A program made the translations under genes and the position numbers. The notes under the pieces were generated by a model. It saw only the letters and a program-made list of their open reading frames with translations, ran no database searches and was not told the origin of the DNA. From contig JACKLW010000005.1 of the NCBI GenBank assembly GCA_024235715.1, positions 124,001 through 188,000 of the forward strand: 64,000 nucleotides of DNA, written 5' to 3'. Origin of the DNA: Accumulibacter sp. (GTDB taxonomy: Bacteria; Pseudomonadota; Gammaproteobacteria; Burkholderiales; Rhodocyclaceae). This document shows positions 1-64,000 of this stretch, in pieces. Every line of letters begins with the position of its first letter. The first letter of the stretch is position 1.

Positions 1-62
1 CTTGCGCCCAGGTGCGGCGCCCACGCCAGCAGCGCGGCGAGGAAAACGATCAGGATGCGCAC
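1..62 (-). CDS. 5' end of a secreted or envelope protein (partial, runs off left edge)
   Basis: Reading leftward from a GTG at 62, the frame stays open to the window edge. It encodes a short basic start (M-R) followed by a run of Ile, Leu, Val, Phe and Ala and then W-A-P, which looks like a signal peptide. A good Shine-Dalgarno sequence (TGAGGAGTG) lies about 5-12 bases upstream and overlaps the stop of the permease gene, so the two genes are probably co-transcribed. Only about 20 residues are visible, so the function cannot be named. Confidence 0.55.
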   Translation of the reverse strand, partial: MRILIVFLAALLAWAPHLGA

Positions 63-73
63 GGACCCACTCC

Positions 74-1489
74 TCAGAAAGTGCCGAACATGCTCCAGAG
101 TATGATCACCGCCAGCAACGAACTCAGCGGGAAGACGACCGAAACCATGAAGATGTCGAAGTAGGACTGCTTGTGGTTCATCTGGCAGATGGCCAGCAGG
201 GTGATCACCGCACCGCTGTGCGGCAGCGCGTCGAGACCTCCTGAGGCGAGAGTCGCGACACGATGCAGGATCTGCGGGTCGATGCCGGCCGCCTGCGCCA
301 GGTCGAAGTAAGTCTGCCCGACGGCCTGCAGCGCAATGCTCATGCCGCCGGACGACGAGCCGGTAATACCGGCGAGGACGTTTACCACCACCGCCAGACC
401 GATTACCGGGTTGTCGGTCAGCGTCATCAGCCAGTCCCTGACGATCAGGAAGGAGGCCAGACTGGCGATCACCGCACCGTAGGCGACCTCGGAACCGACG
501 TTGAGGATCGGCAGCATCGAGCCGAGCGCACCATCGGTCACTGACTGGCGAACGTTCTTGAAGCGCTTCCACGTCAGGCCGATCAGAACGACGCACGCAA
601 TCAACATTGCCAGGATGATCGACCAGATGCCACCGACAGCCGAAACCGTCGTTTTGCCGTACTTGGGCAGCGCCAGATAGTCGGTATCCATTGACGGAAC
701 GACGTACTTGCTGAACACGAAGTTGAGCGCCAGCACCAGCAGGACCGGGATGATCGCCACCGCGAAGGTAGGCATGTGACCCGCCGGCGCGGGCGTCGTA
801 TCGGTGGCCGTCGTCTCGTACCCGCGGTGGTCGCCGTAGCCCTCACCGGCAAGGCGCGCACGCCGCGCGCGAAACATCAGCCAGGCACTGCCGCAACCGA
901 ACATCACCAGTGCGGCGACGACGCCCAGACCGGGAGCAGCAAAGGTGTCGGTGTGAAAGTAAGGGATCGGGATGGCGTTCTGGATGGCCGGCGAGCCCGG
1001 CAACGCCGTCATCGTGAAGGTAAACGAGCCGAGCGCGATGGCCGCCGGGATCAGTCGTTTCGGCAGATTTCCTTCGCGGAACATCTGCATGGCGACGGGG
1101 AACACGGCAAAGGCGACGACGAAAAGCGACACCCCACCGTAGGTGAGGACACCGCAAGCGAGGATGATGGCGATGATCGCCCGTTCCTTGCCGGTCCACT
1201 CGACGATCTTGTGGGCGATGGTCTGCGCGCAACCCGAGTCGTCCATCAGCTTGCCGAAAACGGCACCCAACAGGAACAGCGGGAAGAACTTGATCAGGTA
1301 GTTGCCCAGTGCGGGCATGAAGACCTGCGTGTAGGTCGCGATGAGCGGCGCGTCGAGCCCGCCGAAGAGCAAGCCGACCATGGCACAGATCGGCGCAATG
1401 ACGATCACGTTCCAGCCCCGATAGGCTAGAGCGATCAGCAGCGCCAGCGATAATACAATCCCCAGAATACCGAACACAGGCACCTCCAT
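74..1489 (-). CDS. GntP family permease (gluconate/organic acid:H+ symporter type)
   Basis: A 471-residue integral membrane protein with about 12 hydrophobic segments, beginning at once with a membrane helix (MEVPVFGILGIVLSLALLIA). Its organisation, including a Gly/Ser-rich stretch near residue 400 (GITGSSSGG) and a conserved SGG-LDALPHSG region, fits the GntP/gluconate:proton symporter family, which takes up gluconate or related hydroxy acids across the inner membrane. The frame is open for 34 codons further upstream, but that part is hydrophilic and non-conserved in character, so ATG at 1489 is preferred. Its Shine-Dalgarno sequence is weak. It is followed directly by a small secreted-protein gene. 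The exact substrate cannot be read from the sequence. Confidence 0.85.
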   Translation of the reverse strand: MEVPVFGILGIVLSLALLIALAYRGWNVIVIAPICAMVGLLFGGLDAPLIATYTQVFMPALGNYLIKFFPLFLLGAVFGKLMDDSGCAQTIAHKIVEWTGKERAIIAIILACGVLTYGGVSLFVVAFAVFPVAMQMFREGNLPKRLIPAAIALGSFTFTMTALPGSPAIQNAIPIPYFHTDTFAAPGLGVVAALVMFGCGSAWLMFRARRARLAGEGYGDHRGYETTATDTTPAPAGHMPTFAVAIIPVLLVLALNFVFSKYVVPSMDTDYLALPKYGKTTVSAVGGIWSIILAMLIACVVLIGLTWKRFKNVRQSVTDGALGSMLPILNVGSEVAYGAVIASLASFLIVRDWLMTLTDNPVIGLAVVVNVLAGITGSSSGGMSIALQAVGQTYFDLAQAAGIDPQILHRVATLASGGLDALPHSGAVITLLAICQMNHKQSYFDIFMVSVVFPLSSLLAVIILWSMFGTF

Positions 1490-1680
1490 AGTGTGATTGT
1501 CGGACGCCCCAGCACTGCTGGCGCGAGTATCTACCCATGTTGCACGGTTAGTCAATCGGAATTTCTCGCCCGCCTCCACACAGTCAATCAAGTGCCCGAG
1601 AACGGCGGCGGCGACCGGCAGCGCTCCACTCTCGTACGGGAAACTGCCGAGCCGTTGCGCTGGCCCAGCGCTTGCGACAA

Positions 1681-1706
1681 GATAGGCTTTCCGGATAGGC
1701 TTTCCG
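1681..1706. repeat. 13-bp perfect tandem duplication
   Basis: The 13-mer GATAGGCTTTCCG occurs twice head to tail, upstream of the DOMON-like gene in the divergent region between it and the permease. Nothing suggests a function; it looks like a simple slippage duplication. Confidence 0.8.
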
Positions 1707-1765
1707 CGATCATCGACGCGCCGGCAGCTTCGCCGGACAAGACTGCCCCTCCTTCACCTTCCGCC

Positions 1766-2347
1766 ATGTTCCCGAGCGAATTCAGACTGAAGCTGCACCC
1801 GCATCCCGCAACGCCGGCGCCGCTGGTGCGCAGCATCGACGTCCATGCCGAACGCCGTGCCGACGGTCGTCTCGAACTCGCCTGGTGCCTGCGCGGCGAC
1901 ATGGCACGCTTGCTGATTCCCGAGCCAGGAATGCCGGGCTGCGCCGACGGGCTATGGGAACACACCTGTTTCGAGGCATTCGTCGGCGTTCGCGGTGACG
2001 CGGCCTACCGCGAGTTCAACTTCTCGCCGTCCGGGCAATGGGCGAGCTATGCCTTCTCCGGCTACCGGCAGCGCGCTGAAGCGGCGAGCCGCTTCAGCGC
2101 GCCGCAGATCACCGCCAGGCTTTTCGCCGGCCGGCTCGAAATCGAGGCGACGATCGCCCCCGCAGACCTGCCGCGAAACCGCTCGGCGACGCTGCAGATC
2201 GGCCTCGCGGCAGTCGTCGAAGCCGCCGATACGATCGATGGCTGCCACAGCTACTGGGCGCTGCGCCATCCGTCGGCGCTGCCCGATTTTCATCACCGCG
2301 ACGGCTTTGCGCTCGAACTGCCGCCATCGCAGTCATCTGCTCCCTGA
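1766..2347 (+). CDS. DOMON-like domain protein
   Basis: A 193-residue protein resembling the DOMON-like domain family of proteobacteria: an N-terminal strand-rich start, then a core containing WEHTCFEAF, REFNFSPSGQWA and a C-terminal CHSYWALRHPS / PDFHHRDGFA segment. DOMON folds bind sugars or haem, but this subgroup has no established role. No signal peptide is visible, so it is probably cytoplasmic. The frame is open further upstream (to 1493), but that stretch is low-complexity and the residues from MFPSEF onward match the family's usual extent. It ends 11 bases before the NamZ-like gene and is likely in one operon with it and dinB. Confidence 0.7.
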   Translation: MFPSEFRLKLHPHPATPAPLVRSIDVHAERRADGRLELAWCLRGDMARLLIPEPGMPGCADGLWEHTCFEAFVGVRGDAAYREFNFSPSGQWASYAFSGYRQRAEAASRFSAPQITARLFAGRLEIEATIAPADLPRNRSATLQIGLAAVVEAADTIDGCHSYWALRHPSALPDFHHRDGFALELPPSQSSAP

Positions 2348-2358
2348 AGGAAAGCCGC

Positions 2359-3570
2359 ATGCCCGCCATCGAGTTCGGACTCGACCGCCTGCTCAACGAC
2401 CCAAAGCTGCGCAAGCCGCTCCATGGCCGCCGGCTGGCACTGCTCGCTCACCCGGCTTCGCTCAGCGCCAATCTGACACACGCGCTCGACGCTCTCGCTG
2501 TGCTGCCCGACCTGCAGCTGACGGCAGCCTTTGGCCCACAGCACGGCCTGCGCGGCGACAAGCAGGACAACATGATCGAGTCGCCCGACTTCGTAGACCC
2601 GCGACACGGCATCCCGGTGTTCAGCCTCTACGGCGCGGTGCGGCGTCCGACGCCGGCGATGATGGACAGCTTCGACGTGCTCCTGATCGACCTGCAGGAC
2701 CTCGGCTGCCGGATCTACACCTTCATCACCACACTGCGCTACCTGCTCGAGGCCGCCGCCGAGCATGGCAAGGAGGTGTGGATTCTCGACCGGCCCAACC
2801 CCGCGGGACGGCCGCTGGAGGGACTGCTGCTGCGCCCTGGCTGGGAGAGCTTCGTCGGCGCCGGACCGCTGCCGATGCGCCACGGACTGACGATGGGCGA
2901 GTTGGCCTGCTGGTTCGTCGCCAGCCTGGCCCTGGACGTCGAGTGCACGGTCATTGCCATGCATGGCTGGGTGCCCGCCGCTGCACCGGGCTACGGCTGG
3001 CCGGGCGAAGAACGCAGCTGGGTCAACCCGAGCCCGAACGCGCCCAACCTGTCGATGGCGCGCTGCTACGCCGGCACGGTGCTGGTCGAAGGCACGACGC
3101 TCTCCGAAGGACGTGGAACGACGCGCCCCCTGGAGCTTTTTGGCGCCCCCGACATCGACGCCGGCAGGCTGATCACCAGCATGCACGCACTGGCGCCGGA
3201 CTGGCTTCTCGGTTGCCGCCTGCGCGAATGCTGGTTCGAACCGACTTTCCACAAGCACGCCGGCAAGCTCTGCCAGGGCATACAGATCCATGTCGATGAC
3301 CAGCACTACCGGCACGCGTGGTTTCGCCCCTGGCGCCTGCAGAGCCTGGCCTTCAAGGCACTGCGGCAGTTGCAGCCGGACTACGACCTGTGGCGCGATT
3401 TTGCCTATGAGTACGAGTACGGGCGGCTGGCCATCGACCTGATCAACGGTTCGCCACTGCTGCGCGAGTGGGTCGATGACCCGGCGGCGACTCCCGCCGA
3501 CCTCGACGTCCTCACCCGTGTCGACGAAGACGCCTGGGAAAAGGCGCGCGAAGCTTTCCTGCTCTATTGA
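2359..3570 (+). CDS. namZ: DUF1343 / NamZ-type exo-beta-N-acetylmuramidase
   Basis: A 403-residue member of the DUF1343 family, whose characterised members (Bacillus subtilis and Tannerella NamZ) remove MurNAc from the non-reducing end of peptidoglycan fragments. Visible family motifs are FGPQHGLRGDKQDNMIES (about residues 73-90), VLLIDLQDLGCRIYT, WILDRPNP and a C-terminal half with CWFEPTFHKHAG. Gln stands where many NamZ proteins have Glu (PEHG). No signal peptide is present, so it would act on recycled cytoplasmic muropeptides unless exported otherwise. A good Shine-Dalgarno sequence (GAAGGAAA) precedes ATG 2359. Its TGA overlaps the dinB ATG. Confidence 0.82.
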   Translation: MPAIEFGLDRLLNDPKLRKPLHGRRLALLAHPASLSANLTHALDALAVLPDLQLTAAFGPQHGLRGDKQDNMIESPDFVDPRHGIPVFSLYGAVRRPTPAMMDSFDVLLIDLQDLGCRIYTFITTLRYLLEAAAEHGKEVWILDRPNPAGRPLEGLLLRPGWESFVGAGPLPMRHGLTMGELACWFVASLALDVECTVIAMHGWVPAAAPGYGWPGEERSWVNPSPNAPNLSMARCYAGTVLVEGTTLSEGRGTTRPLELFGAPDIDAGRLITSMHALAPDWLLGCRLRECWFEPTFHKHAGKLCQGIQIHVDDQHYRHAWFRPWRLQSLAFKALRQLQPDYDLWRDFAYEYEYGRLAIDLINGSPLLREWVDDPAATPADLDVLTRVDEDAWEKAREAFLLY

Positions 3571-4769
3571 TGGCGGCCCGCGGTCAGCCCGGGAGATCGC
3601 CGCCGCGCCGCATCGCGCATCTCGACATGGACGCTTTCTATGCCTCCGTCGAACTGCTGCGCTACCCGGAGTTGCGCGGCCTGCCGCTGGTGATCGGCGG
3701 CAGCAGCGCGCAACAGCCCGGCGTACTCGCCAACGGCGAGCGCCGTTTCAGTCGCCTGCGCGACTACGTCGGCCGCGGGGTGATCACGACGGCCACCTAC
3801 GAAGCACGTGCACTCGGCGTGTATTCGGCGATGGGCATCATGAAGGCCGCCAGACTGGCGCCGGACGCGATCCTGCTGCCGGTCGACTTTGCCGCCTACC
3901 GGCACCACTCACGGCTCTTCAAGGCCGCGGTTGCGCAGCTCGCGCCGCAGATCGAAGACCGCGGCATCGACGAAATCTACATCGACCTCAGCGCCCTTGC
4001 CGACGACACGGCGACCTTCGCGCAGCGCATCAAGGACGCGGTACGCGCGGCCACCGGCCTGTCGTGTTCGATCTGCGTCGCGGCCAACAAGCTGCTGGCG
4101 AAGATCGGCTCCGACCTCGACAAGCCGGACGGCCTGACGCTGCTCGGCGCCGACGACCTCGTGCGGCGCATCTGGCCACTGCCGGCGCGCAGGATCAACG
4201 GCATCGGCCCCAAGGCCAGCGAGCGGCTGGCCGCGCTGGGCATCCACAGCATCGGCGAACTGGCGCAGGCCGACGCCGGTTTCCTGCAGCAGCACTTCGG
4301 CCGCAGCTACGGCCGCTGGCTGCTCGCTGCCGCGCATGGCAACGACGAACGTCCGCTGAACACCTCGTCCGAGCCAAAATCGATCAGCCGCGAAACCACC
4401 TTCGAGCGCGACCTGCATGCGCGTGGCGATCGCCGGACGCTGAGCGCGGTCTTCACGGAGCTATGCACGCGCGTCGCCGACGATCTGCACCGCAAGCACT
4501 GCCGGGGACGAACGATCGGCATCAAGCTGCGCTTCGCCGACTTCCAAACCGTCACCCGCGACCTGACGCTGCCCGCCGCCATCGACGATGCGCAGGATAT
4601 TCGCCGTGCCGCCGGCGAGTGCCTGCGCCGGGTGCCTCTCGACCGCAGGCTGCGGCTGCTCGGCGTTCGCGTCAGCGCCCTGTCGCCCTGCGGCGAGGCG
4701 CCGGATCAACGCGTGCCGCGGCAGGGCGAACTGGCGCTGGCAGGCGACCTGTGCCGGGGACACGACTGA
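3570..4769 (+). CDS. dinB: DNA polymerase IV (Y-family)
   Basis: A 399-residue error-prone translesion polymerase. Catalytic-site motifs are present: HLDMDAFYASVE near the start and GIDEIYIDL about 120 residues later carry the metal-binding Asp/Glu residues. Helix-hairpin-helix residues (INGIGPKASERLAALGI) and the little-finger domain follow. There are extra residues after VVIGG-equivalent VIGGSS, before GVITTATYEARALGV, compared with E. coli DinB. The C-terminus (QGELALAG) could be a weak beta-clamp motif. ATG 3570 overlaps the upstream TGA; an in-frame TTG at 3567 is an alternative. Sharing an operon with a muramidase gene has no obvious functional reason. Confidence 0.92.
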   Translation: MAARGQPGRSPPRRIAHLDMDAFYASVELLRYPELRGLPLVIGGSSAQQPGVLANGERRFSRLRDYVGRGVITTATYEARALGVYSAMGIMKAARLAPDAILLPVDFAAYRHHSRLFKAAVAQLAPQIEDRGIDEIYIDLSALADDTATFAQRIKDAVRAATGLSCSICVAANKLLAKIGSDLDKPDGLTLLGADDLVRRIWPLPARRINGIGPKASERLAALGIHSIGELAQADAGFLQQHFGRSYGRWLLAAAHGNDERPLNTSSEPKSISRETTFERDLHARGDRRTLSAVFTELCTRVADDLHRKHCRGRTIGIKLRFADFQTVTRDLTLPAAIDDAQDIRRAAGECLRRVPLDRRLRLLGVRVSALSPCGEAPDQRVPRQGELALAGDLCRGHD

Positions 4770-4792
4770 GCGACGGTGCGCCCGCGGCGCCG

Positions 4793-5782
<990 letters not shown>

Positions 5783-5937
5783 GAAAGTCCCCGGAGAGAG
5801 AAAAGCTCAGGCTAGCACCCGGCACGCGGCAGTCAAGCCGAGTTGCGGGGTATTGCGAGGGCAGACAGCAGGACCTTGCCCTCGCCACTGTCACAGCCAC
5901 TGCCGTCAGGCAATGGGACTCCTGGCCGGGGCTTTGG

Positions 5938-6468
5938 TCATTGCCCGCACATGGGCGGCGTGCCATCCGGCCCGGCCAGGTTCGGATGCCGCCCCGTCGA
6001 ACGTACGATGCCGCTGCCGGCGTCGAACATGACGTCAAAGAATTCCTGTGAATTCCAGCTGTTGCAGAACAGCCACGACCAGGCGAGTTGATTGCTCAGC
6101 GAGTAGAACTGGGTCCATCTCGCTCCCGACGGACCCAGGATGCGCAGCACCTCGTCCCTGCCCATTCCCGCCTGGACGCGCGCAAAATGCGCCGTGTTCA
6201 GCACCTTTTCGATGCGCTGCAGTCTGCCATCCGGCGCGACATGGACCATGAAGGTCTGCGTACCCGCCGGTCCGCGCGGGTACGCCAGCTGTTCGCTTCC
6301 ATCCGGATTGCTCCAGACCATCGCCGGCTCGCCCATCGAGGCCACGACCTCGGGCAGGGTCGACACGCCCGGCCTGAGATTGCTGCCGCCGTACCCGGCG
6401 CAGGCGGCAACCAGCAGGACACCGACGACCAGCGGTCCGCGCGGCCATGCTGAAGAATTGCTGTCCAT
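5938..6468 (-). CDS. BamE/SmpA-like outer-membrane lipoprotein
   Basis: A 176-residue protein with a lipoprotein signal: a hydrophobic stretch ends in a V-A-A-C lipobox with Cys23. Two repeats resembling the BamE (SmpA/OmlA) motif follow: LRPGVSTLPEVVASMGEPA, then VQAGMGRDEVLRILGPSG about 65 residues later. Paired repeats of this kind are known from small proteobacterial lipoproteins related to the outer-membrane assembly factor. ATG 6468 has a clear GGAGG. It differs from canonical BamE in length and by its Trp/Cys-rich C-terminus (WSWLFCNSWNSQ). The role is inferred as envelope maintenance only. Confidence 0.72.
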   Translation of the reverse strand: MDSNSSAWPRGPLVVGVLLVAACAGYGGSNLRPGVSTLPEVVASMGEPAMVWSNPDGSEQLAYPRGPAGTQTFMVHVAPDGRLQRIEKVLNTAHFARVQAGMGRDEVLRILGPSGARWTQFYSLSNQLAWSWLFCNSWNSQEFFDVMFDAGSGIVRSTGRHPNLAGPDGTPPMCGQ

Positions 6469-6587
6469 GTGGCCTCCACGACTGGTTGAAACAGGATCCC
6501 GTTTCGCGCGCCTGCAAGCGGCATGGGAGATCAGAAATGCAGATCGCTTTCGGAATGAACCTGACTGCGGCTGGCGCATCGGCACGC

Positions 6588-7619
6588 TCAGTTGCGCGCC
6601 GGCGGCACGCGCATGTAACCTGCTGCCGTACCGCTCACTTCGCGCCACAGCTCGCCGATCGGAACACGGTTCTTGATCGTCCGATCGACCCACTCGGTGG
6701 GCGCCACCGCACCGGGATGAAAGCGCACTCCCCAGATGGGCTCGAAAGCATCCGTACGCAGCGAGTAGCGAGCGTCGCCGATGATGCTCGGGTCGGCGCT
6801 GGCGCGTGCCGTCCAGCCGGCCGAGAAATAGCTGAAACGCGCAAAATCGCGGCGCACGCGTTCATCATCACGGGCCTGCGGCGAAAGATCGTCTTCCAGC
6901 AGCAGATCGACCGTGCTGCCCTCCTTCCAGCGCGTCGCGTCTGCACCGACGATTCGCAGGCGGTCGGTGTACAAGGTCTCGCCCGACTGGTAGACCGATC
7001 GCCAGAGCAACTGATTGCCAACCGTCGGGAACATCTCGGCGCGATCGATGCGATGTCCGCGAGCCGCGGCGATCAGCGACTGTACCTCGAGCGCGCGTTC
7101 GCGTTGCCACGCTGCGCTGCCCACAAAGGCCATGGCGAAGACCAGCGCCAGCGCGGCCGGCAGGCGCGAGCGCCGGCGAACCGCGATGATCAGCCCGATC
7201 AGCAGCGTCAGCGTCAACGGCGGGCCGATGGTCGTTATCCAGTGCCAGGCCACACGCTGCGGCGAGAACGGCCACAGCAGGTGCGTTCCGTAGTTGGTGC
7301 AGGCGTCGAGCACGGCATGCGTCGCATAGCCGATGGTCGTGGCCGCGAGAATCGGCCGCCAGTTCGGGCGATGGCGTTTTCGAACCAGCCAGGGCGACGC
7401 GGCAACGGCACCACCGAAGGGAACAAAGGCCAGCGCGTGCGTGAAATGACGGTGGTACTGGATCGCCAGCAAGGGATCCGCCGAACTCCTGATCAGGATG
7501 TCGGCATCCGGGAGCACCCCGCCGACGGCGCCGAGCAGCCAGGCGTGACGGCCGAGGCGCGGACCGAGGGCAAGGTGCGCGGCGCTGGCGCCGAGTAGTG
7601 CGTGGGTCAATGGATCCAT
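6588..7619 (-). CDS. Membrane-bound metal-dependent hydrolase (YdjM/DUF457 type)
   Basis: A 343-residue protein starting MDPLTHALLGASAAHLAL, the signature N-terminus of the LexA-regulated YdjM-like family of inner-membrane proteins annotated as metal-dependent hydrolases. Conserved metal-type residues are visible: H6, the LPDADIL motif, YHRHFTHAL and ATHAVLDACTNYGTHLLWPF. About four membrane helices lie in the N-terminal half and a soluble domain in the C-terminal half. The frame runs 45 codons further upstream, but MDPLTH is the family start. The reaction is not established for this family. It is divergent from the PNPOx gene at 7867. Confidence 0.8.
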   Translation of the reverse strand: MDPLTHALLGASAAHLALGPRLGRHAWLLGAVGGVLPDADILIRSSADPLLAIQYHRHFTHALAFVPFGGAVAASPWLVRKRHRPNWRPILAATTIGYATHAVLDACTNYGTHLLWPFSPQRVAWHWITTIGPPLTLTLLIGLIIAVRRRSRLPAALALVFAMAFVGSAAWQRERALEVQSLIAAARGHRIDRAEMFPTVGNQLLWRSVYQSGETLYTDRLRIVGADATRWKEGSTVDLLLEDDLSPQARDDERVRRDFARFSYFSAGWTARASADPSIIGDARYSLRTDAFEPIWGVRFHPGAVAPTEWVDRTIKNRVPIGELWREVSGTAAGYMRVPPARN

Positions 7620-7866
7620 TTGGCTGCAACCGGAAGTCCGAGTCGATCCCGGCAATCGGAACCTTGCGTGTGGACGGCGATGGCACTGCAGACGACGATT
7701 CTCGCGCAGCGGCACGCGTTTGGCCAGTCTGTCGCGGCCGCGCCGGCCCGCCAATAGCCGCTCCGGCAGGGCATGCAGCCGTCAGCTGGGTTCGGACAAG
7801 CCGCTCGCTGGCGACCATCGGGAACCTTTACAATCAGCCTCACCACCATCATCATCGGAGACGTCG

Positions 7867-8343
7867 ATGCTCGACCGCGACAGCGCTGCCTTCATTCAGA
7901 CCGGTGTGGCCATCAGCCTTGCCGCCTGCGGTGCCGACCGTATGCCGAACAACGCGCGCGCACTCGGCTGCAAGCTGGTCGATGGCCAACAGCGAGTGGC
8001 CATTTTCATGCGCCTCAGCCAAACCCATGCGCTTGTCGCCAACATCCGCGAGAACGGCCTCGTGGCTGCCGTATTCAGCCTCCCGAGCAGCAACCGCACC
8101 CTGCAATTGAAGGGCAGCGACGCGCAGGTGGTCGACTTCGACCACGCCGACCTGATGCTGATCGAACGCCACACGGAAGCCTTCCTGCGCGAGGTATTGC
8201 CGGAGGGCATCTCCGAGCTGGCCGTTCGTACGATCCATGATTGGTCGCCCGATGACATGCTGACAGTCGTCTTCACGCCCAGCGCCGCCTTCTCGCAAAC
8301 TCCCGGCCCGCGCGCCGGACAGCCGCTCGGGAGCAGACCTTGA
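7867..8343 (+). CDS. PNPOx-like flavin-reductase-fold protein
   Basis: A 158-residue protein of the pyridoxamine-5'-phosphate-oxidase-like split-barrel superfamily. The strand pattern VAIFMRLSQTHALVANI ... LVAAVFSLPSSNRTLQLKG is typical of small FMN- or F420-binding members. No residues define a substrate. The Shine-Dalgarno sequence ATCGGAG precedes ATG 7867. The stop TGA overlaps the TTG start of the next gene, whose N-terminal domain has the same fold, so the two were probably derived from one another or act together. Confidence 0.72.
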   Translation: MLDRDSAAFIQTGVAISLAACGADRMPNNARALGCKLVDGQQRVAIFMRLSQTHALVANIRENGLVAAVFSLPSSNRTLQLKGSDAQVVDFDHADLMLIERHTEAFLREVLPEGISELAVRTIHDWSPDDMLTVVFTPSAAFSQTPGPRAGQPLGSRP

Positions 8344-9677
8344 GCCTGAGCATCGACAGCATCCGCGAATGCCTCGACGGCGTCATCCCCGGCCTGATCG
8401 CCACTTGCGACGCCGACGGTGTGCCGAACATGGCGTATCTGTCACAGGTACAGTTCGTCGACCGCGAGCACGTGGCGTTGTCTTACCAGTTCTTCAACAA
8501 GACCAGGCAGAACGTGCTGGTCAACCCGACCGTACGCCTGCTGCTGACCAGCCATCTCACCGCTTGTCAGTACCGCCTCAGCTTGCGCTACCTGCGCACC
8601 GAAACCGCCGGCCCGCTGTTCGAGCAAATGAAGGCCAAGCTCGCCGGCATCGCCTCGCACACGGGCATGAGCGGCGTCTTCAAGCTGCTCGGCTCCGACG
8701 TCTATCGTATCCTGGCCATCGAGCAGGTGCCGGGACGGACTCTGCCGCGGGCAACGCCAGCGGTGAATTACCTCACCGCATTGCGCCGCTGCAGCATTCG
8801 CCTGGGCGGCTGCGAACACCTGGAAAGCCTGCTGGATACCGCGGGCGACTGCCTGGGCTCGGAATTCGGCATCCAGCACCTGATGCTGCTGATGTACGAC
8901 GAGGCCGGACAGCGGCTATACACGCTGGCCAGCCGCGGCTATCCGGACTCCGGAATCGGTTCGGAGATCCCGGTGGGTGCGGGCGTGATCGGCGTCTGTG
9001 CCCGCGAGCGCACACCCATTCGTATCGGCTACACGACGGCAGAATACGCCTACGGACGGGCGATCCGCGACAGCGCGGCAGCCAGCGGCCTCGCTGCCTC
9101 TCTCGAGACTGCCATTGCGCTGCCCGGCCTGCCGGAGGCCGCCAGCCAGCTGGCGGTGCCGATCACCGCTTTCGGTCGCCTGCTGGGCGTCCTCTACGTT
9201 GAAAGTTCCGCCGACCTTCATTTTGGCTACGACGACGAGGACGCCCTGGTCGCCTTCGCCGCGCAACTCGGCATGGCCATCGACCATCACCGGCAGGTGG
9301 CCGAAACGGCGGAGGAAGCCGCTGCTGCCGAACCGGGTTCCGCCAAGCCCGCCGGCAAGACACTCGGCGTCCGTCATTTCGCCGCCAACGACAGCATTTT
9401 CCTCGACGACGATTACCTGATCAAGGGTGTCGCCGGGGCGATTCTCTGGACACTGGTCACGGATTACGCCGAGCGCGGGCGCACCGCCTTCAGCAACAAG
9501 GAATTGCGCGTCGATCCGCGTATCCGCCTGCCCGGCGCAAGCGATAACCTCGAAGCGCGCCTGGTCCTGCTGCGACGGCGACTCGATGAACGCGGTGCCG
9601 GCATCTCGTTGGCCAAGACCGGACGCGGCCGCTTTGTGCTGCGCGTCGAGCAACCGCTGCAGCTGATAGCGGGCTGA
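8340..9677 (+). CDS. PNPOx-like domain / GAF domain fusion with C-terminal winged-helix-like region
   Basis: A 445-residue protein. Residues about 10-140 are a split-barrel flavin-type domain (LIATCDADGVPNMAYLSQV, FFNKTRQNVLVNP). Residues about 150-325 are a GAF sensor domain (GAGVIGVCARERTPIRIG, VPITAFGRLLGVLYVE). A short Ala/Pro linker leads to a C-terminal 75-residue region with FSNKELRVDPRIRLP and LEARLVLLRRRLDE that looks like a winged helix. The start is TTG at 8340, overlapping the upstream stop, with GGGAG in front. It may be a redox- or ligand-sensing regulator for which the PNPOx domain is the sensor; that is inference. Confidence 0.72.
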   Translation: MSLSIDSIRECLDGVIPGLIATCDADGVPNMAYLSQVQFVDREHVALSYQFFNKTRQNVLVNPTVRLLLTSHLTACQYRLSLRYLRTETAGPLFEQMKAKLAGIASHTGMSGVFKLLGSDVYRILAIEQVPGRTLPRATPAVNYLTALRRCSIRLGGCEHLESLLDTAGDCLGSEFGIQHLMLLMYDEAGQRLYTLASRGYPDSGIGSEIPVGAGVIGVCARERTPIRIGYTTAEYAYGRAIRDSAAASGLAASLETAIALPGLPEAASQLAVPITAFGRLLGVLYVESSADLHFGYDDEDALVAFAAQLGMAIDHHRQVAETAEEAAAAEPGSAKPAGKTLGVRHFAANDSIFLDDDYLIKGVAGAILWTLVTDYAERGRTAFSNKELRVDPRIRLPGASDNLEARLVLLRRRLDERGAGISLAKTGRGRFVLRVEQPLQLIAG

Positions 9678-9846
9678 AAAGGGCGCCCATTTCCACCTTG
9701 CGTCGACGGGTCGATTGGCGCCTGCCTGTTCAACAAAAGTATCCGGCCACGACAAGCGACGCCGCAACGGCGTCCATCCCCCGCAGCGGCGCGCTGCGTG
9801 GCCACTTTCTTAAATCTTTCCTCACGGCTTACTAAGAGTTTCGTAA
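9678..9846. other. Intergenic region left of the insertion sequence
   Basis: No gene is seen between the GAF-domain gene and the insertion sequence. Before the insertion this DNA was continuous with the region upstream of the dehydrogenase gene at 11434. The last four bases are the left copy of the target duplication. Confidence 0.6.
9843..9846. repeat. Target-site duplication, left copy (GTAA)
   Basis: GTAA abuts the outer end of the left terminal repeat and is repeated at 11356-11359 outside the right terminal repeat. Four base pairs is the duplication size I associate with IS701-type elements. An identical duplication implies that the element and its flanks have not been rearranged since insertion. 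Confidence 0.8.
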
Positions 9847-9863
9847 TTCTACTTTGTCAGATT
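9847..9863. repeat. IS left terminal inverted repeat
   Basis: This is the 17-base repeat TTCTACTTTGTCAGATT. Read on the minus strand, its TGA (9859-9857) is the transposase stop codon. The match to the right end stops exactly at base 17. Confidence 0.93.
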
Positions 9864-11143
9864 GCATTGCAGTTTGATGCGGAAAGCATTTCTTGTTGTC
9901 GTCGGTAGGCTGAATCCATGGCGCGGCGTCGCCGTGTATGCCTATTGGCGATGGACGCAGCCAAGTCTTCGTCGGTGACGATTTTCAGGGGTAGCTTGTG
10001 GCGCATAATCTCGACCAGATCGCGACAGGAGAGCAGATCGGCAGTATCGCGATGTGCCAGTCGCTCTTTGGCGAGGAACATTGTCGCGATCATTACCAGC
10101 GCCATGTGATGGTGCCACGCCTGCCAGCGCCGCACCTGATAGTCGGCCATGCCGCAAGCACTCTTGGCATCCTCGAAGGAGCGCTCGACGAAATGGCGCG
10201 CGGCTTGCATTTCCGCGAGACGGCGCAAGGAAGCGCCAGGCTTGGTATTGGACAAACAGAACTTGAGTGTCGTCCCGTCCATTTCCCGGCGGACCAGAAG
10301 GTGCCAGCGATGCGCCGAAGGCGACTTGCCGTCCCATACCCAGACCCGTTGGGTGAGGTAATCGGCGATCACTTCGCCTTTCTCACCGCCCCTGATCGAC
10401 AACCGGCGCCATTGCGCTGCCGGCTGAGCGGCCGCCCAAGCAGCCACCGACGCTGGAGAGGCGTCGGTGCGCAGTCGGCTGGGCGCTCGACCCTTCGAAG
10501 AGCCGCTATCCGGTATCGCAGGCGCCGGGTCGTCGAGAAAGATGGCCTGATCCGAATGAACCTCGGCCAGGAAGGTTTCCCTCTCACCGTCCAGTTCCCG
10601 GAGGAGCCAAGGCAGATGCCCGTAACCGCCATCGAAAGCCACGAAGGAGAAGCGCAGGCCGTCCCGTCGCAAGCGCCGCACCAGTTCCAGCGCGATCTCG
10701 CCCTTTGTGCGGAACGCCCGTCTATCCTCTGGCACCCCGGCGGCCTCGCAGCGAGCAGCGTCGTTGCTCCACGCGCTCGGCAGATACAGCTCGGTATCCA
10801 CCAGCGAGGCCACGCCGTCGCGCGCAACGGCTGCAAACACACCGACCTGGCAGTTATCGGTCTTGCCGAGGCGCCCGTTCCACTGCCGGGCGACCCCTGC
10901 CGACAGCTCGCCCTTCTTGGCAAAGCCACTCTCGTCGATGAGCAAGCCACTGGCATAGCCAAAATGATCATTGGCATCGGCGACCAGTTGCCGTCGCACC
11001 TCACGGCGATCCCAATGCGATTCACTCAGCATGTGATGCAGCTGCTGGTAGCCGCTCTCGGCCACGGTTTCGGCCATACATTCCATGTTGCGGCGCGAAC
11101 TTTGGAACAGGCCATGCAGATACTGGCGCGCCGCGTTCTCCAC
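9857..11143 (-). CDS. IS701-family DDE transposase
   Basis: At least 428 residues. The RNase-H-fold acidic residues are visible as Asp in LLIDESGFAKKG, Asp in FVAFDGGYGHLPW and Glu in HFVERSFEDAKSACGM, along with the family's VARQWNGRLGKTDNCQVGV signature. The GTG at 11143 is not the natural start. The same frame is open for 38 more codons (to a TGA at 11260) and encodes FAPYLRCFQSRTRSVENAAR-like residues typical of IS701 transposase N-termini. No ATG, GTG or TTG exists in that extension; the best candidates are ATT at 11230 or a CTG downstream. A well-placed ATG at 11261 is out of frame and ends at 11232. Confidence 0.9.
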   Translation of the reverse strand: MENAARQYLHGLFQSSRRNMECMAETVAESGYQQLHHMLSESHWDRREVRRQLVADANDHFGYASGLLIDESGFAKKGELSAGVARQWNGRLGKTDNCQVGVFAAVARDGVASLVDTELYLPSAWSNDAARCEAAGVPEDRRAFRTKGEIALELVRRLRRDGLRFSFVAFDGGYGHLPWLLRELDGERETFLAEVHSDQAIFLDDPAPAIPDSGSSKGRAPSRLRTDASPASVAAWAAAQPAAQWRRLSIRGGEKGEVIADYLTQRVWVWDGKSPSAHRWHLLVRREMDGTTLKFCLSNTKPGASLRRLAEMQAARHFVERSFEDAKSACGMADYQVRRWQAWHHHMALVMIATMFLAKERLAHRDTADLLSCRDLVEIMRHKLPLKIVTDEDLAASIANRHTRRRRAMDSAYRRQQEMLSASNCNAI

Positions 11144-11338
11144 GGAGCGTGTGCGGCTCTGAAAGCAACGAAGATACGGCGCGAAGTGGGAATCGAAGTG
11201 CGCCAGTGCCGAACTGACCAGCGCAGAAATGCTATCCGTGTATTGGAGTTGACATTGTCATTTACAACTCCATGAATATATTGAAGAATCACAACAGCTC
11301 ACATTCTATCACACGACCCAACCCGATGATGTGAAACA

Positions 11339-11355
11339 AATCTGACAAAGTAGAA
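11339..11355. repeat. IS right terminal inverted repeat
   Basis: AATCTGACAAAGTAGAA is the exact complement of the left repeat. It is followed by the GTAA duplication at 11356-11359. Confidence 0.93.
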
Positions 11356-11359
11356 GTAA
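11356..11359. repeat. Target-site duplication, right copy (GTAA)
   Basis: This GTAA is identical to the left copy at 9843-9846 and lies directly outside the right terminal repeat. Confidence 0.8.
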
Positions 11360-11375
11360 GCACCCTTCGGACATC

Positions 11376-11403
11376 TTGCGGCTTTGTGCGGGCGTTTTAC
11401 ACT
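11376..11403 (+). promoter_or_regulatory. Candidate sigma-70 promoter for the E1 dehydrogenase genes
   Basis: TTGCGG (11376-11381) and TACACT (11398-11403) are separated by 16 bases and lie 31 bases before the ATG at 11434. The promoter begins only 21 bases outside the IS end, so the insertion left the core promoter intact but removed whatever lay upstream of it. Confidence 0.5.
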
Positions 11404-11433
11404 GCGCTCATCACTTACCCATCGGGAGTCGCA

Positions 11434-12396
11434 ATGAACTCGGAAAGCCAAGCCATCGATGAAATCGCGCTGCTCGAGCAGATGTTGCTGGTGCGCGCCT
11501 ACGAGGAAGCGATCGTTGCCGGCAGCGTCGCCGGCAAGATCCCTGGAAGCTGCACCTCGGTCGGCCAGGAAGCCGCCGGCGTCGGCGTCGTCAGCGCCCT
11601 TCATGGCGATGACCTGATCCTTACCAACCACCGCAGCGCGGCCCACCTGCTGGCACGCGGCGCCGACCCCGGCCGCCTGCTGGCCGAAGTGATGGGGCGT
11701 GCTACCGGCTACTGCAAGGGGAAAAGCGGCTCGCTGCACATCTCGGTACGCGAACTCGGCGTGATGCTCACCTCGACCATCGTCGGCGGCGAGTTGTCGC
11801 TTGTAACCGGCGTTGCACTGTCTCAGAAGATGCTCGGGCGGACGGGAATCGTCACCTGCTTCTTCGGCGATGGGGCCGCATGCGAAGGCATCTTCCACGA
11901 GTCGCTGAATCTGGCGTCGGTGTGGGAACTGCCGATCCTCTATGTCTGCGAGAACAATCAGTGGCAGGCATTCGTCCATCGCCGCGAGACGATGAAGACC
12001 GAGCACGTCGCCGACTGGGCCGCACCCTACGGCATCGATCACGCCACCGTGGACGGCAACGACGTGCTGGCCGTGCGCAACGCTGCGCTCGAGGCCGCCG
12101 AGCAGGTGCGCCGCAGTGGCCGACCGTTCCTGCTGGAAAGCTGGACCTACCGCAGCCGCGGCCACTTCGAACCTGACGACCAGGCCTACGTCGACCCGAC
12201 CGAACATGCCGCCTGGCTTGCTCGCGACCCGATTGCGCTGTCGCGTCAGCGACTCATCGACAGCGGCCGCTTGCCTCGCGAAGAGGCAGTGGCGCTCGAA
12301 CGACGGGTGCGCGAATGCATCGCCGCCGCCCTGGCTTTTGCCGAGGCCTCACCCTTGCCCGCGCCGGGCGAGATGACCACCGATGTTTATGCCTGA
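11434..12396 (+). CDS. Thiamine-diphosphate-dependent dehydrogenase E1 component, alpha subunit (AcoA/PdhA-like)
   Basis: A 320-residue E1-alpha protein of the 2-oxo-acid/acetoin dehydrogenase type. The ThDP-binding motif is complete: GDGAACEG begins it and ENN closes it (FGDGAACEGIFHESLNLA ... VCENNQWQ). KSGSLHIS and the phosphorylation-loop-like YRSRGHFEPDD are also typical. GGGAG precedes ATG 11434. It is followed by the beta subunit after 10 bases. No E2 (lipoyl acyltransferase) or E3 (lipoamide dehydrogenase) gene is nearby. It is closer in style to acetoin dehydrogenase alpha (AcoA) than to PdhA, but the substrate is not decided by sequence. Confidence 0.87.
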   Translation: MNSESQAIDEIALLEQMLLVRAYEEAIVAGSVAGKIPGSCTSVGQEAAGVGVVSALHGDDLILTNHRSAAHLLARGADPGRLLAEVMGRATGYCKGKSGSLHISVRELGVMLTSTIVGGELSLVTGVALSQKMLGRTGIVTCFFGDGAACEGIFHESLNLASVWELPILYVCENNQWQAFVHRRETMKTEHVADWAAPYGIDHATVDGNDVLAVRNAALEAAEQVRRSGRPFLLESWTYRSRGHFEPDDQAYVDPTEHAAWLARDPIALSRQRLIDSGRLPREEAVALERRVRECIAAALAFAEASPLPAPGEMTTDVYA

Positions 12397-12406
12397 GACG
12401 CCTACC

Positions 12407-13363
12407 ATGCCAACCCTGACTCCCTTTGCAGCGATCGGCGCCGCCCTTGCCGAGGAAATGCGCCACGATCCGACGGTACTCGTTTTCGGTGAAGGCGTCG
12501 CCACCAAGCGCCACGAGCTCGTCGATGAATTCGGCCCGGCGCGGGTACGCAACACGCCGCTGGCTGAAGGCATCATTGCCGGTACGGCGGCCGGCGCCGC
12601 CGCCACCGGGCTGCGACCGGTGATCGACCTGCTCTTCGCCCCCTTCCTGTGCTACGCGATGGACGAGTTGGTGAATAGCGCCGGCAAGCTGCGCTTCATC
12701 TCCGGCGGCCAGTTTGCTTTCCCTATGGTCACCCTGGCGATGACCGGCGGCGGCTGGGGCGTCGGCGCGCAGCACAACCACAACAACGAGGCCTGGTTCG
12801 TGCATAGCCCTGGCTTGAAGGTGCTCATGCCCTCATCTGCCGGCGACTTCAAGGGCCTGCTGAAGAGCGCCATCCGCGACGACAACCCGGTGCTGTTCTT
12901 CATCGATCTGGCATTGCTCCATCAACCGGGCGAAGTGCCGGAGGGCGAGCACATCGTGCGACTGGGCATGGCCAATGTCCTGCGCCAGGGCACTGACGTC
13001 ACGCTGGTCTCCTACGGCAAGACCGTGCATGCCTGCCTGGCGGCGGCAGCACAACTGGCCGACGCGGGGATCTCCGCCGAAGTCATCGACCTGCGAAGTC
13101 TGAAACCGCTGGACGGAGCCGCCATCGTCGCTTCGGTGCACAAGACCGGCCGACTGGTGGTGGTCCATGAAGCCGCCCGGATGGCTGGTGTCGGCGCCGA
13201 AATCGCCGCGCAGGTGGCGGAACATGCCTTTGCCAGCCTGCGGGCACCGATCATTCGGCTTGGCGGCCCGGACGCGCCAGCCGCCGCCAGCCACCCGCTG
13301 GAACAGGCCTTCGCACCGGACGTGCCGGCGATCTTCGCTGCCGCACTAAGCCTCTGCCATTGA
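12407..13363 (+). CDS. Thiamine-diphosphate-dependent dehydrogenase E1 component, beta subunit (AcoB/PdhB-like)
   Basis: A 318-residue transketolase-type partner of the preceding alpha subunit. Visible motifs are VFGEGVATKR (Glu contacting ThDP), NTPLAEGIIAGTAAGAA, LFAPFLCYAMDEL and the C-terminal DLRSLKPLDGAAI and VVHEAARMAGVGAEIA. ATG at 12407 (MPTLTPFAAIGAALAEEM) matches family N-termini; ATGs at 12383 and 12389 overlap the alpha gene and are alternatives. Alpha and beta together form the E1 heterotetramer that decarboxylates the keto substrate. The acyl acceptor E2 must be encoded elsewhere. Confidence 0.87.
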   Translation: MPTLTPFAAIGAALAEEMRHDPTVLVFGEGVATKRHELVDEFGPARVRNTPLAEGIIAGTAAGAAATGLRPVIDLLFAPFLCYAMDELVNSAGKLRFISGGQFAFPMVTLAMTGGGWGVGAQHNHNNEAWFVHSPGLKVLMPSSAGDFKGLLKSAIRDDNPVLFFIDLALLHQPGEVPEGEHIVRLGMANVLRQGTDVTLVSYGKTVHACLAAAAQLADAGISAEVIDLRSLKPLDGAAIVASVHKTGRLVVVHEAARMAGVGAEIAAQVAEHAFASLRAPIIRLGGPDAPAAASHPLEQAFAPDVPAIFAAALSLCH

Positions 13364-13438
13364 CCCTCCCGCCTCGACCTCGACTACCGCTTCTGCCGCC
13401 GTCGGCAGGCTCGCACACCAACACGAACGGAGAACCTC

Positions 13439-14017
13439 ATGAAGACTCGCGCCATCACCACCTCGTCGTTTTGTATTGTTTCTCTCCTCACCCTGGGCCT
13501 GGGCTCGGCCGCTTCCGCCGCTTCCGGCGCGTCCGGAACATCTGCCGACAAGGCGACGATACAGCGCGGCGCCTTGCTGGTCGGCATCGGGGGCTGCGCG
13601 GACTGCCACACGCCCTTCAGGATGGGCGCCAGCGGCCCGGAAAAGGATGTCGCGCGCGGCCTTTCCGGCCATCCGGCGAAGCTCCACCTGAGCAGCCCGC
13701 CGAAACTCGACAGCGACTGGAACTGGGCGGGGTCGGCAACGATGACCGCGTTCGTCGGCCCGTGGGGAATCACCTACGCCGCCAACCTAACACCCGACAG
13801 GGAAACCGGCATCGGTGGCTGGACAGAACGCGATTTTCTCAACACCATGCGCACCGGAAAGCACCTTGGCATCGCCCGGCCGATCATGCCGCCGATGCCC
13901 TGGCAGGCACTGGCCGGGCTACCGACGGCCGACCTCAAGGCGATATACGCCTACCTGATGGCGCAGCCCGCGGTCAGCAATCGTGTGCCGGACTATCGGC
14001 CGGCCGACCGGGATTAG
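13439..14017 (+). CDS. Secreted mono-haem cytochrome c
   Basis: A 192-residue periplasmic protein. A signal peptide covers residues about 1-28 (SLLTLGLGSAASA). One haem c motif, CADCH, occurs near residue 60, and a candidate axial Met lies in the RPIMPPMPWQ segment near residue 143. The arrangement GCADCHTPF ... GPWGITYAANLTPDRETGIGGWTERDF ... MPPMPW ... DLKAIYAYL resembles cytochromes that pair with membrane alcohol/aldehyde dehydrogenases or act as periplasmic electron carriers. GGAGAACC precedes ATG 13439. It is followed by a pseudoazurin gene, pointing to a periplasmic electron-transfer cassette. Confidence 0.85.
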   Translation: MKTRAITTSSFCIVSLLTLGLGSAASAASGASGTSADKATIQRGALLVGIGGCADCHTPFRMGASGPEKDVARGLSGHPAKLHLSSPPKLDSDWNWAGSATMTAFVGPWGITYAANLTPDRETGIGGWTERDFLNTMRTGKHLGIARPIMPPMPWQALAGLPTADLKAIYAYLMAQPAVSNRVPDYRPADRD

Positions 14018-14136
14018 CGCGGGCACTCTTTGGCGCCGCTGTCGGCCTCGGGAACGAGCGGCGTGCCGGCAGCAACCTCACGCACCCCTCCGTTGTCTGA
14101 TACTCAGTCGCTACGTGATGACAGAAGGAGGAGGCC

Positions 14137-14691
14137 ATGCAACAGCAAGCACTGCAGCGAATGCAGCGATGCGCGCTCGGAACGAGGCAACGGCAGTGGA
14201 CCGCTCCAGCCGAGTCGACGGACGGAACGACCGGACCCGGAGCGTCGCCATTGCTGACCGCCAGCCGCGCGCTGGCTCTACTTTGTATGCTTGGCGCTGC
14301 CGGCGCACATGCGGAAGACATTGTAATCCGGATGCTCGACGCGTCTGCGGACGGTCCGCTGGCCTTCGACCCCGGTTTTGTCAAAGCCACGCTCGGCGAC
14401 ACGTTGGTCTTCAGCCCGTCGAGCAAGGGACACACGACGGAAAGCTTACTCGTTCCCGATGGCGCCAAGCCATGGAAGAGCGGCTACGACAGCGAAACCC
14501 GAATCACGGTCGAGAAGGAGGGGCTCTACCTCTACGGGTGCGAGGCACACCGCAGGATGGGCATGGTCGGCGTCGTGCAGGTCGGTCAACCGGTCAATCT
14601 CGACGCAGCAACGGCATTCGCCAAGGCTGAAAGCGCGCACTTCGTCATGAACGGGGATCGCTTGATGAGGGAACTGGCACGGGTACGCTGA
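14137..14691 (+). CDS. Pseudoazurin (type I blue copper protein)
   Basis: A 184-residue precursor. Type I copper ligands are in the right places: His99 (KGHTTES), Cys135, His138 and Met143 (YGCEAHRRMGM), with the Cys+3 His and Cys+8 Met spacing of pseudoazurins. Pseudoazurins carry electrons in the periplasm, classically to nitrite or nitrous oxide reductases. The signal peptide hydrophobic core is at about residues 43-59 (cut after AHA, before EDIVIRM), preceded by an unusually long 41-residue polar N-region. A very strong Shine-Dalgarno sequence (AAGGAGGAGG) in front of ATG 14137 supports that long start. Confidence 0.9.
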   Translation: MQQQALQRMQRCALGTRQRQWTAPAESTDGTTGPGASPLLTASRALALLCMLGAAGAHAEDIVIRMLDASADGPLAFDPGFVKATLGDTLVFSPSSKGHTTESLLVPDGAKPWKSGYDSETRITVEKEGLYLYGCEAHRRMGMVGVVQVGQPVNLDAATAFAKAESAHFVMNGDRLMRELARVR

Positions 14692-15176
14692 GCGGGTTCT
14701 GCTGCTGGTCGCGCAGTCCCGCATTCCCCGTCATCTTCCACGCGGCTGGCCCGCCGGATGACAGCGAGGTCAAGCGCGCGCGAGCGTTAATCCGTGGCAA
14801 GACCGCTCCGGCGAACAGCTCGCCAGCCAGGCCGCAGCACGCCTGCCTGTCTGTCTGCCTTCATGAGCAACGAGGCTCCAGGAAACATCTTCCTTCGGTC
14901 CGGAAGCACTGAAGCGGCGATTTCGGCCGCAAGAACGACGCACACCGTCCTCGCGCTCTGGGGGGTTGGTCATGCCTCGGGGAGTGCGTGAAGGGGCCGG
15001 ACCGACGGCCTGGCACCGATGCGTTTCTCTTTCATCGCCATTCGACGTTGGCTGCCGGCCAGGATAATCGATAGCCCAGCCCGGCAATCTTGTGGCAGTA
15101 TTTCGTGCGGTAAGCGGTCGTGCAGCAAATTCAGTCACTTTCCGGCGACCCGGGCATTACTTGAGCGAGAGAGACC
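14692..15176. other. 485-bp gap without a recognisable gene
   Basis: A minus-strand open frame (14770-15138) has Arg/Pro/Ser-rich composition typical of a chance frame, and no Shine-Dalgarno sequence supports it. A small hairpin (CTTCC...GGAAG) lies near 14890-14910 without a T-run. The right end must contain the promoter of the hemerythrin gene, but I see no convincing -35/-10 pair. Confidence 0.5.
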
Positions 15177-15638
15177 ATGGCATTTCTAAGCTGGCGGGAG
15201 GACTACCGCGTCGGCGTCGAACACATCGACGAGGAGCATCGCGGCCTTTTCGAGCTGATCAACGAGTTCCATGACCGTCACCGCGGCGGCGCTGACCCGA
15301 AGGACCTCGCAAAAGTCCTCAACGATCTGGTCCAGTACGCCGAAGAGCATTTTCGTCACGAAGAACAGACGATGCTGGAGAACGAGTATCCCGCTCATGC
15401 TGCGCATTGCCGAATGCACGAGGAACTGTATCTGGCAATCTTTCGCCTCTCCGAGGAACTCGCCGCCGACTCGTCGTCGATGACCATGGACACCCACAGC
15501 TTCCTGCGTAACTGGTTGGTGAGCCATATCCTGACGCACGATCTCCAGTTTGCCGATTATCTTGCGCTGCGTGCGGAAACGGCAAGACGTGAACAAGAGA
15601 ACAGGCGCGCAAGCGAAACACCAGAAGACGAAGGCTAG
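15177..15638 (+). CDS. Bacteriohemerythrin
   Basis: A 153-residue non-haem di-iron O2-binding protein. All iron-ligand motifs are visible: VGVEHIDEEHRGLF (two His), HFRHEEQTM (His, His, Glu), HCRMHEELY and HILTHDLQFADYL (His, Asp). Single-domain hemerythrins store or deliver O2, sense O2 or protect against NO. It lacks a signal peptide, so it is cytoplasmic. GAGCGAGAGAG lies just before ATG 15177. Its position near cytochrome c and pseudoazurin genes suits a microaerobic or denitrifying lifestyle. Confidence 0.92.
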   Translation: MAFLSWREDYRVGVEHIDEEHRGLFELINEFHDRHRGGADPKDLAKVLNDLVQYAEEHFRHEEQTMLENEYPAHAAHCRMHEELYLAIFRLSEELAADSSSMTMDTHSFLRNWLVSHILTHDLQFADYLALRAETARREQENRRASETPEDEG

Positions 15639-15926
15639 CGCACCTGGCATGCGGCCGCGGAGCACGCGCTGCCACCACTGCGTTTGAGGCGTCGCCTGTC
15701 GGTCGCCTGTCGATTACCGCTTGAACGCGAGCGCGGTCTGTGCCACATTTCCAGCCTCTCGCGCCTGAGGGGATTTGACGTGTTCGCTCACGGCGCCGAC
15801 CAGCAAGCACGGCCGAACGTCCGTCGAGCCATTCGGCGTGCCGCAACGGGCAACGACAATGGGTGCTGCATCTGCCGCAGCCCTGCAGCAAATGCATGGC
15901 TCTCGTACCAGGAACGGGGAGACAAC

Positions 15927-16226
15927 ATGAAATACGTGATTTGGGTACTCTGGCCGGCCTTCATTGCCGCCGGCATCGCCGAGACGATCTTCTTCACGAT
16001 GATCGATCCACGCCAGCTCTACCTGTTCGGGCAACTCGTCGAATGGTCGGTTACGGCCACCTATTCGACGGGATTTCTGCTCTTCTGGCTGGTCTGCATC
16101 GGCTCCAGCCTGATGACCTATCTGATGATGCCGACCGACGCCAAGGACGCGCTGCGCAAGGCAGCCGGTGATCGTGACGATCTCGCCCGGCCTAGACGCC
16201 GTGAACAGGGCGGCGTCGGACGCTAG
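15927..16226 (+). CDS. Small inner-membrane protein (two predicted helices)
   Basis: A 99-residue protein. Helix 1 is about residues 3-24 (VIWVLWPAFIAAGIAETIFF) and helix 2 about residues 43-68 (ATYSTGFLLFWLVCIGSSLM), followed by a charged tail. GGGGAG precedes ATG 15927. I do not recognise a characterised family; similar small proteins are usually annotated as hypothetical. Its TAG stop overlaps the TAG stop of metZ on the other strand (shared CTAG). Confidence 0.65.
   Translation: MKYVIWVLWPAFIAAGIAETIFFTMIDPRQLYLFGQLVEWSVTATYSTGFLLFWLVCIGSSLMTYLMMPTDAKDALRKAAGDRDDLARPRRREQGGVGR
16223..16226. other. Overlapping convergent stop codons (CTAG)
   Basis: CTAG reads as TAG at the end of the plus-strand small membrane protein gene and as TAG at the end of metZ on the minus strand. 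The two genes therefore share their stop with no terminator between them. Confidence 0.85.
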
Positions 16227-17413
16227 ATCGACGACAGGCCGCTATCGAGGTCGTTCTGCAGGTCGACGACGCCTTCGAGACCGACGGCGATGCGCAGCAG
16301 ATCCTCGGTCACGCCTGCCGCCGCACGCTGCTCCGGTGTGATGCGACCGTGCGTCGTCGAGGCCGGATGGGTCAGCGTCGTCTTGGTATCGCCGAGGTTG
16401 GCGGTAATCGACAGCAGGCGGCAGCTGTCCACGACCTTCCAGGCTTCCTGGCGCGCACCCTTGACGGTAAACGAGACGATCGCCCCGCCGCTCTTCTGTT
16501 GCCGGAGAGCCAGATCGAACTGTGGGTGTGAAGGCAGGCCGGGATAGAACACGCGCGCCACCCGCGGATGATGTTCCAGCCATTGCGCCAGTTGCAGCGC
16601 CCTGGCGGACTGGGCCTGCATGCGAATCTGCAGCGTCTCCAGGCCTTTGAGCAACACCCAGGCGTTGAATGCGGAGAGCGTCGGCCCGGCGGTGCGCAGG
16701 AACTTGAAGACCTCGTCGGTCAGCGTTTTCGGCCCGGCGACGGCACCGCCGAGCACTCGGCCCTGACCATCCAGGTATTTGGTCGCCGAATGCAGCACCA
16801 GGTCCGCGCCGAGCTCGAGCGGACGCTGCAGAATCGGTGTGCAGAAGCAGTTATCTACCACCACCAGCACCCCCCGGCTGTGCGCAACGGCGACCAGAGC
16901 CGCGATATCGGCGATGGCGGTCAGCGGATTCGACGGCGTCTCGAGAAACAGCAGCTTCGTTTCCGGCCGGATCGCCGCGTCCCAGGCAGCAACGTCGGTC
17001 TGGGAAACAAAGCTGGTCTGGATCCCGAAGCGCGGCATGATCGTACCGAGCAGTTGTTGCGTGGCACCAAAAAGCCCCGTCGAGGCAACGATATGGTCGC
17101 CACTGCTGCACAAGGCCATGACCAGCGAGAGTATCGCGGACATTCCCGATGCTGTGGCCACGCACGCCTCGGCGCCTTCGAGCGCTGCGAGCCGATGCTG
17201 AAAGGCCGCGACGGTCGGGTTGGTGAAACGCGAGTACACATTGCCTTCTTCTTCACCCGAGAACCGGGCGGCAGCCTGTGCGGCGCTGTCGAAGACAAAG
17301 CTCGAGGTCAGGTAGAGCGCCTCGCTGTGCTCGTTGAACTGGCTGCGTTCCTGACCCTCGCGTACGGCCAGCGTCTCCAGGGTATAGTCGCGAGAGGATT
17401 GCATCGGTTCCAT
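16223..17413 (-). CDS. metZ: O-succinylhomoserine sulfhydrylase
   Basis: A 396-residue PLP enzyme of the Cys/Met metabolism family that makes homocysteine from O-succinylhomoserine and sulfide. The PLP lysine is in HSATKYLDGQGR; other family signatures are TSSFVFDSAAQAAARF, YSRFTNPTVAAFQHRLAALEG (given here as family landmarks), ETPSNPL and VDNCFCTP. The gene follows purF by 5 bases, the purF-metZ order common in proteobacteria, and ends the long minus-strand run. Related cystathionine synthases are less likely given the purF linkage. Confidence 0.93.
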   Translation of the reverse strand: MEPMQSSRDYTLETLAVREGQERSQFNEHSEALYLTSSFVFDSAAQAAARFSGEEEGNVYSRFTNPTVAAFQHRLAALEGAEACVATASGMSAILSLVMALCSSGDHIVASTGLFGATQQLLGTIMPRFGIQTSFVSQTDVAAWDAAIRPETKLLFLETPSNPLTAIADIAALVAVAHSRGVLVVVDNCFCTPILQRPLELGADLVLHSATKYLDGQGRVLGGAVAGPKTLTDEVFKFLRTAGPTLSAFNAWVLLKGLETLQIRMQAQSARALQLAQWLEHHPRVARVFYPGLPSHPQFDLALRQQKSGGAIVSFTVKGARQEAWKVVDSCRLLSITANLGDTKTTLTHPASTTHGRITPEQRAAAGVTEDLLRIAVGLEGVVDLQNDLDSGLSSI

Positions 17414-17418
17414 CTTGC

Positions 17419-18945
17419 TCAGTCCACCGACATCAGGTTCAGCTGCAACTGGTTGGACGACCAGAGTTCCTCCCGAGCCGCCATGCCGTAGCCTTCCCGG
17501 GCCAGTTCGATGGCATTCAGATACGCCGGGCTGACATCGCCGGTAATATAAGAGCCGTCAAAGCACGACGTATCAAAGCAGCACAGCGAAGGTTTCAGTT
17601 CTCGGATCGACGCTTTCAGTGCATCAAGATCCTGGTAGACCAGGGCATCCGCACCAATTTCGCGGGCAATCTCCTCGCCACTGCGCCCGGTCGCGATCAA
17701 TTCACTGCGTGTCGGCATGTCAATTCCATAGACATTGGGGTAGCGCACCGGCGGCGACGCGGAAGCGAAGTAGACCTTCAGCGCGCCCGCAGCCCTCGCC
17801 ATTTCTACGATCTCGCGGCTGGTCGTGCCACGCACGATCGAATCATCGACCAGCAGTACGCGCTTGCCCCTGAATTCCTGCGCAACGGTGTTGAGTTTCT
17901 GGCGAACGGAACGTTTGCGTGTCGCCTGACCGGGCATGATGAAAGTGCGGCCGATATAGCGGTTCTTGACGAAACCCTCGCGATAGGGGACACCGATGCG
18001 CTGCGCCAGCTGCATAGCCGAAGGCCGGCTCGAATCCGGGATCGGGATGACCACGTCGATCTCCTCGACGGGAATATGCTTCACCAGCTTGTCGGCCAGA
18101 TGCTCGCCCATGTGCAGGCGCGCCTCGTAGACCGACACCCCGTCGATCACCGAGTCTGGCCTTGCCAGATAGACGAACTCGAAGATGCAGGGAGCAAGCG
18201 CAGAACTCCGCGCACATTGACGCTGGTGCATGCGGTGATCGAGGTCGATGAAGATCGCTTCGCCCGGATCGACGTCGCGCAGCACCTTGAAGCCAAGGGT
18301 GTCGAGCGCCACCGACTCGGAAGCAAACAGGTACTCGGTTCCCTCGAGGGTCTCATTGGTGCCGAAGACCAGCGGACGAATGCCAAACGGGTCACGGAAG
18401 GCGAGCATGCCGTAACCGGCGATCATCGCCACCACCGCATAGGCGCCACGGCAGCGGCGGTGAACGGCCGCCACCGCGCCAAAGATGGTATCCAGGTCCA
18501 GGCGACAGCCCTTGGCTGTCGCCTGCAGTTCATGCGCGAGCGCGTTGAGCAGCACTTCGGAATCGGAGTGGGTGTTGATGTGTCGCAGGTCCTGACGGAA
18601 CATTTCTTCCTTCAACTGCTCGGTATTGGTCAGGTTGCCGTTGTGCCCGAGAACGATGCCAAAGGGTGAGTTGACATAGAAAGGCTGCGAGAGCGACGAA
18701 TCGAACGCTGAACCGGCGGTCGGGTAACGGCAGTGCGCAATACCCATGTTGCCCGGAAGAGCGCGCATGTTGCGCGTACGGAAGACGTCGCGAACCAGAC
18801 CGGACGCCTTGTGCATATGGAAGGCATCGTTCTCGACCGTGGCAATACCGGCCGCGTCCTGACCGCGATGCTGCAGGACCATCAACCCGTCATAAAGCAA
18901 CTGGTTTACCGGTGTGGTTGCGACAACCCCGAGAATCCCGCACAT
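17419..18945 (-). CDS. purF: Amidophosphoribosyltransferase
   Basis: A 508-residue enzyme that catalyses the first committed step of purine synthesis (PRPP + Gln to phosphoribosylamine). Cys2 (MCGILGVVA) is the N-terminal glutaminase nucleophile, with no propeptide beyond the Met. The glutaminase domain covers about residues 1-250 and the phosphoribosyltransferase domain follows, with its PRPP loop in VLLVDDSIVRGTTSREIV. It follows cvpA by 10 bases, matching the cvpA-purF arrangement seen widely in proteobacteria. Confidence 0.96.
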   Translation of the reverse strand: MCGILGVVATTPVNQLLYDGLMVLQHRGQDAAGIATVENDAFHMHKASGLVRDVFRTRNMRALPGNMGIAHCRYPTAGSAFDSSLSQPFYVNSPFGIVLGHNGNLTNTEQLKEEMFRQDLRHINTHSDSEVLLNALAHELQATAKGCRLDLDTIFGAVAAVHRRCRGAYAVVAMIAGYGMLAFRDPFGIRPLVFGTNETLEGTEYLFASESVALDTLGFKVLRDVDPGEAIFIDLDHRMHQRQCARSSALAPCIFEFVYLARPDSVIDGVSVYEARLHMGEHLADKLVKHIPVEEIDVVIPIPDSSRPSAMQLAQRIGVPYREGFVKNRYIGRTFIMPGQATRKRSVRQKLNTVAQEFRGKRVLLVDDSIVRGTTSREIVEMARAAGALKVYFASASPPVRYPNVYGIDMPTRSELIATGRSGEEIAREIGADALVYQDLDALKASIRELKPSLCCFDTSCFDGSYITGDVSPAYLNAIELAREGYGMAAREELWSSNQLQLNLMSVD

Positions 18946-18955
18946 AGCTTTCTTC

Positions 18956-19444
18956 CTAGCCGAATCTGATTCGTTTAGTCACTTCTGACGGCAGCCACGG
19001 CTTGCTGGCCAGAACTGCCGTTTCGAGTGGCGCCGAAAAGTACGCGTCACTCCACCACTTCTCTTTGGGCAGCGAGGTCATGCCACCGACGGCCACCAGG
19101 ACCAGGACGATAAGCACACCGCGGGCAGCCCCGAAGACGATTCCCAGCAGACGATCGGTCAAAGTCATTCCCAGCGCCTTGAGCAGGCTTCGTACCGCCA
19201 GACGCAGCAACGCCATCAACACCAGAACGGCGACGAATATCGCCACCCAGCCGGCGACCAGCCGCAACGCCGGATCAGCGATCGAGGTAAACCCCTGCGC
19301 TGCCAGCGATCCCCACCAGCGCGCCGCGAAGAAGGCAAGTACCCAGGCCACCAGCGCGATGATCTCGCCAACCACGCCGCGCCACATGCCGAGCACCAGA
19401 GAAACGGCGACGACGAAGAGCACGACATAGTCGAAAACGGTCAT
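18956..19444 (-). CDS. cvpA: CvpA family membrane protein
   Basis: A 162-residue inner-membrane protein with about four helices, starting MTVFDYVVLFVVAVSLVLGM. FDYV and GxxRG-type residues (GMWRGVVGEIIALVAWVLAFF, FGAARGVLIV) identify CvpA, named for colicin V production. ATG 19444 overlaps the dedD stop (ATGA). It lies directly before purF in the same operon. Confidence 0.92.
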   Translation of the reverse strand: MTVFDYVVLFVVAVSLVLGMWRGVVGEIIALVAWVLAFFAARWWGSLAAQGFTSIADPALRLVAGWVAIFVAVLVLMALLRLAVRSLLKALGMTLTDRLLGIVFGAARGVLIVLVLVAVGGMTSLPKEKWWSDAYFSAPLETAVLASKPWLPSEVTKRIRFG

Positions 19445-20130
19445 GACCGGCCGGCGACGACTCCGCCAACGCCAATTCGTTTCAGTTTGTCGAGCGCTTT
19501 CTCGGCCGCCTCGCGATTCGGGAAGGGACCGGCGCGCACGCGCGTTCGCTTGCCAGCCGGCGAGTTGAGGATTTCGGTATAGGTCGGTACGCCGACTCCC
19601 TTGATTCTAATGAGCAGCTTCTTGACGTTGTCCGGATTCGCGAAAGCACCGACCAGAATGACATACTGGCCATTTGCCGCAGCCGGCGGGGCTTCCGGCT
19701 TCTTGTCGATCTCCGGGGCACGTGTCGCTGCCGGTTTTTCAGTCTTCTTTACGGCCGGCTTGTCGACCGGCTTCTCGACCGGCTTGGCGGTGGCCTTCTG
19801 CGGCGCCTTCTCGGGCTCGCCGCCAGAGGGCTCGTCCGCCGGCGGCGCCACGTCGGCAGGCACCATGACCGCTCGCTCCTGGCCATCGCCAGCCAGTGCC
19901 GAAGACGACCTGGCCGCCAGTTCCTTGGGGTCGAAGGGCAGCTGATCCTGCCCGGGAATTCGAATCTGGACCTCCTGCACCGGTTGCTTCGGCTCGTCAT
20001 CCATGACCATTGGCAGGATCACCGCGGCCAATCCGGCAATGGCCACCGCGCCGACCAGGCGGCGACGGGCCTTCTTCTTCAGGTGTAGTTGTGGGTCGGA
20101 CGATTCAGTCATCGGTAGCGTGGAATCCAC
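19441..20130 (-). CDS. dedD: DedD-like SPOR-domain cell-division protein
   Basis: A 229-residue single-pass inner-membrane protein. The cytoplasmic N-terminus (KKKARRRLVGA) leads into one helix at about residues 26-43, then a Pro/Lys/Glu/Ala-rich periplasmic linker, then a SPOR domain at about residues 150-226 (YVILVGAFANPDNVKKLLIR ... RVRAGPFPNREAAEKALDKL). SPOR domains bind denuded glycan at the septum. The gene lies between folC and cvpA, the standard context for DedD in this order. Confidence 0.85.
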   Translation of the reverse strand: MDSTLPMTESSDPQLHLKKKARRRLVGAVAIAGLAAVILPMVMDDEPKQPVQEVQIRIPGQDQLPFDPKELAARSSSALAGDGQERAVMVPADVAPPADEPSGGEPEKAPQKATAKPVEKPVDKPAVKKTEKPAATRAPEIDKKPEAPPAAANGQYVILVGAFANPDNVKKLLIRIKGVGVPTYTEILNSPAGKRTRVRAGPFPNREAAEKALDKLKRIGVGGVVAGRS

Positions 20131-20144
20131 TTGCGTCGCTTCGA

Positions 20145-21470
20145 TCAGCGACCGCTCTGCATGCTGCGCATGACGGCCGCGACCGTGTAGAACGATCCAA
20201 AGACGGCGATTCTATCATTTTCACCAGCCAGCTTGACAGAACGCGCGAAGGCTTGCGCTGCTGACGGCAGGCACTCTACCCTGCCGCCCAGGGCGGCAGC
20301 CTCGACCACCGCCGCCAAGGCGGCAGCCGACGCGCCGCGCGGCCCGTCGAGATCGGCCATCAGCCAGAGATCGATCTTGCCCGCCAGCGGCAGCAGCGAG
20401 CCGGCAAGGTCCTTGTCTGCGAGCATGCCGACGACGGCGATCGTTGTCGCAAAGAAGCCCATGCCGCCAAGACCATCGGCAAGCCCGGCAACGGCCTGCG
20501 GGTTATGGGCGACATCGAGGATGATCGCCGGCCGCCCCGGCAGGACCTGGAAACGCGCCGGCAGGTCAAGCTCGATCAGCCCGCGCCGCACGGCCTGCAT
20601 CGACACCGGCAGTCGCTGCTTGAGCACGTCTACTGTAGCCAGCGCAGCGCAGGCGTTGCGCAACTGCGCTGCGCCGCGCAGGCAGGGATTCGCCAGTCCA
20701 CCTCTCCGCAAGCCGTTGCGCCCCCAGAAAGTCCACTGCGTGTGGTCCCCGAAATAACCGAAATCCCTGCCCAGCACCTGCAGATCGGCGCCAACGGCCT
20801 GGGCATGTTCGAGCAACGACGGGGGCGGATCGGGATCGGCGCAGAGCGCCGCTTTGCCGGCGCGAAAGATGCCCGCCTTCTCGAAGCCGATCGATGCGCG
20901 TGTCAAACCGAGCCAGTCGGTATGATCGAGCGCTATGCTGCTTACGATCGCACAATCGGCATCGTAAGCGTTGACCGCGTCGAGCCGTCCGCCCAGGCCG
21001 ACTTCCAGAATAAGGACCTCGACCTGCTCGGCGTCGAAGACCTCGAGGGCCGCAAGGGTCCCGAACTCGAAATAGGTCAGCGCGACGCCAGCGGCAGCCT
21101 GTCGCGCCGCCTCGACGCGGGCAAAGGCCGTGCACAGGAGTTCATCAGCCACCGCCCGGCCATCAACGCGCACCCGCTCGTTGTACTCGAGCAGGTGCGG
21201 CGAGGTGTAACAGCCGACCCGGTAACCGGCAAAACGATAGATCGCTTCCAGATAGGCGCAGGTCGATCCCTTGCCGTTGGTACCGCCGACGGTGATCAGC
21301 GGACAGCCTTGCTGCTGGCCGAGGACCTGCTTGACGCGCAGGACACGTTCCAGCCCCAGCTGGATCCCTGCCTGCCCCCTGGGGTGAAGACCTTCGAGGT
21401 GTACCAGCCAGTCCGCCAGGGAGCGGGTGCCGGCGACCACCGCTGCCACGCCATCCTGCCCTGGGCTCAC
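20145..21470 (-). CDS. folC: Bifunctional dihydrofolate synthase/folylpolyglutamate synthase
   Basis: A 441-residue Mur-ligase-like ATP enzyme that adds glutamate to dihydropteroate and folates. The P-loop is ITVGGTNGKGSTCAYLEA, and SPHLLEYNERVRV and VLILEVGLGGRLDAVN are the other nucleotide/folate-site motifs. ILDVAHNPQA marks the start of the C-terminal domain. The start is GTG at 21470, 10 bases after the accD stop, with a weak Shine-Dalgarno sequence, so translational coupling is likely. Confidence 0.94.
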   Translation of the reverse strand: MSPGQDGVAAVVAGTRSLADWLVHLEGLHPRGQAGIQLGLERVLRVKQVLGQQQGCPLITVGGTNGKGSTCAYLEAIYRFAGYRVGCYTSPHLLEYNERVRVDGRAVADELLCTAFARVEAARQAAAGVALTYFEFGTLAALEVFDAEQVEVLILEVGLGGRLDAVNAYDADCAIVSSIALDHTDWLGLTRASIGFEKAGIFRAGKAALCADPDPPPSLLEHAQAVGADLQVLGRDFGYFGDHTQWTFWGRNGLRRGGLANPCLRGAAQLRNACAALATVDVLKQRLPVSMQAVRRGLIELDLPARFQVLPGRPAIILDVAHNPQAVAGLADGLGGMGFFATTIAVVGMLADKDLAGSLLPLAGKIDLWLMADLDGPRGASAAALAAVVEAAALGGRVECLPSAAQAFARSVKLAGENDRIAVFGSFYTVAAVMRSMQSGR

Positions 21471-21480
21471 TTCCGCGTGC

Positions 21481-22353
21481 TCACTTCGGCGCAGGCTGCC
21501 TCTGCAACAGCGCCAACACGGCTGCCACCCGGTCCTTCATCTCGCGGCGGTCGACGATCATGTCGATGGCACCCTTCTCGAGCAGGAACTCGGAGCGCTG
21601 GAAACCCTCCGGCAGGGTTTCGCGAACTGTCTGCTCGATGACGCGCGGGCCGGCAAAACCGATCAAGGCCCCTGGCTCCGCGATCACCACGTCGCCGAGG
21701 AAAGCGAAGGATGCCGACACTCCGCCCATGGTCGGGTCGCTGAGGATCGAAATGAACGGCAGCTTGGCCTGCGCAAGCTGGGTCAGCACCGCCGTCACCT
21801 TGGCCATCTGCATCAGCGAGAAAAGACCTTCCTGCATGCGCGCACCGCCGGAAGCGGAAACACAGACGAAAGGCCGGCGCTGCTCGACCGCCGCCTGCAC
21901 GCCACGCACGAAGCGCTCGCCAAGAACCGACCCCATCGAACCGCCCATGAAGTTGAACTCGAAAACGGCGAGGACCACCGGCAGGGTCTTCATCGTTCCC
22001 TGCATGACAACCAGTGCCTCGCTCTCGCCGGTATTCTCGGCCGCTTCCTGGAGGCGCTCCGGATAGCGGCGACTGTCCTTGAAGGCCAGCGAATCGACCG
22101 GCAAGACCTCGTCGCCGATTTCGGTGCGCCCCTCCTCATCGAGCAGCAACTCGATCCGCGCGCGCGCGTCGAGGCGCATGTGATGGCCACACTTGGGGCA
22201 GACGTGACAGTTGCTGACCAGATCGGTGGCGTAGAGCACCGCCTCGCAGCTGGGGCACTTGCTCCACAGGCCTTCTGGCAGAGCCGACTTGCGGGCAGAA
22301 CCGGCGGCATTCCTCTTGATCTTCGGCGGTAACAGCTTGCTCAACCAGCTCAT
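21481..22353 (-). CDS. accD: Acetyl-CoA carboxylase carboxyltransferase subunit beta
   Basis: A 290-residue subunit of the carboxyltransferase that makes malonyl-CoA with AccA. The N-terminal zinc ribbon is intact: Cys33, Cys36, Cys52 and Cys55 (CPSC ... CPKC). The crotonase-fold core carries [18 protein letters not shown] and [15 protein letters not shown] 22353 overlaps the trpA stop (ATGA), and folC follows, the usual trpA-accD-folC order. Confidence 0.97.
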
Positions 22354-23174
22354 GGCGTTCCTCGCGACGGATTCGTTGCGGCATCTATCCCCTGACGGAT
22401 TTCTGCAACCAGGGCACGGACTTTTTCACAGGCGTCGTCTGGTGACGAGCGTTCGAGTTCTTCGATGATGCGGCTGCCGATGACCACGCCATCGGCAAGC
22501 TCGGCCACCGCGGCGGCCGTCGCCGCGTCACGGATTCCGAAACCGACCCCAACCGGTACCCCGGTTCGCGCCCTGATCTCCGGGATGCGGGCAGCAACCG
22601 CGGCAACGTCGAGCGATGCCGCACCGGTGACACCTTTCAAAGACACGTAGTAGATATAGCCACTGGCCAGGGCGGCGACCTGCGCGATGCGCGCCTCGCC
22701 GGAAGTCGGCGCCAACAGGAAGATCGGATCGAGAGCATGCCGGTGCAGGATCTGCGCGAAGTTGGCTGCCTCCTCCGGTGGATAATCGACCACCAGGACG
22801 CCGTCCACGCCGGCGTCGAAAGCCGCCGCAGCGAAGGCATCCACCCCCATCGACTCGATCGGGTTGGCGTAGCCCATCAGTACGATCGGAGTCTCGTTGT
22901 CATCGGCGCGAAAATTGGCGACCATTTCGAGGACCCGCCGCAGACTTACGCCCTTCGCCAGCGCGCGCTCGGAAGCACGCTGGATGGTCGGCCCATCGGC
23001 CATCGGATCGGAAAACGGCACGCCCAGTTCAATGACATCGGCACCGGCGAGAACCAGCGTATGCAGCAGGGGAACGGTCAGCACCGGATCCGGGTCACCG
23101 GCGGTGATGAAAGGGATCAGCGCCTTGCGCCCTTGCGCCTGCAGACGCTCGAAAACGGCCTTGATTTTCGACAT
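22350..23174 (-). CDS. trpA: Tryptophan synthase alpha chain
   Basis: A 274-residue TIM-barrel enzyme that cleaves indole-3-glycerol phosphate to indole for the beta chain. The catalytic Glu and Asp are in [17 protein letters not shown], and the phosphate-binding region is [13 protein letters not shown]. It begins two bases after the trpB stop and overlaps accD by four bases. Confidence 0.97.
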
Positions 23175-23176
23175 GG

Positions 23177-24382
<1,206 letters not shown>

Positions 24383-24542
24383 CAACAATCTCCTTGCGGC
24401 GGCCGGAAACGACGCACATGCCGCCCATAAAACAGCTGACGCACCGTCGCCGCTTCGGGTGTGTCTGGCCGGATGAAAGAAGCGGCAGCCGCACGGCAGG
24501 CCGGTCTGGTTGCAGAGCAGCATTCACGCAGCAGTTCCCGCG

Positions 24543-25181
24543 TCAGTTGCTGCCCGCTGCCTCCGCCACCCGCACCGCAGCCATGAAAGCCCGAATCTTG
24601 CTGGCATCCTTGATTCCCTGGCACGCCTCTACGCCCGACGAGACGTCGACCGCCGCCGGCCGCACGCGACGGACGGCTTCAGCAACGTTGCCGGCATCGA
24701 GACCGCCCGACAGGATCAGCGGCTTGCCCAGCGAGGGCGGCACCAGCGACCAGTCGAATACCTTTCCGCCCCCGCCGTAACCCTCGACGAAGGCATCGAG
24801 AAGCATCGCCTGCGCCGACGGAAAGCCAGCCGCGTATTGTACCAAATTCAGCCCGGGCCTGACGCGTGCAGCCTTGATATAGGGGCGATCGAACTGCCGG
24901 CAATAGGCCTCGTCTTCGTCGCCGTGGAACTGCAGCAGGTGGATCGGCACCGCCGCCAATGTTGCTCGGACCTGCGCCGGATCGGCGTTGACGAACAACC
25001 CGACAAGGCTGACAAAAGGCGGCACCGCGCATGCCAGTGCTGCCGCCGTCTGCAGATCGACGAAGCGTGGACTCGGTGGATAGAAAACCAGGCCGAGCGC
25101 GTCGGCACCGGCCTGCACGGCGCACGCCAGATCGTCGCGGCGAGTCAGTCCGCAAATCTTGACGCGTGGCGGTATTGACAT
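24543..25181 (-). CDS. trpF: Phosphoribosylanthranilate isomerase
   Basis: A 212-residue TIM barrel for the third step of tryptophan synthesis. Catalytic Cys is in VKICGLTRRDD and catalytic Asp in AVDVSSGVEACQGIKD. I prefer ATG 25181 (MSIPPRVKICG). A GTG at 25199 overlapping the truA stop (GTGA) would add six residues and is possible by translational coupling. trpF sits between truA and trpB, separate from any trpEGDC genes, as is usual in betaproteobacteria. Confidence 0.94.
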   Translation of the reverse strand: MSIPPRVKICGLTRRDDLACAVQAGADALGLVFYPPSPRFVDLQTAAALACAVPPFVSLVGLFVNADPAQVRATLAAVPIHLLQFHGDEDEAYCRQFDRPYIKAARVRPGLNLVQYAAGFPSAQAMLLDAFVEGYGGGGKVFDWSLVPPSLGKPLILSGGLDAGNVAEAVRRVRPAAVDVSSGVEACQGIKDASKIRAFMAAVRVAEAAGSN

Positions 25182-25195
25182 CGGCGTATGGCGGC

Positions 25196-25990
25196 TCACA
25201 GGCGGGGCGCGACGGGCAGCAAGTCGGTCTCTTCAGGAGGCGGCAAGCCCCAGTGCGACGGGTATCTGACTGCTGCCAGATAGAGCCCTGCGGCGGCAAA
25301 TGTCGGCGCCGCCAGGCGGCGGTCGCCGGCCGCGAGCAGTTCGGCGACCCACTCCGGGGGACGCTTTCCCTTGCCCACATGAACCAGACTTCCGACCAGA
25401 TTGCGCACCATATGATGAAGAAATGCAGATGCCTCGAAATCGAAGACGAGAAACTCGCCAAGACGCTTGATGTCTGCCTTGTGCATGGTCTTTATCGGCG
25501 AGTTGGCCTGGCACTCCGCGGCACGAAAAGCCGAGAAATCGCGCTCACCCAGCAGCAGCCCGGCGGCGGAGCGCATGGCGCCAAGGTCAAGCGCCTGATG
25601 ATACCAGCCCACTCTGCCTGGCCAAAGCCCGCTCCGGTGTGCGCGGTTGAGCAGCAGATAGCGATAGTGCCGGGCGCAGGCCGAAGCGCGAGCGTGGAAG
25701 GCGTCGTCCACCGCTTGCGCCCAACGGACTGCGACTGCAGCCGGCAGGAAGGTATTCACTCCGCGCACCCATGAAAACATCGGCCGATCGAGGGTGGTGT
25801 CGAAATGCACGACCTGCCCCAGCGCATGCACGCCGGTGTCCGTACGCCCGGCACAAATGACGCGCAGTGGTATCCCGGCGAACCGCAACAGGGCGTCCTG
25901 CAGCGCATCCTGAACGGTAGCGCCACCCGGCTGCGTCTGCCAGCCACGAAAACCACTGCCATCATACTCGACGGCCAGGGCGATTCGCAT
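25196..25990 (-). CDS. truA: tRNA pseudouridine(38-40) synthase
   Basis: A 264-residue pseudouridine synthase for the tRNA anticodon arm. The nucleophilic Asp51 lies in AGRTDTGVHALGQV. The second signature, FLHHMVRNLVGSLV, is near residue 185. It starts three bases after the upstream membrane-protein gene and overlaps the possible trpF start. Confidence 0.96.
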   Translation of the reverse strand: MRIALAVEYDGSGFRGWQTQPGGATVQDALQDALLRFAGIPLRVICAGRTDTGVHALGQVVHFDTTLDRPMFSWVRGVNTFLPAAVAVRWAQAVDDAFHARASACARHYRYLLLNRAHRSGLWPGRVGWYHQALDLGAMRSAAGLLLGERDFSAFRAAECQANSPIKTMHKADIKRLGEFLVFDFEASAFLHHMVRNLVGSLVHVGKGKRPPEWVAELLAAGDRRLAAPTFAAAGLYLAAVRYPSHWGLPPPEETDLLPVAPRL

Positions 25991-25993
25991 GCC

Positions 25994-26587
25994 CTAGACC
26001 TGCCGGAAAAAGAAGGCCACCACCCCGCCGACGGCGACCAGCATGATCAACAGGTCGACCCACGAGAAGCGTCGATCAGCGAGTTCGAGCACCTCGTCAG
26101 TACGGGTAACTGGCGCCTCGAGCAGAATCCGCCAGTCGCGAGGACGCGGCAGCGCCTCGATGTAGCGCATCACCAGCAACAGCCGGACCACACCGCGTTC
26201 GGGTGCAAGGCCGCAGCATCGCAATGGCTGCAGCAGGCGATGCGTGGCGGTCAGCAGGTCGGGCACAGGCATCCATTCCAGAAGCGCTGCCACCGCCATC
26301 AAGGCCAGCAACAGGCGACCAGCATGCGTCAAGGCGTCGCGCAGGCCTTCGCACGACGGGGCGAGGGCGCCGCTCCAGACGGGCTCGCCAGCGCCCCCCC
26401 AGGCGAGGATGACAAACAGCGACAGGAACAGCCAGCGCGTGCGCCAGGCCAGCAGTGCACCGCGGCGCAGCGCCGCAACCCCGAAGAATGGCAGAATCAG
26501 CAAGGCCGCCAGCAGCTGCCGGCCGGCCAGGGACTGGCTGGCCAGCAGGAGCAGAAGCCAGACGACGAGTTGGGTTGCTGGATGCAC
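25994..26587 (-). CDS. EcfT/CbiQ-like membrane protein (tentative)
   Basis: A 197-residue protein with about five hydrophobic segments. The central stretch (EGLRDALTHAGRLLLALMAV ... WMPVPDLLTATHRLLQPLRCCGLAPERG) has the layout of the T component of energy-coupling-factor transporters: an amphipathic GLR-A-R-L helix, then P-DLL---RLL-PLR-GL. No ATPase (EcfA) or substrate-binding S gene is adjacent, and the protein is somewhat short. It lies three bases before truA and 86 after fimV. It may be an orphan EcfT relative or a co-opted fold; the call rests on pattern alone. Confidence 0.5.
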   Translation of the reverse strand: MHPATQLVVWLLLLLASQSLAGRQLLAALLILPFFGVAALRRGALLAWRTRWLFLSLFVILAWGGAGEPVWSGALAPSCEGLRDALTHAGRLLLALMAVAALLEWMPVPDLLTATHRLLQPLRCCGLAPERGVVRLLLVMRYIEALPRPRDWRILLEAPVTRTDEVLELADRRFSWVDLLIMLVAVGGVVAFFFRQV

Positions 26588-26673
26588 GGCGGCCTTCCTG
26601 CTAGCGTGCCAAGCGCTCGACAGGGCGCCGCTCAGGACGATACGGCGGCCGGAAGCCGGCCATCGGTGTGGAC

Positions 26674-29600
26674 TTACTCGCGCAGTTCGCCGAGGATTGC
26701 CTGTGCGGCTTCCCGTTGCGCCGCATCGCCGTCCTTGAGAACTTCCTGAAGGAGTTCACGCGCCCCTTCCAGATCGCCCATTTCCTGATAGGCCTTGGCC
26801 AGGTCGATCTTGGTGGCCACCTCTTCGCTCGAACTGATCTCGGGCTCCGCAGGCCGATCCATCTCCGAGCCGAACGCAGAATCCAGCCGGCTGTCGTCCT
26901 CGGCCACCGAGAAATCGGGATTGACCTCGGTATCTTCCTGTTCCGTATCGAAGACCGAAGCGGGCGAATCGCTGGCAACCGGATCAGCGGCAGCGGGCCG
27001 ACCATCGTCCTCCAGATCCAGGCTGAGCGCCGACATGTCGAATGATGGATGCTGCATTCCCTCGCCGAGAACGGTGGACTCGGTCAGCTTGACATCGAAC
27101 TCGAGCGAGTCGACGCCTGCCGCACCGATATCAAGCACCTCGTCAGGCTCCATCAGCGGAACCGCCTGTGTTTCAGCGGCAGCGTCGGCGGCCTCCTCGT
27201 CCGGCCGCTCGCTACCCAGATCGAATTCGAAATCGAGGCCTGCGCCAGGCTGCGACGACGTCTCATGCGAGCCCGGAGCGATCAGCATCGTCTCTTCCAG
27301 CGCACCGACCTGCTCCACCGGCGTCGGCGGCGCATCAGGTTCAGCCTCATCAAGCCCGCCATGCGGCACCGTCAGCGCTTCGGGCAAGGAGCTTTCCAGA
27401 TCGAAATCGAGGACATTCCCTGGCTCCGGATTCGGGAACGAGAGCGTCGTCTCGAGGAAGGCATCGTCAGCGGCAGGCGCTTCTTGCTTCGCGCCGTCGC
27501 TTCCGACGCCGGTACCGAGATCGAAATCGAGATCCGCCAGGTCGGTCGGCTCCGGAGCCACTGTTCTTTCCGTCGCCACCTCGTCAGCCGCGCCAGCCTC
27601 GGCCAGCCCAGCCGGCCTGACGACCGTGTCCTCCTGCGCTTCGCCTGGCGTCGCGCGTTTGACGACCATCGTCTTTTCGTAGGGCGGTTCGACGACCATC
27701 GCATCGTCGTCGGCTGGACGTCCAACGGCGATCGTCTTCTCGCTCGGATCCACGTACATCGGACCGGCTTCGACGGCTGCGGGCTTCTGCTCGGCAGCTG
27801 CTGCCTGGGAGGTGCCGCCAAACAGCGGGTTTCCGGGGTCGAGCTGCAGGCCCATGGCGGCGGCCTTTTCCCATTCGACGCCAAGCCCGCCGGTAGCGTT
27901 GAACAGCTCGGTCGCCAGTGTATCGAACGGCTTGACATCCCGGCGCCCAAAGTATATTTCGAGCAGCTTCAGATGGATGGCATGACGCTCGGGATCCTTC
28001 TGCCTGGCCTCGAGAAGGATCTCTTCGGCCTGCGCATCCCGCCCATAGGCCATATAGACATCCGCCTCGGCAACGGGATCGACTTCATCGGTATCGATGC
28101 TGCCCGGACCCGCCTGACTGAAATCGGTTTGCGCCATCGAATTCGACGTATCGACGCTCTGTCCACCGGTGCTACGGAAGACCGAGTTGGCCACCAGGCT
28201 GTCGCCGCTCTGAGGAGCGAGCGTGCTGGTCGTATCCAGAGACCTGTCCCCGCCCTGGCGACGGCGGCGGGCAAGCCAATAGGCAGCCAGGAGCGCGAGG
28301 ATGCCACCAGCTGCCCCCATCGCCGGCGTACTGCTCAGCAAGCCTTCGAGGAAACCCGGTTCTTCGGGTGGCGTCACCACGACCACCTTTGCCTTCGGCG
28401 CTTCGACCGGCTTCGGCGGCTCGGCGGGCTTCGGCGCTTCGGCGGCTGGCTTCGGTTCCTCCGCCTTGATCTCGCTCCTGGCTTCCTCGGGCTTCGGCAC
28501 TGCCGGAACGGCTTCGACCGGCCGGCTTTCGGCAGGCTTGTCCATTGGCATCGCGGCAGCCGCAGGGGCAGCGGCAGCGGGAACTGCCGCTCCGGCCGCC
28601 GCGGTCGGGGCGACAGATGCAGTCGGTGCCGGCTGGCCAGCGGCCTGCCTTTCCAGTTCGGCCAGACTCTGACTCTTCAACTCGACCAGTCGCTGCAACT
28701 CGGCCACATTCCTCTCGAGCGCTGCCAGTCGCTCGTTGGCTTCCTTGAGCGCCTGCTCCTTGGCGATCAGATCCTCGTCGCTGCGCCGCGACGCGGGGGC
28801 GGTCTTGCCACCGGGAAGCTCGCTCTTCGACACTTTGAGCTGATCTTTGGGCTCGGCCAGCGGGGCCGCACTGTCTTCGACCTTGGCCGTAATCTTGCCG
28901 GACGTCTGCTGCCGCGCCGCCTCTTCGCCAGCCGGCGCGTCGGCAGCAGTCGCGGCAAGCTTGCGGCGATACGCACTCCAGTCGGATGACTGGGCAATGA
29001 CGACTTTCCTGGCTTCGTTCGTCGAGATCGATTCGAGGCTGCTCTTTTCCGGGATGGTCAGGATCTTGCCAGCACGCAGGCGGTTCATGTTGCCGCGGTC
29101 AAAGGCGTCCTCGTTGGCGCGGAACAAGCCGACCAACATCTGATCCAGCGAAACCCCGTCGGGCCGTGTTTCGCGAGCGATCTTGCTTAGCGTCTCGCCG
29201 CGCTGGACGAGGTGCGTACCGCCACCGGCGGACGGAGCCCGTGGCTGTGGCTCGGGCCGTGGAGTTACGGCTCGCCGCGGCGGCCCCGAGCGCGCCGGCC
29301 CGGCGCTCGCCAGCGGCCTGGCAACGACGGCAGGAGCCGCCCCGGCCGCCACCTTGGCAGCAAATTCGGGAGGATCCAGCAGGAACGTGTAGTCACGCAC
29401 CAAACGCCCCGTTGCCCAGTTGAGTTCGAGGAGCAAATCGATGAATGGGTCGTTGATCGGACGATCAGAACTCAGTCTTATGATCGACCGGCCACCCGGA
29501 TTCTTGGCGATGGCGAAGCGGATGCCGAGCAGCGTTGACGCGTAGTCGACCCCCGCCCGCCTGAACTCCTCGGGAGAAGCAAGCTGCGCCTGCATTTCCG

Positions 29601-29796
29601 AGATCTCTTCACGCGTCGCAAAGACCTCCACCTCGGCGCGCAAGGGCTGCCCAAGAGCCGAGAAGACGGTAATCTTGCCCAAACCCGCGGCCTCGGCGGC
29701 CACAGGCACCGCCGCAAGCGCCAGAGATGACGCCACCGCCCATACCGAGGTCCGCATTCTGAGAGTCATTGCTGTTTGAGGTATCTTTTTGGCCAC
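26674..29796 (-). CDS. fimV: FimV-like polar/motility hub protein
   Basis: A 1040-residue inner-membrane protein. Residues 1-37 are a signal peptide (SLALAAVPVAAEAAG). The FimV N-terminal domain follows (ITVFSALGQPLRAEVEVFATREE). A LysM peptidoglycan-binding domain lies at about 192-248 (HLVQRGETLSKIA). A coiled coil spans about 345-385 and a Pro/Ala/Lys/Glu linker precedes one membrane helix near 490-510 (GGILALLAAYWLARRRRQ). Then comes a long acidic cytoplasmic region with a TPR-like stretch and the conserved FimV C-terminal domain (about 995-1040, TKIDLAKAYQEMGDLEGA). FimV family proteins organise polar type IV pili and cAMP signalling. The start is GTG with AGGGTGG upstream. Confidence 0.92.
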   Translation of the reverse strand: MAKKIPQTAMTLRMRTSVWAVASSLALAAVPVAAEAAGLGKITVFSALGQPLRAEVEVFATREEISEMQAQLASPEEFRRAGVDYASTLLGIRFAIAKNPGGRSIIRLSSDRPINDPFIDLLLELNWATGRLVRDYTFLLDPPEFAAKVAAGAAPAVVARPLASAGPARSGPPRRAVTPRPEPQPRAPSAGGGTHLVQRGETLSKIARETRPDGVSLDQMLVGLFRANEDAFDRGNMNRLRAGKILTIPEKSSLESISTNEARKVVIAQSSDWSAYRRKLAATAADAPAGEEAARQQTSGKITAKVEDSAAPLAEPKDQLKVSKSELPGGKTAPASRRSDEDLIAKEQALKEANERLAALERNVAELQRLVELKSQSLAELERQAAGQPAPTASVAPTAAAGAAVPAAAAPAAAAMPMDKPAESRPVEAVPAVPKPEEARSEIKAEEPKPAAEAPKPAEPPKPVEAPKAKVVVVTPPEEPGFLEGLLSSTPAMGAAGGILALLAAYWLARRRRQGGDRSLDTTSTLAPQSGDSLVANSVFRSTGGQSVDTSNSMAQTDFSQAGPGSIDTDEVDPVAEADVYMAYGRDAQAEEILLEARQKDPERHAIHLKLLEIYFGRRDVKPFDTLATELFNATGGLGVEWEKAAAMGLQLDPGNPLFGGTSQAAAAEQKPAAVEAGPMYVDPSEKTIAVGRPADDDAMVVEPPYEKTMVVKRATPGEAQEDTVVRPAGLAEAGAADEVATERTVAPEPTDLADLDFDLGTGVGSDGAKQEAPAADDAFLETTLSFPNPEPGNVLDFDLESSLPEALTVPHGGLDEAEPDAPPTPVEQVGALEETMLIAPGSHETSSQPGAGLDFEFDLGSERPDEEAADAAAETQAVPLMEPDEVLDIGAAGVDSLEFDVKLTESTVLGEGMQHPSFDMSALSLDLEDDGRPAAADPVASDSPASVFDTEQEDTEVNPDFSVAEDDSRLDSAFGSEMDRPAEPEISSSEEVATKIDLAKAYQEMGDLEGARELLQEVLKDGDAAQREAAQAILGELRE

Positions 29797-29829
29797 GGCG
29801 CCACCCTGAGCGTCGAAATCGGGATTATT

Positions 29830-29858
29830 AAAATAACATCATGAAGTTAGCCATGCAA
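29830..29858 (-). promoter_or_regulatory. Candidate sigma-70 promoter for fimV
   Basis: On the minus strand, TTGCAT (29858-29853) and TATTTT (29835-29830) are separated by 17 bases and lie 34 bases before the GTG start of fimV, within the AT-richer asd-fimV gap. This suggests fimV has its own promoter rather than relying on the leu/asd transcript. Confidence 0.5.
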
Positions 29859-29938
29859 GCTAAACTTGCTTCTGAATCCGCGCCTGCCAGAAGCTGCGAA
29901 GGCGCTTCCAAGCGTCCCGATTTTTTGTTACACATCAA

Positions 29939-31069
29939 TCAGTTATCGACCAGTATGCGGAGCATGCGCCGAAGCGGCTCGGCCGCACCCCAGAGCAGTT
30001 GATCGCCAACCGTGAAGGCACCGAGGTACTCTGGCCCCATCGCCAGCTTGTGCAGACGACCGACCGGAACCGTCAAGCGCCCGGTAACGGCAGCCGGAGT
30101 CAGCTCCCGCTCGCTGAGCTCGCGCTCGTTCGGAACGACCTGAACCCACGGATTGGCTTGCGCGATGATGTCGTTGACTTCGTCGAGGGGCACGTCGCGC
30201 CTGAGCTTGATGGTCAGTCCCTGCGAGTGGCAGCGCATCGCGCCGACGCGCACGCAGAGCCCGTCGACCGGAATACTGCCCGGCGAGCGGAACGGTGGGC
30301 GACCGAGAATCTTGTTGCACTCCGCCCCCCCCTTCCACTCTTCCTTCGACTGACCGCATTCGACCTGCGCGTCGATCCACGGGATGACGCTGCCTGCCAG
30401 CGCGGTGTTGCGGAAGTTGGCGGTTGGAAAGCCGGCCGAACGCATGGTTTCTGCAACTTTGCGATCGATGTCGAGAATCGCCGCAGCCGGTTGTGCCAGT
30501 TCCACCTTCACCGCATCATGCAACGCGCCCATCTGCAGCAGTAGTTCGCGCATGTTCTGGGCGCCGGCGCCGGAAGCCGCCTGATAGGTCATCGCGCTGA
30601 CCCACTCCACGAGATCATGCCGGAACAGTCCGCCGATACCCATCAGCATCAGCGATACCGTGCAATTGCCACCTATCCAGTTCCTGCCACCCCGGGCCTG
30701 GGCTGCCTTGATGACCTCGAGGTTGACCGGATCGAGGATGATCACCGCATCCTCGTGCATGCGCAGCGTCGAAGCGGCGTCAACCCAGTGGCCATTCCAG
30801 CCAGCGGCGCGCAGTCGTGGGAAGATCTCCCTGGTGTAGTCGCCGCCCTGGCAGGAAATGACGATGTCCATCTCGCTGAGCGCCTCGGTCGACATGGCGT
30901 CGTGAAGACTGCCCGCATCCTTGCCAGCAAGCAGCGGTGCCTTGCCACCAACGGCCGAGGTCGAGAAATAGCGCGGCTCGATGTGCTCGAAATCGCCCTC
31001 TTCCACCATGCGCTGCATCAACACCGAGCCGACCATGCCGCGCCAGCCAACCAGCCCCACCTTGTTCAT
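29939..31069 (-). CDS. asd: Aspartate-semialdehyde dehydrogenase
   Basis: A 376-residue NADPH enzyme converting aspartyl phosphate to aspartate semialdehyde for Lys/Met/Thr and diaminopimelate. The dinucleotide motif is [15 protein letters not shown] at the N-terminus, the catalytic nucleophile is Cys136 in [11 protein letters not shown], and the active-site His lies in [10 protein letters not shown]. It belongs to the gamma/beta-type class with the long GGNCTVSLM segment. leuB ends 58 bases upstream. Confidence 0.96.
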
Positions 31070-31127
31070 TTGCTTACCTCTGCCAGAAATCCCGTTGACT
31101 CAAACCGTTCTCGCCGCTCAACCCTAT

Positions 31128-32201
31128 TCACCCCGCGCGCAGCGCCGCCAGGACGGCGTCGCCCATGGCCCGGGTGCCGACCTGCCGCATCCCCGGCTCA
31201 TGGATGTCAGCGGTCCGGTAGCCCTGGCCAAGCACCTTCCTGACCGCACTTTCGATACGCAGGGCGGCGTCATTGCACGCGAAGGTGTAGCGTAACATCA
31301 TCGCTGCCGAGAGAATTGTCGCCAGGGGATTGGCGATGCCGCGCCCGGCAATATCCGGCGCCGACCCGTGACAGGGCTCGTACATGCCCTTGTTGCCCGC
31401 ATCGAGGGACGCCGAAGGCAACATACCGATCGAGCCGGTAAGCATCGCCGCCTCGTCGGACAGGATGTCGCCGAACATGTTGCCGGTGACCATGACATCG
31501 AACTGCTTCGGGTTGCGCACCAGTTGCATCGCGGCGTTGTCGACCAGCATGTGGCTGAGTTCGACTTCGGGATACTCAGCCGCCGTCTCGATGGCCACGT
31601 CGCGCCACAGCTGCGTCGTTTCGAGGACGTTCATCTTGTCAACCGAGCACAGGCGGCCCCTGCGCCTGCCGGCAGCCTCGAAAGCCACCCGCAGGATGCG
31701 GCGAATCTCGCTCTCGCTGTAGTGCATGGTGTTGAATCCAAAACGCTCCTGCCGGCCATCGATTTCACGCGTCTCGATGCCGCGCGGCTGACCGAAATAG
31801 ATATCACCGGTCAGCTCGCGGACGATCAGGATGTCGAGACCGGCGACCACTTCGCTCTTCAGCGAAGAGGCGTTGGCCAGCTCCGGATACAGAATCGCCG
31901 GGCGCAGATTGGCGAACAGGCCGAGTTGCTTGCGAATGCCGAGCAGACCACGCTCCGGGCGCTGCGCGCGCGGCAAGCCATCCCATTGCGGGCCGCCGAC
32001 CGCGCCGAGCAGCACCGCGTCGGCGGCCTGCGCGAGGCGCTGGGTTGCCTCCGGGTAGGGATCACCGGTGGCATCGACCGCGCAGCCGCCGAGCAGCGCC
32101 TCTTCGAGTTCGCAGTCGAGATCGAGCGCCTGCAGGACGCGCACTGCTTCGGCCATGATTTCCGGACCGATCCCGTCTCCCGGGAGGAGGCAAATCTTCA
32201 T
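31128..32201 (-). CDS. leuB: 3-isopropylmalate dehydrogenase
   Basis: A 357-residue NAD-dependent oxidative decarboxylase of leucine synthesis. Typical regions are [29 protein letters not shown] and the [14 protein letters not shown] loop. The metal-binding Asp residues are in [12 protein letters not shown], and NAD-site residues are in [12 protein letters not shown]. It follows leuD by 10 bases in the leuC-D-B operon. Confidence 0.97.
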
Positions 32202-32211
32202 CTTGTATCCC

Positions 32212-32850
32212 CTACGCGAACAGCCAGGGCTGCTCGATGCGACGTCGTTCTTCGAAGGACTTGATCAGTTCAGCGTGGCGCAAGGTCAAGCCGATGTCAT
32301 CCCAACCATTGAGCAGGCATTCCTTGCGGAACGCATCGACCGCGAACGGCAAGGCCTTGCCGCCGGGACAAAGCAGTTCCTGGCGCTCGAGGTCGATCAC
32401 CAACCGGCATCCCGGCGTCGCCTCGACGAGTGCAAACAAGGCGTCGATTTCGCCGGCCGACAAAACGATCGGCAGAATGCCGTTCTTGAAACAGTTATTG
32501 AAGAAGATGTCGGCGAAACTTTCGGCAATCACTGCCCGAAAGCCGAAGTCAAGCAATGCCCATGGCGCGTGCTCGCGCGAACTGCCGCAGCCGAAGTTCT
32601 TGCGCGTCAGAAGAATCTGCGCACCCTGATAGCGCGCCTGATTGAGGACGAAATCCATGTTGCGCGGGCGCTTCGAATCATCCCTGCCGGGCTCGCCGAC
32701 GTCGAGGTAGCGCCACTCGTCGAACAGGTTCGGGCCGAAGCCGGAGCGCTTGATCGACTTCAGGAACTGCTTCGGAATGATCGCGTCGGTATCGACGTTG
32801 GCCCGGTCAAGCGGTGCCACCAAAGCTTCAAGACGAACGAACTTGTCCAT
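32212..32850 (-). CDS. leuD: 3-isopropylmalate dehydratase small subunit
   Basis: A 212-residue swivel subunit of isopropylmalate isomerase. Characteristic motifs are [29 protein letters not shown] and [12 protein letters not shown]. It partners LeuC, with the entericidin gene between the two subunit genes. Confidence 0.97.
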
Positions 32851-32871
32851 GCTCTTCCTTGCTAGTGTGCA

Positions 32872-33000
32872 TCACCTGGCGGCCTTCTCGATGGCCTGGC
32901 CACCCTTGGCGACATCCTTGCCTATGCCTTGCACGGTGTTGCAGGCAGCCAGCGAAACAGCACCGATGGTCATCATCACAATCAGCATCACGCTTTTCAT
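32872..33000 (-). CDS. Entericidin A/B-family small lipoprotein
   Basis: A 42-residue lipoprotein: a hydrophobic N-terminal signal, a lipobox ending L-A-A-C with Cys20, then NTVQGIGKDVAKGGQAIEKA, the amphipathic repeat diagnostic of entericidins. A Shine-Dalgarno sequence (GGGAAGAG) precedes ATG 33000. Entericidin A/B in E. coli are an antidote/toxin-like pair of small envelope lipoproteins; a lone member between leuC and leuD also occurs in related genomes and its role there is unknown to me. It is easily missed because of its length. Confidence 0.88.
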   Translation of the reverse strand: MKSVMLIVMMTIGAVSLAACNTVQGIGKDVAKGGQAIEKAAR

Positions 33001-33015
33001 TTCTCTTCCCTCGAC

Positions 33016-34422
33016 TCAGAGCAGCTCGCGCACATCGCAGAAGTGACCGGCAATTGCCGCCGCCGCCGCCATTTCCGGGCTGACCAGATGGGTTCGCCCG
33101 CCGGCGCCCTGCCGGCCCTCGAAGTTGCGATTCGAGGTCGAAGCACAGCGTTCGCCGGCCTCGAGACGGTCGGCGTTCATCGCCAGGCACATCGAACAGC
33201 CCGGCTCGCGCCATTCGAAGCCGGCGGCGCGGAACACCTGATCCAGGCCTTCGTCCTCGGCCTGCCGCTTGACCAGCCCCGAGCCCGGAACGACGAGCGC
33301 CAGGCTGATGCTGCCGGCCACCTTCCTGCCGCGGACGACAGCAGCTGCAGCACGCAGATCCTCTATACGCGAATTCGTGCACGAACCGATGAATACCTTG
33401 TCGAGCCGGATTTCCCGGATCGGCAGATTTGCGCGCAGGCCCATGTACGTCAGCGCACGCGTCATTCCCTCGCGCTTGATCGGGTCGCCTTCCTGCGCCG
33501 GGTCGGGAACACAGGCATCGATCGCCACCACCATTTCCGGCGAGGTTCCCCAGGTCACCTGCGGTCCGATTTCCTCGGCCGACAGCGCGACCACGCGATC
33601 GAATTCGGCGCCCTCGTCGCTGCGCAGCGTACGCCAGTGCGCAACGGCGCGCTCCCATTGCGCGGCTTGTGGGGCAAATGGGCGACCGCGCAGGTAGTCG
33701 ATCGTCACTTGGTCGACCGCCACCATGCCAAGACGCGCGCCCGCCTCGATGGCCATATTGCAGAGCGTCATCCGTCCTTCCATCGACAGGCTGCGGATCA
33801 CGCTGCCGGCGAACTCGATCGCGTAACCGGTACCTCCGGCGGTACCGATTCGCGCAATGATCGCCAGCGCCACATCCTTGGCCGTGACCCCCTTGCCAAG
33901 AGCACCATCGACCTGCAGCAGCATGGTCTTCGATTTCTTCTGCAGCAGGCATTGCGTCGCCAGCACGTGCTCGACCTCGGATGTGCCGATACCGTGCGCC
34001 ATGCAGGCGAAAGCACCATGCGTGCTGGTATGCGAATCGCCGCAGACGACCGTCATGCCAGGCAAGGTCGCGCCGTTCTCCGGACCAACCACGTGCACGA
34101 TCCCCTGGCGAGGATCCTTGAACGGGAAGAAAGCCAGGGCGCCAACCTCCCGGATGTTGGCGTCGAGCGTCTCGACCTGCAGGCGCGACACCGGATCCTC
34201 GATGCCCCGTTCCCAGTGATCGGTAGGCGTGTTGTGGTCAGCCGTGGCGACGATCGAAGAAACGCGCCATGGCTTGCGTCCGGCCAGCTTCAGGCCCTCG
34301 AAGGCCTGCGGACTGGTCACCTCATGCACCAGATGGCGGTCGATGTAGATCAGTGCCGTGCCATCTTCCTGCTGATGGACGACATGGTCCTGCCAAAGCT
34401 TTTCGTACAATGTCTGCGGCAT
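33016..34422 (-). CDS. leuC: 3-isopropylmalate dehydratase large subunit
   Basis: A 468-residue aconitase-type Fe-S enzyme. The three [4Fe-4S] cysteines are visible in [13 protein letters not shown] and [32 protein letters not shown] is the family signature. ATG 34422 gives the usual [10 protein letters not shown] start; a further 13 codons of open frame upstream are ignored. The first gene of the leu operon, with a good promoter 50-80 bases upstream. Confidence 0.97.
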
Positions 34423-34446
34423 AAATCGGCGATCCGACGAGGTTCG

Positions 34447-34459
34447 GCCCCGATGGGGC
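34447..34459 (-). other. Leader hairpin upstream of leuC
   Basis: GCCCC-ATC-GGGGC forms a perfect 5-bp stem in the short leuC leader, about 25-37 bases before the ATG. There is no T-run, so it is not a terminator; it could affect leuC translation or transcript stability. No leucine-rich leader peptide is visible. Confidence 0.4.
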
Positions 34460-34471
34460 AATAGAGGCGGG

Positions 34472-34501
34472 ATTATGTCACACCGGGCCGGCCGCTGTCA
34501 G
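34472..34501 (-). promoter_or_regulatory. Candidate sigma-70 promoter of the leuC operon
   Basis: On the minus strand, CTGACA (34501-34496) and CATAAT (34477-34472) each match consensus at five of six positions and are 18 bases apart. The predicted start lies about 40 bases before the leuC ATG. Confidence 0.6.
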
Positions 34502-34553
34502 TGCCCGCGTGCGCGGCCAGCGACCCTCCGTCAGCCCTCCGTCGATGCCCGCA

Positions 34554-35393
34554 TCAGGGCGACTTTCGCGCCGCCAAATACAACGGTTGAACACGCTGCG
34601 CATAGACACGCAGATCGGCGATCCGTGACTGGTGCGATGGGTGCGTCGACAGCCACTGTGGCGGCTGCCCTCCCGAGACGCGCCCCATTTTCTCCCACAA
34701 GGTGATCGCCGCAGCCGGATCGTAGCCGGCGCGGGCCGCAAGCTCGACACCGATACGATCGGCCTCCTGTTCCATTTCACGCGAATTGGGACGCATGAAG
34801 GCGAGATCGCCAACGCTGCCGATCATGCTCTGCCCGAGCCCGGCATCGACGCCGAAATAGGCACCGATCAGCGCCCCGCCAAGCGCCGCCGCAATATTCA
34901 GCCCGGCAGCCTGGCCGGCTTTTTCCCGGCCATGTTCGCGCAGCGCATGGGCGATCTCATGTCCCATCACGGCGGCGAGTTCATCGTCGGTGGCCGGCAA
35001 CTGCTCGATCAGACCGGTGTAGACTGCGATCTTGCCGCCGGGCATGCACCAGGCGTTGAGTTCCTTCGAACTGACGACGTTGACTTCCCATTTCCAGCCA
35101 GGCGCGTCACCACGAAAGGCAGCGGTCGCGGGAATCAAGCGCCTGGCGATCGCGCGCACCCTTGCCGTCTGCTGCGCGTTGCGATTGAGCAGATTCTTGC
35201 TCTGCGCCTCGTCCATCATCGTCCGATAGGCCTTGGCGGCGGAGCGATCGACCTCGGCCGACGAAACCAGCATGGTCTGCTCGCGGTCGACGCCCACCGC
35301 GCCGCCACTGGTCGTTCGGGTCGTCGCACAGCCGGCCACGGCGACGGCGGCGAGCACGATCAGCCAGCAACGACACGCAGAGACAATACCCAT
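34554..35393 (-). CDS. M48-family metalloprotease lipoprotein
   Basis: A 279-residue protein. A lipoprotein signal ends in V-A-G-C (Cys about residue 22). The zinc motif is HEIAH in VMGHEIAHALREHGRE, with the third ligand Glu in REMEQEADRIGVELAARAGYDP. M48C enzymes of this type (YggG/LoiP, BepA-like) are envelope quality-control proteases. ATG 35393 lies at a good distance from GGAGG inside the end of the upstream MFS gene; a GTG three bases earlier is the alternative. Confidence 0.9.
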   Translation of the reverse strand: MGIVSACRCWLIVLAAVAVAGCATTRTTSGGAVGVDREQTMLVSSAEVDRSAAKAYRTMMDEAQSKNLLNRNAQQTARVRAIARRLIPATAAFRGDAPGWKWEVNVVSSKELNAWCMPGGKIAVYTGLIEQLPATDDELAAVMGHEIAHALREHGREKAGQAAGLNIAAALGGALIGAYFGVDAGLGQSMIGSVGDLAFMRPNSREMEQEADRIGVELAARAGYDPAAAITLWEKMGRVSGGQPPQWLSTHPSHQSRIADLRVYAQRVQPLYLAARKSP

Positions 35394-36595
35394 CACTTTC
35401 CTCCAGGAGTCGCACGCGGCGACAGCGCCACGCGGCTGTCGCCGCCGTCATCCAGATCGGCTTTCCTGACGCCCAGGGCAACGCAGACCAGGCCGAGCAG
35501 CGCGAACGCCGAACTCGTGCTGTAGGTGGTACCGGCGCCCCACAGGCCCCAGGTCCAGCCGCTCATCAGGCTGCCGGCCAGCCCGCCTGCACCGAAGGAC
35601 AGACTCGAATACAGCGCCTGACCGCGTGCCTGGCAGCGGCCGGGAAACCAGCGGTTGACGGCGGCAATCGCCGCCGCATGGTAGGCACCGAACGTAAGAC
35701 CATGCAGCAACTGGGCAAAGACGATCAACGGCAGGGACTCGACGCCCCAGCCGATGATCAGGAAGCGTGCCATGGCCGCCACAAAACTTGCCAGCAGAAT
35801 GGTACGCAGTCCGAAGCGGCGCAACAAGCCGACCATGAAGAAGAAGATGACGATCTCGGCAAGCACGCCGAGCGACCACAGGCAGCCGACCGCGAACTTG
35901 CTGTAGTGATGGTCGGCGAGGTGGATCGAGTAGAACACGTAGAGCGCGCCGTGTGCCGCCGACATTGCAAAACAGGCAGCAAACAAGGCCCGCACGCGCC
36001 GCTGGCGGAGGATTTCGCCGACCGGCAGAAGCCCCTCCGCCGCCCCGTGCGATGGCGCATCGGGAACCGTCAGCGCATAGATCAGGATGCCGACCAGCGT
36101 CGCGGCGATCACCCACAGCAGGGCGGAAATCTGCACCTGATCGAGCAGCGCGCCAGTCCCCATCACGGCGACGATGAAGCCGACCGAGCCCCATAGCCGG
36201 ATGCGGCTGTAACGTGCCGGCTGCTCGCGCAGGTGATCGAAAGTCAGCGTTTCGACCAGGGGCAGCGCCGCACTCCAGAAGAAAGCGAGCAGTGCCATGG
36301 CAAGCAGCATCGTCTCGAAGCTGCGCACTGCGAAGAAGACCGAGAAACCCATCAGGCTGAGCACCGCCGCCAGACGAACGATCGCCACGCGCTGCCCGAA
36401 ACGGTCCGCCAGCGCACCCCACAGATAGGGCGCGAACAGGCGCATCAACTGCATCTGGGACATCAGCAGACCGATGTCCCAGGCCGAAAATGACAAGGAC
36501 TGGAGGTAGAGCCCGAAATACGGCGAGAAGGCGCCGATGAAAGCGAAATAGAAGAAGTAGTAACCGGACAGACGCCAGTAGGGCAGAGCATGCAT
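35393..36595 (-). CDS. MFS transporter (HcaT/LacY-like group)
   Basis: A 400-residue protein with 12 hydrophobic helices. The N-terminus (PYWRLSGYYFFYFAFIGAFSPYFGLYLQ) and the loop GALADRFGQRVAI resemble the MFS_1-like/3-phenylpropionate (HcaT) permease group. The substrate cannot be assigned. The gene is transcribed with the M48 protease gene, sharing the stop/start overlap (GTGATG). Confidence 0.83.
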   Translation of the reverse strand: MHALPYWRLSGYYFFYFAFIGAFSPYFGLYLQSLSFSAWDIGLLMSQMQLMRLFAPYLWGALADRFGQRVAIVRLAAVLSLMGFSVFFAVRSFETMLLAMALLAFFWSAALPLVETLTFDHLREQPARYSRIRLWGSVGFIVAVMGTGALLDQVQISALLWVIAATLVGILIYALTVPDAPSHGAAEGLLPVGEILRQRRVRALFAACFAMSAAHGALYVFYSIHLADHHYSKFAVGCLWSLGVLAEIVIFFFMVGLLRRFGLRTILLASFVAAMARFLIIGWGVESLPLIVFAQLLHGLTFGAYHAAAIAAVNRWFPGRCQARGQALYSSLSFGAGGLAGSLMSGWTWGLWGAGTTYSTSSAFALLGLVCVALGVRKADLDDGGDSRVALSPRATPGGK

Positions 36596-36651
36596 CCGGC
36601 AATTCTACCGGAGCGCGACCTGCGCGCCGGCGGGCGCCCCTCGCGCCGGCT

Positions 36652-36903
36652 TCAGTTGCCGTTCTTGTGCGCGACCAGCATCCGGTACATCTGGTCCTTG
36701 AGAAGCACGCGCTGCTTCTTCATGTTCTCGATGGTGAAGTCGTGGACCGGCAGGTCCTCTTCCTCGAGACGCTCAACCTCTCGGGTCAGTTGATGGTACT
36801 CGTCGTACAGGCCACCAAACGACTCGTTGGAACCCTTGAGGGCGTGAATCGAATCCAGATACTCGGGAAACTCGTGGTGCAGGTCGTGATGCTCAATTTC
36901 CAT
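36652..36903 (-). CDS. YdcH/DUF465 family small protein
   Basis: An 83-residue highly charged, helical coiled-coil protein (HDLHHEFPEYLDSIHALKGSN ... LTREVERLEEEDLP ... MKKQRVLLKDQMYRML split across three conserved blocks). Family function is unknown. I chose ATG 36903 because GAGAGG sits eight bases upstream; ATG 36909 lies too close to it. Confidence 0.85.
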   Translation of the reverse strand: MEIEHHDLHHEFPEYLDSIHALKGSNESFGGLYDEYHQLTREVERLEEEDLPVHDFTIENMKKQRVLLKDQMYRMLVAHKNGN

Positions 36904-36982
36904 GATCATAGCCTCTCGCTGATCCCGGCCGGCCCGATGCACGACCAGACCATGCGATTATAACCATTGCCGCGGGCGGCCG

Positions 36983-38089
36983 TCACGCGGACGCAACCGT
37001 GCCGGGAACAAGCGGCGTAGCGCAGCGCACATCGCCGCACTGGGCGCGGTGGCGCAGCGCGTGATCGATCAATACCAGCGCCAGCATGGCTTCGGCAATC
37101 GGCGTCGCCCGGATGCCGACACAGGGATCGTGCCGGCCGTGCGTCTCGACCACCGCGGCCTCGCCAGCGCGGTCTACCGAACGCCTGGGCAGACGGATGC
37201 TCGAGGTCGGCTTGATGGCCACGCTGACAACGATGTCCTGGCCTGTGGAGATGCCGCCGAGCACCCCGCCCGCATGGTTGCTGAGGAAGCCCTGCGGCGT
37301 CATCTCGTCGCCATGCTCACTGCCGCGCTGTGCAACACTGGCAAAGCCGGCGCCAATCTCGACACCCTTGACGGCATTGATGCTCATCATCGCGTAGGCA
37401 ATTTCCGCGTCGAGACGGTCATAGACCGGCTCACCCCAGCCGGGCGGCACACCATGGGCGGCGACACAGATTCTTGCGCCGACCGAGTCCCCCGACTTGC
37501 GCAGTTGATCCATGTACGCTTCGAGCTCTGGCACGATCACCGCATTCGGCGCAAAAAAAGGATTGCCGGAAATTTCGTCAGCCGCCACAAAGGGAATCTC
37601 GATCGGCCCCAACTGGCTCATCCAGCCGCTGATTGTCACCCCGCAACGCTCTGCCAGCCACTTGCGGGCGATAGCCCCGGCGGCCACTCGTACCGCCGTC
37701 TCACGCGCCGACGAACGTCCGCCACCGCGATGATCGCGGAAACCGTACTTCTGCGTGTAGACATAGTCAGCATGCCCGGGACGGAACGTCTCGGCAATGT
37801 TGCCGTAGTCCTTGCTGCGCTGGTCCTGATTGCGGATCAGCAGGCCGATCGGCGTGCCCGTCGTCCGGCCCTCGAAAACGCCCGAGAGGATCTCGACCTG
37901 ATCGGGTTCGCGGCGCTGCGTCACATGCCGCGAAGTACCCGGGCGGCGGCGGTCGAGTTCGCACTGGATATCCGCTTGCGAGATCGCCAGCCCGGGCGGA
38001 CATCCGTCGACCACGCAGCCGATGCCTGGCCCGTGTGATTCGCCAAACGAAGTCACGGTGAACAGGGTGCCAATGGTGTTGCCGGACAT
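36983..38089 (-). CDS. aroC: Chorismate synthase
   Basis: A 368-residue FMN-dependent enzyme for the last shikimate-pathway step. Signatures: [20 protein letters not shown] near the start, [18 protein letters not shown] in the middle and IALP-type residues near the end ([13 protein letters not shown]). ATG 38089 with AAGAGAAG upstream gives [10 protein letters not shown], the family start; the frame is open 147 codons further upstream with no conservation. Confidence 0.97.
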
Positions 38090-38532
38090 GGTCTTCTCTT
38101 GAGCGTTAGAATGGGCGCAGAGTCTACCATAGCGCTCCGCGCCCACTCCCGACCGCACGCGATGACCGACAGGCCTGCACCTCCCGGCAAACCGCCGCCG
38201 ACGCCGAAAGCTCCCCTGCTGCGACCACCAGCGCCGCACGGGAATGCGCTGCGCCAGGCTCAGACGCGCTGGCAGCGAAGCATCCGCTATGGCTGGGACA
38301 AGGGCGGCAGCAAAGGCGGTCGCTGAGCCAGGGAAAGCTTCTCCGGCCGCCTGTCCGGGCGTGTCGCCGAACACCGGCCGCTGGCGCAGCGCGTCCGGCG
38401 CTGCGCCGGTGCCCCCCACGCAAATCCTGCCGACCGCCCACGGCAGGCCAGGAAAAAGCGCAAGAATCGGGTGGCCAGGAAGAGTGGTCGAGGCGACACT
38501 CCGGCTACAGTGCAACTCTGCGAAGGCCACAC
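38090..38532. other. 443-bp divergent intergenic region between aroC and the DMT exporter
   Basis: A 54-residue open frame (38162-38326, plus) encodes a Pro/Lys-rich peptide ending [13 protein letters not shown]. It lacks a Shine-Dalgarno sequence and I do not recognise it; it may be a genuine small protein or chance. The rest holds the aroC and exporter promoters, for which I could not pick confident hexamers. Confidence 0.4.
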
Positions 38533-39411
38533 ATGGACGCCGCCAGCATCACCCGACTGCTCCTCCTCGCCGCGATCTGGGGCGCTTCGTTTCTCTTCAT
38601 GCGCATCGGCGTGCCGGCGTTCGGCCCGGTGGCGCTGATCATGTTCCGCGTCGGCATCGCCGCCGCCTTCCTGTGGCTGGTGGCCAGAATCTGCAGGCAT
38701 GCGCTTGGGCTGCGCCGCAACTGGCAGCACTACCTGATCATCGGCGTCCTCAACTCGGCCGTCCCATTCCTCTTCTTTGCCTACGCCGCGCAGTCGCTGC
38801 CCGCCTCCCTGCTGGCGATCCTCAATGCCACCTCGCCACTCTTCGGCGCAGTGGTCGGTGCCATCTGGCTGCGCACCCCCGTGACCGGCGCCGTCGCCCT
38901 CGGGCTGGGCTGCGGCCTGGCCGGCGTCGCCGTCCTCGTCGGCCACAACCTGACCCTGACCGGCAACGCCGATTGGCCGGCAATCGCCGCCGGGCTGCTC
39001 GCGCCGCTCTCGTACAGCCTGGCGAGCATCTACACCAGGGCCCGCCCCGGTCTGGCCACCCCATTCGGCAACGCTCACGGCAGCATGTGGATGGCCACTC
39101 TGGTCGTCCTGCCGCTTTTTCTGCTGGCACCGGTCCGGCATGCGCCGGACGCCGGTGACTGGGCGGCAGTCTCGGCGCTGGCCGTCGTCTGCACCGGCGC
39201 GGCCTACCTGCTCTACTTCCGCCTGATCGACGATGTCGGTCCGACGCGCGCGCTTTCGGTGACTTTCTTGATCCCGGTCTTCGGGGTTCTCTGGGGGGTG
39301 CTTTTCCTCGACGAAACCGTCGGCCGGCATACACTGCTCGGCGGTGCGCTGATCCTGGCGGGCATCGCACTGACCGCGGGGATCGTCGGGCTGCGGCGGC
39401 AAGCGGCATGA
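38533..39411 (+). CDS. DMT-superfamily (EamA) exporter
   Basis: A 292-residue inner-membrane protein with ten hydrophobic helices in two EamA repeats. Landmarks: [22 protein letters not shown] at the start and the second-repeat [12 protein letters not shown] and [17 protein letters not shown]. Such carriers export amino acids or other metabolites; the substrate is unknown. GAAGG precedes ATG 38533. The stop overlaps the start of the alkyltransferase gene (ATGA). Confidence 0.88.
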
Positions 39412-40274
39412 ACGGCCACGACGAACGCTGCCGCGCCTACGAAACGGTCGCCCGCGCTATCCGTTTCGTCAGACAGCACTGCCTGTGCCAGCCCGGCCTG
39501 CAGGAAATTGCCGAACATGTCGGCATGAGCCCCTTCCATCTGCAGCGTACCTTCAGCGTGTGGGCGGGCATTTCACCGAAACGCTTTCTGCAATCCCTGA
39601 CCGCCGAACACGCCAGGTCGCTGCTGCGCGCCGAGCAGGACGTACTCGGCGCGGCGCACGCTGCCGGCCTGTCAGGGCCGGGCCGGCTGCACGACATGAT
39701 GGTCGTCTGCGACGCGGTAACCCCGGGAGAGGTCCGCTCGCTCGGCGCGGGGCTGACCATCACCTACGGGTTCGGACCGACGCCGTTCGGGCGCGTCCTT
39801 GCCGGCCGCACCGCGCGCGGCCTTTGCCACCTGCAGTTCATGGCCCCGGGCGAGGAAGCAGATGCGACCCGGCAACTGCGGAGCGATTGGCCAAATGCCA
39901 CCTTGATCCGTGACGATGAGGCGCTGGCCAGCAGCATCGGACGGGTCTTTCCACTGCTCGGGCAGATGCAGCCCCTGCACCTGCACCTGCTGCTGCATGG
40001 CACCAATTTCCAGCTCAAGGTATGGCAGGCGCTGCTGCGCGTTGCTCCCGGCGAGGTCGTTTCCTATGGCCAACTGGCAACGCGCATCGGACATCCGCGC
40101 GCGCAACGCGCGGTCGGCTCGGCACTGGCACGCAACCGTATCGCAGTGCTGATTCCCTGCCATCGCGTCATTCGCGAAAATGGCGACATCGGAAGCTATC
40201 GCTGGGGCGTCGACCGCAAACACGCGCTCCTGGCGGCGGAAGCCGCATACGCCGCCGACAAAGCTTACCGCTAG
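39408..40274 (+). CDS. AraC-type HTH / O6-alkylguanine-DNA alkyltransferase fusion (Ada-like, lacking the zinc domain)
   Basis: A 288-residue protein. Residues about 10-110 are an AraC-family DNA-binding region (LQEIAEHVGMSPFHLQRTFSVWAG). Residues about 115-285 are a methylguanine methyltransferase with the acceptor Cys in IPCHRVI and the preceding GEVVSYGQLATRIGHPRA. The N-terminal Cys4 zinc domain of E. coli Ada, which senses methylphosphotriesters, is absent, so it may repair DNA without Ada-type autoinduction. It overlaps the exporter gene by four bases. Confidence 0.88.
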   Translation: MNGHDERCRAYETVARAIRFVRQHCLCQPGLQEIAEHVGMSPFHLQRTFSVWAGISPKRFLQSLTAEHARSLLRAEQDVLGAAHAAGLSGPGRLHDMMVVCDAVTPGEVRSLGAGLTITYGFGPTPFGRVLAGRTARGLCHLQFMAPGEEADATRQLRSDWPNATLIRDDEALASSIGRVFPLLGQMQPLHLHLLLHGTNFQLKVWQALLRVAPGEVVSYGQLATRIGHPRAQRAVGSALARNRIAVLIPCHRVIRENGDIGSYRWGVDRKHALLAAEAAYAADKAYR

Positions 40275-40447
40275 GCTGGCGATGTCGGCCAGCGATCGCG
40301 ACGCCGACAGCAGGACGGCGCCAGACGATGTTTCGCCTGCCACTGCCGGTCACCACCTTTTCTCGCCCGACAGCGAATAATTCACGGTCGAAACGCTGCT
40401 TGTCGTTAGAATTGGCGGCTACTCCATAGCGCCGTCGCCCCACGAAC

Positions 40448-42079
40448 ATGACCGATGCAAGCCTGCTCGCTGAACTGATCAGCCACGCCGCTGCGCGCAA
40501 TCCCGACGCCATCGCGCTCAGTTACGGCAAACAATCGATGCCCTACGGCGTCCTTCAGGACGCGATCGATCGCCTGGTCGGCGGCCTCGTCGCCCTCGGC
40601 CTGCAACGCGGCGAGCGCATCGCGATCTACCTGGAAAAGCGCTTTGAAACGGTCATCGCCAGCTTCGCGGCGACGGCTGCCGGCTGCGTCTTCGTGCCGC
40701 TCAATCCGCTGCTCAAGGCCGATCAGGTCGCCTACATCATGCGCGACTGCAACGTGCGGGCACTGGTCACCTCGAGCGAGCGCCTGTCGCCACTCGCCGA
40801 GACACTCGCTGCCTGCCACGATCTGAGACATGTCATCGTGACCAGCACCGCGCCCCTGCCGGCTGCCGAAGGTCCGCCGACCTGCCTGCACTGGGACGAG
40901 TTGCTGTACGCCGGCGGCCGCAGCGGTCATCGGGTGATCGACACCGACATGGCGGCGATCCTCTACACCTCGGGCAGCACCGGCAAGCCGAAGGGCGTCG
41001 TTCTTTCTCATCGCAACATGGTCGCCGGCGCCAAGAGTGTCGCCGGCTATCTCGAAAACAATGCCGGCGACACGCTCCTGGCCGCCCTGCCCTTGTCCTT
41101 CGATGCCGGCTTCAGCCAGCTGACGACGGCCTTTCACGCCGGCGCGCGAGTCGTGCTGCTCAACTATCTGGTGCCGCGCGACGTGCTCAATGCGCTGGCG
41201 CGCGAGAAGGTGACCGGCCTTACCGCGGTGCCACCGCTCTACATCCAGCTCTCGGAACTCGACTGGCCGGCCGGGATCAGCGAACATCTGCGCTATTTCG
41301 CCAACACCGGCGGACGCATGCCACGCGAGACGCTGGCCAGCCTGCGCACCCGCCTGCCGAGAAGCAAACCCTTCCTGATGTACGGGCTGACCGAAGCCTT
41401 CCGCTCGACCTACCTGCCGCCAGAGGAAGTCGACCGGCGCCCTGATTCGATCGGCAAGGCGATCCCCAACGCCGAGATTCTGGTCTTGCGCGAGGATGGC
41501 TCGGCTTGCGCGGCACACGAACCCGGCGAACTGGTCCACCGTGGCGCACTGGTCGGCATGGGCTACTGGAACGATCACGAGAAGACAGCCGAACGCTACA
41601 AACCGCTGCCGGCCAATACGCCCGGCCGCGACGCCGGGCTGGTGCTTTCCGAAATCGCCGTCTTCTCCGGCGACACCGTGCGCATCGACGAGGAGGGATT
41701 CCTCTATTTCATCGGTCGTCGCGACGAAATGATGAAGACCTCCGGCTACCGCGTGAGTCCGACCGAGGTCGAGGAGGTCCTCTACGCGACCAGGCTGGTC
41801 GGGGAATGCGTCGCTTTCGGCGTCGATCACCCGACGCTCGGGCAGGCCATTCAGGTGATCGCCACGCCAGGCCCTGACGGTTCGCTCGATCCTGCCGCTC
41901 TGCTCGACGAATGCCGGCGACGGATGCCCGCCTACATGATCCCGGCGAAGGTCACCGTTCGACCCGGGCCGCTGCCACGCAACCCGAACGGGAAGATCGA
42001 CCGCAAGCTGCTGGCGAGCGAGTCGCTCGCCGAGGGCGCCACCAGGCTCGACGCCTGCCGCGAAGGAGAACGCAGATGA
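40448..42079 (+). CDS. Acyl-CoA ligase (AMP-forming), exosortase A system-associated type
   Basis: A 543-residue adenylate-forming enzyme. The ATP motif is at residues about 171-186 (ILYTSGSTGKPKGVVL), YGLTEAFRSTYLPPE provides the second adenylation motif, and the C-terminal catalytic Lys is in NPNGKIDRK. Its pairing with a PLP decarboxylase through an ATGA overlap matches the TIGR03098/TIGR03099 gene pair of exosortase A loci, which is why this label is chosen over a general fatty-acyl ligase. The substrate is unknown; it may activate an amino or acyl group for an exopolysaccharide or carrier. No exosortase is in the window. Confidence 0.83.
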   Translation: MTDASLLAELISHAAARNPDAIALSYGKQSMPYGVLQDAIDRLVGGLVALGLQRGERIAIYLEKRFETVIASFAATAAGCVFVPLNPLLKADQVAYIMRDCNVRALVTSSERLSPLAETLAACHDLRHVIVTSTAPLPAAEGPPTCLHWDELLYAGGRSGHRVIDTDMAAILYTSGSTGKPKGVVLSHRNMVAGAKSVAGYLENNAGDTLLAALPLSFDAGFSQLTTAFHAGARVVLLNYLVPRDVLNALAREKVTGLTAVPPLYIQLSELDWPAGISEHLRYFANTGGRMPRETLASLRTRLPRSKPFLMYGLTEAFRSTYLPPEEVDRRPDSIGKAIPNAEILVLREDGSACAAHEPGELVHRGALVGMGYWNDHEKTAERYKPLPANTPGRDAGLVLSEIAVFSGDTVRIDEEGFLYFIGRRDEMMKTSGYRVSPTEVEEVLYATRLVGECVAFGVDHPTLGQAIQVIATPGPDGSLDPAALLDECRRRMPAYMIPAKVTVRPGPLPRNPNGKIDRKLLASESLAEGATRLDACREGERR

Positions 42080-43320
42080 ATGTGCAACAACGGACGCCCC
42101 CCAGCCATTCACCGATGCACCAGTTTCCGGTCAGGGATGGCGAACTCGTGGTTGGCGGAATGACGCTCACCCGACTCGCCGCGCGCGTTGGAAGAACGCC
42201 TTTCTACGCCTATGATCGCGCGTTGCTGACGCGGCGCGTTGGCGAGGTTCGCGGCGCACTTCCAGCGGCCTTGAAACTGCACTACGCGATGAAGGCCAAC
42301 CCGATGCCGGCGCTGGTCTGCCACATGGCGCGACTGGTCGACGGTATCGACGTGGCATCGGTTGGCGAGCTGAAGGTCGCCCTCGACGCCGGCGCAGATC
42401 CGCGTGACACGAGCTTCGCCGGGCCTGGCAAACAACACGCCGAGTTACGGCAGGCAGTCGCCGCGGGCATCCTGATCAATATCGAATCGTTTCGCGAAGT
42501 GCGCGAACTGCTGTCGATCTGCGAACAAACCGGTGACCGGGCACGCATCGCGGTACGCGTGAACCCGGATTTCGAGTTGAAGAGTTCGGGAATGAAGATG
42601 GGTGGCGGAGCGAAGCAGTTCGGCGTCGACGCCGAGCAGGTTCCCGAACTGCTTGCAGAAATCGGGCGTTCGGGCCTCGCCTTCGAGGGCTTCCACCTCT
42701 TTGCCGGATCACAGAACCTGAAACCCGAAGCGATCGTCGAGGCGCAGAGCAAGAGTTTCGAACTCGCCTTGCGACTCGCCGGCGCTGCGCCCTCGCCAGT
42801 GCGTTTCCTCAACCTCGGCGGTGGTTTCGGCATCCCCTATTTCCCCGGCGAGCAGCCGCTGGATCTGGCGCCGATCGGCGCCGGGCTGGCGACCATCGTC
42901 GATCGCGCAGCGCAGCAACTCCCGGAAGCCGAACTGGTCCTGGAACTGGGACGCTATCTGGTGGGGGAAGCAGGCATCTACGTCAGTCGTATCATCGACC
43001 GCAAGATCTCGCGCGGCCATTGCTATCTGGTCACCGACGGTGGCCTGCACCACCATCTGTCGGCATCGGGCAATTTCGGCCAGGTGATCCGCAAGAACTA
43101 CCCGGTGGCGATCGGCAACCGGATGACCTCGCGCGATCGTGAAGCGGTATCGGTCGTCGGGCCGCTATGCACGCCACTCGATCTGCTTGCCGACCGGATG
43201 GAACTTGCCAGGGCCGAAGCCGGCGATCTGGTGGTCATCTTTCAATCGGGCGCGTATGGTTTTACTGCCAGTCCGCAGGCTTTTCTTGGCCATCCGGCTT
43301 GCCTCGAGGCAGTCGTGTGA
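42076..43320 (+). CDS. PLP-dependent (fold III) decarboxylase, exosortase A system-associated type
   Basis: A 414-residue enzyme of the ornithine/diaminopimelate decarboxylase family. The PLP lysine is Lys73 in LHYAMKANPMP. GGGFGIPYF and ELGRYLVGEAGIYV are PLP-phosphate and substrate-site regions, and the C-terminal half contains PLCTPLD, with Cys, as in diaminopimelate decarboxylases. AAGGAG precedes ATG 42076, which overlaps the ligase stop. Together with the ligase it forms the exosortase A-associated pair. A role as a true lysA is possible but the context argues against it. Confidence 0.84.
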   Translation: MNVQQRTPPSHSPMHQFPVRDGELVVGGMTLTRLAARVGRTPFYAYDRALLTRRVGEVRGALPAALKLHYAMKANPMPALVCHMARLVDGIDVASVGELKVALDAGADPRDTSFAGPGKQHAELRQAVAAGILINIESFREVRELLSICEQTGDRARIAVRVNPDFELKSSGMKMGGGAKQFGVDAEQVPELLAEIGRSGLAFEGFHLFAGSQNLKPEAIVEAQSKSFELALRLAGAAPSPVRFLNLGGGFGIPYFPGEQPLDLAPIGAGLATIVDRAAQQLPEAELVLELGRYLVGEAGIYVSRIIDRKISRGHCYLVTDGGLHHHLSASGNFGQVIRKNYPVAIGNRMTSRDREAVSVVGPLCTPLDLLADRMELARAEAGDLVVIFQSGAYGFTASPQAFLGHPACLEAVV

Positions 43321-43457
43321 ACACCGCACCAGCAGGCGCAGCGACTGGCCCGGACCCGCTGATGAAGAAACAAGACTGACCGGCCGAGTGACAGGTGCGA
43401 ACGAACTGGCAGGGTGGCCGATAGTGGCCGCATCCGACAATCGAAAGCGAGCGTCCC

Positions 43458-44609
43458 ATGGCCTTGAGTTTCGAGGAGTTGAACAGACCGATTCGGCATC
43501 TATTGCTGGTCGATGACGAGGCGAGCATCCTGCGCTCCCTGCAACGAATGCTTCGCCGCGAAGGCTATGTCATCCATGCCGCGGCAAGCGGCGAGGAAGG
43601 ACTGGCCGTGCTCGAAAAGGAACCGATAGGGGTGATCGTCACCGACCAGCGCATGCCGGGCATGACGGGTTCGCAGTTCCTGAGCAAGGTCAAGGAAAAA
43701 TATCCGGACACGATTCGCATCGTCCTGTCGGGCTACACCGAATTGAACTCGATCACCGATGCCATCAATCGCGGCGCGATCTACAAGTTCCTGACCAAGC
43801 CGTGGGACGACGGCCTGCTCCGCGAACAGCTTGCCGATGCCTTCGCTCACTACGAGCTGAAGAACCAGAACACGCGGGTGTCTGCTCTGAACAGGGCGAT
43901 CATCGACGCCATCCCGGACGCCCTGCTGCTGGTCGACACAAGTGCGCGCCTGGTGACCGTCGCCAATGCCGCAGCCGCCACCCTGCTCGGCTACGACCCC
44001 GGCGCACTGGCCGGCAAGGCGATCGGCGATATCGAGCCGCTGCCGCTCGACCAGTTTTATTGGGACGAGATTTCCACTGGCAGCTTCCGGGCGCTACACG
44101 CAGTCGAAACCGAATACCGGCATAGCGATGGCAGCCTGCTACCGGTACGCAAGTCGACCTCGAACGCCGGCGACGAGCCGTGCCAGTCCGTGCTCGTGCT
44201 GGCGCAGGACCTTCGCCACGAGCGGACCATCGAGTCTTCCCTCGAGCGACTGAACGAAGAGATGGCGGCGGTGCTGGAGGCGACATCGGAGGGCTTGCTG
44301 GTCCTGGACGCCACGCGCAGCCTGTCGCGACTCAATCGGCGGCTGAACGAAACCTGGTCGCTACCGCAAGAACTGGTTGCAGCGGCTGGCGGCGAGCCGA
44401 TCCTGCGCTGGATTGCAGCGCAGGCAACGGCGCCCGCCGAGACGACGGAGGCGCTCTTCGCACATTTCCTGGCGCCGGAGACCCTCACCTACGGCACTTT
44501 CCAGCGCGGGAGCGAAACCTGCCTGTGGCACGCCCACCCACAGCTCCGTAACGGTGAGCTCATCGGCCACATCTTCTGCTTCGCCGTCTCGCCGGGAAAG
44601 ACCGGCTGA
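43458..44609 (+). CDS. Response regulator with PAS domains (REC-PAS-PAS)
   Basis: A 383-residue protein. The receiver domain spans residues about 14-130 with acidic pair Asp19-Asp20, phospho-acceptor Asp63 (VIVTDQRMPGM), Ser91 and Lys114 (FLTKPW); its sequence resembles receivers of RpfG-type proteins. A PAS domain follows at about 145-260 (IIDAIPDALLLVDTSARLV) and a second PAS-like region at about 270-380 (VLEATSEGLLVLDATRSLS). There is no kinase, GGDEF or DNA-binding output, so it probably acts through protein contacts. It is convergent with an HD-GYP gene, leaving 23 bases between stops. Confidence 0.8.
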   Translation: MALSFEELNRPIRHLLLVDDEASILRSLQRMLRREGYVIHAAASGEEGLAVLEKEPIGVIVTDQRMPGMTGSQFLSKVKEKYPDTIRIVLSGYTELNSITDAINRGAIYKFLTKPWDDGLLREQLADAFAHYELKNQNTRVSALNRAIIDAIPDALLLVDTSARLVTVANAAAATLLGYDPGALAGKAIGDIEPLPLDQFYWDEISTGSFRALHAVETEYRHSDGSLLPVRKSTSNAGDEPCQSVLVLAQDLRHERTIESSLERLNEEMAAVLEATSEGLLVLDATRSLSRLNRRLNETWSLPQELVAAAGGEPILRWIAAQATAPAETTEALFAHFLAPETLTYGTFQRGSETCLWHAHPQLRNGELIGHIFCFAVSPGKTG

Positions 44610-44632
44610 ACGAACGGCAAGCGACCGAGCCC

Positions 44633-45892
44633 CTAGCCGGTGCGCATGTCCTCGCCGAAGTAGTACGCGACCCGTTTTCTCGGGCTCAGATATTCGTACA
44701 CGGCGGGAGCCAGCGTGCTTGCGCGCAAGGCCTTGCTGATGTTGATCCCGGGGGTCTTCTCGAGGTCAAGGATCAGCGCCTCCGCCTTCGGGATCGCCGC
44801 ATCGTACACCAGCAGCATCGGCTGCAAAGGGCGTCCCGAATTGACCGAAATCACGATCGCCGTCGCCCCGCTGGAAAGCTGCACGATGCTCCCCGGCGGG
44901 TACACGCCGAGGACGCGCACCAGTTTCGCAAGCATGGCCGCGTCAAACCAGTTCCGCCTTGTGGCGAACATCGTCGACAGCGCCTCGTAGGGAGTTGTCG
45001 CGGCGACAGCATTACCCGGATTGCACAGGTGGTCATAGTGATTGACGATGGCGATGACCCGCGCCACCTGGCCGATCTGCTCGCCCGCCAGTTGATTGGG
45101 ATAACCGCTGCCGTCGAGATGCTCGTGATGCTGCAGGATGGCGACGGCGACCGCTTTCGGCAAACCGTGGCGCAGCGCCAGCCTGGCGCCGATTTCGCAA
45201 TGGTCGTGCAGCAGATGCTCTTCGGCAGGTGTCAGTACTTCACCCGTCAGGCGAAGCGTGGATGGCAGCTGAGCCATGCCGAGATCGTGAAAGATGGCCG
45301 CCACCCCGATCGTCCGCAGAGTCTCGGCCTCGACGCCAACGGCCTTGCCAAGGATCAGTGCCAGCACGGCAACGTTCAGCGAGTGATGGTAAACCTCGCC
45401 GTCCGGATCCTTCTCACCGAGCAGATGAACCATCATCTCGCTGTTGTCGAGCAGCGACTCGGCTATCCCGGCAACCAGGTCGTTGGCCTGCGCGATCGCC
45501 TTGCCCGGCTCGGCAGAGAATTTCCCGGTCGCCTGCCGGACGAGCCGCACCGCCTTCGCCGCCTGCTTTTCGGCATTGGCGATATTGCGGCGCAGAGCAC
45601 GGCTGTGCTCGATACGGATGTCCTTTTCGGTCGGCGGCACGACGACGGGCGCGGCATCGGGCACGACCGGCAGCTGCGACGCCGGCTGCCCAGGCATGGC
45701 CCGCGGCGCCAGGCCACGCGCGGGATCGATACGGACCTTGTCGAGTCCGAGGCTACGCAGGGTCGCCAGTTGCTCCTCGCTCTGAATCACGAAGCTGCTG
45801 AAACTGAAGGGGTGCTGCAGCCACGACAGCTCGAGGACCACGAACATGCCGAGGGCAAGCTGTGCCGGTTCAACGTATACCGTGTCTTCCAT
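44633..45892 (-). CDS. HD-GYP phosphodiesterase with DUF3391 N-terminal domain
   Basis: A 419-residue protein. Residues about 1-100 resemble DUF3391 (VEPAQLALGMFVVLELSW). The HD-GYP domain at about 140-330 has HHSLNV (His169-170), FHDLG (His202-Asp203) and HHEHLDGSGYP (about 255-265), the full signature needed for c-di-GMP hydrolysis to GMP. The C-terminal 90 residues include a PilZ-unlike beta-rich segment (PPGSIVQLSSGATAIVI). ATG 45892 is the family-like start, with a weak Shine-Dalgarno sequence. It is divergent from the sensor-kinase cluster. Confidence 0.88.
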   Translation of the reverse strand: MEDTVYVEPAQLALGMFVVLELSWLQHPFSFSSFVIQSEEQLATLRSLGLDKVRIDPARGLAPRAMPGQPASQLPVVPDAAPVVVPPTEKDIRIEHSRALRRNIANAEKQAAKAVRLVRQATGKFSAEPGKAIAQANDLVAGIAESLLDNSEMMVHLLGEKDPDGEVYHHSLNVAVLALILGKAVGVEAETLRTIGVAAIFHDLGMAQLPSTLRLTGEVLTPAEEHLLHDHCEIGARLALRHGLPKAVAVAILQHHEHLDGSGYPNQLAGEQIGQVARVIAIVNHYDHLCNPGNAVAATTPYEALSTMFATRRNWFDAAMLAKLVRVLGVYPPGSIVQLSSGATAIVISVNSGRPLQPMLLVYDAAIPKAEALILDLEKTPGINISKALRASTLAPAVYEYLSPRKRVAYYFGEDMRTG

Positions 45893-46302
45893 GCCGAGCG
45901 ACCCCCGATTCGAATCTGGGCAGACGATACTCCGTCGCGTCCCGACTGGCAAAACGATTGCCGCTGGCGTGGCCACGGGGCCGCCCGGCGGCAAGGCCTC
46001 GACGACGCGTCGCAGCAGGTCCGGAATGGGTTAGAGTATCGCGTTAAAGAGCAGAACGCTGCTCGGCAAGGACGCAGGTAACCTGGCGATTGCCGACATG
46101 CGGCTCGTCCGCCAAAGCACCAGGCTGCAACAGCGTCCGGGAGGAAGCTACCAATGCCGCGCTTTTCTTGGGCCAACAGCGAAAGAGACATTCCCGGATC
46201 ATTGCCGCGGCCACTGATCATGACTCATTGCAGGGCTGGCGGCGAACTCGGACGCGGCAGCAGCGCTGCGGTCGCCCCCACGGCCACCCCGAGACTGCTC
46301 GA
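45893..46302. other. Divergent 410-bp region between the HD-GYP gene and the sensor kinase cluster
   Basis: A 6-bp hairpin GAGCAG-AACG-CTGCTC lies at 46049-46064 without a T-run. An open frame from 46090 runs into the small membrane protein, but the part before about 46303 reads as Arg/Gly/Gln-rich non-protein. The segment must contain promoters for both directions; none stood out. Confidence 0.4.
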
Positions 46303-46569
46303 GTGAGTGCGTGCCGACCGGCCGTGGTGAGCCGAAAGCCACGTCCCCTTGCCGACCCGGTGCTGCAAGTCGCACTGACCTGGGTGAGCGCGGTTCTCCT
46401 CGGCTGGCCAGCCATACAGATTGCCGGCGCGCACGGCACGGCAGCCGTGTTCCTCTACGTATTCGTCATCTGGAGTGGTCTGATAGCCGCGCTTTTTGGC
46501 GTCTCGCGGAGCCTGCAGCGCAAATGGCCATCGACGCACAAGGACGAAGACCAGGACGGCAAGCGCTAG
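46303..46569 (+). CDS. Small two-helix membrane protein preceding the symporter-kinase
   Basis: About 88 residues with helices around LQVALTWVSAVLLGWPAIQI and FLYVFVIWSGLIAALFGV and a charged C-terminus (KWPSTHKDEDQDGK). The start is uncertain: GTG at 46303 is used here, with GTG at 46324 or 46327 as alternatives, none with a strong Shine-Dalgarno sequence. Its TAG overlaps the GTG of the kinase gene (TAGTG), so the two are translationally coupled. Solute:sodium symporters such as ActP are often encoded after small two-helix proteins; an accessory-subunit role is an inference from that parallel. Confidence 0.6.
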   Translation: MSACRPAVVSRKPRPLADPVLQVALTWVSAVLLGWPAIQIAGAHGTAAVFLYVFVIWSGLIAALFGVSRSLQRKWPSTHKDEDQDGKR

Positions 46570-49500
46570 TGGGCGAGGGACACTTTTCACCATTCTGGCT
46601 GCTGGCGGCCGTCGTGACCTATGTGGGCATTCTGCTGGCTGCCGGTTGGTGGGCCGAGCGCCGCGCACGGCACGGCGCCGGTGTGGCCGGCCACGCCTGG
46701 GTCTACGCCCTGTCGCTGACCGTCTACTGCACCTCGTGGACCTACTTTGGCAGCGTCGGCAGCGCAGCCAGCAGCGGCATGCTCTATGCCAGCATCTATC
46801 TGGGCCCGACACTGGTCATGCTGGCCGCCTGGGAAGTGGTACGGCGCATGATCCGCCTGCGCCAACGCTATCGCTTTTCCAGTGTGGTGGACTTGATCAC
46901 CCAGCGCTACGGACAGTCGCTGAGCATGGGTGCGTTCGTCACCCTGGTGCTGTTGGTGGGAATGGTGCCCTATATCGGTCTGCAGCTGCGCGCGCTGGTC
47001 GAATCGTTCGCGGTGATCACCGGCATGGTTCACGATCCTGAACAGGCAACTCTCTGGCGCTACTCCGACGAGTTGATGCTGCTGCTGGTGGGCGTGCTCA
47101 CCGGCATCTTCGGGTTGCGCCGGGTCGATACCCGCGAGCGGCAGCACGGCCTGATGGCGGTGCTGGCCGTGGAAGCCGTGATCAAGCTGGCAGCATTCAC
47201 TGCGGTCGGCGCCTTCGTCGCCTGGGGCGTATTTGACGGCTTTGGCGATCTCTGGGCCCGCCTGCAGGCCGACCCGGCGCTGCGGCTGCGCTTCGTGGAT
47301 GCACCGCTGACGGGTAATGCCTATGTGACCTGGATGACCTATTTCGTGCTGTCGATGGCGGCGATAATCTTCCTGCCGCGGATGTTTCACGTGCTGGTCG
47401 TGGGCAATCACGATGAGCGGCATTTGCTCACCGCGATGTGGGTATTTCCGCTCTACCTGCTGATGATGTCGTTCTTCGTGCTGCCGATCGCAGTCGGCGG
47501 ACTGCTCCTCGGATACCCTCTGGCATCCGCCGACTGGCTGGTCATTCGACTGCCCTTCGACCATGGCAGTCCCGCGTTGACGCTGCTGGCCTACCTTGGC
47601 GGCTTGTCGGCAGCGGTCGGGATGGTCATGGTTGCCTGCACGACGATGGCCATCATGTTCTCCAACCACATCGTGCTGCCCCTGGTCGACCGTACGGCGA
47701 TCGGCCAGCATCTGCGCCGCGGCTTGCGGCCGATCCGCTGGGCAGTGGTCTTCCTGATGCTCGCGGCCGCCTACCGCTTCCAGGGTGGTCTGGCAGACAG
47801 CTACCTGCTGATCCAGATGGGCCTGATCTCGTTCGCCGCGGTACTGCAGCTCGTCCCGGCCGGAATCGGCGGCCTGTACTGGACGCGCGGCAACAAGCTC
47901 GGCGCCTGGTGGGGGCTTGCGCTGGGCTGGGCAATCTGGGCTTACACCCTGTTGCTGCCCGCGATCGTGCGTAGTGGCGCTGGCGACGTCGAGTGGCTCC
48001 TCGGCGGACCATGGGGGGTGCAATTCCTGCGCCCGGAAGCGCTGTTTGGCCTCGATCTCGGCTCGCCGTACGCGAACACCGTCTTCTGGACACTGCTGTT
48101 CAACGTCTCCGGCTACGTCGTTGCTTCGCTGCTACGCCAGCAGAGCGACGAGGAAGCGACGCTGGCACACGCCTACACCCACCCCTTCGGCGAGCATCGC
48201 CTCTCCGGCGGCGCCGGCGCCGGCACATTGCGCATCAGCTACGCGCAGCTACGCCAGCAGATCGACGCGCTGTTTTCCCGCTATCTGCCGGCGAACGAAG
48301 CGAAACTGGCCATCGAGCGTGTACAGCGTGATGTGCTTCCGGACAGCAACAACGGTTTGTCGGCCGCCGCCTATCTCGAGTTGACCGCGCGCGCGGAGCG
48401 GATACTGGCCGGAACGATCGGCGCGGCCATGGCCCGCAGGGCTGCGAGCGAAGCCATGCGTCTCAGCGACACGGAGACCGCGGGCCTGCATGACACCCTC
48501 GCCAGGCAGCTGGCCGAACTGCATATCACCCCACAGCAACTGCGCGAGCAGGTCGACTACTTCCGCTCGCTGCAGGAGATCAGCCAGTCGCACGCGCAAG
48601 CGATGGCGCAGCAGATTGCCGCGCTCGAGACAGCGGCCAGGGAACGCGATCTGGCTGACGCCGGTCGCCGCGAAAGCGAGCTGCGTTTCCGCTCACTCGC
48701 CGACAACGCGCCAGTGATGATCTGGATGAGCGACAGCGCCGATGGCGAAAGCTATTTCAATCGCGCATGGATGACCTTTGCCGGGCTGGCCGGCAGCGAA
48801 GGCACGCAGTGCACGCGCGAACGCTGGCTCGAGAGCATTCATCCCGACGACCGCGTTGAGGCACTGGCCCTGATTGGCACGGCAGCGACACGGAAGGATG
48901 GCGCCCAACAGGTCTTCCGCTTCCGGCGGGCCGACGGCGAGTATCGCCACCTCCGGATGCATGTCCTGGCGCGCCGCGGCGCCGATGGCGCCGTCCTCGG
49001 CATCGTTGGCTCTGCGGTCGACATATCCGACCTGCTCGCCGCTGAACGGACACTGCGGCGCAGCAACGACGACCTGGAAGCGCTGGTCAGCGAGCGGACC
49101 AGGGCGTTGCAGCGATCCTACGCAGATCTGGAGGAGCGGGAACAGACGATTCGCACCATCACCGACTCGGCACAGGACGCCGTGGTAATGGTCGACGATG
49201 CCGGCGTGGTGTCTTACTGGAACCCGGCAGCCGAGCGAATCTTCGGCTGGACGAGCGACGAGGCCCTGGGCCAGCTGCTCTCGGAGTTCCTGGTGCCCGA
49301 ACGGTTCCGTGCCGCGCACTTGCAGGCCTACGCGCGCTTCCAACAGGGCGAGCCGGGCAGGATACTCGGCAGGACCGTCGAAATGGTGGCGCTGAATCGG
49401 GCCGGCGCCGAGATTTCCGTCGATTTGTCTTTGTCATCGACTCTGCTGAAGGGCAAGCTGCACGCCATCGGCCTCCTCCGGGACATTACCGAGCGCAAGC

Positions 49501-50768
49501 TGGCGGCACATGCCCTGCTTCGCGAAAAGGCCTGGTCCGACGAGATCATCCGCCTGGCACCGAGCTTCATCATCGGTCTTGGCCGGTCCGCAGAAATCCT
49601 CCTGTTCAACGACTACGCCGAACGGCTGACCGGGTACGCGCGCGACGAGGTGATCGGCAAGCACTGGACCGAGGTCTTCTCGACTCCCGAGGGTCGCGAC
49701 GAGGACAGCGCCACCATCGACCATGCGCTGCAGAGCGGTGAGGCGATCCGCCACCAGCCGGAGAACGCGATAGTCATCCGCGGCGGCTCCCGGCGCCTGG
49801 TGAGCTGGAGCTCGCAGTTGATGTTCGAAAACGGCAAGGTCCGGATGCTTCTTTCCTTCGGCGTCGACGTTACCGAAAGTCGTCGTGCAGCGCGGGAGCT
49901 GGAAGACAACTACGCCAAGCTGACGCTGCTCAACCAGCGCCTCGAAGAAGCGCAGAACCAGCTGCTGCAGTCGGAGAAAATGGCCTCGATCGGCCAACTG
50001 GCCGCCGGTGTCGCGCACGAAATCAACAACCCGGTCGGCTTCGTCAGCTCCAACCTGCAGACACTGAAAACGTACAGCCAACAGATGCTGCAGTTGCTCG
50101 CCGCCTACCAGCTGGCTGAGCCGCGCATCGGCGACGACGAACTGGCGACGATTGCCGAGCTGAAACAGGCCCTGGACATCGACTTCCTGGAGGAAGACCT
50201 GCCGGCACTCATCAAGGAGAGCGAAGAGGGCCTGGTGCGGGTCAAGAAGATCGTCGCGGACCTGAAGGATTTCTCGCACGTCAGCGAAACCGACTGGCAG
50301 TATGCCGACCTCAATGCCGGACTCGACTCGACGCTCAACGTCGTCTGGAACGAAGTCAAGTACAAGGCGCGCGTGGAGAAGCGGTACGCCACACTCCCAC
50401 CCGTAAACTGCCTGGCCGCGCAGCTCAACCAGGTATTCATGAACCTGATCGTCAATGCGGCGCACGCACTTGACGAAAGCAAGGGCATGGGAACGATCGT
50501 GCTATCGACCGGTCAGCAGGACGAGTGGGTCTGGGTCGAAGTCAGGGACGACGGTCGCGGCATGAGCGAGGAAGTGCGGCGACGGGTGTTCGAGCCCTTC
50601 TTCACCACCAAGCCCGTGGGCAAAGGCACCGGACTCGGGATGTCCCTGTCGTACAATATCGTGAAAAAGCACAACGGTTGCATCGAAGTCGACTCGCTCC
50701 CCGGACAGGGCACAAGATTCAGAGTCTGGGTGCCCGTCAATCATGCCGAGCCTGAAGCTGTCGAATAG
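46569..50768 (+). CDS. Hybrid sodium:solute-symporter / PAS / sensor histidine kinase (CbrA-like)
   Basis: A 1399-residue protein. Residues about 1-530 are a 12-13-helix sodium:solute symporter domain (HAWVYALSLTVYCTSWTYFG, SSVVDLITQRYG). Residues about 555-690 are helical and may be a STAC-like linker (AERILAGTIGAAMARRAA). Three PAS domains follow at about 705-820, 860-975 and 990-1105. The dimerisation/His domain has His1150 in GQLAAGVAHEINNP, and the ATPase domain ends the protein (NLIVNAAHALDE, DDGRGMSEE, FFTTKPVGKGTGLGMSLSY). CbrA-type proteins sense nutrients through a transporter-like domain. No CbrB-like NtrC regulator follows; instead there is a lone receiver and a CheC-like gene. 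Confidence 0.9.
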   Translation: MGEGHFSPFWLLAAVVTYVGILLAAGWWAERRARHGAGVAGHAWVYALSLTVYCTSWTYFGSVGSAASSGMLYASIYLGPTLVMLAAWEVVRRMIRLRQRYRFSSVVDLITQRYGQSLSMGAFVTLVLLVGMVPYIGLQLRALVESFAVITGMVHDPEQATLWRYSDELMLLLVGVLTGIFGLRRVDTRERQHGLMAVLAVEAVIKLAAFTAVGAFVAWGVFDGFGDLWARLQADPALRLRFVDAPLTGNAYVTWMTYFVLSMAAIIFLPRMFHVLVVGNHDERHLLTAMWVFPLYLLMMSFFVLPIAVGGLLLGYPLASADWLVIRLPFDHGSPALTLLAYLGGLSAAVGMVMVACTTMAIMFSNHIVLPLVDRTAIGQHLRRGLRPIRWAVVFLMLAAAYRFQGGLADSYLLIQMGLISFAAVLQLVPAGIGGLYWTRGNKLGAWWGLALGWAIWAYTLLLPAIVRSGAGDVEWLLGGPWGVQFLRPEALFGLDLGSPYANTVFWTLLFNVSGYVVASLLRQQSDEEATLAHAYTHPFGEHRLSGGAGAGTLRISYAQLRQQIDALFSRYLPANEAKLAIERVQRDVLPDSNNGLSAAAYLELTARAERILAGTIGAAMARRAASEAMRLSDTETAGLHDTLARQLAELHITPQQLREQVDYFRSLQEISQSHAQAMAQQIAALETAARERDLADAGRRESELRFRSLADNAPVMIWMSDSADGESYFNRAWMTFAGLAGSEGTQCTRERWLESIHPDDRVEALALIGTAATRKDGAQQVFRFRRADGEYRHLRMHVLARRGADGAVLGIVGSAVDISDLLAAERTLRRSNDDLEALVSERTRALQRSYADLEEREQTIRTITDSAQDAVVMVDDAGVVSYWNPAAERIFGWTSDEALGQLLSEFLVPERFRAAHLQAYARFQQGEPGRILGRTVEMVALNRAGAEISVDLSLSSTLLKGKLHAIGLLRDITERKLAAHALLREKAWSDEIIRLAPSFIIGLGRSAEILLFNDYAERLTGYARDEVIGKHWTEVFSTPEGRDEDSATIDHALQSGEAIRHQPENAIVIRGGSRRLVSWSSQLMFENGKVRMLLSFGVDVTESRRAARELEDNYAKLTLLNQRLEEAQNQLLQSEKMASIGQLAAGVAHEINNPVGFVSSNLQTLKTYSQQMLQLLAAYQLAEPRIGDDELATIAELKQALDIDFLEEDLPALIKESEEGLVRVKKIVADLKDFSHVSETDWQYADLNAGLDSTLNVVWNEVKYKARVEKRYATLPPVNCLAAQLNQVFMNLIVNAAHALDESKGMGTIVLSTGQQDEWVWVEVRDDGRGMSEEVRRRVFEPFFTTKPVGKGTGLGMSLSYNIVKKHNGCIEVDSLPGQGTRFRVWVPVNHAEPEAVE

Positions 50769-50783
50769 CACGAGGAGAGGAAG

Positions 50784-51152
50784 ATGTCGGTTTCGGTTCT
50801 GGTCGTCGATAATTCGCCGATGGCCCGCAAAATGCTGGTTCGCGCACTGCCGCCGGATTGGGATATCACCATCACGCAAGCGTCCAGTGGCGCCGAAGCC
50901 TTGCTGCATTACCGGCAGGGAAAAGTCGATGTCATGTTTCTCGATCTGACGATGCCCGAGATGGATGGCTACCAGGTGCTCGAGGCGCTGCGACGCGAGG
51001 ATCTCAACTGTCTGGTCATCGTGGTGTCCGCGGATATCCAGGAAGCGGCGCAGGCGCGCGTCCTCGCCATGGGCGCCATCTCCTTCATCAAGAAACCGGT
51101 GGATCCCGAGCGCATCAGGGCGGTGCTCAAGGAATATGGGCTGCTGGTATGA
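50784..51152 (+). CDS. Single-domain response regulator (CheY-like)
   Basis: A 122-residue receiver with no output domain. Phospho-acceptor Asp54 (VMFLDLTMPEMDG) and the conserved Lys (FIKKPVDP) are present. The N-terminal acidic pair is Asp9-Asn10 (VVDNSP) instead of Asp-Asp, which may lower Mg2+ affinity or alter dephosphorylation. GAGGAGAGGAAG lies before ATG 50784. Its stop overlaps the CheC-like gene (ATGA). It is the likely shared phosphate acceptor of the two adjacent kinases. Confidence 0.9.
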   Translation: MSVSVLVVDNSPMARKMLVRALPPDWDITITQASSGAEALLHYRQGKVDVMFLDLTMPEMDGYQVLEALRREDLNCLVIVVSADIQEAAQARVLAMGAISFIKKPVDPERIRAVLKEYGLLV

Positions 51153-51760
51153 CTATGGAATTCATCAGCGACGACCAGCGCGATGCCCTGCAGGAAGTCG
51201 CGAACATCGGCATGGGACAGGCCGGCGCGTCGATTGCCAGGGTCCTCGGTGAGTTCGTCGAGCTCTCGGTGCCACGGATCAGCACCGTCGACGCGGCCGG
51301 GATACCCGCCGCCCTCGCCGCACTTGCGGGCGATGGCGTAGCTTCCGCCGTGCGTCAGGCTTTCATCGGCGAACTGCGGGGCGAAGCGATCGCGATCTTT
51401 TCCGAGCATTCGGCACATGATCTTGCCGAACTGCTTGCGTACGGAGATGCACTGGACGCTCCCGCCGGCTGCGAACTCCTGCTGGACATTGGCAATGTTC
51501 TCGTCGGCGCCTGTCTCGGTGGCATCGCAGGACTGCTGCGTACCGAAATCGGTTTCTCTGCGCCGTCCCTGCTTGCCGACCAGGTGGCGACCAGCGACCT
51601 GATTCAGGCGGAGACGATTGCCGCACGCTGCGCGTTGCTGGTGGAGGTGCGTTTCGGACTCGAGAAGCGGGTCTTCCGCTGCCACCTGGTGATGCTCATG
51701 CCCGAAGATGCGCTCGCCGCCTTGCGACGCGCGCTCGACCGCTTTATCGAGGAATTCTGA
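51149..51760 (+). CDS. CheC-type response-regulator phosphatase
   Basis: A 203-residue protein of the CheC/CheX/FliY family. Both active-site signatures are readable. The first is Asp12-x3-Glu16-x2-Asn19 with Pro42 exactly 22 residues after Asn19 (QEVANIGMGQAGASIA). The second is Glu109-x3-Asp113-x2-Asn116 with Pro139, having Asp in place of the catalytic Glu. CheC proteins dephosphorylate CheY-P by an Asn-mediated mechanism. It overlaps the CheY-like gene and abuts the kinase gene, so its substrate is most likely the adjacent receiver rather than a flagellar CheY. Confidence 0.85.
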   Translation: MTMEFISDDQRDALQEVANIGMGQAGASIARVLGEFVELSVPRISTVDAAGIPAALAALAGDGVASAVRQAFIGELRGEAIAIFSEHSAHDLAELLAYGDALDAPAGCELLLDIGNVLVGACLGGIAGLLRTEIGFSAPSLLADQVATSDLIQAETIAARCALLVEVRFGLEKRVFRCHLVMLMPEDALAALRRALDRFIEEF

Positions 51761-53083
51761 GTGACTTCGCTCAGCCACCCTGGCGAAAGCTGCGCGCTGC
51801 TCGGATCGCTCGTCGAGCGCATCGACGTGGGCATCTTCGCCGTCGATCGAACGGGCACGGTGGCGCTCTGGAACAGGTTCATGGCCGTCCACAGCGGCAA
51901 GTCGAGCAGCGAAATGCTCGGACAGAATCTTTTCGCCATGTTTCCGGAACTGCCGCGGCCGTGGCTCGAGAAGAAGCTGGAAAGCGTCTTCGTGCTCGGC
52001 AACAACGCCTTCACCCTGTGGGAGCTCAGACCATATCTGTTCCGCTTTCCACACAACCGGCCAATTACCGGCGGCCTGGACACGATGCGCCAGAATGTCA
52101 CCTTCCTGCCGCTGCGAACGCCGGGCGGCGAGGTGTCGCTGGTTTGCGGCACAGTCTTCGACTACACCGAGACGGCGCTTGCCCAGCACAGTCTGCATGA
52201 TGCAATTGCGGCGTTGAACAAGGAGAAGGACGCGCAAGCGCAGCTGATCGTCAAGCTCGAAGCAGCCCAGAACCAGTTGCTGCAGTCCGAAAAAATGGCT
52301 TCCATCGGCCAGCTTGCGGCGGGCGTGGCCCACGAAATCAACAACCCCATCGGCTTCGTCAATTCCAATCTGCAGACGCTCAAGAAGTACTGCGAGCAGA
52401 TGTTGCAGCTGATCTCGACCTACGAACCGACCGAGGCGCAGATCACCGACAGCGGGCTGCTGAGCAGGATCAGCAATCTGAAGCAGGCGCTGGACATCGA
52501 GTTCCTGCAGGAAGACCTGCCCGCGCTGATCAAGGAGAGCGAAGAGGGACTGGTGCGGATCAAGAAGATCGTCGAAGACCTGAAGGATTTCTCGCACGTC
52601 AACGAGTCGGAATGGCAGTACGCCGATATCAATGCCGGTCTGGACTCGACGCTCAACGTGGTATGGAACGAGGTCAAGTACAAGGCCACGGTCGACAAGC
52701 ACTACGGTGAGCTGCCTGCGATCGAGTGCCTCGCGGCGCAGCTCAATCAGGTGTTCATGAACCTGATCGTCAATGCCGTTCAGGCGCTCGACGAAAGCAA
52801 GGGCATGGGAACGATCACGCTATCCACCGGTCACCAGGACGAGTGGGTGTGGGTCGAAGTCAGGGACAACGGTCGCGGCATGAGCGACGAGACGCGCAGA
52901 AGGGTATTCGAGCCTTTCTTCACGACCAAGCCGGTGGGCAAGGGGACAGGACTTGGCATGTCCGTTTCGTACAACATCGTCCAGAAGCATCATGGTCGTA
53001 TCGAGCTCACGACGGCACCTGACGAGGGAAGCTGCTTCAGGGTGTGGGTGCCGGTGAAACAGGCGCAGGCGGCTGCGCCTTGA
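51761..53083 (+). CDS. PAS-domain sensor histidine kinase
   Basis: A 440-residue soluble kinase. A PAS domain occupies about residues 12-145 (LVERIDVGIFAVDRTGTVALWN), a short coiled coil leads to the His domain with His191 (GQLAAGVAHEINNP), and the ATPase domain completes it (NLIVNAVQALDE, DNGRGMSDE, PVGKGTGLGMSVSY). From LEAAQNQLLQSEKMASIG to the end it is nearly colinear and largely identical with residues about 1125-1395 of the symporter-kinase upstream. GTG 51761 directly follows the CheC stop. It has no membrane helix, so it senses a cytoplasmic signal or partner. Confidence 0.9.
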   Translation: MTSLSHPGESCALLGSLVERIDVGIFAVDRTGTVALWNRFMAVHSGKSSSEMLGQNLFAMFPELPRPWLEKKLESVFVLGNNAFTLWELRPYLFRFPHNRPITGGLDTMRQNVTFLPLRTPGGEVSLVCGTVFDYTETALAQHSLHDAIAALNKEKDAQAQLIVKLEAAQNQLLQSEKMASIGQLAAGVAHEINNPIGFVNSNLQTLKKYCEQMLQLISTYEPTEAQITDSGLLSRISNLKQALDIEFLQEDLPALIKESEEGLVRIKKIVEDLKDFSHVNESEWQYADINAGLDSTLNVVWNEVKYKATVDKHYGELPAIECLAAQLNQVFMNLIVNAVQALDESKGMGTITLSTGHQDEWVWVEVRDNGRGMSDETRRRVFEPFFTTKPVGKGTGLGMSVSYNIVQKHHGRIELTTAPDEGSCFRVWVPVKQAQAAAP

Positions 53084-53142
53084 GGGCGCAGACGCATCGG
53101 GGCAGCTGTCTCCGCAGTGCCGGCACCGATTGACCGGGCATT

Positions 53143-56100
53143 TCATGACGCGCCCGCCCAGGGTTCAGGTTTGCCGAAGAAATAGCCCTGCGCGTAATCC
53201 ACCCCCAGTTCACACAGCCGGTCGACAGTTGCCTGGCTGCCAGCATATACGGCGACCGTCTCGATTCCCAGTGCGTGACCCATCTGATTGATCGCGGCGA
53301 CCAGGGCAGCGTCTGGCGGGCTATCGCACATCGCCTGCACGAAGCTGCCGTCGATCTTCAGATAGTCTATCGGCAGCGTCTTCAGGTAATGCAACGAGGA
53401 CAGGCCGCTGCCAAAATCGTCCAGCGCCAGACGACAACCTTGCCGCTTGAGCGCGGAAATCAGCGCCAGGGCCGGGCGAAGATTCTGGACGGCAACCGCT
53501 TCGGCAATTTCGAAACAGACTCGCTCGGATGGCAACGAGTGCTCGACCAGCTGACCGTCGATGAAATCGGGCAGACCTTCGTCGCCGAGCGCGCTGGCGG
53601 ACAGATTTATCGCCAGCATGGCGCCCGTCTGCCCTATCCCTCTCGCGTAGTCCCGACAAGCGCTGCGAATCACCCACCGATCAATGGCAGCCATGAGACC
53701 GTAGCGCTCGGCTGCCGGCAGGAACGCCGCCGGCAGCACCAGCTCGCCTCGTCGCGTTTCCTTGAAAGGCTGCGCGACACGCAACAAGGCCTCGTAGCGC
53801 ACCACGCGCAATGGCCGCTCTCCCGTCAAGGCAACGATCGCCTGGTAATGAAGCTGGAACAGGTCGTGCTCAAGAGCGTCCCGCAAGCCTGCCGCACCGA
53901 GAATCTGAGTGTGACGCGGAATGCTTTGGCTATCAGCCGCCTGATAGACGTGAACACGGTTGCGGCCGAGTTCCTTGGCCGTGTAGCAGGCCATGTCCGC
54001 CTGTGCGAGCAGCTGGGCCGCATCCTTCGTTTCCGCCGTAATCGGCACCAGGCCGATGCTGACGCCGATCTGATAGCTTCGCCCCTGCCAGACGAAACGG
54101 TGCTCGCGGATATTGCGCACCACCGCCTGCGCGATGACCTGGGCGCGCTCGAGCGGACAGTTCTCCTGCAGGAGCGCGAACTCGTCGCCGCCAATGCGTG
54201 CCAGGGTATCGCGCTCACGGAACATGCCGATCAGTATGCTGTTGATCTGTTTGAGCAACTCGTCACCGGCCGCATGTCCGGCAGCGTCGTTGACCGCCTT
54301 GAACTGATCCAGATCCAGGTAGCAGAGCACGTGTCTGGCAGCGTGCTGGTGAGCGCTGTCGAGTGCCCGCCCGAGTCGCCGCTCGAATTCGGGGCGGTTT
54401 ATCAGGCCGGTGAGTGCATCGTGAGTGGCGTCGTGCGCCAGCTGGCGAGTCAGCTGACGACTCTGGGTGACGTCGTGGAAAACGAGGACCGCGCCCAGGG
54501 TGGCTCCGTCCGGCCCGTTGATCGGCGCCGCCGAATCGTCGATGTCGAATTCCCGCTCGTCGCGCCGCAGCAGTACAGACCGACCGGGCAGGCTGACGAT
54601 ACGCCCTTCCTGCAGACAACGTCGCACCGGATCGGGGGCCGGCTCGCGAGTCTGCTCATTGACGATCCGAAAGACCTCCGCCACCGGCCTGCCTTTGGCA
54701 TCGGAGGTACTCCAGCCGGTCAACAGCTCGGCGACCGGGTTCATGTAGTCGACCCGGGCACTCGCATCGGTGGTGATCACCGCATCGCCGATCGAATGCA
54801 GGGTGACCAGTGCCCGCTCCTTGGCTTCGAACAGTGCCATTTCCGCTCGCTTCCGCTCTGTCGTTTCGATGCCGACCCCGATCAGTTCCTCCACCTGGCC
54901 ACTGCTGCTCCTGATCGGCGCCTTGATGATATGGAACCAGCGTTCCTCGCCACTCGAAGCCAGCCATCTGAGCTCACGCTCGACCCGCTTCAGCTGCCCG
55001 TTCCAGATCGACCGATCATCGTCGCGCAGGATTTCCAGGGTTTCGGCATCGGTCATGAAGTCCGGCAACGCCTGCCCGGTCATCTTCTCCACCGTCAGCC
55101 CGAAACTCTCGGCCAGGCTGCGGTTGGCAAGCCGAAGACGCGCCTGCCGGTCGACGACGAAAACGAAATGCGGATTGGCATCGATCACCGTTCTGAGAAA
55201 CGAACGTTGCTCTTCGATCTCCGCCTGCGCGCGCAACAGGCGCTCTACCAGCGCGACGTTTCCGAAACAGGCGGCGACGCTGGTCAGCAAGACGTCGACT
55301 AACGCCCTGTCCAGCGTCGCCGGCAGCTGTCCAGAATCGAGGAAGATCGCAGCTTCCTGGTGGCTGGTCGATGCCTGCAGGTAGAGCACCGTGTAGTCCT
55401 TGCCGAAAACGTGCTGGCGGCGCTGGAGACTGGCCATGACACGGGACAGCACGCGCTCGTCGGGCGGCAAGTGCAGTGGCTGCGCAAGACAAGCGGCGTG
55501 GCGACCCGTCGCAGCGAGTACGATGCAGTTCTCGGGGGCGGCACCGGACCTTGAACGATCCCGGATGAAGACGATTCCGTCCACCGCCCGCTTGAGCAGC
55601 ATCGCCAGTTGCGCGAGCACGCCCGCGGCGAGATCGGCAAGCGAGCGCTCTTCCATGAGCTCGGCGGCAGCCCGGACGATCGACTCGAGAGCACGCCGCT
55701 GCTCGCTGACGGCATGCAGCTGCCGATACGAACGCAGAGCCGTGCTAACCATGGTGATCAGGCGCGTGTGCGTCAGTTCGCCCTTGGTACGATAGTCGTT
55801 GATGTCGTATTGATCAACGACGGAGAGTTCAGGCGCGTAACCCGGCTCGCCCGTGCGCAGGATCAGGCGGCATTCGAGAAGACCCAGCTCGTCCCGGATA
55901 TAGCCGACGAGTTCGAGTCCGGCCTGCGCGGTCTCCATGACGACGTCGAGCAGCGCCACGGCGATGTCGGGATGTTGACGAAGCTGCTCCCGCGCTTCGA
56001 TGCCGCTGTAGGCGTGCAACAGCTGTATCGGCCGGCCGAAGACCTGCAACGCGTTGAGGACGAAACGGGTGACCTCATGCACCTCGATGTCGTCGTCAAC

Positions 56101-56190
56101 GACCAGCAGCTTCCATGGCGGCAGAGCTGCCGACGAAGGGGTGGCAGGCAAGTCCGTGTCGTCGGTCCAACTGAGCAACTCATCGTTCAT
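53143..56190 (-). CDS. REC-DUF3369-PAS-PAS-GGDEF-EAL signalling protein
   Basis: A 1015-residue protein. The receiver domain (residues about 27-150) has Asp32/Asp33 and phospho-acceptor Asp82 (VALLDVVMET). A DUF3369-like region follows (about 170-320), then PAS domains (about 335-450 and 460-580), a GGDEF domain with intact IGGDEF at 667-671 and an EAL domain with YEALLR at 800-802. EAL active-site residues NLSA, FEIAE, LDDFGSG, KIDGSF and QGYFF are present, but the AEGVE-type loop reads AVYAG, so phosphodiesterase activity is doubtful while diguanylate cyclase activity looks intact. ATG 56190 has GGAAGAGC upstream. It is convergent with the kinase at 53083. Confidence 0.9.
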   Translation of the reverse strand: MNDELLSWTDDTDLPATPSSAALPPWKLLVVDDDIEVHEVTRFVLNALQVFGRPIQLLHAYSGIEAREQLRQHPDIAVALLDVVMETAQAGLELVGYIRDELGLLECRLILRTGEPGYAPELSVVDQYDINDYRTKGELTHTRLITMVSTALRSYRQLHAVSEQRRALESIVRAAAELMEERSLADLAAGVLAQLAMLLKRAVDGIVFIRDRSRSGAAPENCIVLAATGRHAACLAQPLHLPPDERVLSRVMASLQRRQHVFGKDYTVLYLQASTSHQEAAIFLDSGQLPATLDRALVDVLLTSVAACFGNVALVERLLRAQAEIEEQRSFLRTVIDANPHFVFVVDRQARLRLANRSLAESFGLTVEKMTGQALPDFMTDAETLEILRDDDRSIWNGQLKRVERELRWLASSGEERWFHIIKAPIRSSSGQVEELIGVGIETTERKRAEMALFEAKERALVTLHSIGDAVITTDASARVDYMNPVAELLTGWSTSDAKGRPVAEVFRIVNEQTREPAPDPVRRCLQEGRIVSLPGRSVLLRRDEREFDIDDSAAPINGPDGATLGAVLVFHDVTQSRQLTRQLAHDATHDALTGLINRPEFERRLGRALDSAHQHAARHVLCYLDLDQFKAVNDAAGHAAGDELLKQINSILIGMFRERDTLARIGGDEFALLQENCPLERAQVIAQAVVRNIREHRFVWQGRSYQIGVSIGLVPITAETKDAAQLLAQADMACYTAKELGRNRVHVYQAADSQSIPRHTQILGAAGLRDALEHDLFQLHYQAIVALTGERPLRVVRYEALLRVAQPFKETRRGELVLPAAFLPAAERYGLMAAIDRWVIRSACRDYARGIGQTGAMLAINLSASALGDEGLPDFIDGQLVEHSLPSERVCFEIAEAVAVQNLRPALALISALKRQGCRLALDDFGSGLSSLHYLKTLPIDYLKIDGSFVQAMCDSPPDAALVAAINQMGHALGIETVAVYAGSQATVDRLCELGVDYAQGYFFGKPEPWAGAS

Positions 56191-56376
56191 GCGAGCTCTT
56201 CCACCGGAAATCGTGCGCGTACTTTCAGAAGCGCGATGAAGGTGGAGGCATGCCCCCTTCGGCCGGAGCATTGATCCAGATGCTTGCACCAAATCGCCTG
56301 ATGCCCCGATTATAAGCAATGTCGGAGCGACCGCCACTGTCACGGACAGGTCGCCTGGGGCACGCCGAGGCACAAT

Positions 56377-56399
56377 AAAAAACCGGCCCAGGGCCGGTT
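56377..56399 (-). terminator. Rho-independent terminator after tRNA-Pro
   Basis: On the minus strand, AACCGGC-CCAGG-GCCGGTT forms a 7-bp stem followed by a run of T. It lies about 30-50 bases after the tRNA and probably ends the long thrS-to-tRNA transcription unit. Confidence 0.85.
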
Positions 56400-56428
56400 C
56401 TTCGTTTGCTGCAGCTTTCTGATTTCTT

Positions 56429-56505
56429 TGGTCGGGGCGCCGGGATTCGAACTCGGGACCCCTTGCACCCCATGCAAGTGCGCTACCAGGCTGCGCCACG
56501 CCCCG
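56429..56505 (-). tRNA. tRNA-Pro (anticodon GGG)
   Basis: A 77-nt cloverleaf. The acceptor stem is CGGGGCG paired with CGCCCCG, with discriminator A and an encoded CCA. The D-arm region is GGCGCAGCCTGGTAGCGC, the anticodon stem CTTGC/GCAAG encloses ATGGGGT with anticodon GGG, and the T-arm contains GTTCGAATC. The C1-G72 pair is typical of bacterial tRNA-Pro. It follows the MerR-type gene, a frequent arrangement in betaproteobacteria. Confidence 0.96.
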
Positions 56506-56544
56506 ACAAGCTGCGGATTATAACCGAAATCTACCCCGCAGCAC

Positions 56545-56913
56545 TTACACCCGTAGCATTTCCATGATCTTCAGCAACTCGACACGCAACACGTCACTGT
56601 CCATGGCAGATGGGTTGCCGGCAGCCGGCGGCGCGGCATCGTCGAGACGATTGCGCGCGCCACTGATCGTGAAACCCTGGCTATAGAGAAGCTCGCGGAT
56701 ACGGCGAACCAGAAGCACCTCATGATGCTGATAATAGCGCCGGTTACCCCGCCGCTTGACCGGCTTGAGCTGCGAGAACTCCTGCTCCCAGTAGCGCAGC
56801 ACGTGCGGCTTGACGCCGCACAGTTCGCTGACCTCGCCAATCGTGAAGTAACGCTTGGCCGGTATGGCCGGCAATGGCTCATTGCCGTTGTCTCTAGGAC
56901 TGGCTTCCATCAT
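56545..56913 (-). CDS. MerR-family transcriptional regulator
   Basis: A 122-residue protein. A winged-helix MerR DNA-binding domain lies at about residues 20-90 ([39 protein letters not shown]). There is no obvious metal or drug-binding C-terminal domain, only a short tail. The first of two consecutive ATGs (56913, 56910) is used. Its start lies inside the end of ihfA (20-base overlap). The ihfA-merR-tRNA-Pro order is conserved in related genomes; the target genes are unknown. Confidence 0.9.
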
Positions 56914-57196
56914 AAGCGTGCTCCACCTCGGCCTTCAGTTTCTGGCTGGCATGAAAAGTCACCACTCGTCTCGCGGTGATCGGGATCTCTTCGCCCGTTT
57001 TCGGGTTGCGGCCTGGCCGCTGCGGTTTGTCGCGCAGTTGAAAATTACCGAATCCCGAGAGCTTCACGCCGTCGCCGCGCTCCAGCGCATTGCGGATCTC
57101 TTCGAAAAACGCCTCGACCATGTCCTTGGCCTCACGCTTGTTGAGGCCAACCTTCTCGAACAGCAAATCCGCGAGTTCTGCTTTGGTAAGCGTCAT
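56894..57196 (-). CDS. ihfA: Integration host factor subunit alpha
   Basis: A 100-residue DNA-bending protein of the HU/IHF family. The beta-arm is recognised by [20 protein letters not shown] and the N-terminal helices by [24 protein letters not shown]-alpha (rather than HU or IHF-beta) is indicated by location directly after pheT, as in E. coli. Confidence 0.97.
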
Positions 57197-57208
57197 ACCC
57201 TCCCCTTC

Positions 57209-59584
57209 TCAGACGCGCAGCTGCGCCGCGAATGTCTCCCGCAGGTAGGTCATCAGATGCTGCATGGCCGCATCAACTTCGACTTCCTGCAAGGTTTTTT
57301 GAGTATCTTGCATCATTATGCGGAAGGCAAGGCTTTTCTTGCCAGCCTCCACCCCGCGCCCGGCATAGAGGTCGAACAGTTTGATTTCCCGAACGATTTC
57401 TGGCCGACTGGCGACCATACCATCGATCAGCAGCTGCAATTCCACCTCCTGATCGACCACAATAGCCATATCCCGTATGACTAGTGGTTGCCGGGAAACC
57501 TCCGCGTAATGCGCCAGGCCGGCGATGACCAAAGCATCCAGATCGACTTCGAAGAGCACCGGCGCCAGGGGCAGCTCGTACTTCTGTTGCCACTGCGGAT
57601 GCAACTCACCGACGAAGCCAATCCCCCGGCCGTCGAGCACGATGCGCGCGCTGCGGCCAGGATGCAACGCCGGATGCCCGGCTTTCTCGAAGCTGGCGGT
57701 GCGCGGCGCAAGGAGCCGCTCGAGATCACCCTTGACGTCAAAGAAATCGACGTTGCGCGCGACACAGCCCCATTGCTCCGGGAAGGCCGCGCCGTAAGCG
57801 AGGGCAGTGAGTGTCCAAGGCTGACGGAATCCGGCTACCGGCTCACCCCGCTCATCGCGGAAGAAACAGCGCCCGGTTTCGAAAAACCGCGCACGTGCCT
57901 GCCGGCGCTTGAGGTTGGTCGCCAGGTTGGCGACCAGACCACCAATCAGCGTCGAGCGCATGACGCTCAGCTGACTGGCAATCGGGTTGGCCAGCCGAAT
58001 CAGCTTGCTGTTGTCGGCAAAATCGCGCTCCCAGGCTTCTTCGACGAAGGCGAAGTTGACCACTTCCTGATAGCCGCAGTCGGCGATGATCTGGCGAAGA
58101 CGTGCCAGCGGTCGTGTCTCCTCGGTCTGAGGCAGCATGGCCATCAACGCCACCGGCGACGACGAAGGAATGTTTTCGTAGCCGTGCAGACGGGCCAGCT
58201 CTTCGATCAGGTCTTCCTCGATCTCGATGTCGAAACGGTAGCTCGGCGCCATCACGACGAAGTCATCGCCGTCGCGGCGGAATGAAAGATCGAGACGCGC
58301 GAACAACTCGCCGATGCGCCCGGCGGACAGTGCAACACCCAGAACCCTGGCGACTCGCGCCGGACGCAGGCGAACCTCATGGCGTTCGGGCAGCTTCGCC
58401 ATGGCCTCGCTCACCGGCCCCGCCCGACCGCCACAGATGTCGAGAACCAGGCGGCTGGCGCGTTCGAGCGCGCGCCGCGTGCCGCCGAAATCGACACCGC
58501 GCTCGAAACGGTGCGAGGCGTCCGAAACGAAGCTGTAGCGACGCGCGCGGCCGGCAATCGCCGTCGGCGCAAAGAATGCGGACTCCAGGAAGACCTCGGT
58601 CGTAGCCAGGCTGATACCGCTCTCCTCTCCGCCCATGACGCCAGCCATTGCCAGCGGCCGCTGCTCGTCGGCAATCAACAGCACATCGTCCTGCAGTTCC
58701 AGTGTCTGTTCGTTGAGCAGCGTGATCACTTCTGCCGTCTGCGCCATGCGTGCATGAATGGCGCCCTGCAAGCGGGCGTTGTCGAAGGCGTGCAGCGGCT
58801 GGCCGAGTTCCAGCATCACGTAATTGGTGATATCGACCAGTGCGGAAATCGGCCGAATGCCGCTACGCTCGAGGCGACGACTCATCCAGGTCGGCGTCGT
58901 CACTGTCGCGTCCACCCCGGCGATAACCCGGCCGCAGTAGCGCGGGCAGGCTTCCGGAGCATCGAGAACGACTGCGCGTTTGCTGGCAATCGTAACCTCG
59001 ACGTCGTCGACTTCCGTAAACCGGGCCGGCGTACCGGTCAGTGCGGCGACCTCGCGGGCTACGCCTTCCAGCGACAGGCAGTCCGATCGATTCGGCGTCA
59101 GCTTGAGGGTCAACAGGCGATCATCGAGATCGAGATGGCGGCGTACATCCTCGCCGACCCGCGCATCGGCGCCGAGCACGAGCAGCCCGGCAGCGTCGTC
59201 GGCGATACCCAGTTCCCTTGCTGAACAGAGCATTCCGGAAGACGCCACGCCGCGCACCTTGGCAAGCTTGATCGTGAAGCCGCCCGGCAATTCGGCGCCG
59301 GGCAGTGCGCACGGCACCTTGATCCCGGCAGCGGCATTCGGTGCCCCGCAGACGATCTGCAACAGTTCGCCGGAGCCCACATCGACCCGGCAGACGTTGA
59401 GGCGATCGGCGTCCGGATGCTTGTCCACTTCGAGGATCTGCGCGACGACAACCTTGTCGAAGGCCGGAGCAACGGCTTCTTCCTCCTCCACTTCGAGACC
59501 GGCCATGGTCAACAGATGGGAGAACTCGTCACCCGAACAAGCGGGGTCGACGAAGCTGCGCAGCCAGGATTCAGAGAATTTCAT
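57209..59584 (-). CDS. pheT: Phenylalanine--tRNA ligase beta subunit
   Basis: A 791-residue subunit. The N-terminus is MKFSESWLRSFVDP, a tRNA-binding OB domain lies at about 40-150 (VVVAQILEVDKHPDADRLNVC), B3/B4 editing and B5 domains follow, and a ferredoxin-fold anticodon-binding domain ends the protein (EIKLFDLYAGRGVEAGKKSL). It starts 40 bases after pheS and is followed by ihfA after 12 bases. Confidence 0.97.
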   Translation of the reverse strand: MKFSESWLRSFVDPACSGDEFSHLLTMAGLEVEEEEAVAPAFDKVVVAQILEVDKHPDADRLNVCRVDVGSGELLQIVCGAPNAAAGIKVPCALPGAELPGGFTIKLAKVRGVASSGMLCSARELGIADDAAGLLVLGADARVGEDVRRHLDLDDRLLTLKLTPNRSDCLSLEGVAREVAALTGTPARFTEVDDVEVTIASKRAVVLDAPEACPRYCGRVIAGVDATVTTPTWMSRRLERSGIRPISALVDITNYVMLELGQPLHAFDNARLQGAIHARMAQTAEVITLLNEQTLELQDDVLLIADEQRPLAMAGVMGGEESGISLATTEVFLESAFFAPTAIAGRARRYSFVSDASHRFERGVDFGGTRRALERASRLVLDICGGRAGPVSEAMAKLPERHEVRLRPARVARVLGVALSAGRIGELFARLDLSFRRDGDDFVVMAPSYRFDIEIEEDLIEELARLHGYENIPSSSPVALMAMLPQTEETRPLARLRQIIADCGYQEVVNFAFVEEAWERDFADNSKLIRLANPIASQLSVMRSTLIGGLVANLATNLKRRQARARFFETGRCFFRDERGEPVAGFRQPWTLTALAYGAAFPEQWGCVARNVDFFDVKGDLERLLAPRTASFEKAGHPALHPGRSARIVLDGRGIGFVGELHPQWQQKYELPLAPVLFEVDLDALVIAGLAHYAEVSRQPLVIRDMAIVVDQEVELQLLIDGMVASRPEIVREIKLFDLYAGRGVEAGKKSLAFRIMMQDTQKTLQEVEVDAAMQHLMTYLRETFAAQLRV

Positions 59585-59624
59585 GAACGGGAGAGGTCAG
59601 AAGAAGTCGTGGGCAGGCACGCGA

Positions 59625-60674
<1,050 letters not shown>

Positions 60675-60680
60675 TCACCG

Positions 60681-60703
60681 AAAAAAAGGAGGCTGACGCC
60701 TCC
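60681..60703 (-). terminator. Terminator/attenuator hairpin between rplT and pheS
   Basis: On the minus strand, GGAGGC-GTCA-GCCTCC forms a 6-bp stem followed by seven T. It lies about 20 bases after the rplT stop and just 9 bases before the pheS ATG. There is no space for a pheL-like leader peptide between rplT and the hairpin, so it appears to be a plain partial terminator limiting read-through into pheST. Confidence 0.8.
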
Positions 60704-60723
60704 TTTCTTGACACAGGTCGAGC

Positions 60724-61083
60724 TCAGGCGCCGAGTTGGGCTTTGGCCTGCACGGCCAGAGCAGCGAAAGCCGGCTTGTCGAAAACAGCCAGGTCGGCCA
60801 GCACCTTGCGATCCACTTCGATCTGCGCCTTCTTGAGACCATTCATGAAGGTGCTGTATTTCATGCCCAGTTCCCTGGCCGCCGCGTTGATACGTGCGAT
60901 CCAGAGGCTGCGGAACTGACGTTTGCGCTGACGACGGTCGCGGTAGGCATACTGACCGGCCTTCATCACCGCCTGCTTGGCAACGCGATAGACGTTCTTG
61001 CGGCGACCGCGGTAACCCTTGGCCAGGGCGAGGATCTTCTTGTGGCGCGCGTGCGCCGTTACACCACGTTTGACTCGGGGCAT
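60724..61083 (-). CDS. rplT: 50S ribosomal protein L20
   Basis: A 119-residue, strongly basic 23S rRNA-binding protein ([40 protein letters not shown]). Length and sequence are standard. It follows rpmI by 11 bases. In E. coli L20 represses rpmI-rplT translation; no matching fold was traced here. Confidence 0.98.
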
Positions 61084-61094
61084 CTCTTATCTCC

Positions 61095-61292
61095 TCAAGC
61101 GTAAGGCATCATGGAACGAACCATGGCCTTGTCAGCTGCATGAACTTCGGTCATCCCGCGCAACTGGCGCTTGGTCTTGGTGTCCTTCTTGGTCAGGATA
61201 TGTCGCTTGAACGCCTGCGAGCGCTTGATACGGCCGCTGGGGCTGACCGTGAAGCGCTTTTTCGCGCCACTCTTGGTCTTCATCTTGGGCAT
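61095..61292 (-). CDS. rpmI: 50S ribosomal protein L35
   Basis: A 65-residue basic protein ([36 protein letters not shown]). CGGAG lies before ATG 61292. Standard length; second gene after infC. Confidence 0.98.
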
Positions 61293-61394
61293 TGTATGCT
61301 CCGTTTATAAACATGCTGCCAGGTGTCTCCCGACGGGAGATCTTCCAACCCGACCACACTTGTTGTTACTGCAAGGCTCTGCCTCAGAAACCAC

Positions 61395-61430
61395 GACTAC
61401 GACTACGACTACGACTACGACAACGATTAC
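61395..61430. repeat. Hexanucleotide microsatellite over the infC stop codon
   Basis: Four perfect GACTAC units (61395-61418) are followed by two degenerate ones (GACAAC, GATTAC). The infC stop (61429-61427 on the minus strand) is inside the last unit. Read on the infC strand the array is TCG followed by TAA, TTG or TAG, so it places several extra in-frame TAG stops behind the real one. Confidence 0.9.
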
Positions 61431-61954
61431 GACTGCTTCTTCTTGTTCGGCGTCAGCACCATTACCATCTGACGACCTTCCATCTTCGGCATCTGCTCGA
61501 CCACCGCCATTTCCTGCAAATCGGCCCGGATACGCTCGATCTGGCGCATTCCAATGTCCTGGTGGGCCATTTCCCGGCCGCGAAAGCGCAAGGTCACCTT
61601 GACCTTGTCTTCCTCTTCCAGAAAGCGCGTCATGTTGCGCAGCTTGATCTGGTAGTCATTCTCGTCGGTTCCGGGACGAAACTTCACTTCCTTCACCTGC
61701 ACCTGCTTCTGCTTTTGTCGCTGCTCGTGCTGGCGTTTCTGCTCCTGGTACTTGAACTTCCCGAAATCGACGATCCGGCAGACCGGAGGCCGTGCCATCG
61801 GGGCAATCTCAACCAGATCGAGGCCGGCTTCCTCCGCCAACGACAGCGCCTCCCTGGAACTCATGACTCCCAATGCATCGCCGTCCTCGCCGATGAGCCG
61901 GACTTCCGGTGCATTTATCTCTTGGTTAACGCGTTGCGCCTTTTGCAGTGCGAT
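61427..61954 (-). CDS. infC: Translation initiation factor IF-3 (ATC start)
   Basis: A 175-residue factor. The first ATG/GTG/TTG-type codons (from 61873) would remove the conserved N-terminus. Reading upstream in frame gives [20 protein letters not shown], a typical IF-3 N-domain, beginning at ATC 61954-61952 with AAGGAG seven bases before it. An ATT or ATC start is characteristic of infC and allows IF-3 to repress its own synthesis by rejecting non-standard start codons. The N-domain, the helical linker ([19 protein letters not shown]) and the C-domain ([11 protein letters not shown]) are all present. It starts 26 bases after thrS. Confidence 0.93.
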
Positions 61955-61980
61955 GGTTCCGCTCCTTGTGTCGACAAAAG

Positions 61981-63897
61981 TTAGACCGTGCCACTTCGCG
62001 CGGCAACTTCACCCAGAAGTTGCTCGGTCAGAGCCTCGATCGACATTTGTCCGAGATCCCGACCACCGCGTGTGCGCACGGCCACCAGATTCGCTGCCAC
62101 TTCCTTGTCGCCAACGACGACCTGATAGGGCAGCTTGTTCAAGCTATGTTCTCGTATTTTATAGGTAATTTTTTCGTTGCGCAAATCGGCCTCGACACGC
62201 ACCCCGGCCGCCCGCAGCCTTGCCGCCACCTGTGCGGCGTACTCGCTCTGCCGCTCGGAAATGTTCAGCACCACCGCCTGCATCGGCGACAGCCACAAGG
62301 GCATGGCACCGGCATAATGCTCGACGAGAATACCGATGAAACGCTCGAGCGAGCCGAGAATCGCACGGTGCAACATCACCGGCACATGCCGATCGTTGTC
62401 CTCGCCGACGTAGTGCGCATCGAGTCGTTCAGGCAAGGCGAAATCCAGCTGCAGCGTGCCGCACTGCCAGACCCTGCCGAGGCAGTCCTTGAGCGAGAAC
62501 TCGATCTTCGGACCATAGAAAGCGCCCTCTCCGGGCTGCACATCGTAGCTCAGGCCCTTGCCGTCCAGCGCCTCGGCGAGCGCGACTTCGGCGCGGTCCC
62601 ATTGCGCGTCGGAACCGATGCGCTTCTCTGGACGGGTAGACAGCTTGACGATGATCTCGGTGAACCCGAAGTCGGCATAGACCTTCTCCAAAAGATCGAT
62701 GAAGGCCTCCGTCTCGGGCAGCACCTGCGCTTCCGTACAGAAGATGTGCGCGTCATCCTGGACGAAAGCGCGCACGCGCATGATCCCGTGCAGTGCACCC
62801 GACGGTTCGTTGCGATGGCACGAGCCGAACTCGGCCAGCCGCAAGGGCAGATCACGGTAACTGCGCAACCCCTGATTGAAGATCTGGATGTGCCCGGGGC
62901 AGTTCATCGGCTTGATTGCGTAATCGCGGTTCTCGGAAGCCGTGGTAAACATGTGCTCGGCGTAGTTCTCCCAATGACCCGAGCGCTCCCAGAGCGAGCG
63001 ATCCATGATCATCGGTGTCTTCACTTCACGATAGCCGTTGCGGTCAAGCAGGCGGCGCATGTATTGCTCGACTTCCTGCCAGATCGTCCAGCCCTTAGGG
63101 TGCCAGAAGACCATTCCCGGCGACTCCTCCTGCAGGTGGAAGAGGTCCAGCTGCCGCCCGAGTTTGCGGTGGTCTCGCTTCTCGGCCTCCTCGAGCATGT
63201 GCAGGTAGGCTTCCTGATCTTCCTTGCGCGTCCAGGCTGTTCCGTAGATCCGCTGCAGCTGCTCATTGCGATGGTCGCCGCGCCAGTAGGCACCGGCCAG
63301 CTTCATCAGCTTGAACACCTTCAGCTTGCCCGTAGAGGGGACGTGCGGACCGCGGCAGAGATCGACGAAATCCCCCTCGCGATAGAGCGACACCTCCTGC
63401 CCTTCCGGGATCGCATCGATCAACTCGGCTTTGTAGTGTTCGCCGATCGACTTGAAGAAGGCAACCGCCTCGGGGCGCTGCCAGACCTCGCGCTGCACGG
63501 GAATATCGCGCCTGGCGAGCTCGCTCATGCGCTTCTCGATTGCCGCCAGATCCTCGTTGGTGAACGGGCGCTGGTAGGAGAAATCGTAGTAGAAGCCGTT
63601 TTCGATCACCGGCCCGATGGTCACCTGCGCCTCCGGAAAGAGCTCCTTGACCGCGTAGGCCATCAGGTGCGCAGTCGAGTGCCGGATGATATCCAGGCCC
63701 TCGGGGTCCTTGTCGGTGACGATGCCCAACTGTACGTCCGTTGCAATCGAGAACGAGGTGTCGACCAGACGACCATCGACCCTGCCGGCCAGCGCAGCGC
63801 GCGCCAGTCCGGCGCCGATGCTCTGCGCGACTTCGGCAACCGTGACAGGCCCCGCGAAGGTCTTTTGCGAACCGTCAGGCAGTGTGACAACCGGCAT
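61981..63897 (-). CDS. thrS: Threonine--tRNA ligase
   Basis: A 638-residue class II synthetase. A TGS domain occupies residues 1-62 ([20 protein letters not shown]), the editing domain has [13 protein letters not shown], and catalytic/zinc residues are near [11 protein letters not shown] and the motif-2 [20 protein letters not shown]. The C-terminal anticodon-binding domain ends the protein. ATG 63897 gives the family start; the frame is open 25 codons more without conservation. The first gene of the thrS-infC-rpmI-rplT run visible here. Confidence 0.97.
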
Positions 63898-63920
63898 AGT
63901 GCAACCCCAGCAAGAAATGG

Positions 63921-63943
63921 AAAAGCCAGAGACCCGCTCTGGC
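63921..63943 (-). terminator. Terminator-like hairpin in the thrS leader
   Basis: On the minus strand, GCCAGAG-CGGGT-CTCTGGC is a perfect 7-bp stem followed by TTTT. It ends 24 bases before the thrS ATG. It may terminate an upstream gene beyond the window edge or attenuate thrS; the sequence to the right is too short to decide. Confidence 0.65.
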
Positions 63944-64000
63944 TCGTAGACGTCTTTCGCGTGCGGCTGCAAGCGCAGACCCCACTATCACTTCACAGCT

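Follow-up and report, generated by a model that had tools for sequence, protein, structure and literature searches.

The locus described here lies in a 64,000-nucleotide stretch of Accumulibacter DNA (hereafter, the window) and comprises five genes, all on the plus strand (Table 1). The gene of an 88-aa protein overlaps that of a 1399-aa membrane kinase by one base (TAGTG), and a 15-base gap containing GAGGAG separates the latter from the gene of a single-domain receiver (REC). The REC gene in turn overlaps the gene of a CheC-type protein at ATGA, and the gene of a soluble PAS histidine kinase follows with zero spacing. The 88-aa, 1399-aa and 440-aa genes start with GTG. The preliminary description read this region as five tightly coupled genes for a small membrane protein, a symporter–PAS–kinase, a receiver, a CheC-like protein and a PAS kinase. 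The coordinates, strands and overlaps all confirm the coupling, and the domain matches, the match to PDB chain 10ed_A and the CheC fold support the gene identities.

Table 1. Genes and sites of the locus, numbered from the first nucleotide of the window.
Feature	Position	Strand	Description
CbrX-like small membrane protein	46303..46569	+	88 aa, two hydrophobic stretches (hydropathy)
CbrA-like SLC5 membrane sensor kinase	46569..50768	+	1399 aa; domain matches, 10ed_A match
Kinase core of the SLC5 kinase	49929..50765	+	nested in the Accumulibacter cassette-kinase clade
Single-domain receiver (REC)	50784..51152	+	122 aa; domain match E 2e-26
CheC-type protein	51149..51760	+	203 aa; Pfam CheC match, fold match
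First CheC active-site motif, D12-x3-E16-x2-N19	51182..51205	+	intact
Second CheC site, E109-x3-D113-x2-N116	51473..51496	+	degenerate
Soluble PAS histidine kinase	51761..53083	+	440 aa

The 88-aa protein resembles CbrX in its position, size and two hydrophobic stretches; no PDB sequence matches it up to E 10. It has counterparts in two other loci, L002 and L005, with 52 and 51% identity, respectively. The 1399-aa protein matches chain 10ed_A over its residues 13–466 (E 3.3e-61); this chain represents CbrXA SLC5-STAC (PDB 10ED; PMC13022988). The Pfam search of this protein does not list the SSF family up to E 1, and the symporter reading therefore rests on the 10ED match. The SLC5 region (about residues 1–500) is followed by a STAC-like region with approximate boundaries (about 550–640), by PAS regions (about 700–1115) and by the kinase core (about 1121–1399), which contains His1150. 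The STAC-like region shares 30% identity (E 1.8e-6) with its counterpart in the other SLC5 kinase encoded by this genome. The soluble kinase consists of a PAS region (about residues 10–140), a coil (about 140–180) and a kinase core with His191. Against T2SS_HK (NF038348), the two kinases score 340.3 and 348 bits, below the curated cut-off of 450.

The receiver has the phospho-acceptor Asp54 together with Ser82 and Lys104, and its acidic pair is Asp9-Asn10. The CheC-type protein, the genome's sole CheC match, scores 26.0 bits against Pfam CheC (cut-off 22) and 49.3 bits against NCBIfam CheC_Thtogales, below the cut-off of 250. Its structure model is modest (pLDDT 59.8), and the best PDB match of the model is T. 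maritima CheC (Foldseek: 2f9z_A, E 5.1e-10, TM 0.73). We take the CheC active-site pattern to be D/S-x3-E-x2-N-x22-P, often in two copies. The first site fits this pattern from residue 12 to Pro42, and the second is degenerate. As neither the operon nor the three neighbouring genes examined encode CheA, CheW or a receptor (MCP), a chemotaxis reading of the locus was rejected. The earlier statement of this absence holds for these genes and not for the genome, where MCP-signal and CheW domains each occur at 6 other places. The absence of an NtrC-family regulator was also noted earlier; no CbrB-like gene is found among the operon genes and the same three neighbours.

How widely does this gene arrangement occur? 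We defined the cassette as a REC directly upstream of CheC and a PAS-output gene directly downstream, an arrangement that the window has. The census contains 130 rows for 129 distinct places (L022 and L032 being the same place entered twice) and omits CheC matches shorter than 150 residues, G012 among them; also outside it are 10 weak places that belong to a single genus (g6) and a further 8 that are weak or partial. REC is directly upstream of CheC in 118 of the 129 distinct loci (119 rows), and a PAS protein is directly downstream in 114; the adjacent REC call is missing in 11 and the adjacent PAS call in 15. The REC–CheC–PAS order, present in more than 100 loci, is thus no chance rearrangement of one genome. 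REC and CheC are fused in a single open frame in 27 of the 119 REC-bearing rows. Spacings of −12 to +30 bases, measured from the start codon nearest the upstream stop and hence biased toward tight values, are found in 91/119 REC–CheC pairs and 109/113 CheC–PAS pairs. The output is GGDEF in 81 loci (six with EAL) and a histidine kinase in 29. Since 81 of the 110 loci with a recognised output have GGDEF at the end of the core, and these cassettes contain no kinase, the receiver needs no adjacent kinase. Judged by gene order and recurrence, the conserved core is three genes: a single REC, a CheC-type protein and a PAS-output protein.

By the same measure, the cassette is not uniform. Among the 29 best-scoring loci, which were read out of many places, 22 lie outside the window's class. 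In 10 of these 22, a REC immediately upstream is missing, in 2 another CheC intervenes, and in 11 a single open frame encodes PAS, kinase and REC; a kinase follows the PAS in 19 and GGDEF in 1, and 2 have no PAS call. Searches of an open-access library yielded no recognised description of the REC–CheC–PAS cassette; subscription papers fall mostly outside its coverage, which makes this weak evidence of novelty.

The catalytic residues are conserved irrespective of the output. Among the 104 output-labelled rows, the receiver Asp is present in 103 and the Lys in all, under both outputs, and CheC Glu16 and Asn19 are present in all rows of both output types. The first-site Glu and Asn are also within the 13 invariant columns of a 14-row CheC alignment. 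With either output type, both the first CheC site and the residues for receiver phosphorylation are retained, so the CheC protein, a predicted phosphatase, likely resets the receiver.

The exchange of the output can be followed on trees, which are quick, unrooted, scored by SH-aLRT support and subject to long-branch warnings. The combined REC+CheC+PAS tree, comprising the 108 of 130 rows with a REC longer than 100 residues and a PAS (4 of the 108 without an output label), has 8 output changes, 6 of which are forced by well-supported branches. In separate trees of 39 of the 108 rows, the GGDEF-type L046 groups with the kinase-type L045 and L052 (support 96 by REC+CheC, 94 by PAS). The alignment of L046 with its kinase-type relative continues through the PAS and the coil, and breaks at the output. 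This case shows an exchange at the domain level. By REC+CheC, L025 branches at the base of the window clade, but by PAS it lies among GGDEF rows. The kinase rows of the window clade branch from within its GGDEF rows; a fixed direction from GGDEF to kinase is not claimed, because the trees are unrooted and the kinase prevails in the outside-class loci (19/22, among the best-scoring 29).

The two kinase cores of the operon share 70% identity over 317 aa. In the kinase tree, three SLC5 kinase cores, which carry the label "other" and were picked out by position, fall within the cassette-kinase clade of Accumulibacter (10 rows, support 98). By eye, the helix after the phospho-His is common to these cores and this clade, and unlike that of the other paralogues shown. 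Because the SLC5 kinase core falls among those of the cassette and the two cores are close kin, the two kinases likely share a partner. The cassette kinases do not form one clade in the tree (6 label changes, 3 of them forced), and L059 lies with other paralogues. In the window clade, the first helix of the receiver hardly changes between kinase and GGDEF cassettes, whereas the helix after the kinase His differs between genera (both by eye), which tends to argue against the cassette REC being a tuned substrate of the cassette kinase.

Next, the distribution of the SLC5 kinase. Of the 28 genus genomes, 4 have the window's type, and each of these also has the cassette, which 7 genomes carry in total (one-sided Fisher 0.0017, with relatedness and linkage ignored); a second type, with 37–42% identity to the window's, is widespread (27/28). 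The SLC5 kinase adjoins the cassette in three of the six Accumulibacter loci (the window, L002 and L005; about 7 kb upstream read), and no SLC5 match was found within about 7 kb upstream in the remaining L003, L004 and L006. Across the census, L002 and L005 are the only loci besides the window with an SLC5 match, although this check is weak, as 40 of the 130 loci are shorter than 5 kb and many cover only 1.5–2 kb upstream. In L002, L004 and L005, further kinases are found close to the cassette. With this distribution, the five-gene unit as a conserved whole was rejected; the membrane kinase, by its patchy adjacency, is an add-on to the three-gene core. The circuit originally proposed, in which two sensors phosphorylate one receiver reset by its own phosphatase, accordingly keeps two likely elements—a shared partner (70% core identity, nesting) and a receiver with its own phosphatase (intact sites)—and loses its unity as one conserved five-gene system.

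We consider it somewhat probable that the locus is a REC–CheC–PAS-output cassette with an exchangeable enzyme, joined by an add-on nutrient sensor that carries a copied kinase core. The phosphorylatable receiver and the CheC-type phosphatase would set a short-lived phospho-signal, which would act jointly with the third protein's PAS domain, and REC, CheC and PAS would thereby control the output. The catalytic end of the third protein is exchangeable: GGDEF in most window-class loci read, a histidine kinase here. The membrane nutrient sensor, composed of the CbrX-like hairpin, SLC5, and STAC-like and PAS regions, would carry a copy of the cassette kinase core. A bound or transported solute, its putative ligand, and a cytoplasmic PAS signal may then converge on the same partner receiver(s), for which the REC of this operon, reset by CheC, is a candidate. 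More tentatively, REC–CheC–PAS may be an undescribed Pseudomonadota module, in which CheC-timed receiver phosphorylation gates a PAS–coiled-coil protein whose enzyme is for c-di-GMP synthesis or is a histidine kinase; an Accumulibacter CbrA-like transceptor would have taken a copy of the kinase core, wiring nutrient sensing into the module.

Other readings distribute the roles differently. Both kinases might phosphorylate the operon REC as their sole partner, with CheC dephosphorylating it, REC-P acting on an unlinked target and the kinase serving as an input. The REC is indeed the operon's only receiver, the kinase cores are related and the phospho-sites are intact; however, REC and CheC are retained when the third gene encodes a GGDEF protein and the cassette lacks a kinase, and the receiver helix 1 is nearly unchanged across outputs while the kinase helix varies. 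This arrangement is considered unlikely. It is more doubtful still that CheC is a binding partner or scaffold responding to the phosphorylated receiver, devoid of phosphatase activity and with its active site kept for binding. The degenerate second site would suit such a role, as would B. subtilis CheC, which binds CheD more strongly with CheY-P (PMC3513319), but the presence of the first-site Glu and Asn in every labelled row and their invariance in the 14-row alignment argue against it.

The SLC5 kinase could also be an independent upstream neighbour serving another regulator, as its absence from beside the cassette in three of the six Accumulibacter loci (within the 7 kb read) and the other kinases near L002, L004 and L005 would suggest. 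The 15-base gap, the adjacency in three genomes and the branching of its core among the cassette kinases count against this reading, which is improbable.

To our knowledge, little function has been assigned to CheC proteins outside chemotaxis, and the recurrent cassette provides such a CheC with a defined set of partners and a role open to test. The kinase-type L045 and the GGDEF-type L046, which resemble each other as far as the coiled coil, form a natural pair for asking whether a single control module suffices for two different outputs. Moreover, the SLC5 kinase suggests that a pathway already in place can receive a transporter-sensor once the sensor has acquired a copy of the pathway's kinase core.

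How does the locus compare with known systems? The CheC protein shares its fold and an intact first active site with the chemotaxis phosphatases CheC, FliY and CheX, but differs from them in its degenerate second site and in its gene company, which is REC and a PAS kinase or cyclase instead of CheA, CheW and receptors. Class II CheC was reportedly proposed by Muff and Ordal in 2008 to act outside chemotaxis; likewise, the window's CheC sits outside a chemotaxis operon. In the CbrA/CbrB system, the NtrC-family partner CbrB is encoded next door; in contrast, no NtrC-type regulator is present among the flanking genes examined in the window. The locus also differs from CbrA in its several PAS regions and its kinase core. 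The resemblance to the Pseudomonas CbrX–CbrA pair lies in the homologous SLC5 region and in the gene of a small protein with two hydrophobic stretches that overlaps the SLC5 kinase gene, as the gene of the two-helix CbrX overlaps that of the kinase CbrA (PMC6591292); CbrX has been observed bound to CbrA (PMC13022988). In the alignment with 10ED, with sites taken from the latter paper, the Na2-site Lys196 of CbrA corresponds to Lys206 here, and the pocket residues Y51, W55, Y75 and F406 are retained, while S53, A56, F71 and F248 are replaced by T, T, Y and S, respectively. CrbS/R and RpuS/R are SLC5/STAC kinase systems (PMC5715377, PMC9100948). As in these systems, an SLC5 domain is fused to a sensor kinase here; unlike theirs, this kinase has a core of the cassette type.

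The five tightly coupled genes of the preliminary description were borne out, in both coordinates and coupling, on checking the window. Pfam and PDB searches assigned to the 1399-aa protein (hereafter called the SLC5 kinase) a CbrA-like SLC5 region followed by PAS regions and a kinase core; the remaining domain-called genes encode a plain receiver (REC), a protein of CheC type and the PAS kinase (the cassette kinase). Elsewhere, the window's genome has chemotaxis domains (six MCP and six CheW places), and it contains only one CheC match. The CheC protein search yielded six loci: five full-length matches with 77-85% identity, named Candidatus Accumulibacter, and a fragment named a Burkholderiales bacterium. 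When the window was compared with loci L002 to L006, the REC, CheC and PAS kinase were present in each of these loci, while the SLC5 kinase and its CbrX-like neighbour lie upstream only in the window, L002 and L005. The constant part across the CheC-relative loci is REC-CheC-PAS.

Coordinates of the window genes and related features
Feature	Locus	Position	Strand	Remark
REC-PAS protein	window	43458-44609		upstream of the five genes
DUF3391 HD-GYP protein	window	44633-45922	minus	strand opposite to the five genes
SLC5 kinase	window	46569-50768
REC	window	50784-51152
Cassette kinase	window	51761-53083
DUF3369-PAS-PAS-GGDEF-EAL protein	window	53143-56499	minus	just downstream, convergent
Hemerythrin-domain kinase	L005	8985-10490		same core family, after cassette
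Second cassette, GGDEF-type	L032	9361-12414		same genome as L002; CheC reading frame only 152 aa
Second-type SLC5 kinase (921 aa), then lone 124-aa receiver	L034 (G000:C10)	5685-8972	minus	SLC5 region 41% identical
Cassette-kinase-core paralogue	L037 (G000:C14)	about 740-1555	minus	Gln at position of phospho-accepting His in others

Some neighbouring genes also have counterparts. A GGDEF 84% identical to that of the convergent window protein lies downstream in L002, and L004 has relatives of both the HD-GYP and the REC-PAS protein, situated some kilobases upstream of its cassette. Related-core kinases also come after the cassette in L004 and L033.

Among the sampled genomes, the CheC-alignment search matched 57/297 of the family, 70/369 of the class and 109/398 of the phylum. 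In the census of 130 rows (129 distinct places), covering the majority of the places matched in the family and the class, a REC lies directly upstream of CheC in 119, fused with it in a single open frame in 27 of these. A PAS protein follows CheC in 114 rows, with the outputs GGDEF (75), GGDEF-EAL (6), histidine kinase (HK; 29), none recognised (3) and one cut by a contig end; one of the 16 rows without a PAS call is also at a contig end. In the 104 rows with an output label, Glu16 and Asn19 of CheC are invariant, the second-site acid is always Asp or Glu, and Asn116 is kept in 89. The receiver phospho-acceptor is kept in 103 of these rows and the Lys in all 104, and the acidic pocket is Asp-Asn in the window receiver and Asp-Asp in the other 28 of 29 HK rows. 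This conservation is consistent with a working receiver and a putative CheC phosphatase.

How often was the output exchanged? The REC+CheC+PAS tree of 108 rows, built by a quick method with long-branch warnings, needs eight changes between HK and GGDEF, six of them forced by starred branches. The window clade (20 rows, support 98) comprises 18 HK and 2 GGDEF rows, each assigned either to Accumulibacter or to the family code of the window itself. The clearest exchange is L046, a GGDEF locus that groups with the HK-type L045 and L052 with support of 96 by REC+CheC and 94 by PAS. The PAS domains of L045 and L046 share 72% identity, and their alignment holds across the coiled coil, after which L046 switches to GGDEF. 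L025, basal to the window clade by REC+CheC (88) yet amid GGDEF rows by PAS, is a less clear case. Among the best-scoring loci of the phylum search, a kinase follows PAS in 19/22 outside the class, whereas GGDEF does so in 7/7 inside it, and therefore we assign no ancestral output. In 11 of those 19 kinase loci, the PAS-kinase open frame also includes a REC. Outside the class, nine loci of family code f233 (L213, L214, L217-L221, L226 and L229) lack a REC immediately 5′ of CheC; in these, CheC is followed by a single open frame encoding PAS, kinase and REC.

Residues 13-466 of the SLC5 kinase match chain 10ed_A. According to PMC13022988, 10ED is the CbrXA SLC5-STAC and CbrX is bound to CbrA. 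In the alignment to 10ed_A, the Na2-site lysine and four of the eight pocket residues named in that paper are kept, suggesting that the fold and coupling may resemble those of CbrA; we claim no such likeness for the ligand. Of the 28 genus genomes, 4 carry an SLC5 region of the window type (74-100% identity), and each of these is among the seven bearing the cassette. It adjoins the cassette in three; in the fourth (G012), the SLC5 region and the cassette are each on a short contig (3823 and 3244 bases), where adjacency is not visible. A second SLC5 kinase type (37-42% identity) occurs in 27 of the 28. In the kinase-core tree, the three cassette-adjacent SLC5 kinases nest within a 10-row clade of Accumulibacter cassette kinases (support 98), and the L041 cassette kinase branches outside them. 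Given this nesting, we read the SLC5 kinase as an SLC5 sensor joined to a copied cassette kinase core.

Most likely, the SLC5 kinase and the cassette kinase would share one or more partner receivers, and the control part to which the output enzyme is attached would consist of REC-CheC with PAS. The adjacent REC could be either a substrate or a regulator of the kinases. Partner choice is usually set by the kinase helix after the phospho-His. Both roles are retained because this helix varies between genera while the first helix of the receiver hardly changes between output types.

We found no description of the REC-CheC-PAS cassette or its output exchange in the open-access library searched. A 2008 review by Muff and Ordal reportedly proposes roles for CheC beyond chemotaxis, and CheC phosphatases, SLC5/STAC kinases and the CbrX-CbrA pair are already known.
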